Below, piece after piece: positions 1-64,000 of a DNA stretch of 64,000 nucleotides. Every line of letters begins with the position of its first letter. The stretch's first letter is position 1. The notes under the pieces are model-generated. The model made no database searches. It saw only the letters and a list, made by a program, of their open reading frames with translations, and was not told the DNA's origin. Source of the stretch: Triatoma infestans (taxonomy: Eukaryota > Arthropoda > Insecta > Hemiptera > Reduviidae); assembly GCA_011037195.1 (NCBI GenBank), contig JAAEAF010000242.1:124001-188000 (forward strand), in the 5' to 3' direction. The position numbers and the translations under genes were made by a program.

Positions 1-83
1 TCTAGAAAGAGATAGAGGAGTGCGCCGCCAGCGCTTCCTAGCGGCCACTAGGAGAACTTGAGGTTCCTACTTCCTCTTCTAGA
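1..83. repeat. Short imperfect inverted repeat at the window edge
   Basis: TCTAGAAAGAGATAGAGGAG at the start pairs imperfectly with CTTCCTCTTCTAGA ending at 83, with an inner pair CTTCCTAG/CTAGGAG. It could be a small foldback or chance; it is cut by the edge. Confidence 0.3.
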
Positions 84-102
84 TGGCACCACTGGCTGCG
101 TT

Positions 103-2891
103 ACAATACATTAGCAGAAAGGTTCATCGATATATATCGTATATCTGAAATAAAACTTAATAGCTCTCAACGTTTAAAAGTAACTGGATACAGTGTTATA
201 GGAACGATAGGAATAATAGAACAGTCGCGATAGCCATTAAAGGTAACATGAAGCATAAACAGGTAAACTTACCGAATTGTAACAGTATTGAAGCCGTAGG
301 TGCTAAAATTTATATAGATGTGTTACTATAATATCTTATAGAATGCCTCTAAAACGAATCTGCTCTAATGAAATTGTAAATTTATTATCAGTCCATAGTT
401 GTGTTATTATATTGGGTGATTTTAATGTTAAACATCTCGCCTGGAATATTGTCACACAAATAATGCCGCTGGCGAAATACTTCTAGACTTGTCGTTGCAA
501 CTAAACTTTGCTATCGTTACCCCAGACACTCCTACATACTATCCTCCTGGGCAGAGACACCCTACTACCATTGATTTTGCTTTAATTAAAAATTTCCAAA
601 AATTCCTCACCTATTAGTGCTCCTCTTCTGAGTTCTGATCATAACCCTGTCATAAGCACTCTCCATTACACTGCCTAAATCTCTCTTCCATTTTCACTTA
701 AGTACAATTCTACTAAAGCAGACTGGCCGAAATATAAACAATTTATAAACAATAACATAGATCTTTGCAGGCAAATCCCTGATACTGCTTCACTGGAAAA
801 AGCCACTTCTGATTTTAATAAATAAATCATTAAGGATTTATGTATTCTAAAAATTAGCTCCTTTCCATCTTTATAACGATATACCCCAATACATAAAAAT
901 TCACAATAAACTAAATAATTATTTTTCGGCATCTCTACCAAAAATATAGATATCCAGAATACAAGAAACTTCTAAATAGTTTTCAAATAACAATACATAG
1001 ACACATTAGCAACTGAAGTAATAAGAAATGGCAAAAGTTCTATCACATCTCGATAACTCTCAGTCTTCTTTCTGGAAGACAATAAAATACTTTAACATTC
1101 CTCATGGTCCCACTATTCTTCACTTACTTATAATATCCAAATTTATAGCTCTGACCTGAAAAAAACTAATATCACGGCCAGTTATTTTCAATCTGTGTAT
1201 TTATTAACATCAAATTTAGGTATCGCTTCTCATTCTAACAGAATGACACAAGTAGTGAATACACATTTACTTAATAGTTCCCTGTTACTGACTGCATTTA
1301 AACCACACCTAAAGAAGTTTCCACTATCATACACTCAAGAAGAAATGAAACTAGTCCTGGACTTGACGGTATAATTAACATATACTAAAACATCTACCTC
1401 ATAAAGGTTTAGTTCAAATAACTAAGCTATTTAATAGTATGTTCTTATTAAGCTACTTCTCTGATAAATGGAAGAGATCAAAAACAATACTTCCCCGAAA
1501 ACCTGGCCAATCTGTCTGCTCTCCTCATAATTATCGATCTATCAGCCTTCTCAGTGCCCTCAGCAAATTTTTGCAAAACTTATCCTTCAGATATATGCAC
1601 TTTCTAAAATCCAACAACATTTTAATAAATGAATAGTTTGGTTTTAGACCGTTACTATCCACAGAGTTGCAACTCACCAGAATAATAGATTACATCACTG
1701 CCAATTTCCATAGTAAAAAGCAGACAGGCATGGTACTAAATAGATATTGAAAAGGCTTTCGACACTGTGTGGCACTATCGTCTATTTGACCGTCTAGTCG
1801 AGTACAACTTCCCTCCATATCTCCTAAAATGAATCCGTTCCTACCTTTCCAATAGAAAATCCTCTGTCTCCATAAACTCCGCCTTATCTTCACCTATTCC
1901 GTCTTTGGCGGAATACCCCAAGGCTCTATTCTTGGCCCTGCTTTATTCATTACCTATCTTAACTCTATCCCTAAAACCGAAAATGTCAACCTTGCCTTAT
2001 GCGCTGATATCTTGCACTGTATTCTACCTCATTTAGGACTGTACAATAGCCAATAGATTAACTGAAGGACTCAAAAAGATCTCAAAATACTGCCAAAAAT
2101 GGAAACTTCGCATCAACAATGACAAGACTGAAGCCTAAACGCTGACCGTACATTACACGTTATGTCACAGCTAACGGAATTACTGTACCTTGGTTCAATA
2201 GCATCAAATACTTAGGCACATTACTTGACACCAAACTTAACTTTACAGCACACATAACTGACAGAGTAAATACCAGTAAAAAAGCAATTAGGCTCCTTTT
2301 TCAATTTCTATCCCGAAAATCAATATTGTCTACCAGAAATAAACTGATCCTCTAAAAAGTCGTCATCCGTCCAATGCTAACATATACCAGTGCTGCTTGG
2401 AGTTCCACCTGCAAATCTAACCTCTCCAAATTCCAGATTACCCCGAAGAAATTCCTACGTTTTGCCACAAACTCACCTCCGCTATACCTGTGTTCCCCAT
2501 CTTCATGACACCACGGACTACCACTACTATTACTGACTTTATTAAACTAAGACTGAACAAACTACTCGCCATTGTCAGAACGCACCCTAATCTTGTCTGC
2601 CAATCCATTGCTGACTATGATTCTTCATGGACTTACCGTCATTAAAGAATAAAACATATACTTAATGCATAAAATTTAATCTCTCCAATATTTAATTTTT
2701 TTTACACTTTATTTTTCAAATGTCATGGGGTTTTTAATCAACTTTTTCCCCCGCTGGTAGTTATATAGTGAATGTATATATTATATCTGTTAGCTATAGG
2801 AAGGGTGTAATATAATTATATATTTAACTTCCAAATAATCTGTGTAAATTTGTATATATATTGGAAAATAAATGTTTATCTATCTATCTAC
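103..2891 (+). mobile_element. Jockey-like LINE, 5'-truncated and decayed
   Basis: A non-LTR retrotransposon polyprotein broken by many stops. Endonuclease: LGDFNVKHLAW (about 411), FAIVTPDTPTYYPPG (about 511), LSSDHNPVIST (about 631). Reverse transcriptase: ETSPGLDG (about 1345), NYRSISLLSALSKF (about 1530), FGFRPLLST, DIEKAFDTVWHYRLF (about 1743), then a damaged YADD box near 2000 and KYLGT near 2205. The Leu-Leu-Ser-Ala and SDHNPV style fits the Jockey clade. The 3' end is AATAAATGTTT plus (ATCT)n at 2877-2891. A 5' piece of a close relative lies inverted at 41362-42440. Confidence 0.85.
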
Positions 2892-3210
2892 TCACCGCTA
2901 GGGGTTTCCTATCCCCTATGTGTTCTACATTCTACTCTTGAGGTTCTACATTCCACGAATGTGTATGACGTAATCCTAGTGATCAGCGATGGCGTGTGGG
3001 GGTTAAAAACACATGAAAATAAGTATTTACGTAGCCATGAGCGCCCAGTCTCATTTTAGGGATGTTTTGTTAGGGATTCTATTGGTATGCGCGTAAATTT
3101 CTGATTAAATGGTACAAAGTACTTTTATGCAGACATCACGTTTTTAGGCGCGCGTAGGTCTTGGTTGAGGCCAACGGGTCTTCTCCAGTTAAGTGTGGGA
3201 AGCCCCCAGG

Positions 3211-3239
3211 GTGAATAGGAGGCTTCACCTCCTATTCAC
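3211..3239. repeat. Perfect 12-bp hairpin
   Basis: GTGAATAGGAGG, loop CTTCA, CCTCCTATTCAC. No T-run follows. It sits inside the large inverted-repeat unit. Confidence 0.6.
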
Positions 3240-3929
3240 CAAGACGGTCCGAGCGCAGCATTTAGTATTACTGAATCCTTCATAAGGTGCCGGCCCAGTT
3301 TCGCCCCTAAACTTGGCGGCTCTAAACCTGGACGTCGATAAAAGTCCCCACTGGAACGAGTGAACCCGCTGGTCATATATGGCGGTGTCCCCAGATGAAA
3401 TCTCAGAAATACATCCTCATAAAACAGGGTGTCAAGGGTACCGCGCCGTTGCGGTTTGCAGCCACGGGGTAACACAGGCTGTACTATAACGGCCCCTTCC
3501 TGAAACTGGGTCGCATTAAGCATTAATAATGGCCTCGTTGTTTCATGCCGGTTTCTGACACAGTTCGACTTAAGAGATGCCTAGCAGTACAGCTGTAGTT
3601 CTCGATTGGAATGCGTTTATGTTTCGATTCGGAACGCGCATAGGTTACGGTTGGAGCGCGCAATATAGTTTGTGCGACTATATTTAAGGCTAATCAGAAC
3701 GCGCTAAGTTTTCTGTTGTTAAGTTCGGAAGCGCGCGCAAAAGGTATGTGTTGTATGCAATTACTTGGGGAGGGGGGTAGTGACACCACGGATTACCACA
3801 GTTCAGTTCTCCATGCACTTCGTCAGGACAGTCTCAATACACGTATACCATAGAACTACCATTTTCAGACAAGGAGAAAGACAGTATAAAAACTAGGGTC
3901 ACTGTCCCTAGTTAATTGGCGTGAGCAGT

Positions 3930-4171
3930 GAGTAGGAAGGCCTTCTCAGTGGTAGCGCGCGTGCTGGCAACGTGGAGGTCCCGGGTTGGAATTCATCATG
4001 TTGCCCTTAGATTTTCTCTTCCTAGGAGCCTCTACAGCTCACTATCCGGTGATGGGCAGTGTTGCCTTTAGCTGGAGAACACTGCTCCGAGACCGGCTAT
4101 GCAGTGAGAAAGCATAATAGATCTTTCCGGTCGCAGTGCAATAATGCCCTATAACAATCTAATCTAATCTA
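3930..4171 (+). mobile_element. tRNA-derived SINE, full length, AATCT tail
   Basis: The head carries CTCAGTGGTAGCGCGC (A box) and GGTCCCGGGTTGGAATTC (altered B box). The body CTCTACAGCTCACTATCCGG is that of the other SINEs here. The tail is AATCTAATCTAATCT instead of oligo-A. The paralogue at 44530-44676 lacks about 115 bp of the body. Confidence 0.75.
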
Positions 4172-5213
4172 AGCAGGGAAGGCAAGTGGAGTCGCATGGC
4201 ACATTATGCCCATGAAGTGCACAGGGCAAAAAAAGTCTCCTGGGAAAGGTAACGAACAAGGCGAGGACGGAAGGGGCGAGGACGCGAGGTTAGAAGGGTC
4301 TAACCTGAAATAACGTGAAAAACGTGAGCTTGTGAGTCGCTTGCTAATGTTCGATTAATCCGGTATCGCAAAACCGATCCGCCGATATTAGTTCCTCAAT
4401 TGAGAGTTTGCACTCCCGGCTCAATATATATATTTATTTCCACATGTTACTAGCCCCCACACCCAATCGCTGATCACTAATATCACATCATACACATTTG
4501 TAGAATGTAGAACCTCATGAGTAGAATATAGGACCCCTAGAGTATAGGGAACTATTGGCGATAACTGAGAATGTTCTAACAATTAGCCTTAGAGCCTTTG
4601 CATAAGTGACTGGAGAAAAACTTTGTGCTCTACTCAGTGGAGATGCCGTGACTCTTCAGTTCGCTATCGGAAGTGGTAACTGCTTCATAACTCTCGAAGC
4701 AACGTAAACTGAATTGCCGAATCAAATTGTTAGATTACATAACAATTATTTTTATTGATAACTACAATACATAATTGGTTTCTTGGCGTTTTAATTTTAA
4801 TTGTTTATTATTCGGTCCGACCTATAACCTAATTAAGTTTAATAATTGCTATAATACAAACTATGCCGTCATTATAATTTCAACGAAACAAATAATGGTA
4901 ATAAGTATGAGAACAAAAAATTACTAATATTAATAATAAAAATTCTGTCAATAATGCATACAATGAATGATAAATTAAAAAAATACATAATATTATCACA
5001 AGGTCTCATCGAACATTTATATGCAGGAAATAAAGGTCGTAAAGTATAAGAAGAGTCTTCTTATAAACAGTTCAGTTCTCAAGGAGCCAGCCATTCTGTT
5101 TGTTATCATATAGTTAAGAAGTTCAGTTACTGTCATATACCTATTGTCTTGTATATCTTCAAAAAGAAATTAAATTTGATTTTGTAAGTTTTTTTTTTTA
5201 TATATTTGTTATT
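4172..5213. other. Block A1, noncoding
   Basis: No gene. Aligns with 44677-46366 of block A2. The Tigger element of A2 is missing here: its TA target is seen once, at 4772-4773. Confidence 0.7.
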
Positions 5214-5302
5214 ATGGAAGATTCTTCTCGACCGTTACTTATATGAAGGTTAAGGATTGTGAGATTCGGTCTTTTTAAAAAAATAAGAAAACATAAATTC
5301 TT

Positions 5303-5339
5303 GCCAACGTTTCGACAAATATATTGTCTTTTTCAAGGC
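5303..5339 (-). ncRNA. Degenerate hammerhead motif, left arm
   Basis: Minus strand: GCC, TTGAAAA (core CTGANGA with two changes), extra A, stem II GACAA/TTGTC, GAAA, CG, TT, GGC. Stem I GCC/GGC is kept. Probably inactive. Confidence 0.55.
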
Positions 5340-5683
5340 CTACAACATATAAATACAATACGTTCTTTTTTGAAATCAAATTTCAAAAATCAAAATCAGA
5401 AAGTAAAATAAAATAAAATAATAGATTAATTTATAAATTTTTTTTTTTGGTTTACTTACTTAAAAAAACTATTAAATAATCTTCAAAACATATCAAACTT
5501 AAAAACTTATACATCAGTTTTTAAGTTTGATATGTTTGAAGATTATTTAATGTTTTTTTTATTTTTATTTTATGTAAGTAAACCAAAAAAAATTTATAAA
5601 TTAATCTATAATTTTATTTTTTATTACTTTATGATTTTGTTTTTGACTTTCAAAAAAGAACCTATTGTATTTATATGTTGTCG

Positions 5684-5720
5684 GCCTTGAAAAAGACAAT
5701 ATATTTGTCGAAACGTTGGC
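5684..5720 (+). ncRNA. Degenerate hammerhead motif, right arm
   Basis: Inverted twin of the motif at 5303-5339, with the same two core substitutions. The loss therefore predates the making of the inverted pair, or both arms were copied from one template. Confidence 0.55.
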
Positions 5721-5787
5721 AAGAATTTAAGTTTTCTATTTTTAAAAAGACCGAATCTTACAATCCTTTTCCTTCATATTTGTTATT

Positions 5788-6239
5788 TTTATATTTAATT
5801 TTTATAATTTTAAATTTTTTCTAGTTTCTAATCATTAAAGAGTGCTTTAATATTTTCCTAGCCTAACATAAACGGGTTTAAATTAAAAAAAAAAATTATC
5901 ATATATCAATGGAGTACAATCATAATTGCTTTACAATTAGGTATAATAAAATTTGTTCATTAATAAACCAAATGAAATTGTTCGGACTAAATTTAAAATT
6001 TAAATGGATTTAATCAATCATAGCAGTTTTTTCCCCCCCTAGCAACGACATTACGACCTTTTGAATTATATGGTATTCGTCTTAACTCTTTATAATAATA
6101 AAACAAACTTATCTTCATCCAATGGCTACTCAATATTATTTGTCCCTCTTCAATTGCTACTGATAAAAAATCTCTATACATATCTGTAAAAACCTTATGA
6201 CTTTGTACTCTTTATCTCAGCAATAAATACTTCCGCAAA
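5788..6239. other. Block A1, AT-rich noncoding
   Basis: Nothing gene-like seen. Aligns with 46367-46810. Confidence 0.5.
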
Positions 6240-6690
6240 CATCGGAACCATTCTTCCTAAGTACACTCTCATAGTTCCTAGGGAATCGTTTCAATGCCTG
6301 TAGCACCTCAAATTTGTGGTAAAATAGAATATCTTCATTTCGGAAAGGGACATCCAGGTCTTGTATTAAGCACTAAACATATTTCTATATTTGTTATACA
6401 TTGGGCAGTCCATAATTACACATTGTGGGTTTTCCTCTACAATATACTTCATGCAGAGGGGTGACGATCTTTGTCCTGCATGGTTTGCTGTTTTAACCTA
6501 GTGTATGCACCATAATTTTATAAAATAATCCTTTCATATTACTGTTATATATTTTCTGCCATTTTTTAAAGGTATTTTTTCTAATATCAGAGCCTAGTAA
6601 TTTACAGCATATTTCCACTCCAACCACTCCAATATTGCAGTCTCTTTTTAGCAATCATGTTCTTTTCTTTAATTCTGACAGGTTTCAGAA
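6240..6690 (-). mobile_element. LINE polyprotein C-terminus, decayed
   Basis: On the minus strand, one frame reads KKRLQYWSGW, then DRHPSA and EENPQCVIMDCPMYNKYRNMF, the pattern of the C-terminal Cys/His region of R1/I-group LINEs. Frameshifts lie between these blocks. 6240-6478 also occurs in block A2 (about 46800-47065), where homology then stops. Confidence 0.55.
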
Positions 6691-7106
6691 TTCTTCTATC
6701 GTCAGAAAGCTAGTTAATAAAATTGGTGTAGAGACATTAATATCCATTTTTAAGTTTCTAACACTTACTATCTTACTTCTTTTTAAATATTATGTTATAT
6801 ACTCGTACTTTTAATGACATTTAAAATCTCTGAATAAACTTGATAAATCTGACTACAATTAGAAGTTGAAAGGAATTCCAAAAGCGGTCAGAATTAAAAA
6901 AAAAGAATCATGCAATCTCTCAGATAGTGTCCAGATTGCGGAACCAACAACCTACTTTAATAAATATAAACATTGCTTTTTAAATTTCAAGACATATTTG
7001 ATGAAAACTTTTTAAATTCAGTTATCGCGATAAGACTTGAATCTTCCCAAATCAAATAAAAAATTTGAATGTTTTTCTGATTCAAAATATGGCATTCATT
7101 TAATTA
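6691..7106. other. AT-rich intergenic sequence
   Basis: No gene or clear repeat seen. The 13-bp target site of the next element (7094-7106) closes the stretch. Confidence 0.4.
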
Positions 7107-7186
7107 GATGTATCTGTTAGATGGCTGATCGGCCAGGGGGTATCAAAGTAAAACACCAAAAATTTTTGAGTGTTTTTTTATTAATA

Positions 7187-7227
7187 ACCCGACTTTTCGG
7201 CAAACATTGTTTGCTTTCTTCAGGGGC
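7187..7227 (-). ncRNA. Hammerhead ribozyme motif, left arm
   Basis: Minus strand: GCCC, CTGAAGA, extra A, stem II with a mismatch at its base (AGCAAAC/GTTTGCC), GAAA, AG in place of CG, TC, GGGT. Core intact, but stem III is lost. Confidence 0.6.
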
Positions 7228-7388
7228 TATCTTGGAATGGGAAAATTGTGTATGTCTTATCACAACATGTTCAATTATGATTGTGGTTATGAGTGTACTG
7301 ACGAGTGTACAGATGACTGTATGAATGTACTGATGTCATAATTGAACATGTTGTGATAAGACATACAAAATTTTCCCATTCTAAGATA

Positions 7389-7429
7389 GCCTCTGAAGAA
7401 GGCAAACAATGTTTGCCGAAACGTCGGGT
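7389..7429 (+). ncRNA. Hammerhead ribozyme motif, right arm
   Basis: GCCT pairs GGGT (stem I, with two wobbles). Core CTGAAGA (7393-7399), one extra A, stem II GGCAAAC/GTTTGCC with loop AAT, GAAA, CG stem III, TC before the predicted cut at 7425/7426. All core bases are present. The 2-bp stem III suggests it would act as a dimer, as reported for Penelope-like hammerheads. Confidence 0.75.
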
Positions 7430-7551
7430 TATTAATACAAAACATTCACAAATTTTTGGTGTTTTCCTTTGATACCAATCGGTCATCTAACAGATACATC
7501 TGTTCATTTCTAACGGCCAACAATTGCTACAATTTGATATTCATTTAATTA

Positions 7552-8149
7552 TTTTTATTGCAATTCTTCTTATGTATCATCGCAAAAATTGCTTTAAATT
7601 TGGACATTTTTTAGAAAGAAACTATTTACAAAAATATATGGTTTTCTCCCATAATGAAGCAACAAATAATTTGGCATTTTTAATTATTTATTTAAACCTA
7701 TTAAGCTGAAAATTTTTAAATATTCCAATAAGACAACGTTTATCGAAATAATTTATTATTATTATTCAATTCCATAATATATTTCCGGTAAACCAGATTT
7801 TCATCAATCTCGGAATGTTGGCTAAATTCTTATTAATATGATATAGTCGATAATATCAATTATTTTCTTGAAATGACAATTTAGATTTTAGAGGAATGTC
7901 TATGTTACCCATCCTCAGATGGAAAAAAGGTATTAAATAAAAGCTGTAGCTCTCTCTATAAACAGTTTAGGTATATAGCAAGTTTAAAAGAAAATTATTG
8001 TTGGTATAGTTTGCGAGAAAATAGTAAAAAAATTAGAAAATCTATTGTAAGTGAAACATCGTTGTTGAAGTTTAGGGACCTACATCCAACTTTAGGTCTC
8101 TTTCATCATATGTATTAATACGACTTCCTAAATTCTTTGGTCTGTTTTT
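7552..8149. other. AT-rich intergenic sequence
   Basis: No gene seen. The left end of the Ty3/gypsy remnant fades out near 8100-8160, where its protease frame loses similarity. Confidence 0.4.
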
Positions 8150-8225
8150 GGTTATTTCTATCAGGTGGTATCACTGATATCGCAGCACCTGTATCTATTA
8201 AGAAATATTGTTTAGACCGCTTATC
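8150..8225 (-). pseudogene. Retropepsin fragment (protease start)
   Basis: Minus strand reads KQYFLIDTGAAISVIP. DTG is the catalytic triad of retroviral-type aspartic proteases. The second half of the domain is missing or unreadable. Confidence 0.7.
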
Positions 8226-8415
8226 TATAATGAAAAGGCGGCGTTGAGTAGTAGCGGCACCGGTTACCGCCACTTCCGGTCCGCTTCTTAGTTTCCCTGC
8301 GTCTTCTCTGTCCTATCCTGTTCTCTTCCCCAAGCATAAGGTTGTTGCATTCCTTTGTTTTTTCCTTAAATTTGAAATGATAGTAACAGAGCCAGTTTGG
8401 GTTATTGCTTTTTCT

Positions 8416-9093
8416 TTAAATCCTACGAGAACGATGAGTGCTTGCATCTCTACTACGATCACGGTGACATTTGCATTCTCTTAAATCTCTCGTGGCCAGG
8501 GCAGCAATCCGTTCAGTTAACCTCTGAATCTTTTCTTCGAGTCCTCTTTCAGTAGAAACAGCATATATACTATCGGGACGCTCGACCTCATGGATCTTTT
8601 CGGCAACTTCTGCTAATTTAACAACACATGTATGCCCAGTAGAAAGTAGGATTGCCTAAGAAATGATTGGAAGAGAACGAAGCCATAAAGTCTTAGCAAC
8701 ATCCATGGCGATTGTGTCGCCTGCCATCTGTTTCATTTGTCTAAGGAGTTGTGAAGGTTTTTCATTACCTAGTTGTTGGCCCTCTAATAATTATTGAATT
8801 CTTCTGTTCTCAGACTCGGCATAAGTATTTATTAGTCTTATTCTCAAATCTTCATAAGGTGTGTTACTAGGGTGCTTCACAATGTCCGCTACTTGTTGTA
8901 GGACATCGAATTCTAATTGTGGTATTATGGTTTGAAATTTAGTTAAACTATTGGTTATACCACACCTGGTAAAAACTGCATCCAATTGGCAAATCCATAA
9001 TTCCGGGTCCGGTTTCCAAAAAGGTGGTATTTTGGTATTTGTTGAAAAAGCTACAATCTCTTCTTTCTGGTCTTCTTTTTTGTGTACACCCAT
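8416..9093 (-). pseudogene. Gag of the CsRn1-like element, two in-frame stops
   Basis: Begins MGVHKKEDQKEE with the conserved block IPPFWKPDPELWICQLDAVF, followed by a helical capsid-like region. One frame runs the full length with stops after ENRRIQ (about 8788) and after LRSLPIIS (about 8660). It ends in a basic tail (CKCHRDRSRDASTHRSRR). Gag forms the particle that packages element RNA. The usual start of a zinc-knuckle-like block (LCYYHFKF) is read in a shifted frame downstream. Confidence 0.75.
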
Positions 9094-9572
9094 GATTGCT
9101 TAAGGTAAGGAGAATGAATTTAATAACAGACAAAATAATTTACCTTAATGAAATAAGATAAAAAAAAATAAACTGAATAATTCTACTAAAAATATATAAA
9201 AAAAACTATTTAGCTTAAACAAAGTATTTATGATATCTGTTTTTCATTATTTATTAATTATACTATTTATGCTATTACTTAATTGCGTGCTTGTTAAAAC
9301 GTAATAAAAAATCAAAATAGTACCATAAACCACTATTAATAAAAAATATTTCTTGTTCTTAAGAAGGAACTAAAATGATAAAAATTTAAATACAATTTAA
9401 AAACTCAAAAATAATTCTTTAGTAATAACAGCCTAAATGAAAAGTTAGAAAAACTTTATTATAAAACAAACTCAAAAAAATAGAAAGTAGTAATTCTTTA
9501 GTACTAAGGTTTAATTTATTAACGATAAATACAAATGCCTAATTAAATGAAATATCAAAGCCTAAATAAATA

Positions 9573-9592
9573 AAATTACGTCGGGGTCACCA
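9573..9592 (-). promoter_or_regulatory. Primer-binding site, tRNA-Trp type
   Basis: TGGTGACCCCGACGTAATTT on the minus strand. It is complementary to the 3' end of eukaryotic tRNA-Trp with CCA (from knowledge of CsRn1-type elements). Confidence 0.75.
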
Positions 9593-9598
9593 CTTCAA

Positions 9599-9971
9599 TG
9601 GTTATGTAATGGTAATGTAATGGTAATTAAAATTGATACTTTAGGCAATACTCGTTTATTGTACAAAAAGTTACAAGTCACTTGGTATTTTGAGTTTCTG
9701 AGATATAATAATTTATTAACTGGCCAGTTTAATTATTGAAATATAGCGAGCTCGCTTACCTTACAATTTAAACTAGTGCCCACTCAAACTTACACAATGT
9801 CTTTTTGTTTGTACAACTTATTTCCAAAAGAAAAACTCTAGAGCACACACACTAGGCAGCCATTTTTTCTACAAAAGTCTCATTCCCTTTAGGGCATTGT
9901 AACTGACATGAATAATCGATTCTTCCATCAATGTACAAGCAGTTATTTATTCGGTGGTAGCTCCCGCTACA
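9599..9971 (-). repeat. 5' LTR (373 bp)
   Basis: Minus-strand start TGTAGCGGGAGCTACCACCG at 9971 and end CA at 9600-9599, six bases before the primer site. The right edge coincides with the point where identity to 48839 begins. Confidence 0.75.
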
Positions 9972-12540
9972 GTTGTAACTTGGCTGGAATTATGGGCTTT
10001 CCTTCACTTATTTTTACGAGTAAGTCCTTTACTTATATTACAAGTAAATCTCTCTCTTTTAGGCAAAATATTTTTCTGGGAAATTTGATTCTGGAAGGGT
10101 TCTTTGAAGTTAGCCGTAGGTACTGGTAAATTTATAACAACTACTTGGCTTCATATGAGGAGTTGTGTAAACTGGCATGGAATATTTGTCATCAGAGTTT
10201 TTTTCTCATACAAGTAATTATCTAAGTGTCTCTCAAGAGCGGTACAAAATTCATGAGAATAGTGCCATGATGCCAAACTGTTTGTTTGTAACAGGGTGTT
10301 TGGATATTTTTAAAACCTTTATTTTACCCAAATAATTATAATAAAACTAGAATCAAATTCAATATTCATTTTTATTGTAACAACTAATAACAATAATAAT
10401 AACATTATTCCAAAAATAAATTTTACAAAATATACAATATGGGGAAAATATAATATAAACAAATAAATAAATAGATTGTAACCTGGTTTATTCAATCATC
10501 TCGCTTGTCAAATACCTTATTATCCAACCGACATCAAATTTAATCAATCTTTATTATTCATTCTTTCTGTTATTTTTTTTTCAATCTTAAGGCCCAACAA
10601 TGCTATTGTAGATTTACTCTTGATCTAGTATTTTCTATCAGTGAAATTAATATTTAAAAATCATCATTTAATTTAAAACCTTGGTGATTTGTACCATTCT
10701 CCATTTGAATTAATGATTTTCTTCCTTCTACAAATATTAATAAACATAATAGTTATTGCTTACTTGATTTTCAAAATTGTGATTACCAAAAGATTAATGA
10801 TTGTTTAACACAAATTGATTGGGCTGTTATATCTATGTTGTCATTATTTTTAGATGCATTTCAAGTTTTATATAATTTTTTATAGTATTTTATTGATTAC
10901 TTTGTACCTATCAAGTATTATTATAATTTCAAATTTCTAGTTTGGTTTCTTATAGAACTTTAAAGATTTAACCATTAATAAAAAAGATATGCTCATGCTA
11001 CGTATGAGATAACTGGTTAGTATAGTGATTATATTGCGCTAAATGTAAATAATTCAGGGATTATGCATAATAATCCGTTATTATTTCTAAGCACCACTAA
11101 ATATGGTATAATATTTTATTCGATTTATCACATTTACTGGTGATTATTCAAATCATTCAATACAAATTACGTTGCAAACCTCTTTTATTTTGTTCTTTAC
11201 TTCATTAGGTGAGCTTTAATTATGTTGTCCGGACATATTACTTTATCGCCTCGTTTTAACCGTTTCTGTTTACCGCAAATTAGATATGTGATATTCATGA
11301 GCATATATGGAACGTTTTAATTCTAAGTTGTACAGTATTTTGAAGGAAAGAAAAAAAAACGAAATAGCAGTTTAATTACTAAAGAAAAATACAGTGATTT
11401 TTTTTTTACACGAAGTGCGTAAAAATAAATCCAAAACAAGAGATGAAAACCGGAGACTATCAAAGACTGAAGAAACTATATCGTGAGAGTAGCTAATGTT
11501 GATAAACTTATTTCTCCTGTGCATGAAGAGAGTTCTAGCATTAGATTTTGTTACACACTTTAATTCATGAAGAACCATATTGCGATAGATCATGGCAGAA
11601 GAAACAAGGATTTTGGAGAAATTGCTCAAGAAGTACAAAAATATTGCTGCCCTAGGAAGTGATGATTAATTTAAATTTATGTGAAAGTTGCCAGAAAAAA
11701 TCCAAGATGAAAAAAAAAGGGACTAGTACTTGAGCCGATAGTTATCCAAAAGATGAATTCAAGATGCTAGGTTGACTTAATCGCCATGCAGTCTTGGGCA
11801 GATAATGACTTTTATACTTGTATACATTTAACAAGTAGGAAATCTCAAAACTTGTTTCGCCGGTGAAAATTCAATTATTTTCATTCATTCCTTCAATTCC
11901 TTTACCAATAGTAAGACCTAAAAGACTTCTACTTTGTTCGTCTTTTCCCTAGGAACTAAGGTTTTCGATCAAATTAAGCACTTCATTTACCCTTGTTTTG
12001 GCAATCACTGTCCCTCAGACTATGGTTTACCATCTCCTCCAAGAATCCTTCACCCATATCCTCGTCGTCCATTTTTCGTCTGGCCACTGGGTAATACCTC
12101 TTCCAGTGCCCTCTTGCCCACTTTGTCAGGATTATTCTTTTAACCGAACCAGACCAATTTCCTTTTGGGTTGTCTGAAAGAAAATGTAATGCATAAAATA
12201 ATATAAGGATATAAGGATGGAAATTAATGAAATAAAATGCACCAAAAAAAAATCACTAAATAATTGAAGTAAATAAAGTTATACGTGGATGTAAAAATTA
12301 AAAAAAAAGATAAGGACAGATATTTCCTTATTAACATTCAAATATTGCAATTAATTTAATTGCAGGCAAATAGAATAGATTATTTTAATGTATGGAAATG
12401 TTTTAAGTTCAAGGGTGATGTCACTGTATCGTTAATTATGATTTTGTTTATTAATTAGGATTAAAATATTTCTCTCTTGTTTTCTATAAAAAGTGCAAAT
12501 ATTAAAAATAAAAAAAATGACAAAAATCATCGATTATAAA
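9972..12540. other. Block B1 5' flank, high identity to 48839-51770
   Basis: Noncoding by my reading but nearly the same in the two copies. An open frame around 11934-12143 is kept in both. On the other strand of the second copy it reads WARGHWKRYYPVARRKMDDEDMG, which I do not recognise. It may hold the FAR promoter or a noncoding 5' exon. Confidence 0.6.
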
Positions 12541-13010
12541 ATGCTCAATCATCAAATATAGAGGTTATGTAGGGCAAGATTTAAGAGGATAAAATTTTAT
12601 TCTAATATTACATATGAAAATAAATGGCAAGCCAGTGTTGGATGACGTCTAATATTATTATGTCATTATCTAGAGAAATGCTTAGACGACTTCAAACAAA
12701 TTTGTAAAAGAATATTATCATTCCATTTTAAGGATTATACTATACCTATAAAATACAGTCGTGATATTTTTATAGCAGTATTGCATATTTATCTTAATAG
12801 ACGTTATATTATATATCTATATTTATAAATATTATATCTTTATTAATTTGTAACAGTAGGAAGCTATATTTATATTCACTTGTAACCCCGTTGTCACAAA
12901 ACTAAAGTTGATGATCGTATCACAGCTAATGTCCATCAAACCATTGAAAATGTTGGATGTGTCGTCACTGGATATGTCCCTCTTTGAACATTTTCTCATT
13001 TTCTGATCTT

Positions 13011-13049
13011 CTCGATAAGTAGGCGCATAGATACCGCCTACTTATCGAG
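13011..13049. repeat. Perfect 15-bp hairpin
   Basis: CTCGATAAGTAGGCG, loop CATAGATAC, CGCCTACTTATCGAG. It lies in a stretch (12540-13270) with no counterpart in block B2. It could be the joined ends of a small transposon or a structured RNA; no T-run follows. Confidence 0.7.
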
Positions 13050-13724
13050 TATAATTTGTCGATAAATTTTGGCATAACGTTTTGATAAATCTTTCGAACT
13101 GTCAACATTATTAATTTTTTAAAACATCAATCTTTGCTCAAACATTTTATTTTATTTAGCTTTCAATTAATTAAGTTCATATTTAATAGATATTATTTGA
13201 GAGAAGTTACGAATTTCTTTTGTTTTCAATGCTCTTTTGTTTTCCTAATGTTTTCAATACTTTAGAGAGAGATTTATTTTCTCTCTGACAAATCATTTTG
13301 TAAAAAATCTGGATATAAAATGTTCTGTTTAGATGTCGGAAAAGAAAGCCTTTAGAAATTTCTTCATCCATAATGGCAGGCGCCATCCATAATTGGTCTT
13401 CATCATTCTTAAGATTGTTGTTTTTTACACCTGCGTAACTGACTACCAAGTCGATCAAGATAACGGCTAGATGTTGATGAAGCGCTTGATTATTTGTCAA
13501 TAATAAACCCATACTCTCCAAAAGTGATGGTGGGATTCATTATTTTTTTTTTGCCGCTATGCCATCTATTGTTAGCGCTTACTATTGCAAAGAAGTTGAC
13601 ACATTTCATCATAAACTTACCCAGAAAAATATCTCGCTCTGGACATCAGAAAAGAGCCAATATTGCTGCACCAGTATCATACTAGATGCTGCATCAGCAA
13701 CTAGTAGGCCATTACCAGATGTTG

Positions 13725-13860
13725 GTTGGTGTAATGGTTGTGGGCATGGACTTGGAAGTGGGAGGTGCCCAGTTCGAGTCCCGCGTATAACTGCTAAAAT
13801 TTATATTGGTTTCAAAAATTTTAATAGTAAAATGTGTGATTTCGCCCCCGTCCACGACAA
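13725..13860 (+). mobile_element. tRNA-derived SINE, second family
   Basis: TAATGGTTGTGGGCATGGAC resembles an A box and CCAGTTCGAGTCCCGC is a good B box, spaced as in a tRNA. The body (AAATTTATATTGGTTTC) differs from the main SINE family. Absent from block B2, which has other insertions there. Confidence 0.6.
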
Positions 13861-14802
13861 CTAACTTGGTATTTGGGGACGTTAGGTCGAAAAATTCAAA
13901 GTCAAAAAATCGAATACAAAAATTTCAGAATATGAGAGAAAAAGCAATGCAGACGGTAACCAATTATTTTCAAAATCATTGATTTCATGCTTCTCTTTCT
14001 TTCGAGACAGAGATTTATTCAGAGACATCAAGTTTTTAAAAAAAAGACTAATCAATTGAATTGTCTTTTTCCTTCTAAACTTCAAGCTATAGAAAGAATA
14101 TTGATTAAGAATGTTATCTATTTCATTTGTTATTATCTTCAAAATCTTTTAACTTTATGAAGAATATTAATCAGTGCTTGATTTTTCTGTTTCTCTGTGA
14201 CTTATTACTTTTATTAGGTGTTTAACCATCTATGGATTCTCAATTTTCAAGAACCCTTGATTTTTTTTATAAAAATTTATTTCCGTCTATTAACATTTCT
14301 TTTTTTAATTAAAAAAAGTAATTAAGTTTTGTCGATATTATTTTTTGGAAGCTTTATAACAACAGTATGACTACGCTGCTGTTAATAATAATATTATTTA
14401 TTTATTCATTGGGTCATATAATTAAGGACGGGAATAACTATTCTAATTTTCAAACCGATATGTTTGTTTTTTAAGAAGGCAATTTAGAAACTTCTCAGAT
14501 GCCAAGCAATCCAACTTGGAGTTTTTATTTTATTGATTCTGATTTTATACTCAGAATCCGGAAGAAATTTTGAAAGAACTATTAACAAAAAATCTTCAAG
14601 ATACTAGTAACGCTTTCTAAGTCATCGAATAAATAAGCAATAATATATAGTAAATATAGTTTCTGAATAAGAACACTATCCTTTAACATATTATCCAAAT
14701 AAATAATAGGGAAATGATTTTTTTTTAAACAAAGTAGATAAAACATTTGTCTTTTGAACGTTTAAAAAATAAACTAATTTAATACTTACTGTCTCTTTCC
14801 AG

Positions 14803-15008
14803 ATAATTCAAAAATGGGAACGCCTGGAATATCAGAGTTCTATTCTGGAAAAGATGTTTTAGTTACCGGTGCTACTGGCTTTATGGGTAAAGTGCTGGTT
14901 GAAAAACTATTGAGATCATGTCCCGATATTAGAAATATTTATATCATCGTAAGATCCCGATATGGAAAAACATGTCAAGAACGTTGGAACGAAGTAACAG
15001 ATTTACCC
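14803..15008 (+). CDS. FAR1 exon 1 (start codon, NADPH-binding motif)
   Basis: A pyrimidine-rich acceptor ends at 14802 and the ATG is at 14814, followed by the family N-terminus ([20 protein letters not shown]). The exon ends phase 0 at CCC before the donor GT at 15009. The open frame runs about 45 nt into the intron but loses family similarity there. Confidence 0.9.
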
Positions 15009-18000
15009 GTAATTATTAAATTATCAAATTCTGGAACTTATTTATATATGCTATAGATCACATTCTCTTCGAGATAAAGCCTCTTCATTAATTTTATTTG
15101 TTGTTCAAATTGTTTTTAATAGTTTTAATAATTAGTGGGCCATTAAGGCCATTCACCATTAAGTTATTCATTTTTAACAACAGGGTGGTTTACCATTAAC
15201 TGTAGTTAGGTTTTGAGCATCTACGTGAGCTCGACGCTTCAGTGCCTGCCTTTGTAATTATTTTTTATAGATAAAACAGATAAACCGGAAAAATTTAACT
15301 CCCAACCACAATAGACATTTAAACACAATAAACATTATGTGTAGAACATTTAGTTCTTTTGGAGGAATCTTATGGATTTTAATAATTTATAATAATTAAC
15401 TACATCAAGGGAGAATGCTTTGCTTTCAGATACCTGTATTTTTTATTAACATAAAAATACAGTGGTGGATCTTTTAATAAAAAAAATTCATAAGGAGGAC
15501 GCAGTAACAATATTTATATTGGGAGAAGATTCATGAACGGTCACTAAAGTAACAACATATCCTTTGATTATAAGTAAGCGTGGTGTAATATGTTTTGTAC
15601 AGTCTCTTATCATTTATGGCCAAATCAATGTCGCTCAACCATGACGTTATTTCCACATGATCGAAATGAAGCCATTCTACGGATTCACCAACGTCGTATC
15701 TTCTACATATAATTATTATTGTTAATTGGTTAAAGCAATCTGACCAAATATGTATCCGTATAATATTTTCAGATATCAATTTTGGGAAGACTTTTTGTTG
15801 GATTATTTTATTTATTTTTTTAATAAATTTTAGTTCTTATGTGTAAAATATGGTTAATTTTACATAAACATGTCTAAAAAGATTACGGAATTCATGGTTT
15901 TTATGAAAACAATATGGCTTATGTTCTAACTGCTAAATTAGGTGCTCAGAAGTTTACTGCTAGTATTTTTCCAACAAATAGGAATTTAACATTGCATGAG
16001 ACCCTCGTACTGGAGAACTCCTAGTTATAAGTCCAGCCTTATAGCCATTCCTCTCCTAAATAATATAATTCTGTAACTTTCTAATAAAATTGAAAAACAA
16101 AGACAGAACAAGTGTTTAAAGCTAGATTGTCCAGATTTAAATGTGGAAATTTCATGTATATGTATCCATCATATCTCAGCTTTCAAGAAGGAAGTGCCTG
16201 CAATAACGAATTGCACGAGGACCTTGTGGATTTGCAGCAAGTTTATGATACCGTCCTCCGGGAATCCCGTAAGTTAAGGTTTTGTTTGCCGTAAGATTCA
16301 AAAAGTGCGAATTATCATCCCGTCAGCGAAGACCAGATTAAAAGACGAAGGGAGACGGGAACTGCAATGCCTCCCAATACAAATCGTTACTGGCAATCAT
16401 GGACCAATTGACAGACCTCATAGACTGTTGCAGCAAGGATTTTGTTTGGTGCGTATGAAGCTTCCCTCTTTAACAGTCCTCTCGGAAAAGCTGAAGATTT
16501 CTAGTGTAAATGAAACCTTGTGAACATACTAAGTCCCCTGCCACAAATCCTATTTCGTAGTTATTTAAGGCGCATCACCATCTTGACGCCCAGTGCACTC
16601 CACAAATCCTATTGAGTGCATTTATGGAATAAATCCTCTAAGAATTGAAAATATGGGGAGTAATATTAGGAGAAGAATTTCTACGTGCATACTACAATTT
16701 ACAGACGACCCAAGTCTTTCCTCGGATGAATATCAATAAAAAATCGTTGGTATCCAGAAAAACATCCTTTTTACCAAAGAATTTATCAGTATGTGGCATT
16801 ATCGACTAAATTTATTTTCAACAATCATTTGAATTAATTTTTATTGATAATTATGCGAATAAATTTGTATTCATTGTTCATTGAGAAATTTATAAGTTAT
16901 TCATTTTAGTTCTCATTATTCAGTAATAATTATTATTTATAATTCTGGTATCGTTCGAGGTTGGCCAGCAGTTCTTTTCTGACCATCTCCCAATAACGGT
17001 AAAAGTTATAGTTCATAGAAACAAAATAATGTTATACCTTTACTTCCTAAGTTGAAATGGCGTTCTCATTGCAGTGGGATTTACTTGGAAGATTTAGATA
17101 GCGCTGTCTGTCAATGTCAGACTTTTCCAGATGAGGTAGTATTTGGGATACAACAACTAACTGATATAATAACTAACATAGCTTGTAAATATAAAATGGT
17201 ATACACTAATAAGCCAGTAATCTTTAGGCAGTGTTGGTATGACAATGAATGTTTTAAAATGCGCTCCATTCTGTTTGGATTGCCTAATATTCATAGATCA
17301 TCAGGTTCCCATACTATAATAATAATAATAATAATAATGTCTTTATTATTCATAATTTACACAGTTCAATATTAACAAAAAGACATTAAACCCCTGGCCA
17401 ATGCCATCGGGGGAGAGTTGTTTTGCGCATCAAACAAATGATGAAAATTTCAAATATAACAAAAAATAAAAAAAACATAAACAATTAGTGCATAAAGCAT
17501 AAATAGCATATAGCTTATAACAATGCATATCAATAAACATATCAATTAATCAAATATAAGAATTATATATTCACAAAATTGCCTCTGCAATGAATTTAGA
17601 CCTATGGTCCCAAGCCATTTTACAATAGCTTATTATGAATTTCCACTTCCCTCCATTTAAGTAAAACAACAATTCTTGTTCCGATAAACTGTTTTTATTG
17701 AAAACCTTTTTTCTAATTTCATTATATGAGGAGCATCTAGCCATAAAATGTTCAATGTTTTCTATTTGCTGTGCATTACAGAATGAGCAAGTTTGCGGTA
17801 GTTCTGCCAAATTATATCTTTTATAATTTAGGTTCAGGAGCTCACCTCTAATTTTCAAAATCCAACTGATATCTTTTGTAGTAAAGTTATCGTTAAAATA
17901 GAATTGGTCCCCTAACTCATAATTTAGGTATTTATATATAACACTAGACTGGGAATTCATGGCTCTATTTATACAATCGACTATTTGATTCTTGTACATT

Positions 18001-21000
18001 TCCTCCCTTAGCCTCACCAATGCAGTATTCCAATTATTTAAGTTCTCATAATTTAAATCAACTATTGCACCATTGTTATTATTAATTTGAAGATCTTTAT
18101 ATCAGTAAATTTTCATTTTAATTATTGGTAGAGCTAATAATTTCGAATATCTATATAAAGGCAGATTTAAAACTTTTAACAAATAGTTGTTGTGTAATTT
18201 AGATGTAAACATTAAAACTGGGGGAATTCGGGTCTCCAAAGTAACAATGTAATTTGGCGTGTTACGCGGCAGCACTAATAGTTTTTTTTGTAAAAAACGT
18301 TAATAACTGTTCTACTTGCTTATATGGCTTTCCTCCCCAAACTTGCGCTCCGTAGCACATGATGGCTCGACTTACCGAGTTAAATATCTCCAATTTTGCA
18401 GACAACGGGACTTTATTGTTAGATAAGAAACACTTCCAAGTTGAATTTATACCTATTTTAGCCTTTGATAACTTTTCATCTAAGTGTTTGTTTAAACTTA
18501 ATTGAGGAGTCAATGTGATCCCAGATATTTATAAGATTTGACGATCAATTTGATTTCCTACCAACTTCCATTTCTCTCTTTTAGAAAATCTTCCTCCATT
18601 CCGAAACACTACAATCTTAGATTTCTGCAAATTAATCAAAAGATTCCACTTATTGCAGTATCTCTATAATGCATTTATATTATATTGTAATTCGTTGGGT
18701 CAGCCGATACTAAGGCTAGATCGTCCGCGAAAGCAATAGTTTTATTTTTACCCCTCCTACATTGATTCCCCGTATAACCAATCTTCTATATCATTTATAA
18801 ACAGGGTAAATAGGAGAAGACTGAGCAAAGCACCCAGCTTAACTCCCATATTAACAGGTAGAGATCTAGAGAATTTATCCAAACAACCGCTTCCGTATTT
18901 TCATGCAAGCTCTGAATGATTCGCACAATTTTCGTCCCATACTATTAAAAAATATTATATTAAAATTAGAAATGACTATAAAAGTTTATGTAATTCTAAG
19001 AAAAAGGAATATTTTGTAAACTTAGCGAATATGTTTCATTCTGTTAGGGACTCGAAAGAATTTTGGAATGTGACGAGAAAATTTGAACTTAATAATTTAA
19101 GTTTTGATTGTGGAATAACCGCACAAGAATGGATCGATTATTTTCGCTCCTTGCTGAATCCTCCCTTAGCGCGAATAGAATATCATATGCGGAACCTTTA
19201 ATTATTAATGACGTTCTTGATGCTCATTTTACTAAATGGGCAATAATGGCTCTTATACAAAAAATGAAACCCAACAAAGCACCTGGGCCTGACAGGTTAC
19301 CCAATGAATTTTTAAAAATCTTCCGGATAGCTTTTTAGATAAATTACAGTATTATTTCAATAAAGCTTATGATATGGGATGTATACCTATGTCGTTCAGA
19401 CATTCAATAATTTTTCCCATTCATAAAAAAGGTTTAAGGAATCAAACGTGTAATTATCGTGGTATTTACTTCGTTGATACAATTGGCAAAATATTCACGG
19501 GACTCCTACTGGTTAGGCTGGGCCGCTGGGATGAGGAAGAGGGCATATTGGGCGAATTCAAAGCAGGATTCAGACAGTCGTATTCTACGGTGGACAATAT
19601 AATCAGCCTGATGAGTATTGTGGAATTGAGATTATGCAAAAAGAGACAAAAGGTGTTCGCGTTTTTTGTTGACCTGAGTACTGCATTCGATAGGGTGGAT
19701 CGTCATGCTCTTTTTTATAAGCTCTGCGGGTTGCGCCTTTCCAGTAAGATGGTGAATGCTCTTAGGGCGTTGTATGATGGGACTGCAGCATCTGTTTGGT
19801 GTGAAGGAGGCCTTACAGACCAATTCGAGACCACTATGGGGGTAAAGCAGGGTTGCTTGTTAAGCCCTCTTATTTTTGCACTTTTCATGAATGATGTTGC
19901 AGATAATTAGAGTGGCGGTATTTGTTTTGAAAATGTACAGTTCAAGGTCCTGGCTTACGCTGACGACTTGCCCATTTTGGCGCCGGATCGACTTGCATTA
20001 CAAATCATGATCAATGATTTTGAAAAGTATTGCAATAAATGGAACCTTGAGCTGAATTTAAACAAATCTAAAGTGCTTATATTTAGAAATGGATTGTTTG
20101 TTACGTATGGTAGAACAAAGATCGGCTCTGTGTTTCGTACCAATTCACCTGGGATAAAATAGTGCGAAAAACACGATTTTTGTCAAGTGATTTAATCTCA
20201 GTGAATTCTTCACTGTGTTGAAATTTTACGTATTTTTATCGGTTAGTTGGCAAGATTTTAAGAAAATTATTTTAATCAAAATTCTATTGAATAATCAGAG
20301 TGTAAGCTTCAGTGATGTGGTGGGGGAAGCAGAATTGTCGATAGTGCAATACCAAAATATTTAATAACTTATGAACTATTGCACCTCAACATAGAACTGT
20401 TTGCTGTCGGTTGGAATATAATAGGGTTTATAACTACGGGCTTATGTTGGTGTGGTGGGAGTGACTGCTGTAGCTGGGTGGCACTGTCTGTGGTGGTGGG
20501 AGATTATCTTCTATCCTTGTTGCACCATTCTCACTATATGCTGGTTAGGCCCACGGAATAAATTTTTGATTATATAAAATTGCAGAACTTTTGTACATTT
20601 AACTGCTGTTTAATAGTTCTACACCTAAATAAGGTAAAACTTCTCTTTTCACAAGATATATATGTTTGTCTATAAGGGATTATTATTTAATGAGTAAAAG
20701 AGTAGCTAGATTGGAGGAGTTTTTCACACCAATAACACATAAAAAAAGCCCTAAAAAGAATATGGTGTAAGAGCTCACCTGAGGAAATAGATTGTGACAA
20801 ACAAAAAGTTAGTAGATTAACTAAACAAGAAGAAATGGAGCTTAATATGGAGAATATAGCTAAGTTGCTTGATTCAAAATTGATGTCATTACCTTCAAAA
20901 GAAGATTTTAAAGCGCTGGAAAGAAAAATAGATGCCTTAACTGTTGAAAACCAAGTTTTAAAAAAAGAAATTTTAGAGATGAAAATCAGAGAAAATAAAC

Positions 21001-24000
21001 TGAATAATACTGTTGAAAATCTAATAAATAAAAGTAAAATCAGAAATCTAATATTTAGAGGTTTGGTAAAGGATAAAAATAAAAATGCAGAAGAAACTAT
21101 TGGAGAAATTTGTCGAAATGTCTTAGGTGTTGAGAATGCAGTAGTAAATAAAGTTTTTGAAATAAGGAGGCAAAAAATGAAGGAGATTATGGTAGCGGTA
21201 TTTAACAAAGAAAAGATAACCAACGATATCTTATCAAAGGCTAGGAAGCTTAAGGGCACCGGCATAGTTGTTCACAGAGATGTATCATCTAGAACAAGAA
21301 GAAAGAAGATATGTTTGTTGCAGGTCAGGAAAAGAATCATGGATATTTGCAGATAATCAAAGCAAGATAAGTCTTAGGGATAGTTTCTTTATGTATCAAG
21401 ACAAAAGATTTGATTGGAGTTTGGAGGAAGGCTTGAAATGTGAAGGTAAAGATGGCATACTAGTTTTTAAGTTTCTAATGGGAAGTAAATTCACAGAAGA
21501 AATGGAGAGAAACATCAGAGCAATTTTGGATTTGGATCAACAATTTGGACGTAATGAGGGGGAGAATATTAAGGCTTCATTGAAATAAGGAAACAACGTC
21601 TGTCGAGGTAATATGATGAGTGACGCGGATCAGTCTAGGGAATATACATATGTATGAAGGTAAAAATAATTATAATAAAAGCAATCATTTTAATTTGTCA
21701 GTTCTATCTTATAATATTGCAGGATTGAAAAATGTAAAAAATAGTAATTTGTTTTTAAATTTTTTAAATAAATTTGATGTTTTTGTATTAATAGAGACTC
21801 ATGTAGAAGATTCTGTAAGTTTATATCTTGAATATTTGTTTAAAACTGTGTGTAAAGTTTAAAGCTCTGTGCAAGTCTGTGTTGTCACACTGTCTGAAAA
21901 ACGCATCTTGAAGATGGGCGAAAGCCCGAAACCGGTCGATGACCACAAAAGAAGCAGGCTACCACGGAAAATGTCTCTGATGCTTTCCAGCTCTGTGGAA
22001 CCAACCACCACAACAATTTGTTAAGAGATTTTAATATTTACTGCAAGCCGGCAGTACGGCATTCAAAGTTCGGCAGGACTATAGGAGGTTTAATTATTGG
22101 CTATAAAAGAGATATATCGGTAGCGAATGTTTGTTCGTTTATTCAAGTGAATAATAATACTATTATTAGAATTAATAAAAATAATAATGAATATATATTG
22201 TTGGTGCCTGTTTATATTAATATCAATTTTTGGAATAATGACTTTGAGGAATTAAATTGTTTATTGAATGAAGTAGTTTGTAAAGATAATTTAATCGTAA
22301 TCGGAGACTGTAATGTCAGAATTGCTGAGGAGCAAATTATTCAGTCGGACCTTTTCTATAGTAATTATAACATTAGCGAGAGACGTCAATCGAAGGATAA
22401 ACAGATAAATAGTAAAGGAAAACAATGGTTGGATTTCTGTGAGGATTACAATTTGGTAGTTCTTAATGGGAGGACAAAAGGGGTCCTGTTGGGTGAATTC
22501 ACCTTTATAGGGCCTATGGGGACCTCAGTGAATGATCTATACTCCGTAAGCTTTTCAATTCTTCCAATAGTACAAGATTTTTTTAGTTCTTCCTGAAAAC
22601 TATTCGGATCATTGCCCTTCTCATTAACTTTAAATTTGTTAAAATCTAATGAAGGTGAAGTCATTAAACTCCCTCTCTTGCCTAAGTTAACCTGGCACAA
22701 TAATAATATAAAATATAGAGAAAAATTAGATAAAGAAGTGGAGAAATGTAACGAGTTAGGGGAAAATCCACAAGATGTTCTTAGTTCGTTAATGAATATC
22801 ATTAAAAATGTAGAAAAGGGGCAGTTAAACCGTATACCGTTAATTAGAAAACAGGAATGGTTTGATTGGGAATGTATTAAAGAGAGGAAAAAAGTATTTA
22901 AATTATTAAATTTATTCAGGAGAACCAACTCTAGAACTGTAAAAAATATCTATTTGGCATCTAATAAAAATTATAAACTAATGTGTATGAATAAAAAAGA
23001 AATGTATTTTAAACAAGTGATTGATAAAATAAGAGAAAGTAGAGATTCAAAACAATGTTGGAATTCCATAAAAACATTTAAAAAACAAAATTTTATCTGT
23101 AATGCCAATTTGAACCTTAATTTTAGAAGCTATTTTGAAAAATTATATCATGTTGTTTTTGAGGTTCCTACTGTGCTTTAGGTTGAACCTTTTGCTCATA
23201 GTTCTATTTTGGATGATGAATTCACTATGGCCGAACTGCAGTCTGTACTAGTTAAAGCAAAGGATGGAAAAGCCCCTGGACTCAATGGAATACCTTACGA
23301 GTTTATAAAAAATGCTTCGGATGGTTTTCTGTTAAAACTGCTTCAGACATTTAATAAAATATATGAGATTGGTGAGGTCCCATCGAATTAAAAGAAGCTT
23401 TGATTTATCCCCTGTACAAAAAGGTGATATCAAACAAGTTGCTAACTACCGGGGTATATCATTTATAGATGTGGAAGTAAAATTATTTTCAGGTTTATTA
23501 TTGAACAGACTTCGGTGTTAGTTGAACAGTAATGAGATAATCAGTGAATTTCAGGCGGGATTTCGAGCAGGTTATGGTACTGCGGATAATATATTTAGTC
23601 TTGTAAATTTAATCGAGGTAAAACTTCAAGTAGATAAAGTGAAAAAAATGTATTTGTTTTTCGTGGATATCAAAGCCGCATTCGACTCCGTACCGAGGAA
23701 ATTGCTGATTTATAAACTATTTAGGCTAGGTTTATCTAATAAATTTGTAATATTGTAAAAAATTTGTATGAGGGTACCAAAGCAGCGGTCTGGGGCTAGG
23801 ACGGAACATCTGAAATTTTTGAAACGTTATCAGGTGTAAAGCAAGGGTGCCTATTATCCCCGACGCTTTTTTCTGTGTTTTTTTGAATGATTTTGGTGAA
23901 GAAATCGTGGTGGGGTCTCTATCGGGAATTTAAAGATTCGTCTTTTAATGTATGCCGACGATATAGTATTAATAGCTGATAAACCGGAAGAAATGCAAAA

Positions 24001-27000
24001 TATGATCAATGAGTTAAGTAATTATTGCAAAACATGGGGATTAAGAGTAAACCTTAAAAAATCAAAAATGATGATCGTTAGGAAGAAAGGGGGAAAACAT
24101 ACTCATGATGAAAAATGGAATTTTGAGGGGCAAAATATTGATATAGTGGATAAATATAATTATTTAGGAGTCTGGCTGACACTATCTCTCTCATTTGAAC
24201 AACAATTTAAAGATAAGTTAAAGACGTCGAAATTTGCACTTAACCTCTACCTGGTCAAAGTTAATCGATAGTCCTAATGTTGATTTTACCTCTAAATTAA
24301 ACATACTTAAAATACTTCAACTTCCAACTAGTAGGTTGCCAAAATTAGTAGCTCGAGAAATTATTTTAAAAGAATTTCGTGGTATGAGGTATAGGAAAAT
24401 ATGTATTTGCAAATGGGAGTCCCACTATTTGATTTCAGTAATTGTAATCAAAAAGTAACTTGGAAAAGTAATCTGGAAGTCTTTCTGAATAAACTGAAAT
24501 TAAAGGAGAGAGAAAATGCAATTGCTAGAGCGAGACAAGGTCAACACCATTTGATATACCCCAAACTTCAGTATAGGATGAGCCATATAAGTATGAAAAA
24601 GTTCGATGAGGCTAAATTAATATTTAAGGCGAGGGCAGAAGCCCTTTATCTGAACTATAATCCTTTCAATCCAGAGGCTAACCATCTTTGTTCATTTTGT
24701 AATTTAAAACAGAAAGAAGTAATACATTTCGTTGGGATTTGTCCGATACTGGCTCCCTACAGGCTCCAATATTTCAATAAAAGAGTATTATTATTTGATG
24801 AAATTTGTAATATTTTAAATGGAGGAAAGTGCAAAAATTTGCGGAAAATTCTTATCTGACGATAACTGGAATAAATATTTAAAGGTAGCCTTGCAGTATC
24901 GAGGAATACTAATTAAAGAATTCAATTATTAATTGTACTTTATTCTCTGGTTCAAGATTTTTTATTGTATGTATTTTGTAAGTAAAAAGTGGCAACACGG
25001 CAGACGGTTTTCTAACCATTGCCTGAAGAGTTTTGTTTATTTTAAATACAAAGGAGACGAAATACTTTTATTTTTATGTATTTTATACATTGTAAATATT
25101 TATGTATACTAGTTTCTTAATAAAACTCTATTATAATAATAATTATTATTATTATTATATATTGAAATGGTGGCCAGCCAAGTTGGAAAAATGGTATTTT
25201 AATAAGCAGAAAATAGGTATTGTGAATTCATACAAATATTTGGGTATCACGGTAACGACAAATCTGTCTTTGGAAAAACATTTTAAAGAAAAGTGCGAAA
25301 ACTCTAAATTTGCTTTGAACGCTTTCAATAAACTAATTTATAATAATAATATCCCTTTTTCCTCTAAAGTGAAAATCTTTAATTCTGTTTCTAGAACTAT
25401 TACCTGCTATAGGGCGTAAATTTGGGGCTCCAAAATGTAGAAGAATGTTAAAATCCCTCTAAAAAATTTTATAAAAAAATGGTTTAATCTGCCTCAGAAT
25501 TCTTCAGATTATTTGTTGTATATAGGAAACAAATTTGACGCCAACTTTTCTGCATGCCTTCAGGTTGCATTATAATTGTATTTGCAAATGCCTTCACTTG
25601 CCCTCGTCTAGATTTCCGCATATTTTTGCAAAACTAATTATAAAAAATAAGCAGTTTTGGTACAAGGATTGGCTAAACTTGTCTAACCTCTATGATATCA
25701 ATTTCTACTCCTTGATAAAGTGTGAACTTAAAGTAGCTGATATTCTAACTAAAATGAAAGACAAATTTACTGAAATGTATAGAGCTAAAGCCCAAAATAG
25801 CTGTAATCATGCATTATATAAACATTTATCTCCAAACCAGAATTATATTTATAGTAGTATGGACGCATGTTCAATTAGATGGATATTCAAACTGACAAAT
25901 ATAGATATGATATTGATATCAAACTCTGCTCTCTCTGTAATAGAGGGGAAGAGGAAGACATTTTCCATTTTATTTGTATCTGTACAATTCTAAAGAGGTT
26001 CATGTTAGATACTTTAACAAAACTGAGCTTAATCTGGAAGAGTTGCTATACAGTCTGAATAAAAATGACTGGCCTAAATTAGTTGGTTCTGCAAAGCTGG
26101 CATGGAAATACAGATACGAGCTGATTTTAGAGTTTAATTATCAATATTGTTTTGTTAATTACAAGCAATTTGTTGTCTCTCTTGCCTTTATTGTAATTTT
26201 ACATATTCTACCAATGTAATTTTACATACTCTCCCTGGTTTGTGATTTCTTTACACGAATTTTTGATTACTTTTATTTCCTTATTTTATACTTCGTATTA
26301 TGTAAAAAAAAAGAAGAAAAGAAGTCTTTTTTTCCATAATTATTAAGTGTTTATTTGTTTAAGTAGGTTTGGTGATATACACTCCTGTGACCACTCGGTA
26401 GACCATTGAGTAAGTCTATTATATTGTATACGACTGTTTGTTGAATTATTGTATACTGTTTTTTTCAATAAAGACATTGAATTGAATTGATTATTTATAA
26501 TTTTAATTAAACTTTTCTCAAATTAAATTAAAACTTTCCTAATTTAAATTAATTTTTTTTTATTATCATATTAAAACTTTTTATTTTTTAAGCTAATTAA
26601 TCTTTTTCAGTCAAAAATAAAAACTATTTTCAATAATAAAAAAAAAAATTCATTCAAGTTAAATTTTTTTATATAAACAAACCCTGCTTCTATTAAGTTG
26701 AACCTATCATCCGAAAGGTTTGTTAGGTGAAAGATACAGAAGGTGCGATCCAGACTTTGTTGAAGGATGAGCTTAAGCTGGATTTCCAGATGATTAGACT
26801 CAGGCGGTGGCGGGCAAGCGTCCGTTGCAAACAGTAGCGGAAAGATTGTTGGTGAGGTCTAGTCCTAAAGATGTAGTAATAAGATGTTGCGAAACGAAAA
26901 AAATTGTCCAACTATGGAGACCGAATCGAATTAATTCATATGTGTCAAAATTTCAGAACCAAGTTTATCACTATATTAAAGATGAGATGATCTAGATCTT

Positions 27001-30000
27001 CTGCCCCCAAACGGGTGAGTGCAGTATTTAATATAATTTTAATAAAATTGTACTTTTTTTCCTGACAGTTATTTGACTTATTGAAAAAAGTGCAGCCAAA
27101 TGCCTTGTCCAAAGTGATTGTTATTGATGGTGATGTTTCTGAAGAATCTCTTGGATTAAAAAGTGAAGATTATAAGGTATTAGAAGAAAATATTTCTGTA
27201 ATTTTTCACGGTGCAGCTAGTGTACGTTTTAATGATCCACTGCATGTTTCTGTAAAGATGAATACCTATGGTACTTTGCAAGTTGTTAATCTTGCATTTA
27301 AAATGAAACAATTAAAGGTAATTAATAAATTATACATTTTATTATTTTCATATATTTTTTAAAAAGGATTTTTATATTCTTAAAAAAAAATTCACAATCG
27401 AACTGAAATCTAAAATGTTAACTCTTATATATAGGTATTACTCGTTTGAAATTGAATTTTACTGTCATATAAGTATGTATAAAGTCTCCTGAATAAGAAA
27501 CTTAGACATGTTCTAAAACCTCTATGACAGCTGAAAGAGAAAATAAAAATAATGGACACAGATAAATCTCCATCTTAATTTTTATTCTTAGATTTAGTTC
27601 AAACGTAACAGATTTTTGAGGATATTATTTTCAGAAAATATTTCTTTTTGAACAATAATTTGTTTGTAACTTTTAAATCAGGCTTTTGTATACATTTCAA
27701 CTGCATATAGCAACTGTCAGATAACAGAAATTGAAGAAAAAATGTATCCATCGACTAGAGATTGGAGAGAAGTAATAAGCGTTGCACAAAATACAGATCC
27801 CATTGTAATGACCATCTTAACTCCAAAGTTAGAAAGTTAATTAATTATTACTTTATTATCTCTTGATGATACGCATATAATTCCATATTCCATATAATTT
27901 AATAAGGTGATTATGTGTTTCAGGTACTTAGGTCGCTTACCAAATACTTATGTATTTAGCAAGTGTTTGGGGGAAAATTTAGTTTGGGAAATGAGAAATG
28001 AGTTACCCATAATTATATTTAGACCTACTATAGGTATTTTTTATTTTGTTTTATAGTCATTAAGCATTAAGTTAAATATAATTCTGTTAAGAAATATCAT
28101 ACATGACTTTCTCATACTGCAATTATGACAACTGCAATTGATTATTCTGCAAACTTGATGGTTTTACCAGTGGAGTTTAGTTGACCTAAAACTAAAAATA
28201 AATAAAGCAACTGTATTTTACTCAATTGTTCGTTTTCATAATCGGTAAAGAGGATATGAGTTTCTGAATTAAACTTTCTCTTCTTTTGGATTAACTGTTT
28301 TAATATAAAGACGCTATGCGCGCAAGAGCGACCTTTGCAGAATATATTCTGCTCTTCAGAGTGAATGCAGCGCACTCTTGAGATTTGTCTAAGCCTCCTA
28401 GGTAATAATTTGAATGTCAAATCCTTAATGTGTAACTTTTTATGTTTTAATATAATTTAAAGGAAGATCTCCATTGTTGTTTACGAATAACTAATAACTC
28501 GGTAGTTGTCACATATCCTTTTTTAAAAATTGGAAGAACTTTAGCAACCTTCCAATCCTTGCGAATTATTCTCCTCAGTCTATTAAAAGTTGAAGAGAGT
28601 TAGTAGTTTGTCTTGAAAATTTCTGAACAATGTTTAAAAACACTTAGATCTTCAGGGCTGATAACACGTCAGTGGTTTGTTGTGAATCGATGTTTCACCA
28701 AACTTACAAAAGGCTTCTTCAGGATAGTGTCGCCTTTAGAGGACAGTATCAACTCTTGTTAAGACAGCGTGTAGGTTGTAATTGTAAACCACACTATCTC
28801 TAAGTGAGGCTTATTATAATATGGGCGTACAACAAACCACTGATGCGGCCCCAACCCAAAAACCTAAGTGTTTTCCATGAATATGGCCGCGGAAATCTGA
28901 AAGATTATAAATGTTTAAAAATTTCTCCATTAATGCCATCCCATCCAAAGGATTTTTTTATCTTTAATAGATTGTTATAAATTGGGTATCGACTGAATTT
29001 TATAAATTATTTACTTTTATTTATAAGATTTTTCTAGAAAAATTATGTTAAAAGAGGATGAGTTGAGGCGTTAGGTTTCCCTCTTCAGTGTAGTGTATGG
29101 TCATACCATCTGCACGTAGTCAAATGAATTAAACATGTAATAAAGATTTAAGTTATAAAGAACGTCACATCTATCCACAGGCAAAAGAAATGCAGTAAGA
29201 GGAGAAGTCGTATGGATTTTCACCCCAGATTTTTTTTCGTACACCTTCTTTTGCTACTCATACATATTTTAAATGAATATCACATCTAGAATTATACAAA
29301 ATAATTTGAATGTTAAATCCTTAATGTGTAACTTTTTATGTTTTAATATCATTTGAAGGAAGATCTCCATTGGTGAAGGCATTTGGCGAAGAAAGAAAGA
29401 TCTTTAGAATAATATGTTTTCAATTGAAAAACGAATGCCTTGCTTCTAATTGCTTCTATTTTTTTAGTGATAGCCAGTTGGATGGAACCTATACGAGGGT
29501 GGATAGACAACTTTCATGGGCCAGTTGGAATGACAATTGGAATTGGTAAAGGTATTATTAGAACAATGTTATCAAATCCTACTGCAAAGGCTGATTTCAC
29601 TCCAGTGGATTCTGCGATAAAAGCTGTTATTGTATGTGGCTGGAAGAGAGCCACCAAGACTCTGTAATTTCAAGAGAATTTATTATTTACTATTTTGTAT
29701 TACTGCATAAATTAATTAGTCTATCCTTGAGGAAAAAATACATGTATATATATATATATATATATATTTTATTTATAGTTGTGAAGAGAAAGAACTTATC
29801 TACAATTGTGCTACCACTCATAAGAATATTACTAATCAAGAACTGATTAAATTGGGATTAGAGATACATGAACAATATCCTACAGAAAATGTTATGTGGT
29901 ATCCTTCAATATCTGTTCATACAAGTACATTCTGGTATAAACTTGAGGCATTCTACAAACATTTTTTACCAGCATTAATTATTGATTCAATATTAAGAAT

Positions 30001-32118
30001 TACGGCCAACAATCCAATGTAAGTAAAAAATTTAAAAAAAATCAACATTTTTAAGAATTCAATTTTTTGTGAAACAGACAGCGTTTTTAGTTGCAAGTAC
30101 ACTCACCCTTTTTAGTTACAAAATCACATGACATTAATTATTAATTAATTTTTCTTCTTCTTCTTAATCTATCCTCATCTACCGCTGTGCGCTGTCGAGG
30201 CTTTACGGAGGTTCTTCCACACATCTCTGACCCTAGCAAAATCCCAATTTCTCGACGTAAATATTTCTTTAACATCCTCTTCCCACGTCCTCCTTGGGCG
30301 ATCTATCTCTACTTCTCTTTTGCTCAGATTTAACTTCCTACACTATTCTGGGAATCATATCCTCTCTCATTCTATTGTGCACAAACCGACAATTCTCGGT
30401 TACATTCGCTGCTGGAACTTCCTGGATTTTTTCTTATTGTGGTATTGCGGATTCTGTGTCTCCGTGTAATCACTTTTTTTTTTACTTGATAACGCATTTC
30501 TATTGCACTTCAATTGCTTCTCAGTTTTGAATTAAGAGTGCCCGACTGTTCCATTTCCCGCCTTATCTAGTATATCATCCGCAAATGCAATGAAAGTAAA
30601 TCCTGTCATTTGGAGGTTCCTGTATCCCACATACACATTCGTTATTTTGGCAAGCAATTTTTCAGGACCAAATCAAGCATAAGAGTAAACAGAAATGTTC
30701 AAGGCTCCCTGCCTGAATCCCCGGGCGAGGATCATAGTTCCTCGTGGTATTAATAGACCTTTTATTTCCGGTTGCAATTCGGTATTTATATATTTATCAT
30801 TTTGCGCCTGCCATATTTGCTACCTCTGCACAGTGGCGAAGGGTTTTACTAGATCAAGAATACACCAAAGGCTATCTCTAACCCTAAAAAGGGTAGGATT
30901 AGCTCGGGGGAAGCGCGCTGGACTAGCAACACGGAAACTCGGGTTCGAATCCAGCCGTGCTACCCTTAGATTTTCCCTCCTACGAGCCTCTACAGCTCAC
31001 TGTCCGCAATGTTGTCTGTAACAAGAGAACACTGTCCGGAGGCTGACAGTGCATTGAGAAGGCTGTGGGAGCAAATGACCGCAGATGGTTGAGAAGCCTT
31101 TAAAAAAAAAAAAATCTGGATTCTTCCAGATGATTTGGAGCCGACCGCTTCCCGTAGTCTCTTCACCTTTTCTAGAAAATTGGGATAGTGATTAAAATTT
31201 CCTTTCTTTCTTTTTTTAATAATAAACAATTCATTTTCTTTCTTTTTTTATAAAATTAATATTTAATTTATTAAATTAAATTCATACAGACTTACAATAA
31301 ATTATAAAATTATTTATTCAATGACTGAGGGCTAGAGAAAGCGTAAAGTCTCTGCTCTATAGAGCCGGCCCCTCTAGAATATATTTTTACAAGAAGGAAA
31401 AAACGAGAAAATCGTCAACAAAAAAAATGAATAACCCTACTATAAAGTCACAATTAATGCACCAATTTTTTTTCAAACATTTAAAAACAGTTTTAATCTT
31501 CTCAGCATTATATAGATAGTAATAGTGTACAGTATTCGAAATAAGACGAGATGGATGCAAAAAGAAGCAGGCTATCTTGGAAGTGTCTCTCATCTCAAAA
31601 GTGCTTCGTCACTTTCATATTGTTTTGGATTATTTTGTTTAATCATACCATTTATTTTCTCCTTTTTTTTTTTTTTTAGAATATTAAAATTACAAATAAA
31701 AATTCATACAGCTATATTGGCTTTAAGTTACTTTCAATTGCGAATTTGGCAATTTCACAATGATAACTTTTTGGGTTTATTGAAAGAAATTCCACCTGGA
31801 GATAAAGAGGCATTTGATTTTGATTTTTCATCATTGGGTCCTAGAGAATATTTTCGAAATAGTGGATTGGAAGGCAGTAAAAAGTATTTATTAAAAGAAA
31901 AAAATGTAGATCAAGATGAAGTTCGTAGGAAATTTCTAATGTAAGTGTCCTCTATAATAATGTTTAATATAATAAACTATTATTAATTATTAGTGATAGT
32001 GTGCTATATTTTTATATTTTTCTCTTACAGAATGAAATATATTCACTATGGATTGTTAACTGCTATACGCTGTGGTCTGCTGTGGGGTTTATACAAGTTG
32101 TACTGCTCTTATCAATAA
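14814..32118 (+). CDS. Fatty acyl-CoA reductase, copy 1 (FAR1), 8 coding exons
   Basis: NADPH-dependent reduction of long-chain acyl-CoA to fatty alcohol, used for wax, cuticular lipid or pheromone synthesis (family knowledge). Exons joined by eye on GT/AG sites and phase: 14814-15008, 27069-27317, 27682-27827, 27924-28033, 29468-29663, 29779-30018, 31680-31940, 32031-32118. They give 1485 nt, 494 residues and no internal stop, close to the usual 500-530. Seen: Rossmann motif TGATGFMG (18-25), HGAASVRF (112-119), YISTAY (152-157) and catalytic YVFSK (206-210). A hydrophobic C-terminus (about 470-490) suggests a membrane anchor, in line with ER or peroxisomal FARs. The 3' half matches the sterile/FAR_C domain. 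An AG acceptor 11 nt before the ATG implies an upstream noncoding exon that I could not place. A paralogue, FAR2, lies downstream in the same orientation. Substrate chain length cannot be told. Confidence 0.93.
15009..16946 (+). other. FAR1 intron 1, part before the LINE stack
   Basis: No gene seen. The sequence aligns with FAR2 intron 1 (56610-58550) with scattered substitutions and small indels. A stretch near 16190-16520 has a partly open frame ([18 protein letters not shown]) that carries a stop in the FAR2 copy, so it is at most a decayed transposon piece. Confidence 0.6.
17318..18934 (-). mobile_element. Inner LINE 2, 5'-truncated, minus strand
   Basis: Inserted in the outer LINE with an 11-bp duplication TCCCATACTAT (17307-17317 and 18935-18945). 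Reading the minus strand it holds the second half of a reverse transcriptase ([20 protein letters not shown] with frameshifts), a linker ending [10 protein letters not shown], and the C-terminal finger [19 protein letters not shown] (about 17735-17795). Its 3' end is AATAAAGAC followed by (ATT)n at 17318-17337. Related to, but clearly different in sequence from, the outer element. Confidence 0.85.
20690..21588 (+). pseudogene. LINE 3 ORF1 (nucleic-acid-binding protein), frameshifted
   Basis: Starts [14 protein letters not shown] at 20690. A one-base frameshift follows near 20770, then a charged coiled-coil stretch (about 20835-21030) and a block starting [10 protein letters not shown] that resembles the RRM part of L1-type ORF1. 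A second frameshift near 21345 moves the C-terminus into another frame ([15 protein letters not shown] to 21588). In LINEs this protein binds the element RNA. Assignment rests on position before an endonuclease/RT ORF and on coiled-coil plus RRM-like order. Confidence 0.7.
21844..22015 (+). mobile_element. Short hammerhead-bearing element inside LINE 3
   Basis: A 172-bp insert that splits the endonuclease frame. It is flanked by an imperfect repeat (ATTTGTTTAA at 21834-21843; ATTTGTTAA at 22016-22024). It matches 43038-43225 over almost all its length, including both outer ends. It contains one hammerhead motif at 21904-21941. Confidence 0.8.
21904..21941 (+). ncRNA. Hammerhead ribozyme motif, core substituted
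   Basis: Stem I is CATC/GATG (21904-21907, 21938-21941). The core reads TTGAAGA in place of CTGANGA. Stem II is GGGC/GCCC closed by a GAAA loop; then GAAA, a palindromic CCGG stem III, and TC before the cleavage point. The C-to-T change at the first core base should abolish or strongly reduce cleavage. It lies in FAR1 intron 1 on the sense strand. Confidence 0.7.
26505..27068 (+). other. FAR1 intron 1, part after the LINE stack
   Basis: No gene. Aligns with FAR2 intron 1 except 26723-26905, which is replaced in FAR2 by a Harbinger remnant. That interval has an open frame on both strands but no recognisable protein. Confidence 0.5.
27069..27317 (+). CDS. FAR1 exon 2
   Basis: Acceptor CAG at 27066-27068, donor GT at 27318, 83 codons in phase 0. 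Begins [10 protein letters not shown] and holds the [10 protein letters not shown] and [10 protein letters not shown] blocks of the reductase core. It differs from the FAR2 exon at one nucleotide (Asn76 to Asp). The first bases of the downstream intron are also identical, so this part diverged recently or was converted. Confidence 0.92.
27682..27827 (+). CDS. FAR1 exon 3
   Basis: Starts [11 protein letters not shown], the conserved serine strand of extended short-chain dehydrogenases. The donor is the GT at 27828, giving TPK joined to YLGRLPNTY as in other FARs. The alternative GT at 27836 would put a stop in the next exon and was rejected. Confidence 0.88.
27924..28033 (+). CDS. FAR1 exon 4 (YxxxK active site)
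   Basis: Reads [20 protein letters not shown] then RPTI. Tyr206 and Lys210 are the catalytic pair. The acceptor AG is at 27922-27923; the exon ends one base into the Val234 codon. No nucleotide difference was seen from the FAR2 exon 4. Confidence 0.9.
28660..28850. repeat. Inverted repeat with degenerate hammerhead motifs (FAR1 intron 4)
   Basis: Left arm (about 28668-28732) and right arm (about 28787-28845) are inverted copies sharing ACAACAAACCACTG and CACTATC. It is present in both FAR genes, so it predates their duplication. In FAR1 the right arm has lost about 12 bases of the hammerhead end that FAR2 keeps at 61259-61270. Confidence 0.6.
28686..28725 (-). ncRNA. Decayed hammerhead motif in left arm
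   Basis: On the minus strand: ATC, CTGAAGA, one extra A, a weak stem II of 3 bp (GCC/GGT) with a long loop, GAAA, CA in place of a CG stem III, TC, GAT. Core bases are kept, but stems II and III look too weak. Confidence 0.45.
29468..29663 (+). CDS. FAR1 exon 5
   Basis: Encodes [20 protein letters not shown], a FAR signature after the active site, then the DFTPVD block (Pro279). Acceptor TTTTTAG before 29468, donor GT at 29664. Confidence 0.9.
29779..30018 (+). CDS. FAR1 exon 6
   Basis: Encodes [18 protein letters not shown] and the start of the FAR_C region, ending LRITANNP. A consensus donor GTAAGT follows at 30019. A (TA)n microsatellite just before the acceptor (about 29742-29768) is longer than in FAR2. 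Confidence 0.9.
30150..30720 (-). mobile_element. Decayed LINE C-terminus (FAR1 intron 6)
   Basis: On the minus strand the left part reads RPRRTWEED, typical of the end of RTE/CR1-like LINE polyproteins. The rest matches 62130-63065 of FAR2, but about 350 bp of RT sequence are missing here. Predates the gene duplication. Confidence 0.6.
30893..31114 (+). mobile_element. tRNA-derived SINE (FAR1 intron 6)
   Basis: The head has a pol III A box (GGATTAGCTCGGGGGAAGCG) and B box (GGGTTCGAATCC). A body follows (CTACAGCTCACTGTCCG, GAACACTGTCCGGAGG), then an A-run tail at 31102-31114. Same family as the copies at 3930, 32880, 44530, 52767 and 63250. Confidence 0.8.
31115..31679 (+). other. Rest of FAR1 intron 6
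   Basis: Noncoding. 31250-31580 matches 63660-64000 closely, which shows the window ends inside FAR2 intron 6. Confidence 0.6.
31680..31940 (+). CDS. FAR1 exon 7 (FAR_C domain)
   Basis: A long T-tract acceptor ends at 31679. The exon encodes [18 protein letters not shown] followed by [12 protein letters not shown] and a charged tail, as in the C-terminal domain of FARs. Donor GTAAGT at 31941. Confidence 0.9.
32031..32118 (+). CDS. FAR1 exon 8 (C-terminal anchor and stop)
   Basis: Acceptor CTCTTACAG ends at 32030. The exon encodes [20 protein letters not shown] then a short tail and TAA at 32116-32118. The hydrophobic stretch is the likely membrane anchor. Confidence 0.88.
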
Positions 32119-32140
32119 TGTTTATAAATGTTAGAATCAT

Positions 32141-32146
32141 AATAAA
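32141..32146 (+). promoter_or_regulatory. FAR1 polyadenylation signal
   Basis: AATAAA 23 nt after the stop codon, with T-rich sequence following. It is the first such hexamer in the 3' UTR, which would make a very short 3' UTR. Confidence 0.6.
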
Positions 32147-32159
32147 GTGTTATTATTAC

Positions 32160-32640
32160 ATTTATTAATCCAAATTGAAAGACAAAATTCAGTGGCGGCT
32201 CAAGAAATAAGCAGTAAATTACAATTTAATTTAGTCCTAGAACGCCTTACATTTCAAGTACATTTGAATATTAAAATATAATTAAGAACCTAACTTTATG
32301 ATACTATGTATCTTGATAAATTATTCCCCTTTTCAGAACATTTTTCTGGAGAAATGGATTAAGGTGGATTCTGGGAAATTTGCTAGTTAGTTTACTTCTA
32401 AACTCCCAATTAAAGTTTTTTGGGGGGGATTGTTAATGCCATTGATGTGGCCTACAGTATATGACAACAGATAATAATGTCCTATGAACCAATTAGTAAG
32501 AAGTACGGTTCCCCACCACTTTATTTACTAGTAATCTTATGGACTAAATATTTAGAAAAATTCTTAACTTGAAGAAAATTTGTAAAGTAAAACTTTGTGC
32601 ATTTCAGTTATAGAAAGTTTTGTGTAAACTCAATCAATCA
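32160..32640. other. Sequence downstream of FAR1
   Basis: No gene seen. Ordinary AT-rich intergenic DNA. Confidence 0.4.
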
Positions 32641-32642
32641 GT

Positions 32643-32719
32643 GTTTCGCATCAATCAATCAGTCACATGCTACAATGTTTCGCATCAATCAATCAGTCAC
32701 ATGCTACAATGTTTAGCAT
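32643..32719 (+). repeat. 34-bp tandem repeat, about 2.3 copies
   Basis: Unit begins GTTTCGCATCAATCAATCAG. Two exact copies (32643-32676, 32677-32710) and a partial third. The inner TCAA repeat suggests slippage. Confidence 0.85.
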
Positions 32720-32879
32720 ATTACACAACTCTTCATCCATGTACCAGTTGTACATTTTCCTTGAACTTTCTTTAATAAAATTGAAAGATAATGAAATATG
32801 TTATGTGGATTACAATTATTAATGATATACGAAGTTAGAGGAAGAAATTTTTGCACAGCATCATTATTATTTTTTTAAT

Positions 32880-33070
32880 TTAAGGCACTTTAATATCTAT
32901 GGCCATTGCCGTCTGGAGCCTTTTCAGTGCACTGCCGGCCTCCAGTGTTTTCTCGTTACAGACAACACTGCTCATCACCGAAGAGTGAGCTGTAGCAATA
33001 CAACATCTAAGGACTAGCAATGCTGTACTCGAAACCGGGACCTCCGCGTTGCTAGTCCAGCGCGCTGTTA
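32880..33070 (-). mobile_element. tRNA-derived SINE, minus strand
   Basis: Minus strand: AGCGCGCTGGACTAGCAACG head, GGTCCCGGTTTCGAGTAC (B-box region), and body AACACTGGAGGCCGGCAGTG. Same family as 30893. Confidence 0.75.
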
Positions 33071-33898
33071 TATTAATATAACGTAATAAATCTTGTTGTT
33101 CTTATAACTGATCCCTATGAAGTTTAAAAATGTGCAATTTTTGGTGGGATAGTTTTATTTTTTCGAATTTAGTGGTTACAAAATACTATTTATAAAAGTA
33201 TTTGAGTTTTTTTAGAATAATTGGATTGTTACGAATTCACTCTAAAAGGAAGCTCTAAAGGTTAAAATTAAATATTAATTTTTCTTTCTTATGTTCATTG
33301 TTCCCTTATGACTAAACTTATTTGTTCATTTTTTTTTTAAATATATTTTATTTATTTACAAATTAGAATGGGCCAGCTCGCTTAGAGCTTTACACATAGG
33401 CCTAATTGAAAGAAAAAGAACAGAAACAATAAAACCAAGATGAGTCTTCTCAGAGATCTTGGTAGAGTCTGGGTTTAATCTTCTGGATGAAGTAGGCTAG
33501 CCTATGCGGTAATGTGAAGCTGAGGGTACTGTTTGAAGCGATAGGAAAAAATTGTCTGTAGTTAGCCATGTGGTGTTTAGCCATTTTTAATTTTATAAGT
33601 TTAAAATATTAAAATATATTTTATTTTGTTTATTTTTCTTTAGGCGCGTCGAAATGAAATTCTGCTAAGAGCCCTCAAATAAGGTATATAACTAAATAAA
33701 CATGCCACTAAAAATGAATAATTATTTTTTATTTTGACCGGTTACATATTTTATTTACTCATTTTAACATTCACCCTTCTTCAGAATATCTGATAAACAG
33801 TTTGATATCAGGCAAATTTTCATAAGGCAAAATCCATTTACACTATCATTTCTACCTTGATTAAATCCATAATAGTTTATCAAGGCATCTTGAAAATA
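33071..33898. other. Intergenic sequence, possible LINE 3' end
   Basis: 33320-33590 is less AT-rich and ends on the left in a T-run (33330-33345), like the 3' UTR of a minus-strand retroelement. No coding match seen. Confidence 0.35.
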
Positions 33899-34004
33899 TG
33901 AAAACAAGAATTAATTGGCTTCACGACCGATTCAGGGTAAAAAACAATAAACCAAAAAAAATATAACTTTTTTTTTTAAATTGTTTTTTAATAATAATTA
34001 ACAC

Positions 34005-34045
34005 GTTCGACGTTTCGACAAACTTTGTTTGTCTTCTTCAGGAAC
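34005..34045 (-). ncRNA. Hammerhead ribozyme motif, left arm
   Basis: Exact inverted twin of 34244-34284. It would be made from the opposite strand. Core CTGAAGA and GAAA both intact. Confidence 0.78.
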
Positions 34046-34243
34046 AATACAAAACAAAAATAAATAAAGGGTTATAAACATAAAAAATTATAAAATAAAC
34101 CACAAACAAAAAACAAAATACATTGGTGAGATTACAGACTTAACATTTCTACTGTAATCTCACCAATGTATTTTGTTTTTTGTTTGTGGTTTATTTTATA
34201 ATTTTTTATGTTTATAACCCTTTATTTATTTTTGTTTTGTATT

Positions 34244-34284
34244 GTTCCTGAAGAAGACAAACAAAGTTTGTCGAAACGTCGAAC
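34244..34284 (+). ncRNA. Hammerhead ribozyme motif, right arm
   Basis: Stem I GTTC/GAAC (34244-34247, 34281-34284). Core CTGAAGA (34248-34254), one extra A, stem II GACAAAC/GTTTGTC with loop AAA, GAAA (34273-34276), CG stem III, TC, cut predicted after 34280. Every core base fits the hammerhead consensus except the extra A. Confidence 0.8.
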
Positions 34285-34442
34285 GTGTTAATTATTATTA
34301 AAAAACAATTTAAAAAAAAAAGTTATATTTTTTTTGGTTTATTGTTTTTTACCCTGAATCGGTCGTGAAGCCAATTAATTCTTGTTTTCATATTATAACT
34401 AACGGCCAACAAAAAAATCTCCTGATAATCATCTTGAAAATA

Positions 34443-35182
34443 GATGAACACGAACCTTGATTGTTTATTGCAAAAATTACAACGATTATATAATATGCCG
34501 AGAAGGAATGAAAAAATTAGTTCTGTTTTTGAAAACATTTTTTTTATCAATAAGTCTTATTAATAATTTTCAGTATGGTAATTATTAAAATACTTCATAT
34601 TTTAAAGCGCTTATAATAATCTTTAAAAATAAAATCTCTGCTTACACTTTTAATAAAAAATATATACATATTTGTAAAAACTTACTCCTATTGTATTATA
34701 ATGATATCACAAGCATTTTGTCTTTATCATTATAATTCTTATTAATTGTATATTTACATTTTTACAATTCATAATCTTTACAACAATGGCAAAGAGATGT
34801 AAAACTTACCAAAATAAAATAAATACTAAATTACATTTTTTTTAAAGGTTAATGTAACCCTGAAAATAATGAGACATTCTATAAAGAACTTTCAATTATT
34901 ATTAATTATAATCAACTTAAAAAGCAATTAAACAAAACAGTTGCTCATATATACATTGATAGTTGTATTCAAACAAATAATGAAGCAAATAAACTGGCAC
35001 ATTGTTTATTTGGAAAATTGTTTTGATCTATAGTTAATAAAATTTCTTTAATTTAACTATTTTTTGCTCTAAGTAAATATAGGGAGTAAAATAGCAGAAA
35101 TATTATCTTTGAGGAATTTACTGCCTTTCATCTGTCTTCGGTAATCCATTGCCATTTTAAATATTCCATACTAATATTTTTT
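34443..35182. other. Intergenic, 3' of the lipase pseudogene
   Basis: AT-rich, with no gene seen. Confidence 0.4.
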
Positions 35183-35320
35183 TTAAATAGCAAGAACATC
35201 TTTATATACAAGTTGCACCATATCTTTAGCACATAAATAGTCCTTATGGTTAAATGTTGACAATGGAATTCTATGAGACATGACTATATTTCGAATTTGA
35301 TCTCTTAATTTGTTTACATC
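35183..35320 (-). pseudogene. Lipase pseudogene last exon
   Basis: Acceptor TTTTCAG, then DVNKLRDQIRNIVMSHRIPL and FNHKDYLCAKDMVQLVYKDV, TAA at 35185-35183. The His in FNHKD matches the catalytic His. Confidence 0.85.
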
Positions 35321-35399
35321 CTGAAAAAAAAATTTGGTTATTATGCTAAAATATATCTCTGTAAGAATAAAGGAAATATACCATAATGAATTTTCTTAC

Positions 35400-35542
35400 C
35401 TCTAGATCAGCGAGCCAGTCATTAGAAGAATAAAACAAAGCACATGGTGCAACTATTTGTGATCAATTATATTGTGGAGATATTTTTGACTTGTAACGTT
35501 TCATATTACCAGTAGAGCCATGATCATAATAACGGAAATCGC
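35400..35542 (-). pseudogene. Lipase pseudogene exon with catalytic Asp
   Basis: Acceptor TGTTTTAG, then GDFRYYDHGSTGNMKRYKSK, a TGA in place of the usual Asp-Leu region, then SQIVAPCALFYSSNDWLADL and a consensus GTAAG donor. Confidence 0.85.
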
Positions 35543-36241
35543 CTAAAACAACTTCAATAATAAAAATTGCGATTCTGAATGCAACATCATAGGCCATATA
35601 AACTACATCCAGTGACATTTCGTCCTATTTCTTGAGCATGGAGTTTCCAAATAAATAGTAAATTAAATGAATCTTAGTTAAAGTATTCACATTTCAATTA
35701 CTTTTGAACTCTTCAATAAAATCTGAGTTAAAATATAGATTAAAAACTACATAGCTTGATATATTATTGTATGTATCCCATTTGAGCTCTCGCTTGAAAA
35801 TTATGTCTTTTGATTTATTTATTAGATCCTTTTTTTTTCTTTAATAACTATTTATCTTTGACGTGAGAGAATATAATTTTTAATTTTAATTAAATCTTTT
35901 AAAATTTGAAAAAGAGAAATTTATTAGTAAAAATGCACATGGAATCAAAGAATTTTCCCAAGGGGTGACGTGCGAATTTACTCATATTTACCAGCCTTTT
36001 AACATCTTTAGTAAATCCATAGTCCACAATCTGATTAAACGTATACTTTGTTAAGGATATTGATTGGTGTTTGGTATTGGAGAGAGAATATTAATGTTCT
36101 TAAGTACTAATTATTGGTTTATTCCTTAAATTTACATATAATTAAGGGCAAGTTGGACAACTTGGAGACAAGTAATTACATTAATACATTTTAATTTTCA
36201 TTTGAAACACTAACGCCTAGTTTTTTCCAAAAGAATAATTT

Positions 36242-36336
36242 CCGAAGGAAAAGGATTGTGAGATTCGGTATTTTTTGAAAAGACCGAATCTCACAATCCT
36301 TTTCCTTCATACAAGAACGGTCGAGAAGAATCTTCC
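36242..36336 (+). mobile_element. Minimal foldback element, family B
   Basis: 95 bp: an inverted pair AAGGAAAAGGATTGTGAGAT / ATCTCACAATCCTTTTCCTT with a short centre, then the family-B tail (AACGGTCGAGAAGAATCTTC) on the right. A 10-bp duplication AGAATAATTT flanks it (36232-36241, 36337-36346). It is the element at 5214-5775 with the middle of both arms gone, hammerheads included. Confidence 0.8.
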
Positions 36337-36499
36337 AGAATAATTTGCATTGAGGTTCCGTTTAGGTGCTTGGAAAAATTCGTTAACGACTCTGAGATCT
36401 GCCTTTTAAATAGATTCGCCATTAAAGATGATTCGCATTGAGGCATTCTTTTTGTAATCATCTAAACAAATTTTTTTCCCAGGGTAGCTCCCGAGCTTG

Positions 36500-36745
36500 C
36501 GCTCATACCTCCTCAAATATAAACAAATAGAAAAAAAACCTTTTGAACAACTCTCACAAAGGGCCAAGGCTTGGGCAATGCGATCTCTATTGGGGAAAGC
36601 GTGTGTAAGCCGCCTTAGTTACCAAGGTTACACTATTAGATGTTGATCCACACTTTGCCTCATGATAACACTGTGTTCGGAATCGAACCTGAACTCTCTC
36701 ATCAAAGGCGAAAGCGCTAACCATTAGACCAAGCGTGAAGGCAGT
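36500..36745 (-). mobile_element. tRNA-derived SINE, third family, minus strand
   Basis: Minus-strand head TTGGTCTAATGGTTAGCGCT and GTTCAGGTTCGATTCCGAAC are a clear A and B box, close to tRNA-Glu/Asp. A body follows with no acceptor-stem pairing, ending near a short A-run about 36520. Confidence 0.65.
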
Positions 36746-37276
36746 CAAATATATATAAATTTTACAAGTGGTACATAGCCTTAGGGTTCGGGGTAGCTAT
36801 ATGGGCCCAGGGAAGCTTTGGATAGCGTAGGGTTTTGCCCTCCCCTTCTTTGAATAATAATAATAATAATAGCCTTAGGGTACTGTAACGTAATCCAATG
36901 TCAAAATTGAATTTGTTATCTAACATGCAATCTGCTATATACATTAGATAATTTTATTTTATGTTTTAAAAAACTGCTAAACCGTTTTGAACTTAAATCT
37001 AGTCTAAAATCCTACATCTAAGCCACCATAATTTGAAGAGTTTAAAACTTAGAAACTAAGAAAATTTAAGCTTATATTGCATGTGCCTTCTAGGTGATAT
37101 TGGCCCCGTTCACATACTCTTTAATAAGTATTATATAATATTATTCACTTCTTAACCTATACATAATACGACATAGTTGTTTGAATTACTGGAATCGCTG
37201 GACGGAGGCCCCCCCCCCCACTTTTAGATTTAGAAATTTATTTACTGCCAGAATATACCAAATGCCAATTTGCTAA

Positions 37277-38775
37277 AGCCTTCTGCATTGATGATTTCAA
37301 TACGTCTTTGTAAGGAACTTTAATGTTCAGAATTTCCCCTTACTAACCTGTAAGATTTCAAGGAGAAGCCTAAGGCTCCCGAGAAGTATACTGAAATGAT
37401 ATATTATTATTCGCACACTCCTAGCCACCGTACCTAGCGCATAGCGCCAAAACCGGTGCCTATGGTCACTTGGCCTTATCTACGAAGTAGATAAGTTACC
37501 GTCCCTGCCACGGGGAGGCGGACCTCTACTTATCCGTCTAGTCCTTCTTATAGTCACTACTTCTTGAGGAAACTCCACAAAGTTCGAAATTCATTGCATT
37601 TTTTATCAGTTCTTTACATTCTCCCGGCAAGTTCTCCCCCCTACTTATCAGCTTGAATTCCATTTGGATTCTAGCCTCGTCGAGGAGAGGACACCGGAAG
37701 AGAACGTGATGCACTGTGTCCCCTTGACCGCATTCACAATCTGGGGAATCTTTCAATCCCAAGTCGAAGAGCTTAGAATTGAACTCCCCTTAACCCGTGA
37801 AATATTGTGTAACGGTCTGGGATAGCCGCAGCCATCGCATCGACAGTCTGTGATGCAGATTCGGAAAGAACTCATAAGTGGTTCTTCCTGTCACTCCCTC
37901 ATCCCAGCGTCTTTGCCACTTCCCTATCTCATACTCTAGGATCGTTTTTTTTACGAGAGCAGGAGGCATCTGACTAGACAACTCCCGACCATCAAGGACG
38001 ATCGTGCCCCTTTTTTGGTGCTTATATCTTAGGGCCCTCATCTCTGCTTGGAGATCGAGCGGCAACACTCCAGCGGCCAACGGTAAGAAGACCGTGGATG
38101 ATGTCGCATAGGTTCTAGTCACCGAGCATAAAATAGCTCTTTGCATTCTTAGTAGAATGCCGCTGTACGACTGCATGTCCAGCTTGTCAGCCCAACAGGC
38201 AGCTGCGTACGTTGCGACATTCTCTATCACGCCCTTGTAGATGGTCAGAGCCACACCAGTCTTCAGCCCCCACTCTGGTATAAGTTGATCCCTTGGTATA
38301 AGTTGAGACATCTTGCGGCAACTCGCTGAATATGGGGCTTAAAAGAAAGCTTCCAATCCAGGAGCACGCCCAGATACTCAAACTGGGTTACGTGGGCTAT
38401 TCTTTGTTCGTCCACCCAGATCCAAGGTGGGCGACTGGGATGAAGCTTGCCTTTCATGAGCATCACTTTTGATTTCTCAAACGAAATCTGCAGCTTTTCC
38501 CCTTGACACCATCTTTTTATTTGGGACACAGCCGTGCTAGCCCTCTCCTCTATCTCTCTACGAGAATCTCCATGGACAACTATTGCTAGGTCGTCAGCGT
38601 ATGCAACCGAATCATAGTAATCCAATTTATCAGTTTGTTTGTATATATAGCCTTCTGCATTGATGATTTCAATACGTCTTTGTAAGGAACTTTAATGTTC
38701 AGAATTTCCCCTTACTAACCTGTAAGATTTCAAGGAGAAGCCTAAGGCTCCTGAGAAGTATACTGAAATGATATA
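37277..38775 (-). mobile_element. R1/LOA-like LINE with 127-bp flanking direct repeats
   Basis: The insert 37404-38648 is a 5'-truncated LINE on the minus strand. It begins just before the catalytic box (VAYADDLAIVVHG), then WCQGEKLQISFEKSKVML, EYLGVLLDWKLSFKPHI, a long helical region and the finger CECGQGDTVHHVLFRCP. It is flanked by direct repeats 37277-37403 and 38649-38775, 127 bp each with one mismatch seen. The coding part is richer in GC than its surroundings and has few lesions: a short tandem duplication near 38280-38310 shifts the frame, and there is a stop near 37790. Confidence 0.85.
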
Positions 38776-39254
38776 ACAGCCTCATTTGACCTACGAGGAT
38801 CCTCCATAAGAATGTATGGTAGGTAGATTTCCATTTTTGGAAGACAGAGGCCTCAGTAATGGCCAGCTCGCCAACTGTGGAAGTTTGTGGTAAAGAGCAC
38901 TCTGTATTGCCAATCTATGTGCCTATACATTATCTGAATATATATATGCACCCTAGAACAACTTTTGTAGGCAATAGCTCTAGAGATTCTAGTATCAATT
39001 CTTAACGTAAGACATTATGTCTTTGATGCTATTTGAGTAACCTTAACAAACGCAAAACGAAGGAGATTTCAATGGAGTATTATGAGTTAACTCAATATAT
39101 TTATTAAGAACAGGTTACTTTGCTTCCGGGTGCCTAAGGTTCTTATTGGAAATATTCTGGATAGAAACGTCTATATAAAGATTTCTTTAAATCGAGAAGA
39201 TTAAGATGAAAAATCTAACGGAAAACTAGAAATAAGTAAGTAAATATGATTTAC
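38776..39254. other. Lipase pseudogene intron, no other feature
   Basis: Nothing recognised. Confidence 0.4.
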
Positions 39255-39456
39255 CTATCATCATGTTCTGTCCATAATGTACCAAACCGGAGATGGATGT
39301 TCCTACTGGTATGGTCCAAATATTGTAGGTAACATAGCTGTGCAAAATATTGAATACTGGTCATTCATTCAATGGGTATACAATTTAATGTTTGCATGCC
39401 AGAGCGTATTTTATATAATACAGTGGAAATATCTATTTTAACAGGTTATGATATTT
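39255..39456 (-). pseudogene. Lipase pseudogene exon, three stops
   Basis: The in-phase frame ends IPVGTSISGLVHYGQNMM, a good family match. Upstream it reads KYALACKH with stops nearby. The splice sites at both ends are still present. Confidence 0.7.
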
Positions 39457-39485
39457 CTAAAGAAAACAATGTCTAGTAAACTTAC

Positions 39486-39617
39486 AGGTGGAACATCGCC
39501 TTGCTTACTCTTCTGAAGTTTTACTAAGTCGCCCTCAATATTATACCGTTTATGGAATAGTATGTTAAAAAATGGCATAAGGAGGGCAGCATAAGATCGC
39601 AGTTCTCTCCGAATCAC
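39486..39617 (-). pseudogene. Lipase pseudogene exon, lid region, open
   Basis: 44 codons in phase 0 between an ATTTTAG acceptor and a GTAAGT donor: VIRRELRSYAALLMPFFNIL and following. The family match is weak here, as lid regions vary. Placed by phase and order. Confidence 0.6.
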
Positions 39618-40423
39618 CTAAAATTAGTTTTGCTGTGAAGGAATGTTTCAAATAACAGTGAGAAGCCTATACTTGCACGAAGATTCTAAAATGATCGCGA
39701 AAAAATAAAATGATTCAAATACTCGCACTTCTGTTTAATCTATTTTCTTCAAATTCGGAATTTGAGAACACATTCATCAGGGGAACACATTTAATCACAA
39801 CACTTCTATAGAAAAACTTACGATAATTTCTTCCTAAAATTATAGTCCAGCTGTTCCGTATTTTGTAATTTTGGATGGTTCGGATCCAGGTCTGGGACTT
39901 TTAGTCTAAACTCGGGACTTTGGGATACTATATTGAACTAACAAGTAGTACAGTCGCATATCGGCTGTTAGATTTCGACAAAACATTCGTGTCTGATCCT
40001 TTGGTAAATACTAATCGGAATGTCCATATCCAGTATGTTTAAACTTCCCAGATTTCTAGTTTTGGGGTTATGTTGTTCAATTACAAACTATTTTAAAATT
40101 ACTTTTATAATTTTAGGCAAATAATATTAAAAATAGTATTTTTAGGCAAATAATATTTCTTACCTTGTTCAATCGTAACCTGACATTAAAAATAGAGCAT
40201 TTGAACAGATGATAGAGGAGGTAGCTTGTATTTCATAGATCATACGACTCAGCCTAGATACAAGACCATTATGTGGTACAAATAAATCCCATTGTCCTTA
40301 ATATTAGCTGCAATTACAAGTAAATTTTGTTGATAACAATAAGAAATTTATAGTTACATAAAATATTAAATTTAAAATATTTAGTTTATATTTATTTTAT
40401 GAACTAAAATGCTTAATACAAAC
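39618..40423. other. Lipase pseudogene intron with dispersed-repeat fragment
   Basis: 39700-39960 resembles parts of the noncoding repeat at 42480-43020 and 43240-44020 (TTCTTCAAATTCGGAATT type). No gene. Confidence 0.45.
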
Positions 40424-40661
40424 CGCTGATAGGCCATATAAAATTCTGAAGACTGTACTCTTCGTATGAGACATATAAACTACTGGAGATAATGAAATGA
40501 GCAATCGTAATTTTTGATTATATCCAGTTCGGACCGATAATAGTGCAAACATCATTGTGGTACCCATTGAGTGACCAATATAATAAAGGTTTTTTTATGA
40601 AGTCTTTTTAAGTATATAGTCTATTTCTGCAGCTACATCATAAACTCCCATTTCATGCCAA
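40424..40661 (-). pseudogene. Lipase pseudogene exon with GHSMG nucleophile
   Basis: Acceptor TTGCAG, then WHEMGVYDVAAEIDYILKKTS, a TAA stop at the place of a usual Gln, then NLYYIGHSMGTTMMFALLSV and SPVVYMSHTKS. The donor GT follows GCG. Confidence 0.85.
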
Positions 40662-41194
40662 CTGCAATGTATAATATATTTAATGACACCATGGATAGTC
40701 ATAAAGGATATAAACAATAAAATGATTAAAGGTCAGAATGGGTCTCTGGTGTAATGCACTATACAGCATTCTATTGTTATTGTTCACAATTCTGATGGAC
40801 ATGTATTCTTGATGGCTGGAATTTTTACATTATCATTTATTTTAGTTTATCGTATACAAGATAATGAAACCGTATATTATACTGAACGGAAAGTGTAAAG
40901 GAAACCAAATGTTGAGGTCTCATGAGAAAAATTTAACAATCCAGTCCTTAAATTGATACTTCCCGAGTCTGATTATATATAAACTGTGTATGTTTATAAG
41001 AGTAAAAAGTATAATCTACAGTTTCCTATATATAGTAATACGTAATGTAAAGGGCAACTAAACAATAGTGAATATTCCTTATTTGCAGAAAATTTGTAAT
41101 TTACAATTTTATTACAACTGCAGTAAGTGTGTGAGTATTTCACAACAGCTTTCTTCTCATCACTTCTGACATTTCACATTATTAAATTACAAAC

Positions 41195-41323
41195 CTGAAC
41201 TCCCAATATTGAGGATTTCTAATGGATAATTCTTTATGTCCTTTGGAGTATTTAGTTCCTCTGGCATGACCCAACCGAACATCATATCCTCTGTCAGCTA
41301 GTACAAATCCCAAAAGGTAAATA
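41195..41323 (-). pseudogene. Lipase pseudogene exon (first one found)
   Basis: YLLGFVLADRGYDVRLGHAR, then GTKYSKGHKELSIRNPQYWEF, ending two bases into a Ser codon that the next exon completes. Open throughout. Confidence 0.85.
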
Positions 41324-41361
41324 CTAATTATTTTCATGCCATTTTACATAAAAAATTATCG

Positions 41362-42440
41362 ATGTTTTTGGTAGAGATGCCGAAAATAATGTTTTAGTTT
41401 AATGAGAATTTTATGTATTGGGGTATATCGTTATAAAGATGGTAAGGAGCTAATTTTTGGAATGCATAAATCTGCGGCCTTAATGATTAATTTATTAAAA
41501 TCCGAAGTGGCTTTTTCCAGTGAAGCAGTATCAGGCATTTGCCTGCAAAGGTCCTATGTTATTGTTTATACATTGTTTATATTTCGGCCAGTCTGCTTTA
41601 GTATAATTGTATTTACGTGAATGTAGGAGAGAGATGTAGGCAGTGTTATGGAGAGTAAGTATGACTGGGTTATGATCAGAACTCAGAAGAGGAGCACTAA
41701 TAGGTGAGGAATAATTTTGGAAATTTTTAATTAAAATAAAATCAATGGTACTAGGATGTCTCTATCTAGGGAGATAGTATGTAGGAGTGTCTGGGGTAAC
41801 GATAGCAAAGTTTAGTTGCAACGACAAGTCTAGAAGAATTTCACCAGCGGCATTATTTGTATGACAATTCCAGGCGTGATGATTAGCATTAAAATCACCC
41901 AACATAATAATACAACTATGGACTGATAATAAATTTACAATTTCATTAGAGCAGATTCTTTTTTGAGGCGATCTATAACAAGATATTATAGTAACAGATC
42001 TATTATAAATTTTAGCCCCTACGTTGCTAAAATACAGTTTGTTTCAGATATACAACATATATCGATGAACCTTACGGCTAATGTATTATTTAATTCTAGA
42101 ACTTTTTTATGGACTGAATTAGCATTCCATTGTAGAATTCTACATATTATTGTTATTTTTAGACATAGTTCTTTTCTATGTAATTTCTATGTGATGGGCT
42201 CCAGTTTGACGAAGTACATATGTCCCAAGATCATAAACAAAGTTCATTAGCAGGAGAAAGAAGTATTGAATTAAATCGACGTGAAGGAATTAATTTGTTG
42301 ACATTTCTGAGGATCAAATTAATCGTAAGTAATCGTCTTATTTTTCTCGGCTTTAGTTCTATCATGTTGAAGCCTGCAAGTGGTGGAAGCTGTTCTAGGG
42401 ACGTAGCTGGAAGCAAGATGGTGTTATCTTCAGCGTAAGT
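41362..42440 (-). mobile_element. Jockey-like LINE, endonuclease piece, minus strand
   Basis: Minus strand: NVGAKIYNRSVTIISCYRSP, LGDFNANHHAWNCHTNNAAG, FAIVTPDTPTYY, LSSDHNPVILT. It is closely related to 103-960 and less decayed. It stops abruptly at 41362 in the linker before the RT, next to the lipase exon at 41323. 42231-42416 has an open frame that may belong to the region before the endonuclease. Confidence 0.8.
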
Positions 42441-42479
42441 ACAGAGTATGAGTTTTAAGAAAGTTGGTAAAAAATAAAA

Positions 42480-43037
42480 AATTTAATTCTGGTTTCTCCT
42501 GCTGAAGAATTTTTGCTTTCACTTATTCCTAGAAGGAGGAAGTATTTCAATCGTGTCAATTGTCGAAATTGAGTTTTACCGAATACATGTTTAGGTCCCC
42601 TGAATAAGATAATATAATGTGTTTAGCGAATGTTCTCTATGTGTGTTTTAACAGAATATCTGGAAACGAAAAGTCGACAAGAAGGTTAAAGGGCAAAATC
42701 GATCAACCTAAAGAAGAACTTTACTAAATTTTTTTCGTTTTCCGTGATTTTCTTGAAAATAGCTCCAAAGATTTTCATTAAACTTCGTATACTGTCTCCA
42801 CACATAAATGCCTATCACTTTTATTTGAAAAATTTTCTCAGAAAAATTGATTTTTCGGGGATTTTGGTAGCAGTAGCTTTATGCTTTCCTCCAAATTACG
42901 ACTTCAGTTTAATATATAATTTCACCAGCTAGACAGCATTAACACACATTAGAAGTATGGATTGAATTCCAAATTTAATGAAAATCGGTTAACCGAAAGT
43001 GCGATTTTACAGATAAGGTTTAAAACTATTTCCTTTA
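42480..43037 (+). repeat. Dispersed noncoding repeat, copy 1
   Basis: Shares AAGTATTTCAATCGTGTCAA-type sequence, GGTCCCC and ACGAAAA blocks with 47600-48230. No open frame of note. Ends with AATCGGTTAACCG. Confidence 0.55.
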
Positions 43038-43225
43038 TCAGAGTTTATAAACATTAGTGTGTAAACTAACTTTGCTCTATGCGAGTCTGTGTTGTCACAC
43101 TGTCTGAAAAACGCATCCTGAAGATGGGCGAACGCCCGAAACCGGTCGATGACCACAAAATGAAGCAGGCTACCACGGAAAATGTCTCTGATACTTTCCA
43201 GCTCTGCGGAACCAACCACCACAAC
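43038..43225 (+). mobile_element. Short hammerhead-bearing element, 188 bp
   Basis: Flanked by an exact 14-bp duplication AACTATTTCCTTTA (43024-43037, 43226-43239). No inverted arms. It contains one hammerhead (43114-43151) and ends ACCAACCACCACAACA. Its match inside LINE 3 (21844-22015) shares both ends. Retroposition is inferred from the long duplication. Confidence 0.83.
43114..43151 (+). ncRNA. Hammerhead ribozyme motif, intact core (best in window)
   Basis: Stem I CATC/GATG (43114-43117, 43148-43151). Core CTGAAGA (43118-43124), one extra T, stem II GGGC/GCCC closed by GAAC, GAAA (43138-43141), palindromic CCGG stem III (43142-43145), TC, predicted cut after 43147. The self-complementary stem III is what a dimeric hammerhead would use. 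Confidence 0.82.
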
Positions 43226-43239
43226 AACTATTTCCTTTA

Positions 43240-44529
43240 ACTTGGTATGCTTAGCTTCACAGATAAAAACGTATTACTTTTATTTGAAAATTTACCCCTA
43301 AATAAATATTAGGGAGCCTTGTTGTCCGTTTGAAAGTATTTACCATTTAATATCACCTGGCTTTGATATTGAAATTGGTAAACGGGCATTTTGTATTGAA
43401 TATAGGCTTTACTCAGTTATAATGAATAAATCACCACTGATAAAATTTAACATATTTCTTTCATAAAAAACCTCTAGTATGAAAGACTCACACAACTTTT
43501 TCTTACTCTAATTAATACAATTTAATCAAGAATTTTTCTTTAAAATTGCAACAATGTAAGGGGGGCTGGCCATAAAAATGGTGGTGGGGATATTAATTTT
43601 ATACCTGAGCGACCTTATCTGGAGCGCTCTATATCCAAATCAACACAAAGCTTGTGCAAAGATTTATACCTATTAACTGATAGACCCCTAATATGCCTAT
43701 AAAATCAATTTTTTCAAAATATATATCAAATAAAAGTGTTAAGTTTCTACCAATGCAGCCAAAATTCCAAGTTTAAAGTGAATCGTTGTAAGCGTTTTTT
43801 GGGATTCGCTTTTCCGGTTAACCGATTTTCTTCAAATTTGGAATTCTATCAACACTTCTAATTTGAATTAACATTGTGTAAGTAGTAAACCATATATTAT
43901 ATTGAACTGGTAGTTTAGAAGAAAGCAGAAAGCTACTGTTGTCCTAGAACCCCATAAAATTATTTTTCCCATGACAATGTTTCAAGTAAAAGTGATAGGA
44001 AGTTAAAAAGACATTGCAAATCCTAACGCTCTTCCTAGAGCCAGCTTTGTATCCTGTGATATAAACATTTATAATGGTTTTTTTACGATTTAGCCTGACT
44101 TCAAGAGTTACATTTAAACCAAAAAGAATTTAATCATTTCATTCGATATTTCCATTTTTATCAAATTAAAATTATATAAGTTTTACTTCAGTTTCTCTTT
44201 TAATTTCACCGCAAGAAATTTAAAAAAACAATCATTTATTATATCAGTGTTTAATATAAGTAAGTTTCTATTGGTATAATCACTGTATGAAGAGGAATCA
44301 CTTTATTTAATTATGCATTTAAAGTTGTGTGAATTTTTTGTTCACACATTATGAGGCTAGAAAGAAATTATGCTAAATTCGATTGAATTTAATGATCATG
44401 TGGTTTATTTTATTGCGAATGTTTGTATGTACCATTCTCAAAATGTTTGTCACACTATCTACAAATATTCTCTATATTACATTGCATTCATAATATTAAA
44501 AAATGACAGTTTCAGAAAATATACATTTG
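43240..44529. other. Intergenic, dispersed-repeat pieces
   Basis: 43300-44020 holds fragments of the repeat of 42480-43037, some inverted (GGTTAACCGATTTTCTTCAA). 44020-44529 shows nothing. Confidence 0.4.
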
Positions 44530-44676
44530 GTTGGGATCCTGGCTCAGAAGTAGCGCGCGCTGCTGGCTACGCGGTGGTCCCGGATTGGAATTCTTCATGT
44601 TGCAATGAGAGAGCATAATAGATCTTTCTGGTCGCAGTGCAATAATGCCCTATAACAATCTAATCTAATCTAAGCA
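44530..44676 (+). mobile_element. SINE with internal deletion (block A2 start)
   Basis: Same head and AATCT tail as 3930-4171, but about 115 bp of the body are missing, joined at a shared TGC. Left edge of the paralogous block. Confidence 0.7.
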
Positions 44677-45257
44677 GGGAAGACACGTGGAGTCGCATGG
44701 CACATTACGCCCATGAACTCCACCAGGCCAAAAATGTCTACTGGGAAAGTTAACGAACGAGGTGAGGACGCACTAAGGACCTAACCTGAAATAACGTGAA
44801 AAACGAGAGCTTGTGAGTCGCTTGTTAATGTTCGATTAATCCGGTATCGCAAAACCGATCTGCCGATATTAGTTCCTTAATTGAGAGTTTGCAATCACGG
44901 CTCAATATATACATTTATTTACATATGTTACTAGCCCCCACACCCAATCGCTGATCACTAATATCACATCATACGCATTCGTAGAATATAGAAACTCATG
45001 AGTAAAATTTTGGATCCCCCAGAGTATAGGAACTATTGGCGTTAACTGAGAATGTTCTAACAACTAGCCTTAGAGCCTTTGCTTAAGTGGCTGGAGAAAA
45101 CTTTGTGCTCTACTCAATGGAGATGCTGTGACTTTTCAGATCGGTATCAGGAAATGATAATAACTGCTTTGTAACTCTCGAAACAAAGTAAACTGAATTA
45201 CCAAATCAAATTGTTAGATTACATAACAATTATTTTCATGGATAACTATAATACATA

Positions 45258-45925
45258 CAGTGCAGTCTCGATTATCCGTCACTCTTTTATCCGTCACCAC
45301 CAATTATCCGTCACGGTGTTTGTGCCCACACATTATATACTCTTTATTGTACACGGCGCGGGCGCAATATAATTTCTGGATTTTCCAAAATCTATTTTGA
45401 GTGATGACGAAATAATTGCAAATTTGCATCCAACTGATGAAAATAATAGCGACAATGAAGAAGATGAAATTCAAATTTCAAAAATTACTAACACCGAAGC
45501 CGAAATTTCGATTTCCAAATTTATTGAATGGTACGAACACCAAGAAGAGTGCGATAGTACATCAAATTTACTTTTAAGGAAACTGCAAGTTCTTGCAGCC
45601 AAGAATGTGAGGAACTCTAAAAAACAGTCAACAATGATGAGTTTCTTCAAACCCTCACAAGAATAAAATCAAAGATTAGAAAAAACATGGAACAAATAAA
45701 AAAAAAAAACAAAAAAAATAAATTAAATTAAAAAAATACAAAAAAAAACTTTTTAATACTGGCTCGGTTTCCGTGACGGTCACAACCCCATATAAAAAGC
45801 AGAGTGGAATGTTTTTAAAAAACTAATAAAATATAAATTCTTCAACCTTGTTTTCTGTTAACCGTCTATTCTCTTATCCGACAACCGTCTGGTCCCGAAC
45901 GTGACGGATAATCGAGACTGCACTG
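45258..45925 (+). mobile_element. Tigger/pogo DNA transposon, internally deleted
   Basis: 668 bp. Terminal inverted repeats CAGTGCAGTCTCGATTATCC and its complement at the right end, TA duplication at 45256-45257 and 45926-45927. Block A1 has the empty TA at 4772-4773. The ends also hold repeated ATCCGTCAC. It keeps only the last part of the transposase frame, so it is non-autonomous. Confidence 0.92.
45397..45666 (+). CDS. Tigger/pogo transposase C-terminal fragment
   Basis: 89 residues from an ATG: an acidic stretch, then FIEWYEHQEECDSTSNLLLR, the end of Tigger/Jerky-type transposases, and QSTMMSFF near the C-terminus, which fits the PCNA-binding PIP-box (QxxMxxFF). The HTH and DDE domains are missing. 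A PCNA-binding tail is known in pogo. The ATG is probably not a native start. Confidence 0.85.
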   Translation: MSDDEIIANLHPTDENNSDNEEDEIQISKITNTEAEISISKFIEWYEHQEECDSTSNLLLRKLQVLAAKNVRNSKKQSTMMSFFKPSQE

Positions 45926-46799
45926 TAATTGGTTTCTTTGCGTTGCTAGTTTTTATTGAATGTTACATCGGTCCTAGTTAAGTTTAATAATTGCTATAAT
46001 ACAAACTATGCCTTCATTATAATTTCAACGAAACAAATAATGGTAATAAGTATCAGAACAAAAAATTACTAATATTAATAAAAAAATTCTGTCAATAATG
46101 AATACAATGAATGACAAATTAAAAAAATACATAATATTATCACAAGGTCTCATCGAACTTCTATATGCAGGAAATAAAGGTCGTAACGTATAAGAAGAGT
46201 CTTTTTATAAACAGTTTTATTGTAGTTCAGTTCTCAAGGAGTCAACCATTCTGTTTACAATTATATAGTAACAAGTTCAGTTACTGTCATATACCTTTTG
46301 TCTTGTATATCTTAGAAAAGAGATTAAAATTGATTTTGTAAGTGTTTTTCATATATATTTGTTATTTTTATAATTTTAAATTTTCTTTTTAAATTTTTGC
46401 TAGTTTCTAATCATTGAAGAGTGCTTTAATATTTTCCTAGCCTCACATAAACGGTTTTAAATTAAAAACAAAAAAATTGTCATATATCCATGGAGTACAG
46501 TCATAATTGCTTTAATCAGCTATAATAAAATTTGTTCATTAATAAACCAATGAAAATGGTCGGACTAAATTTAAAATTTAAATGGATTCAATCAATCATA
46601 GCAGTTTTTTGTCCCCCCTGGCAACGACATAGCGTCATTCAGCCAAATTATGGAGTACATTCGTCTCAACTCTATGTAATAATTAAAAACTTACCTAGGG
46701 CAAATGGCTAATCAATATTTATCCCTCTTCAGTGGCTACTGGTTAAAAATCTCTATACATATGTGTAAAATCTTATGACTTTGTACTCTTTATCTCAGC

Positions 46800-47065
46800 A
46801 ATAAATAATTCCGCAACTCATACTTTGGAACCATTCTTCTTCAGTACACTCTCATGTCTCATAGTTCCTAAAGAATCTTTTCTATGCCTGTAGCACCTCA
46901 ATTTTGTGGTAAAATAGAATATCTTCCTATCGGAAAGGGGCATCTAGGTACTTGTATTAAGCACTAAACATATTTCTGTATTTGTTATACATTGGGCAGT
47001 CCATAATTATATGATTATGGGATTCTTTTATACATTACACTTCATGCGGAGGGGTGACGATCTTT
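46800..47065 (-). mobile_element. LINE C-terminus fragment, block A2
   Basis: Paralogue of 6240-6478, more decayed. Cut at 47065, where sequence unlike block A1 begins. Confidence 0.45.
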
Positions 47066-47599
47066 GTCCTATTCTATGCAAGCATCCGGGCATCGCAATA
47101 GGACAAAGATCGTCAATCCGGGCAATTAAAATAAAATAAGTGTGGCTGCTCAATTATATTGAGTTGCTGAGACACAGCATACCAATCAATTCAGAGAACA
47201 ATGGTTGAATAGGAATAATGCGTAGGTATTTACTATATACAAATTTATACCGGAACAAATGCAACACCTAATAGAGTACCACAGGATCTATATATACACA
47301 GACTAAAGTTAAATGAATGTTTTAAATGAGGAATTCATAAAACATTGTTTACTTAATATGGCTTCCCCATCAAGTTTCCAAAGTGTTATAGATCACCCTG
47401 TATATATATATATGTAGCTATCCACATTGCATTGAACCTTTTATTTTTACAAAAACTGATCTTCCTAGGAAGCTGAGACTTCATGTTTCCCACAAAAGTG
47501 TCTATTTTTATAATTAGTTTTTCTGTAAAATAGTGAAAGCAACTGTACGTTACATAATAATTCCAAATTTAAGAAAATATGTCAATAAAAAATACTAAT
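47066..47599. other. Unique sequence between blocks A2 and B2
   Basis: No gene. GGACAAAGATCGTC near 47100 is an inverted repeat of GACGATCTTTGTCC at 47057, right at the breakpoint. A short (TA)n lies at 47398-47412. Confidence 0.5.
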
Positions 47600-48230
47600 G
47601 AATTGGAGTCGGAAAAAGTCGTCTGTTTTTACATTCTCTTACTCCTAGTAAGAGGAAATATTGTAATCGTGTCAAATTTTCGATATCGAGTTTTCACTGG
47701 AAATATCCGTTTTGAGGTCCCCCCTGGGAACCAAAAAAGTGGTTTTTAGCAAATGGTCTATCTGTGTATACTTCATGTGTATTAATGTGAACATCATAGC
47801 TCAAAAACGAAAAACCATAGAAAGTTGAAACTTGATATTCCGTTTAGGTATCGCCATGGCATCTTGCAGTACGTTATCTGCCAAAATTCCTCAACTGAAA
47901 TACCACTTTACTAGTTTTTTGTTTGTTTGCGTTTTTCTCAAAAATGGCTCCGGCTACTTTCTTCAAACTTGTTATGAGAACTACCCATACAAAAATCTAC
48001 AACTTTTATTTAAAACATTTCTCTTGGAAAATTCATTTATGGGCACTTTTTGTGGAGGGGTGGGGTTATGTTTTTCTCTAAAGTGCTATCATGGTTGATT
48101 ATACAATTCTATCATCCAAAGAAAATTAATTAGAAATAAATAGATGGCCAAAATTCCTAGTTTCAAGAAAATTAGTAAACCGCAAGTGCGCTTTTACTGA
48201 ACAGCTTTTTTCAGTTTTCGAGGAATTTAA
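47600..48230 (+). repeat. Dispersed noncoding repeat, copy 2
   Basis: Related to 42480-43037 (TAATCGTGTCAAATTTTCGA, GTGAACATCATAGCTC). Intact family members would be needed to tell its class. Confidence 0.5.
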
Positions 48231-48838
48231 TTAAATTCTGTTCACAAACTATAAAATTTGTCAATTATAATTGTGAGAACAGGAGTAAGAGAAATTTAGG
48301 TGAGTGTTTCACAACAGATTTTTTTCACTTGTTCTTATTTTTTTAGATTTTATTATTTTTAATATTTAACATTATAATAATTTTATTTTTTGTTTAGTTA
48401 CTTATTATGAGTTTATGATAAATTGTGGGAACTGAATTATTTGATGACATGAGAACCTATCTATTGTTAATTTTTTGTTCATTCTATGTCTCTATCAGAG
48501 TAGCTTCCCAGAAGTGATTATTGTTAAGAATATCTCTTTTTTTTTCTTTACATTTTAAATAAACGTTCAAGAATTTTTGCTTCAAAAGTACTAACGTTTA
48601 TTTTGTTAAAGAATAAAGTTATTTATTTGTTTATGAGAATAAAGTTAATAATGGAAATATACCAACGAATGATAAAACTAAATTTTTTTTTTTTCACTTG
48701 ATTTGGTTCGTATGTATCTCTTTGTTTTGCACTGCACATTACGTTCTCTTACTATTGTAAGAGGGAGTGTTGCATTTCCCTCTGAGTACCAACATCGCAA
48801 CTTGGACCTTCATCTATAACATTTTGACAATATAATTG
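48231..48838. other. Intergenic, no feature
   Basis: Nothing recognised. Ends at the exact start of identity with 9974. Confidence 0.4.
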
Positions 48839-51770
48839 GTTGTAACTTGGCTGGAATTATGGGCTTTCCTTCACTTATTTTTACAAGTAAGTCCTTTACT
48901 TATATTACAAGTAAATCTCTCTCTTTTAGGCAAAATATTTTTCTGGGAAATTTGATTCTGGAAGGGTTCTTTGAAGTTAGCCGTAGGTACTGGTAAATTT
49001 ATAACAACTACTTGGCTTCATATGAGGAGTTGTGTAAACTGGCATGGAATATTTGTCATCAGAGTTTTTTTCTCATACAAGTAATTATCTAAGTGTCTCT
49101 CAAGAGCGGTACAAAATTCATGAGAATAGTGCCATGATGCCAAACTGTTTGTTTGTAACAGGGTGTTTGGATATTTTTAAAACCTTTATTTTACCCAAAT
49201 AATTATAATAAAACTAGAATCAAATTCAATATTCATTTTTATTGTAACAACTAATAACAATAATAATAACATTATTCCAAAAATAAATTTTACAAAATAT
49301 ACAATATGGGGAAAATATAATATAAACAAATAAATAAATAGATTGTAACCTGGTTTATTCAATCATCTCGCTTGTCAAATACCTTATTATCCAACCGACA
49401 TCAAATTTAATCAATCTTTATTATTAATTCTTTCTGTTATTTTGTTTTCAATATTAAGGCCCAACAATGCTATTGTAGATTTACTCTTGATCTAGTATTT
49501 TCTATCAGTGAAATTAATATTTAAAAATCATCATTTAATTTAAAACCTTGGTGATTTGTACCATTCTCCATTTGAATTAATGATTTTCTTCCTTCTACAA
49601 ATATTAATAAACATAATATTATTGCTTACTTTATTTTCAAAATTGTGATTACCAAAAGATTAATGATTATTTAACACAAATTGATTGGGCTGTTATATCT
49701 ATGTTGTCATTATTTTTAGATGCATTTCAAGTTTTCTATAATGTTTTATAGTATTTTATTGATTACTTTGTACCTATCAAGTATTATTATAATTTCAAAT
49801 TTCCAGTTTGGTTTCTTATAGAACTTTAAAGATTTAACCATTAAAAAAAAAGATATGCTCATGCTACGTATAAGATAACTAGTCAATATAGTGATTATTC
49901 ATTATATGATTAAATGTAAATATTCAGGGATTATGCATAATAATCCGCCGTAATTATTTCTAAGCACCACTAAATATGGTATACAATTTTATCGATTTAT
50001 CACATTTATTGGCGATTATTCAAAACATTCAATACAAATTACGTTGCAAAACTCTTTTCTTTTGTTCTTCACCTCATGAGCTTTAATTATGTTGTCTGGA
50101 CGTATTATTTTATCGCCTCGTTTTAATTGTTTCTGTTTACGGCAAATTAGGTGTATGATATTCGTGAGTATATATAGAACGTCTTAATTCTAAGTTGTAC
50201 AGTATTATGAAGGAAAGAAAAAAAAACGAAATAGCAGTTTAATTACTAAAGAAAAATACAGTGATTTTTTTTACATGAAGTGCGTAAAAATAAATCCAAA
50301 ACAAGAGATGAAAACCGGAGACTATCAAAGACTGAAGAAACTATATCGTGAGAGTAGCTGATGTTGATAAACTTATTTCTCCTGTGTATGAAGAGAGTTC
50401 TAGCATTAGATTTTGTTACACACTTTAATTCATGAAGAACCATATTGCGATAGATCATGTCAGAAGAAACAGGGATTTTGGAGAAATTGCTCAAGAAGTA
50501 CAAAAATATTGCTGCCCTAGGAAGTGATGATTAATTTAAATTTATGTGAAAGTTGCCAGAAAAATCCAAGATGAAAAAAAAAGGGACTAGTACTTGAGCC
50601 GTCAGTTATCCAAAAGACGAATTCAAGATGCTAGGTTGACTTAATCGACATGCAGTCTCGGGCAGATAATGACTTTTATACTTGTATACATTTAACAAAA
50701 TTTGTGCAATTATGTGCGCATGCTGACATGATTCTTCATTATGTTTTAATTAATATTTTACTCTATCTGGAGTCCCTAGTATGTTGCAGAGCATAGCGGC
50801 CGGGAATTCAGCATCTGAATCATAGAAGAAGCGTCTACAATATGGCCCTAATCGTGAATGCCAAGCCTAGACATAGGTAGTCCCAATGTTCTGTCGAGTG
50901 ATTCAAATCAAAACATAGAAAATATGCTCATTTTCGGATTAGAAAGCAATCAGACCCGATGGCCTGAGAGATACAATGATGAAAACCGAGCCTTTTATTC
51001 AGGCAACAAGTGTAACCCGATGAAGCAATATTTGACCAACCTAAGAAAGTAGCTACACCACTCGGTACAAAAAAAAAGTTTTGGTACTTAGGAAATCTAA
51101 AAACTTGTATCGCCCGTGAAAATTCAATTATTTTCATTCATTCCTTCAATTCCTATACTAATTTTATAGTAAGACGTAAAAGCCTTCTACTTTGTTCCTC
51201 TTTTCCCTAGGAACTAAGGTTGCCGATCAAATTAAGCACTTCATTTACCCTTGTTTTGGCAATCACTGTCCCTCAGACTATGGTTTACCATCTCCTCCAA
51301 GAATCCTTCACCCATATCCTCGTCGTCCATTTTTCGTCTGGCCACTGGGTAATACCTCTTCCAGTGCCCTCTTGCCCACTTTGTCAGGATCATTCTTTTA
51401 ACCGAACCAGACCGATTTCCTTTTGGGTTGTCTGAAAGAAAATGTAATACATACAATAATAGCTAGGATGGAAATTAAAGAAGTAAAATGCATAAAAAAA
51501 AAATCACTAAATAATTGAAGTAAATAAAGTTATACGTAGATGTAAAAATTGAAAAAAAAGAAAAGGATTAACATTCAAATAAAGCAGTTAATTTGTTTCT
51601 TTAATGCAGTGTGCATTTACAGGCAAATAGAATAGATTATTTTAATGTATGGAAATGTTTTAAGTTCAAGGGTGATGTCACTGTATCATTAATTACGATT
51701 TTGTTTATTAATTAGGATAAAAATACGTCTCTCTAACTTTCTATAATAAGTGCAAATAAAAAAAAATTCA
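48839..51770. repeat. Block B2 5' flank, paralogue of 9974-12540
   Basis: Very high identity over 2.5 kb of noncoding sequence. 50700-51090 is present here but not in B1. Confidence 0.8.
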
Positions 51771-52440
51771 TCAATTATAAAATGCTCTTCATTATACTCT
51801 TCATTATAAATGTATGAGAGAGACATAAATTAACGGTTAATTTAGGCAATTTAAAAGTGCATATCATTGAGACACTCTTCATCATAAATGTATGGCAGAG
51901 ACAAAAATTGACAGTTAATTTAGTCCATTTTAATGTTAACTTAAAAAGGTAAATATTTACAAAATTTACAACATGATTTGTAAACAATATTTATCACAAA
52001 TTGTTTTATCAACGAGAGATAATTGAATATTAAGGACAATGCTTTCCTGTTTAATGCTTTTTCCATATTCTAATTTTATTAAAAAAAACAAAAAAAAATA
52101 CTATCTGGAAATGGCCAATTTTAATTATTAATGAGGAAAAAATAAAGTGATAATTACTTTATTTCCTTGGGCATAAGGCAAGGACATAATATTTTATTAT
52201 TGTTCAAATTTTAATTGTTATTTATGTTCATTTACTATTTTTTTTTTTATTAGTGAATAAAACTGTTGTAACATATGAAACGTCTTTGTTATTAAATTTA
52301 CCGTTGTTATTATATTAAGATGTACCTATGGAGATGCTGGTTTATTTAATTTTGGCTTGGATTGATTTATTTGGAATTAAAGGATTTTTATTCCTCTTTC
52401 ATATCCTATTTATATTTTTAGATTTATTTTCTCTCTTGAC
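51771..52440. other. B2-specific stretch with a diverged direct repeat
   Basis: TCATTATAAATGTATG-type units at about 51799 and 51880, about 80 bp apart. No counterpart in B1, which has other sequence and the 15-bp hairpin at this place. Confidence 0.5.
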
Positions 52441-52766
52441 AAATCATTTTGTAAAAAATCTGGTTATAACATGTCTATTTAGGTGTCGGAAAATAAAGCC
52501 TTTAGAAATTTCTTCTCCATAATAGCAGGCGTTATGTCCTAAATCCTAATCATACTTAACAGAAATGATTGTTATTTTTTACACCCTGCGTAACTGACCA
52601 CCAAGTCGATCAAGGTAACGCTAGATGTTGATGAAGCGCCTGATTATTTGTTCATAATAAACCCATACTCTCCAAAAATGTTGGTGATGGTAGGATTCAT
52701 TATTCTTTCTTGCCGCCTTCCAGCTAATTTACTGACAAATTTACTTCATATTTCAAATAAAAGGCA

Positions 52767-52955
52767 AGGGATTAGCTTAGTGGTAGCGCCTGGATTAGCA
52801 AGCAACGCGGTGGTCCTGAGTTGGAGACCCAGCAGTGCTGCCCTTAGATTTTGTACAGCTCATTTGTCCGGTAATGGACAGTGTTGTCTGTAACGAGAGA
52901 AAACTGTCTGGAAGCCGTCAGTGCACTGATAAGGATCCGGGACAAATGTCGATTG
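52767..52955 (+). mobile_element. tRNA-derived SINE
   Basis: GGGATTAGCTTAGTGGTAGC head, altered B box (GGTCCTGAGTTGGAGACCC), body CTGTAACGAGAGAAAACTGT. Its tail is abutted by a minus-strand LINE. Confidence 0.75.
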
Positions 52956-55345
52956 ATTTTTTTTTTTTAATTTATTTATTTCAATATGTCTACAAGCTCC
53001 ATTGATATTACATCTAATAAGATTACAAAATTTACATTTTAAATATGCTGTAAAAATAAATTGTTAATGAATATGTACAATTTTGTAAATGAATATCAAC
53101 TGCCTATAATAAATTCAAGAAATTACAGTAAAATGATAAAATAGAAATGTTCAAAATTTAAACTTTTTTAAAGTCCCATTTATTCAAAAAAATTAATGAA
53201 TTCGACGATGAATTCCTGCATGATCAACTGGTCTTCTGGCCTTCTCAATCAACGTCTTCCAGTTCTCAATATAGAGCTGATAAGCCTAGCTCTGGCGTTT
53301 TCTAAGATGGACAGTCATATATTAGATGGGTGAAATCCTGAATCTTAGTACCTGTGGGATCACACGGACAGTAAGGTGAATCTAAAATATGAAATCTATA
53401 AAGATAGTGTCTGCTTGGACCATGTCCTGTTAATACTTGGGTTAACCGGTAATTGATTTTTGGATTTTTGTAATTGATAATATGAATGTGTGTGATAAAT
53501 TTCTTTTTGAAATTCCCTTTTTGTGAATTTTGCCACTTCATTTCCCACTCTTTAAAGCTTCTTTTCTCTAGTTCACTTTTAATGTACGACTTTGAAAACT
53601 TATTGTAGGACGGCATTAATTGTATATCCTTAGCTCCTTCTTTAGCTAGACGATCAGCTTCTTCATTTCCTGAAAATCCAGCATGTGATTTTATCCATTC
53701 TAATCCAATTCTTATTTCTTTTGCATCGAGATCATCTATTTTTCTGCGGATACTTTCAATTAGAGAAGAATGAACTTTATCATTTCTTAAGCTGTCCAGG
53801 GTAATATGGCTATCTGTGTAAACCCTTACATTTCTTGAGAAACTTGATCTGTTGTTTTGAATTCATTCCAAACTCTTGCTAATTGCTAAGGTCTCTGCTT
53901 GATTATTGTCCATCGGAATATTTCTTCATGAATTTTATTGTTCTCAAAATAGACTACGAAGGCACAACCTACGATACCATCTATTCTAGAACCATCAAGA
54001 CTCGCATTGCCATCAGTTTCCACCAAACTTTTAATTGATTTAAATTTTGTTGGGTGCATCCAGAGGGAATGGGGTACATCCTGATCAAAGTTTTGAAAGC
54101 CACTCATGTTAGAGATATGCCCTTTCATCACCATGTAAAGATCACATATTTCTCTTGCTTTAATTGAGATAGGTGTTATGCCTGCCACTATACATGAAGC
54201 CTCATAGGATATTGTTCTGTACCCTTTAATCATTCTGATAGCCATAAGACGTTGGCACCTTTCAATCTTTATAAGGTTTTCCTTTTTCTTCAAATCTTTA
54301 ATCCAAATAGGAAAGTTAGCAATGGCACAAATGCGTGTCGTAAATAATTTTTAATGCAGAATGCCCCAATGCACTTTTGCAGTCCTTGATATACTATTGA
54401 TGATTTGCATTACCCGATCCGTGATATATTTAATATGACTATCCCAATTAAATTTTCTATTTATTATAACTCCTAAATATATCAGTTCGGAAACAACTTC
54501 ATTTTTTTCTCCGTTTGAATAAATTGATGTCTCATTTAATGATCTCTTCCGAGTAATTTGCAGCACCTTGGATTTTTCTCCATTGAATCTTATTTTTCTC
54601 TCCCTTGCCTAGTCTGTTATAAATAGAAGAGCTTCGTGAGCTCTCATCTGTACATCCAAATAGTTTTTTCCTCTTGTCATCAATAAAAAATCATCAGCGA
54701 AAGCAATAGAAGAGCAGTTAGATGGAAGTTTTAAAAGAGAATCATACAAAGTATTTCACAAACCTGGCCCGCAGCATGAGCCTTGGGGGCACCCGTTGGT
54801 AATATCGACTGTACAGGTGTAATTATGAGTTATTATGGTTGCTTTACGATTTTTAAAATAGTTTCTTGTCAGATTGAACAGATTTCTTGGGCAGTCAAAG
54901 TTTCGGAGCTGTTTCGTTAATTCAGGCCACCAAGCAGCATTAAAAGCACCTTTGACATCTAGAGATATAAGCAGAACCTTTTGCTTCTTCTGCAAAGCTT
55001 GAGAAACAAACTTTTCAACACAAGATAGGGCGTCTATGGTACTTTTCTGTGGAGTAAATCCAAACTGCCTTTGACTTAGACGTTTAGTAGAACTTAAGAA
55101 GTGCATGACACGATTTATCAATAATTTTTCTAGAATCTTGCCATAGATGGGGAGAAGACTTATTGGACGAAATTTATCCGCTTTTCTGGAGTTCTCTTTT
55201 TCAGGCTTACATAGTAAAATGACCTCTGCTTCCTTCTAGTTTTTCAGGAATATTCCCGATTTTAAGCAGCAGTTGTACATACTTGTGAAGAGAGACGGAT
55301 ATCTATTAAATAGATTTATAATTCCATCAGTCCATAGATGTTGAC
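52956..55345 (-). mobile_element. R1/I-group LINE with RNase H, 5'-truncated
   Basis: Minus strand: RT from FRPISLLPIYGKILEKL, FGFTPQKSTIDALSCVEKF, LISLDVKGAFNAAWWPEL, NGCPQGSCCGPGL (the next Trp is a stop), AFADDFLLM, LIYLGVIINRKFNWDSHI. Then RNase H (DGSRIDGIVGCAFVVYF, RVYTDSHITLDSL, WIKSHAGFSGNEEADRLAKE) and the C-terminal LTQVLTGHGPSRHYLYRF and CPCD region. Absent from FAR1 upstream, so inserted after the duplication. About four stops or shifts. Confidence 0.87.
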
Positions 55346-55486
55346 GCGCCTTAAATTAAAGAAATAAAAAAAAGAATTTATTATAACATTTTAGGCAAAA
55401 GTTGAAAATATATTTGCGGTATTCAGTTGAATGATCATTCTCAGTCAACGAGCAAATGTTCAAATATAGTCAAAAATTATATAATA

Positions 55487-56403
55487 CCAAAATTTCAGAA
55501 TATGAGAGAAAAAGCAATGCAGACGGTCGCCATGTAATTATTTTCAAAATCATTGATTTCCTGCTTCTCTTTCTTTCGAGACAGAGATTTATTCAGAGGC
55601 ATCAAGTTTTAGAAAAAAAAAATACTCAATTGAATTGTCTTTTTCCTCCAAAACATCAAGCTAGAAGAATATTAAAGAAAGAATATTAATTAAAAAAATT
55701 ATCTATTTCATTTGTTCTTATTATCTTCAAAATCTTTTAACCTTAGAAAGAATATTAATCAGGGCTTGATTTTTCTGTTTCTCTGCGACTTATTACTTTT
55801 ATTAGATGTTTAACCATTTATGGATTCTCAATTTTCAAGAACCCTTGATTTTTTTTATAAAAATTTATTTCCGTCTATTAGTATTTCTTTTTTTAATTAA
55901 AATAAGTAATTTATTTTTGTCGTATATTATTTTTTGGAAGCTTTGTAACAATACTATGACTAAGCTGCTGTTAATAATAATATTATTTATTTATTCATTG
56001 GGTCATATACTTTAGGTTGGGAACTACTATTCTACGTTTCAAACCGATATGCTTGTTTAGTAATTTTCTTTTTTGAGAAGGCAATTTAGAAGTTTCTCAG
56101 ATGCCAAGGAATCCTACTTGGAATTTTTATTTTATTGATTCTGATTTTATACTCAGAATCCGGGGGAAATTTTGAAAGAACTATTAATAAAGAATCTTCA
56201 AGATACTAGTAACGCTTTCCAAGTCATCGAATAAATAAGCCATAGATATATAGTCAATATAGTTTCTGAATAAGAACACTATCCTTTAACATATTATCCA
56301 AATAAATAATAGGGAAATGATTTTTTTTAAATAAGTAGATAAAACATTTATCTTTTGAACGTTTAAAAAATGAACTATTATAATGCTTACTGTCTCTTTC
56401 CAG
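55487..56403 (+). other. FAR2 upstream, paralogue of 13905-14802
   Basis: Noncoding, high identity to the FAR1 flank including the acceptor tract. Confidence 0.6.
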
Positions 56404-56609
56404 ATAATTCAAAAATGGCAACGCCTGGAATATCAGACTTCTATTCTGGAAAAGATGTTTTAGTTACCGGTGCTACTGGCTTTATGGGTAAAGTGCTGGT
56501 TGAAAAACTATTGAGATCATGTCCCGATATTAGAAATATTTATATCATCGTAAGATCCCGATATGGAAAAACATGTCAAGAACGTTGGAACCAAGTAACA
56601 GATTTACCC
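56404..56609 (+). CDS. FAR2 exon 1
   Basis: ATG at 56415 after the acceptor at 56403. An upstream in-frame ATG at 56370 lies across the acceptor and is not used if the intron is spliced. Three differences from FAR1, all changing the residue. Confidence 0.88.
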
Positions 56610-59600
56610 GTAATTATTAAATTATTAAATTCTGGAACTTATATATATATATGCTATAGATCACAATCTCTTTGAGATAAAGCCTCTTCATTAATTTTAT
56701 TTGTTGTTCAAATTGTTTTTAATAGTTTTAATATTAGTTGGCCATTAAGGCCGAGGTGATTTATCCATTAACTGTAGTTAGGTTTTGAGCATCTACGTGA
56801 GCTCAACGCTTCAGTGTCTGCCTTTGTAATTTTTTTTTTTATAAATAAAACAGATAAACCGGAAAAATTTAACTCCCAGGCGCAATAGACATTTAAACAC
56901 AATAAATATTATGTGTAGAACATTTAGATCTCTGGGAGGAATCTTATGGATTTTAATCATTTATAATAATTAACTATATCAAGGGAGAATGCTTTGCTTT
57001 CAGATACCTGAGATTTTTTATTAACATAAAAATACAGTGATGGATCATTAAACAACAAAAAATTCATAAAGAGGACGCCGAAACAAAATATTTATATTGG
57101 GAGAAGATTCATGGACGGTCACTAAAGTAACAACACATCCCCTTTGATTATAAATATGCGTGGTGTTTTGGACAGACTCTTATCATTTATGGCCAAATCA
57201 ATGTCGCTCAACCATGACGTTATTTCCACATGATCGAAATGTAGCCATTCTACGGGTTCACCAACGTCGTACCTTTTACATATAGTTATTATTGTTAATT
57301 GGTTAAAGCAATCCGACCAAATATATATCTGAATATATTTTTAGATATCCAATTTTGGGAAGACTTTTTGTTGGATTATTTTATTTATTTTTTTAATAAA
57401 TTTTAGTTCTTATGTGTAAAATATGGTTAATTTTACCTAAACATATCTAAAAAAAAATACGCAATTCATGGTTTTTTATGAAAAAAATATGGGCTTAATT
57501 TCTAACTGCTAAATTAGGTGCTCAGAAGTTTACTACTAGTACTTTTCCAACAAATAGAAAGTTAGCATTGCATGAGACCCTCGTACTGGGGAATTCCTAG
57601 TTATAACTCCATCCTTATAGCCACTCTACTCCTGTAAATAATATAATTCTATAACTTTCTAATGAAATTAAAAAACAAAGACAGGACAAGTGTTTAAAGC
57701 TAGATTGTCCAAATTTAAAAGTGAAAATTTCATGTATCTATCATAACTTAGCTTTCAAGAAGGAAGTGGCCTGCAATAACGAATTGCACGAGGACCTTGT
57801 GGATTTGTAGCAAGTTTATGATACCGTCCTCCGGGAATCCCGTAAGTTAAAGTTTTATTTGCCATAAGATTCAAAAAGTGGAAACTATTATCCCGGCAGC
57901 GAAGACCAGATTAAAAGACGAAGGGAGACGGGAACTGCAAAGCCTCCCAATACAAATCGTTCCATGCAATCATGGACCGATTGACAGACAGTCATAGACT
58001 GTTGCAACAAGGATTTTGTTTGGTGCGTATGAAGCGTCCCTCTTTAACAGTCCTCTCGGAAAAGCTGAAGAAATCTAGTGCAAATGAAACCTTGTGAACA
58101 GACTATGTTCCCTGTCACAAATCCTAATTTTTAATTAGTTAAGGCGCATCACCATCTTTACGCCCAGTGCATTCTCAGTGCACTGCCACAAATCCTATTC
58201 AGTGCATTTGTGGAACAAATGCTCTAAGAATTGAAAATATGGGGAGTAAGGTTAGGAGAAGAATTTCTACGTGCATACTATAATTTACAGTCGACCCACA
58301 AGTCTTTCCTCGGATGAATATCAATAAGAAATCGTTGGTACCAGAAAAATATTCTTTCTTACCAAAGAATTTATCAGTATTTGTCATTATCGAGTAAATT
58401 TGTTTTCATTTGAATCATTTGAATTAATTTTTAGTGATAATTATGTGAATAAATTTGTATTCACTGTTCTTAGAGAAATTTATGAGTTATTCATTTTATT
58501 TCTCACTGTTCAATAATCATTATTATTTATAATTCTAATTAAATTTTTTTCAAATAAAATTAAAACTTTCTTAATTTAAATTAATTTTTTATTGTCATCA
58601 TATTCCATTTTCAATAAAATAAAAAAAAAAACATTCAAAGTTAATCTTTTTTTTTTAATAAACAAGACCCTCTATTAAGTTAAACCTTTCTTCCCAGAGG
58701 ACTGGTAGGTGATTTGTTAAGCCTTTGACACACAGGACGCGATCTGTCACGGCGGGCAGCGATATGGCTACGTCACATACAAAGCGAGATCTGTGTGAGC
58801 GATCTAGTGTTGTGTTGTCCCTAGAGCAGGATTGCAGTATTGTTTTGCACTAGTTATAGTGTTTTGCCAATTTTTTGAGGGAAAATAAGTAATTCTGATG
58901 AGGAGGAACTCCTGCTTCTTCTAGCACTACAGAGCACCAGAAGAAATAGACGATATTGGGTGCACCCAATTAATGAAAAAAGAGAAGAGCTTGGTGAATA
59001 CCACCGCCTTTGTAGGGAACTGCAGTCACATGAAGACAGACTTTTTTTGTAGACTTCCGTATGTCAAGACTATCCATGCTTCTGCCTTCTTAACAATATT
59101 TTTGTACAACTTGTGTGAAGTGTCGTACAAAAACGGGTAGTTTCTCATTTTTTCAATTAAATTTTCTGTATCTTCCCCATCTTGAAATAAGAAAACTGAT
59201 GCAGATCGCCTCAAGTATTGTAATTTGTACAACCAGATCGCGTACTATGGCGGTCTAGACTGTGTCGCTGAGATAGATCGCCTCGTATGTGACGGGGTAA
59301 TGCAAAATTGCATCATACAACAATATCGCAGGACCGCGATTCATAATTGTCCAACTATGAAGACCAAAGCGAATTAATTCATACGTGTCAAAATTTCAGA
59401 ACCAAGTCTATCACTATATTGAAAATGAGGTTGTCTAGATTTTCTGCCCCCAAACGGGTGAGTGCAGTATTTAATATAATTTTAATAAAATTCTACTTTT
59501 TTCCTTGACAGTTATTTGACTTATTGAAAAAAGTGCAGCCAGATGCCTTGTCCAAAGTGATTGTTATTGATGGTGATGTTTCTGAAGAATCTCTTGGATT

Positions 59601-61999
59601 AAAAAGTGAAGATTATAAGGTATTAGAAGAAAATATTTCTGTAATTTTTCACGGTGCAGCTAGTGTACGTTTTAATGATCCACTGCATGTTTCTGTAAAG
59701 ATGAATACCTATGGTACTTTGCAAGTTGTTAATCTTGCATTTAAAATGAAACAATTAAAGGTAATTAATAAATTATACATTTTATTATTTTCATATATTT
59801 TTTAAAAAGGATTTTTATATTCTTAAAAAAAAATTCACAATTGAACTGAAATCTAAAATGTTAACTCTTATATATAGGTATTACTTGTTTGAAATTGAAT
59901 TTCAATGTCGTATAAGTATGTATAAAGTCTGCTGAATAAGAAACCTAGACATGTTCTAAAACCTCTTTTAACAGATGAAAGAGAAAATAAAACAATGTTC
60001 ACAGATAAAGCTCCATCTTAATTTTTATAAGATATAACATTTGGTTCAATTGAAGGATATTACTTTCAGAAAATATTTCTTTAAACAAATTTATGAATAA
60101 TAATTTGTTTATAACTTTTAAATCAGGCTTTTGTATACATTTCAACTGCGTACAGCAACTGTCAGATAACAGAAATTGAAGAAAAAATTTATCCATCGTC
60201 TAGAGATTGGAGAGAAGTAATAAGCGTTGCACAAAATACAGATCCCATTGTAATGACCATCTTAACTCAAAAGTTAGAAAGTTAATTAATTATTACTTTA
60301 TTATCTCTTGATGATACGCATATAATTCCATATTCCATATAATTTAATAAGGTGATTATGTGTTTCAGGTACTTAGGTCGCTTACCAAATACTTATGTAT
60401 TTAGCAAGTGTTTGGGGGAAAATTTAGTTTGGGAAATGAGAAATGAGTTACCCATAATTATATTTAGACCTACTATAGGTATTTTTTATTTTGTTTTATT
60501 CAGTAATATAATTCTGTTAAGAAATATCATACATGACTTTCTCATACTGCAACTATGACAACTGCAATTGATTATTCTCCAAACTTGATAGTTTTACCAG
60601 TGGTGTTTAGTTGACCTAAAACTAAAAATAAATAAAGCAACTGTATTTTATTTAATTGTTCTTTTTCATAATCGGTAAAGGGGATATGAGTTTCTAAATA
60701 AAACTTTCTCTTCTTTTGAATTAACTGATTTAATTGATAAAGACGCTATCCGCGCAAGAGCGACCTTTGCACAATCCATTCTACTGTTCAGAGTGAGTGC
60801 AGGGCACTCTTAAGATTTGTCTAAGCCTCCTAGGTAATAATTTGAATGTCAAATCCTTAATGTGTAACTTTTTAGGTCTTAGTATAATTTAAAGGAAGAT
60901 CTCCATTGTTGTTTGCGAATAACTAATGATTCGGTAGTTGTCACATGTCTATACATCTCCTTTTTTAAAAATTGAAAGCAAGCTTCCAATCCTTCGGAAT
61001 TATTCTCCTCAATCAGTTAATAGTTGAAGAGAGTTAGTAGTTTGTCTTGAAAATTTCTGAATGTTTAAAAAAAACCTAGATCTTCAGGGCTGATAACACG
61101 TCACTGGTTTGTTGTAAATCGATGTTTCACCAAACTTACAAAAAGCTTCTTCAGGATAGTATCGCCTTTAGAGGGCAGTATTAACACTTGTTAATACAGC
61201 GCCTTGGTTGTAATTGTAAACGACACTATCTCTAAGTGAGGCTTATTATAATATGGGCGAAACATCAGTTTACAACAAACCACTGATACGGCCCCAACCC
61301 AAAAACATAAGTGTATACTTTTTATGTTTTAATATAATTTAAAGGAAGATCTCCATTGGTGAAGGCATTTGACGAAGAACGAAAGATCTTCAGAATAATA
61401 TGTTTTCAATGGGAAAACGAATGCCTTGCTTCTAATGCAGAACCATATTTATTTTTTTAGTGATAGCCAGTTGGATGGAACCTGTACGCGGGTGGATAGA
61501 CACCTTTCATGGGCCAGTTGGAATGACACTTGGAATTGGTAAAGGTATTATCAGAACAATGTTATCAAATCCTACCGCAAAGGCTGATTTCACTCTAGTG
61601 GATTCTGCGATAAAAGCTGTTATTGTATGTGGCTGGAAGAGAGCCACAAAGACTCTGTAATTTAAGAGAATTTATTATTTAGTGTTATGTATTACTGTAC
61701 AAATTAATTAGTCTATCCTTGAGGAAAACATACATGTATATATATATTTTTATTTATAGTTGCGAAGAGAAAGAACTTATCTACAATTGTGCTTCCACTC
61801 ATAAGAATATTACTAATCAAGAAGTGATTAAATTGGGATTAGAGATACACGAACAATATCCTACAGAAAATGTTATGTGGTATCCTTCAATATCCGTTCA
61901 CACAAGTACATTCTGGTATAAACTTGAGGCATTCTACAAACATTTTTTACCAGCATTAATTATTGATTCAATATTAAGAATTACGGCCAACAATCCAAT
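56415..61999 (+). CDS. Fatty acyl-CoA reductase, copy 2 (FAR2), exons 1-6, cut by window end
   Basis: Exons 56415-56609, 59512-59760, 60127-60272, 60369-60478, 61461-61656 and 61760-61999 have the same lengths and phases as FAR1, giving 378 residues and two bases with no stop. All splice dinucleotides are [12 protein letters not shown] (18-25), YISTAY and YVFSK (206-210) are kept. By eye, 13 residues differ from FAR1: G2A, E8D, N76D and, notably, P279L in the DFTPVD block, a proline usually conserved in FARs. Exons 7 and 8 should lie just past 64000. A functional enzyme is likely but P279L is a caution. Confidence 0.9.
56610..58712 (+). other. FAR2 intron 1, left part
   Basis: Noncoding, aligned with FAR1 intron 1. 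The empty target site of the FAR1 LINE stack is at about 58522-58535. Confidence 0.65.
58890..59063 (+). pseudogene. Harbinger transposase N-terminal fragment
   Basis: EEELLLLLALQSTRRNRRYW, VHPINEKREELGEYHRL, then FVDFRMS after a one-base shift in a T-run near 59045. Matches the start of HARBI1-like transposases. The DDE domain is absent. Confidence 0.78.
59066..59232 (-). pseudogene. Harbinger MADF protein N-terminal fragment
   Basis: Minus strand LIEKMRNYPFLYDTSHKLYK, the start of a MADF DNA-binding domain, the usual second protein of insect Harbingers. It ends where it meets the transposase fragment. Confidence 0.7.
59512..59760 (+). CDS. FAR2 exon 2
   Basis: [20 protein letters not shown] onward. 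One nucleotide differs from FAR1. Confidence 0.9.
60127..60272 (+). CDS. FAR2 exon 3
   Basis: [11 protein letters not shown] onward, ending TQK across the junction where FAR1 has TPK. Confidence 0.88.
60369..60478 (+). CDS. FAR2 exon 4 (active site)
   Basis: Identical in sequence to FAR1 exon 4 as far as I can see. Holds YVFSK. Confidence 0.9.
61100..61295. repeat. Inverted repeat with hammerhead motifs (FAR2 intron 4)
   Basis: Paralogue of 28660-28850. The right arm keeps GGGCGAAACATC. The left-arm motif is at 61118-61157. Confidence 0.6.
61118..61157 (-). ncRNA. Decayed hammerhead motif, left arm (FAR2 intron 4)
   Basis: Core CTGAAGA and GAAA kept. Stem II is weaker than in the FAR1 copy. 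Probably inactive. Confidence 0.4.
61461..61656 (+). CDS. FAR2 exon 5
   Basis: [20 protein letters not shown] onward; carries the P279L change. Four residue changes from FAR1. Confidence 0.9.
61760..61999 (+). CDS. FAR2 exon 6
   Basis: [20 protein letters not shown] onward. Donor GTGAGT where FAR1 has GTAAGT. Confidence 0.9.
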
Positions 62000-62129
62000 G
62001 TGAGTAAAAAAAAAAAAAAATCAAAATTTTTAAGAATCCAATTTTTTGTGAAACAGACACCGTATTTAGTTACAAGTACACTCACCTTTTTTCAGTTACA
62101 AAATCACATGAGATTAATTATTAAGTAAT

Positions 62130-63065
62130 TCCTCTTCTTGATGTATCCTCTTCGACCCCTGCTGCGCTATTGAGGCTTTACGGAGGTTCTTCCACACATC
62201 TCTGACACTAGCAAAATCCCAATTTCTCGACGTAAATATTCTTGAATATCCTCTTCCCACGTCCTCCTTGGGCGATCTACCTCTACTTCTCTTATGCTCA
62301 GGTTTAACTTCCTGCTCTATTCTGGGAATCTATCCTCTCTCATTCTGTGCCCAAACCGACTATTCTCGATTACATTCGCTGCTGGAACTTCCTAATTTTT
62401 TCTTATTGTGGTATTGCGGATTCTGTGTCTCCGTGTAATACCGTTTTTTTTTTTTTAATAGATAACGCATTTCTATTACCTGCTATTGCTTCTCAGTTTT
62501 GTATTAAGAGTGTACGACTCACTTGAATAAACTAGGATTAAGAAAAAAATGGTTTTGAAAACGGATACCTTAGTAGCAGATGATACTTCTTTATTTCCTA
62601 AGAAGCCATTCCTAATTACATTAAAACATCTCCCTGCAGTTCTTATCCTTTCCTTTATTTCCTCTTCCATTCTCCATTCTTCATTCAAGTGCGCACTAAG
62701 TAATTAAAGCTTTAAACTTGTTCTAATGGGACTCTATTAATTTTTAATTTTTGCTTGACAATGCCGTACCCCACTGTCGTAGTTTTTGTCTTTGCCGTAT
62801 TATAATTTCTAGTTTCTTCTTGTCCAGTTCTTCCATTAAAACTTCCATATAAATTTAGAAGAGCTGTTCCATTCCCCGCCTTATCTAGTATATCATCCGC
62901 AAATGCAATGAGAGTAAATCCTGCTCTTTGGAGATTCCTGTATCCCACATATATATTCTTTATTTTGGACATGCAATTTTTCAGGACCAAATCAAGCACA
63001 AGGGTACACAGAAATGTACAGGCTCCTGCCTGATTCCCTTGGCGAGGAACATAGTTCCTCATAGA
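62130..63065 (-). mobile_element. RTE/CR1-like LINE fragment (FAR2 intron 6)
   Basis: Minus strand: [70 protein letters not shown], then [17 protein letters not shown]. More complete than the FAR1 copy at 30150-30720. Several breaks. Confidence 0.75.
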
Positions 63066-63249
63066 TTTTTATTTCTTTTTTTAATTTTTTATTTCTTTTT
63101 GTTATTTTTTTTTTTATATTTCTTTTATTTATTACAGTATTTATATCTTTATCATTTAGCGCCTGCCATATTTGCTACCTGTGCTCACTGCCCAAGGATT
63201 TCACCAGATCAAGAAAGCACCAATGGCTATCTCTAACTCTAAAAAAGGG

Positions 63250-63464
63250 AAGGGATTAGCTCAATGGTAGCGCGCTGGTCTAGCAAAACGGAGATGCCGG
63301 ATTCGAATCCAGCGTACTACCCTTAGATTTTCCCTTCCTGGCAGCCTCTACAGCTCACCGTAACGAGAGAACACTGTCCGGAGGCTGGCAGTGAATTGAG
63401 AAGGCTCCGGGCGCAAATGACCGCAGATGGTTGAGAAGCCTTAAATAAAATAAAAAATAAAAAC
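63250..63464 (+). mobile_element. tRNA-derived SINE (FAR2 intron 6)
   Basis: GGGATTAGCTCAATGGTAGC and GGATTCGAATCC, the cleanest A and B boxes of the family here. A/T-rich tail. Orthologous in position to 30893-31114, so inserted before the duplication. Confidence 0.8.
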
Positions 63465-64000
63465 AGTAGTTTCTCTGAGACTTGATGGGCTGGAAAAATC
63501 AAATCTTGAGGCTTTTTCCAGATCTAAAGCCGTATTATACCATCTATTCCAGATTGGATCCAACCTCTTCCCATAGTGTCTTTACCTTTTCTCGAAAATT
63601 GGGATAGTGATTGAAACTTCCTTTCTTTCTTTTATTAATAATAAACAATTCATTCTCATTTCATTTTCTTTTTTAGTTTATTTAATTTATTAAATTAAAT
63701 TCACACAGACTTACAATAAATTATTAAATTATTTATTCAATGACTGAGGGCTAGAGAAAGCGTAAAGTCTCTGCTCTATAGAGCCCATCCCTCTAAAACA
63801 TATTTTTACAGGAAGGAAAAAACGAGAAAATCGTCAACAAAAAAAATGAATAACCCTACTATAAAGTCACAATTTAATGCACCAATTTTTTTCAAACATT
63901 TAAAAACAGTTTTAATCTTCTCAGCATTATATAGATAGTAATAGTGTACAGTATTCGAAATAAGACTTGAGATGGATGCAAAAAGAAGCAGGCTATCATG
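63465..64000 (+). other. FAR2 intron 6, running off the window
   Basis: Aligns with FAR1 intron 6 to about 31580. Exon 7 would start roughly 100 bp further on. Confidence 0.6.

Follow-up and report, generated by a model that had tools for sequence, protein, structure and literature searches.

The window analyzed here, i.e., the whole 64,000-nucleotide stretch of Triatoma infestans DNA, contains a palindromic insertion of 531 bp (33899-34429) that we attribute, with a probability of roughly three in four, to a Penelope-like element (PLE) that inserted by target-primed reverse transcription from both cut ends of its target, after which the two cDNAs would have been joined head to head. The comparisons on which this reading draws concern the boundaries of the insertion and its empty site, the two alternative ends (sites A and B) at which the copies terminate, the variable joins between arms, the arms that mix subfamilies, and the coding relatives in the same genome, each of which is seen in the sequences themselves.

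The insertion consists of two 239-bp inverted arms separated by a 14-nt center, with a tail of 39 bp on one side only (Table 1). The initial annotation had called the palindrome near perfect; the arms are in fact identical at 239 of 239 bases, and chance is a negligible source of a perfect repeat of this length. In the empty-site search, the two flanks were joined with one copy of the target site duplication (TSD) and queried against the 941-Mb genome, where they matched contig C472 (43494-43719) at 90% identity. That alignment, which shows 9 mismatches and two gaps (12 and 3 nt), holds a single CATCTTGAAAATA and lacks the element. Because an empty relative of the site thus carries one TSD copy and no insert, we consider the element and its boundaries real, which also confirms the one-sided 39-bp tail, the exact 13-bp TSD, and the element limits as first annotated. 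No open frame of at least 110 aa was present within 33899-34429, in line with the earlier description of a coding-free element, and a comparison of PLE protein pieces with the entire window (E value of 1e-4) gave no match. The window copy is a derivative insertion and, as an element, incomplete.

Table 1. Features of the two hammerhead-bearing palindromes in the window (positions are those of the window)
Feature	Position	Strand	Basis or remark
Family A, left TSD (CATCTTGAAAATA)	33886..33898		Exact repeat of 34430-34442; one copy in the empty site (L096)
Family A, left arm (inverted pseudo-LTR, untailed), begins at site B	33899..34137	-	239/239 reverse complement of 34152-34390
Family A, minimal hammerhead core, left arm	34009..34041	-	CTGAAGA-A-7/3/7 stem II-GAAACGTC; predicted fold
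Family A, putative RNA 5' end for the right-arm template (+1, the A of TTTC/ATTACAG)	34131	+	Suggested by sequence
Family A, center, 14 nt	34138..34151		Head-to-head join via the 7-nt inverted pair ATTACAG/CTGTAAT
Family A, right arm (pseudo-LTR in sense orientation)	34152..34390	+	Reverse complement of the left arm
Family A, minimal hammerhead core, right arm	34248..34280	+	Core motif and predicted fold; predicted cleavage after 34280
Family A, one-sided tail, 39 nt, between reverse transcription start sites B and A	34391..34429	+	CTAACGGCCAACAA, also in the second palindrome
Family A, right TSD	34430..34442		13/13 identical to the left TSD; single copy in the empty site
Family B, left TSD (ATTCATTTAATTA)	7094..7106		Repeats at 7539-7551
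Family B, second hammerhead palindrome, 432 bp	7107..7538		Many genome copies
Family B, left-arm hammerhead, damaged core	~7191-7223	-	Core motif search
Family B, minimal hammerhead, right arm	7393..7425	+	Core motif; fold z of -3.63
Family B, one-sided tail, 37 bp	7502..7538	+	Tail motif
Family B, right TSD	7539..7551		13-bp repeat of the left TSD

Judged by its relatives, the family to which this copy belongs (family A) is a PLE, with the arm representing its pseudo-LTR (pLTR). A genome search yielded 1081 candidates, 40 of which were scored, and these comprised compact palindromes as well as longer copies. The left-arm sequence is that of the pLTR adjoining an open reading frame (ORF) for reverse transcriptase (RT) and GIY-YIG endonuclease in loci L031 and L038. 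In L038 (contig C13304), an inverted pLTR is followed by a partial 3' piece, a pLTR with tail, the ORF (approximately 6398 to 8892, split over three overlapping frames), and another pLTR with tail, and a 13-bp TSD surrounds the entire 4286 bp; in a coding relative, the open frame starts 8 nt past the tail. A 466-aa piece of the L031 ORF matched the Pfam family RVT_1 (E value of 1.3e-9), and this ORF had 116 homologues, many of which carry an RT domain and some of which carry PF01541; the named ones are mostly from arthropods. The Pfam GIY-YIG model (PF01541) gave no match to the L031 ORF itself at an E value of ≤10. We base the assignment of a GIY-YIG domain on the C-terminal region, which aligns with the homologues that carry PF01541; YVDD and the GIY-YIG pattern are both visible in the homologue alignment, with conserved Y, C, C, Y, G, and H residues. 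Related PLEs with both domains, which the initial annotation had expected to exist in this genome, were found, and what lies between the inverted and direct pLTRs of L038 is a PLE ORF and not the DNA transposase that it had named as the contrary case; the features that it had listed as Penelope-type, i.e., an inverted pLTR pair, a one-sided tail, and hammerheads, are all present. The pLTR-tail junction had 567 genome matches at ≤2 mismatches (control, 0), some of them internal, upstream of an ORF (L038 and L058).

To describe the ends of these copies, we counted from +1, the A of TTTC/ATTACAG at the pLTR start, which puts site B at approximately +260 and site A at +298. Ends were counted in 51 loci showing two opposed pieces and a left outer end. 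The right outer end fell at +287 to +298 in every one of these two-ended loci (51/51), and the left, untailed end fell at +259 to +272, i.e., at site B, 39 nt from A, in 47 of them. In L013, the left end reads as +108 through a neighboring match, the element itself ending at B with a 15-nt TSD; L050 has a truncated left arm and an untailed end at +169; L071 has an exact 13-nt TSD and an untailed end at +173; and L058 has a left end at +298, with an opposing tail that runs into an ORF and the other end of the insertion out of view. Most loci were found through the tail or through the center of a tailed copy, and a tail query fixes the right end. A search with center patterns that excluded the tail gave 20 centers (control, 0); all 20 of these palindromes are tailed on one side, and a second tail is absent from all 19 loci that were fetched, C4387 being known only from the list of tail matches.

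In family A, 31 of 40 copies had a TSD score of at least 12, a count whose narrower limits missed the TSD of L013, versus 0 of 386 cross-copy pairings of flanks. TSD length is not fixed, at mostly 12 to 15 nt and up to 19 nt with a mismatch. The longer head-to-head copies (L037, L034, L032, and L035; 394 to 2273 bp) terminate in the same way and carry TSDs of 12 to 14 nt, and no TSD was found in the three copies that lack an inverted piece (L056, L059, and L068). L012 and L024, which are separated by 7 kb and carry a common TSD, probably represent one event that is counted twice in the sets of 27, 40, and 51 copies.

A second palindrome in the window defines another family (family B), whose arms are unrelated to those of family A except for the hammerhead and the exact tail motif CTAACGGCCAACAA. 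A genome search gave 2457 candidates, of which 40 were scored; near-full-length matches on both strands were present in 31 of the 40 scored contigs, and the tail was one-sided in 30 of these 31, with C12180 ambiguous. Flanking repeats of 11 to 14 nt were seen in 13 of 14 copies, three of them with a mismatch, in a count made without a control. The centers, compared by eye, differ in all 15 aligned copies. No coding source of family B was found in the five stretches that were searched.

The joins between the arms turned out to be variable in family A as well. Of 29 centers, 24 could be placed (C514 and C4387 gave partial readings, a fuller version of the C514 center being available in L060). 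In 21 of these 24, one arm extends to a point within -3 to +3, and its partner mostly ends somewhere from +10 to +34; 16 different junction combinations occur overall. The junction (-2,+15) recurs in five copies. Another five, the window copy included, carry the mirror pair (+1,+22)/(+22,+1), formed via the 7-nt ATTACAG/CTGTAAT; the window junction (22,1) with its 7-nt microhomology is common to L022 and L046 and is mirrored in L002 and L011. The other 19 placed joins show ≤3 nt of homology or contain filler.

A less selected sample was made up of the first 20 stretches not yet examined among the exact tail-junction matches. Thirteen of them had two ends, the left one at B; in three more (L051, L063, and L070), also two-ended, the second end lay beyond the sequence that was fetched; three were one-ended (L056, L059, and L068); and one was an internal tail (L058). 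The one-ended stretches are pLTR insertions starting at +5, -20, and -25, respectively. The inner ends of the two arms in this sample are independent of each other (+252/+2, +150/-4, +232/-2, and -94/-200), and 12 of 15 joins (that of L069 was left out) contain filler of 1 to 38 nt, several stretches of which look arm-derived by eye; overlaps instead of filler were seen in L070 (approximately 3 nt), L067 (≤8 nt, with mismatches), and L053 (approximately 21 nt, an A/T run). Joins of this kind resemble polymerase-theta-type joining. Thirteen of the 15 are unique within the sample, L052 and L066 being the same. Since joins are mostly unique, we regard the palindrome as mainly the outcome of the way in which the enzyme inserts.

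Family A divides into subfamilies at five marker sites; these subfamilies are also seen in longer and ORF-bearing copies, and by these markers the two arms of a copy do not always belong together. Among 38 copies (26 compact, L050 excluded; 4 long; and 8 from the sample), six have arms that are discordant at two or more of the five markers (L006, L008, L045, L032, L037, and L062). L050, with its truncated left arm, was kept outside this count and inside the concordance, join, TSD, and end counts. All four arm differences of L006 are marker sites; L045 is old, with 12 arm differences, and is the weaker case. Over family A as a whole, the number of discordant marker states was 27, versus a mean of 58 after re-pairing of arms (minimum of 36 in 2000). 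Family-B arms differ by a mean of 6.7% within a copy versus 12.8 to 13.1% between copies, and their differences comprise 124 mirrored and 161 one-arm changes, where re-paired arms gave a mirrored mean of 48 and a maximum of 95 (500 re-pairings). An arm tree placed the arms of a copy as sisters in 3 of 27 family-A copies, for which there are too few differences, and in 6 of 15 family-B copies, a mixed result. These comparisons suggest that the templates of the two arms were in most cases close relatives and in some cases plainly distinct; subsequent conversion from arm to arm might have contributed.

Not all centers are unique, and the recurrent ones bear on the proposal of the initial annotation that the palindrome is a nonautonomous family moving as a unit by means of PLE enzymes supplied in trans. 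In the center with the 38-nt filler, a 32-nt pattern is found, exact, at nine places, all nine with a TSD of their own, and the filler is oriented one way relative to the tail in five copies and the other way in four. Because filler this long is unlikely to recur by chance, we take these palindromes to descend from one another, and because their TSDs differ, they are unlikely to be segmental duplications; the tail side would seem to have been decided anew at each of these insertions. Shared centers also link C514 with C4387 (a common pattern) and L005 with L006 (the junction (-1,+15) plus a letter found in one arm only). One member of the filler lineage, L071 (C3965:12950-13720), has an untailed arm that starts at +173, perhaps a third start point. 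Movement as a unit therefore accounts for a minority of copies and fails for the majority, in which the joins differ, as do all 15 aligned joins of family B; the mirrored changes of family-B arms would likewise be unexpected if inherited arms had simply drifted apart. A model in which palindromes move only as units was weighed after the filler center had been found, and we now retain it as a minority route while considering it an unlikely explanation for the palindromes at large.

A different route to a palindrome is self-priming, in which one PLE cDNA, or one antisense RNA, forms a foldback at a small hairpin near the pLTR start and serves as its own template, as proposed for inverted pLTRs at palindromes in Adineta vaga in the part of that paper dealing with them (Arkhipova et al., 2013, PMC3846280). 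Such a hairpin (ATTACAG-14 nt-CTGTAAT) does exist at the junction, five of the 24 placed joins fit it exactly (L001, L022, L046, L002, and L011), and the arms are mostly concordant. A copied arm should, however, keep the end of its template, yet 47 of 51 loci pair an A end with a B end, and the second tail of the only two-tailed locus, L058, runs into an ORF; moreover, arms of two subfamilies are combined in L006, L008, L037, and L062, arms are of unequal extent, and both the 19 low-homology or filler joins and the 12 filler joins of the sample are at odds with priming at a hairpin. Because of the one-sided tails, unequal arms, low-homology joins, and mixed arms, we disfavor self-priming as a general route and rate it as quite improbable. 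Inverted arms with a TSD might also suggest a foldback or MITE-type DNA transposon, an assignment that we rejected given the one-sided tail and the coding relatives with RT and GIY-YIG: several copies have unequal arms, the TSD varies in length (mostly 12 to 15 nt), and in L038 the inverted and direct pLTRs flank a PLE ORF with RT, all of which makes this origin extremely improbable. The same holds for an inverted chimera arising in sequencing or assembly. Perfect palindromes are a recognized class of artefact, but such an artefact should mirror the flanks, and here the mirror symmetry stops 4 bases into the TSD; the tail on one side, the empty site, and the many copies with TSDs of their own leave this explanation with next to no weight.

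Two-ended priming, the reading that we prefer, would proceed as follows. The PLE enzyme would cut both target strands with a stagger of approximately 13 to 15 nt, and both 3' ends would prime reverse transcription, with two RNA templates used per event. One cDNA would start at site A, leaving the tail, and the second would be initiated 39 nt deeper in the RNA, at site B; both would run through the hammerhead toward the RNA 5' end, probably at TTTC/ATTACAG. The cDNA 3' ends would then be joined head to head by microhomology or by short, often arm-like filler, and gap filling would yield the inverted arms, the one-sided tail, and the target duplication. As both start sites are located just ahead of the ORF, a pLTR-only insertion could be templated by an ordinary PLE mRNA. 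Some palindromes would later act as templates themselves, as the recurrent centers suggest, and an RNA starting beyond the center would carry that center over to the new copy.

Several observations weigh against two-ended priming or limit it. The arms are mostly concordant (27 versus 58), which would mean that templates are mostly of one subfamily; recurrent centers fit unit inheritance at least in part; the untailed ends of L071 (+173) and L050 (+169) indicate that B is not obligatory; and 3 of the 20 sampled stretches are one-ended, with no TSD found. In addition, the model gives no account of the rule that one side ends at A and the other at B. What makes the family informative is that readable joins, one-sided tails, and mixed arms are available in many copies, which allows two-ended priming and self-priming to be separated by sequence.

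Both arms of the window copy carry an intact hammerhead core, one on each strand (Table 1), as had been noted at the outset. In family A, the core letters of each arm read CTGAAGA-A-GACAAAC-AAA-GTTTGTC-GAAAC-GTC, and the minimum-energy fold forms stems I and II of a type I hammerhead, leaves the core strands open, and is without stem III. There appears to be no space for stem III, in that the ACGU of GAA-ACGU-C could pair only with a second molecule. Given its composition, the family-A hammerhead folds with an unremarkable energy (z of -0.35; 62 of 200 shuffles did equally well), and the family-B plus-strand hammerhead far outperforms its shuffles (z of -3.63). Among the arms tested, the core is intact in 66 of 72 from family A and in 14 of 30 from family B, and pair 2 of stem II varies within family B (A-T, G-T, and G-C). 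The initial annotation had counted the lack of a hammerhead covariance hit among the outcomes that would speak against it, and taken literally this is what we obtained, as the Rfam hammerhead families gave no match in 33700-34650 at an E value of ≤1 and none across the window at gathering scores. We take those models to expect stem III. The Rfam matches that did occur in 33700-34650 belonged mostly to microRNA families, all below gathering scores, and reflect the hairpin. PLE hammerheads without stem III are described in the section of PMC7761336 that covers them. We consider each arm to contain a minimal hammerhead of the dimer type, which would be predicted to self-cleave as a dimer. An arrangement of opposed hammerheads had been thought odd for self-cleavage; the opposed copies are indeed present, but the oddity is better seen as a by-product, each hammerhead belonging to the RNA of its own arm.

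Palindromes joined at the hammerhead cut site, queried as exact 11-nt arms, had 0 matches in 941 Mb, and for that reason we do not see cleaved RNA as the template for both arms. We speculate that the dimer-forming hammerhead may hold two template RNAs together; this guess agrees with the requirement of such a hammerhead for a second molecule and with the lack of palindromes whose arms meet at the cut site. Taken further, insertion might be a symmetric two-template reaction, carried out by an enzyme dimer on two hammerhead-held RNAs, each primed from a different side of a staggered cut and at one of two set start sites, with the palindromes as its footprints and as self-symmetrizing, ORF-less parasites, an extension that we put forward tentatively and consider doubtful. 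If it is true, palindromes renew their symmetry at each jump, so that one without an ORF can persist as a parasite, and the pairing of two templates would be a possible task for the dimer-type hammerhead.

Other repeats in the window deserve mention. The stretches 43074-43227 and 21864-22016 (both plus strand) are fragments, 95% alike, of a further hammerhead-bearing repeat, in which CTGAAGATGGGCGAACGCCCGAAACCGGTC at 43118 has a palindromic ACCGGU in place of stem III and is followed by an AC-rich stretch resembling a PLE tail. The sequence ATTACGGCCAACAA, two mismatches away from the PLE tail motif, occurs at 29999-30012 and 61980-61993, that is, once in each member of a duplicated pair (29326-30547 and 61311-62519); no hammerhead core of the GAAACGTC type was listed beside it. 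A large share of the window is made up of direct duplications that have diverged, each up to 3 kb long, at approximately 85 to 96% identity, including the pairs 26902-28871/59345-61314, 13900-16946/55468-58536, and 9972-11834/48839-50698. Frames in 17571-25993, 37790-38691, and 53302-55235 resemble decayed RT and RNase H of other, non-LTR retrotransposons.

Inverted pLTRs, one-sided tails, and minimal PLE hammerheads are already in print, whereas the compact form and the mechanistic evidence presented here appear new. Minimal hammerheads of the dimer type have reportedly been described for PLEs, in 2014 by Cervera and de la Pena and in 2017 by Lunse and coworkers; the ones found here are like them in having the CUGANGA/GAAA core and a palindromic ACGU and in being without stem III, and unlike them in being present as two mutually inverted copies, which are unable to pair within one transcript. 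In L1 twin priming, two cDNAs primed at both ends of one target break give rise to an inversion, an occasional outcome that involves one RNA; the event proposed here would be frequent and would use two defined start sites. Excerpts of PMC7761336 have the type I hammerheads of PLEs lacking helix III, residing in pLTRs, and being thought dimeric, and in the same text retrozymes are proposed to be moved by PLE enzymes. With metazoan retrozymes, as characterized in the relevant part of PMC7229834, the palindromes share small size, the lack of coding capacity, and the presence of hammerheads; retrozymes, however, are tandem repeats with type I hammerheads, and we did not assign the palindromes to them given the head-to-head arms, the TSD and one-sided tail, and the absence of stem III. 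The Anolis PLE enzyme PAc, according to the passages cited, cuts and extends both strands in vitro and initiates at a pair of adjacent internal positions bounding the tail (Frangieh et al., 2024, PMC11167929). The main-text section of that paper does not describe a joined two-strand product, and second-strand synthesis and later PLE steps are left unvalidated by that in vitro study. Within the portions of the literature searched, we found no description of ORF-less palindromic PLE copies or of the two-template reading. With the EN+ PLEs (Penelope/Poseidon; PAc of Anolis and Pen of Adineta vaga), family A shares RT and GIY-YIG in its full copies and, going by the pertinent parts of PMC3846280 and PMC11167929, direct and inverted pLTRs, a one-sided tail of 30 to 40 bp, and a short TSD, as well as a palindrome near the inverted junction. 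In those elements, as far as these texts describe them, the space between the pLTRs is occupied by an ORF or by captured DNA, either from the host or unrelated, and the RT start sites of PAc are 111 to 118 nt inside the ORF; in the compact form seen in the window, by contrast, nothing lies between the arms, and the start sites of the family are upstream of the ORF.
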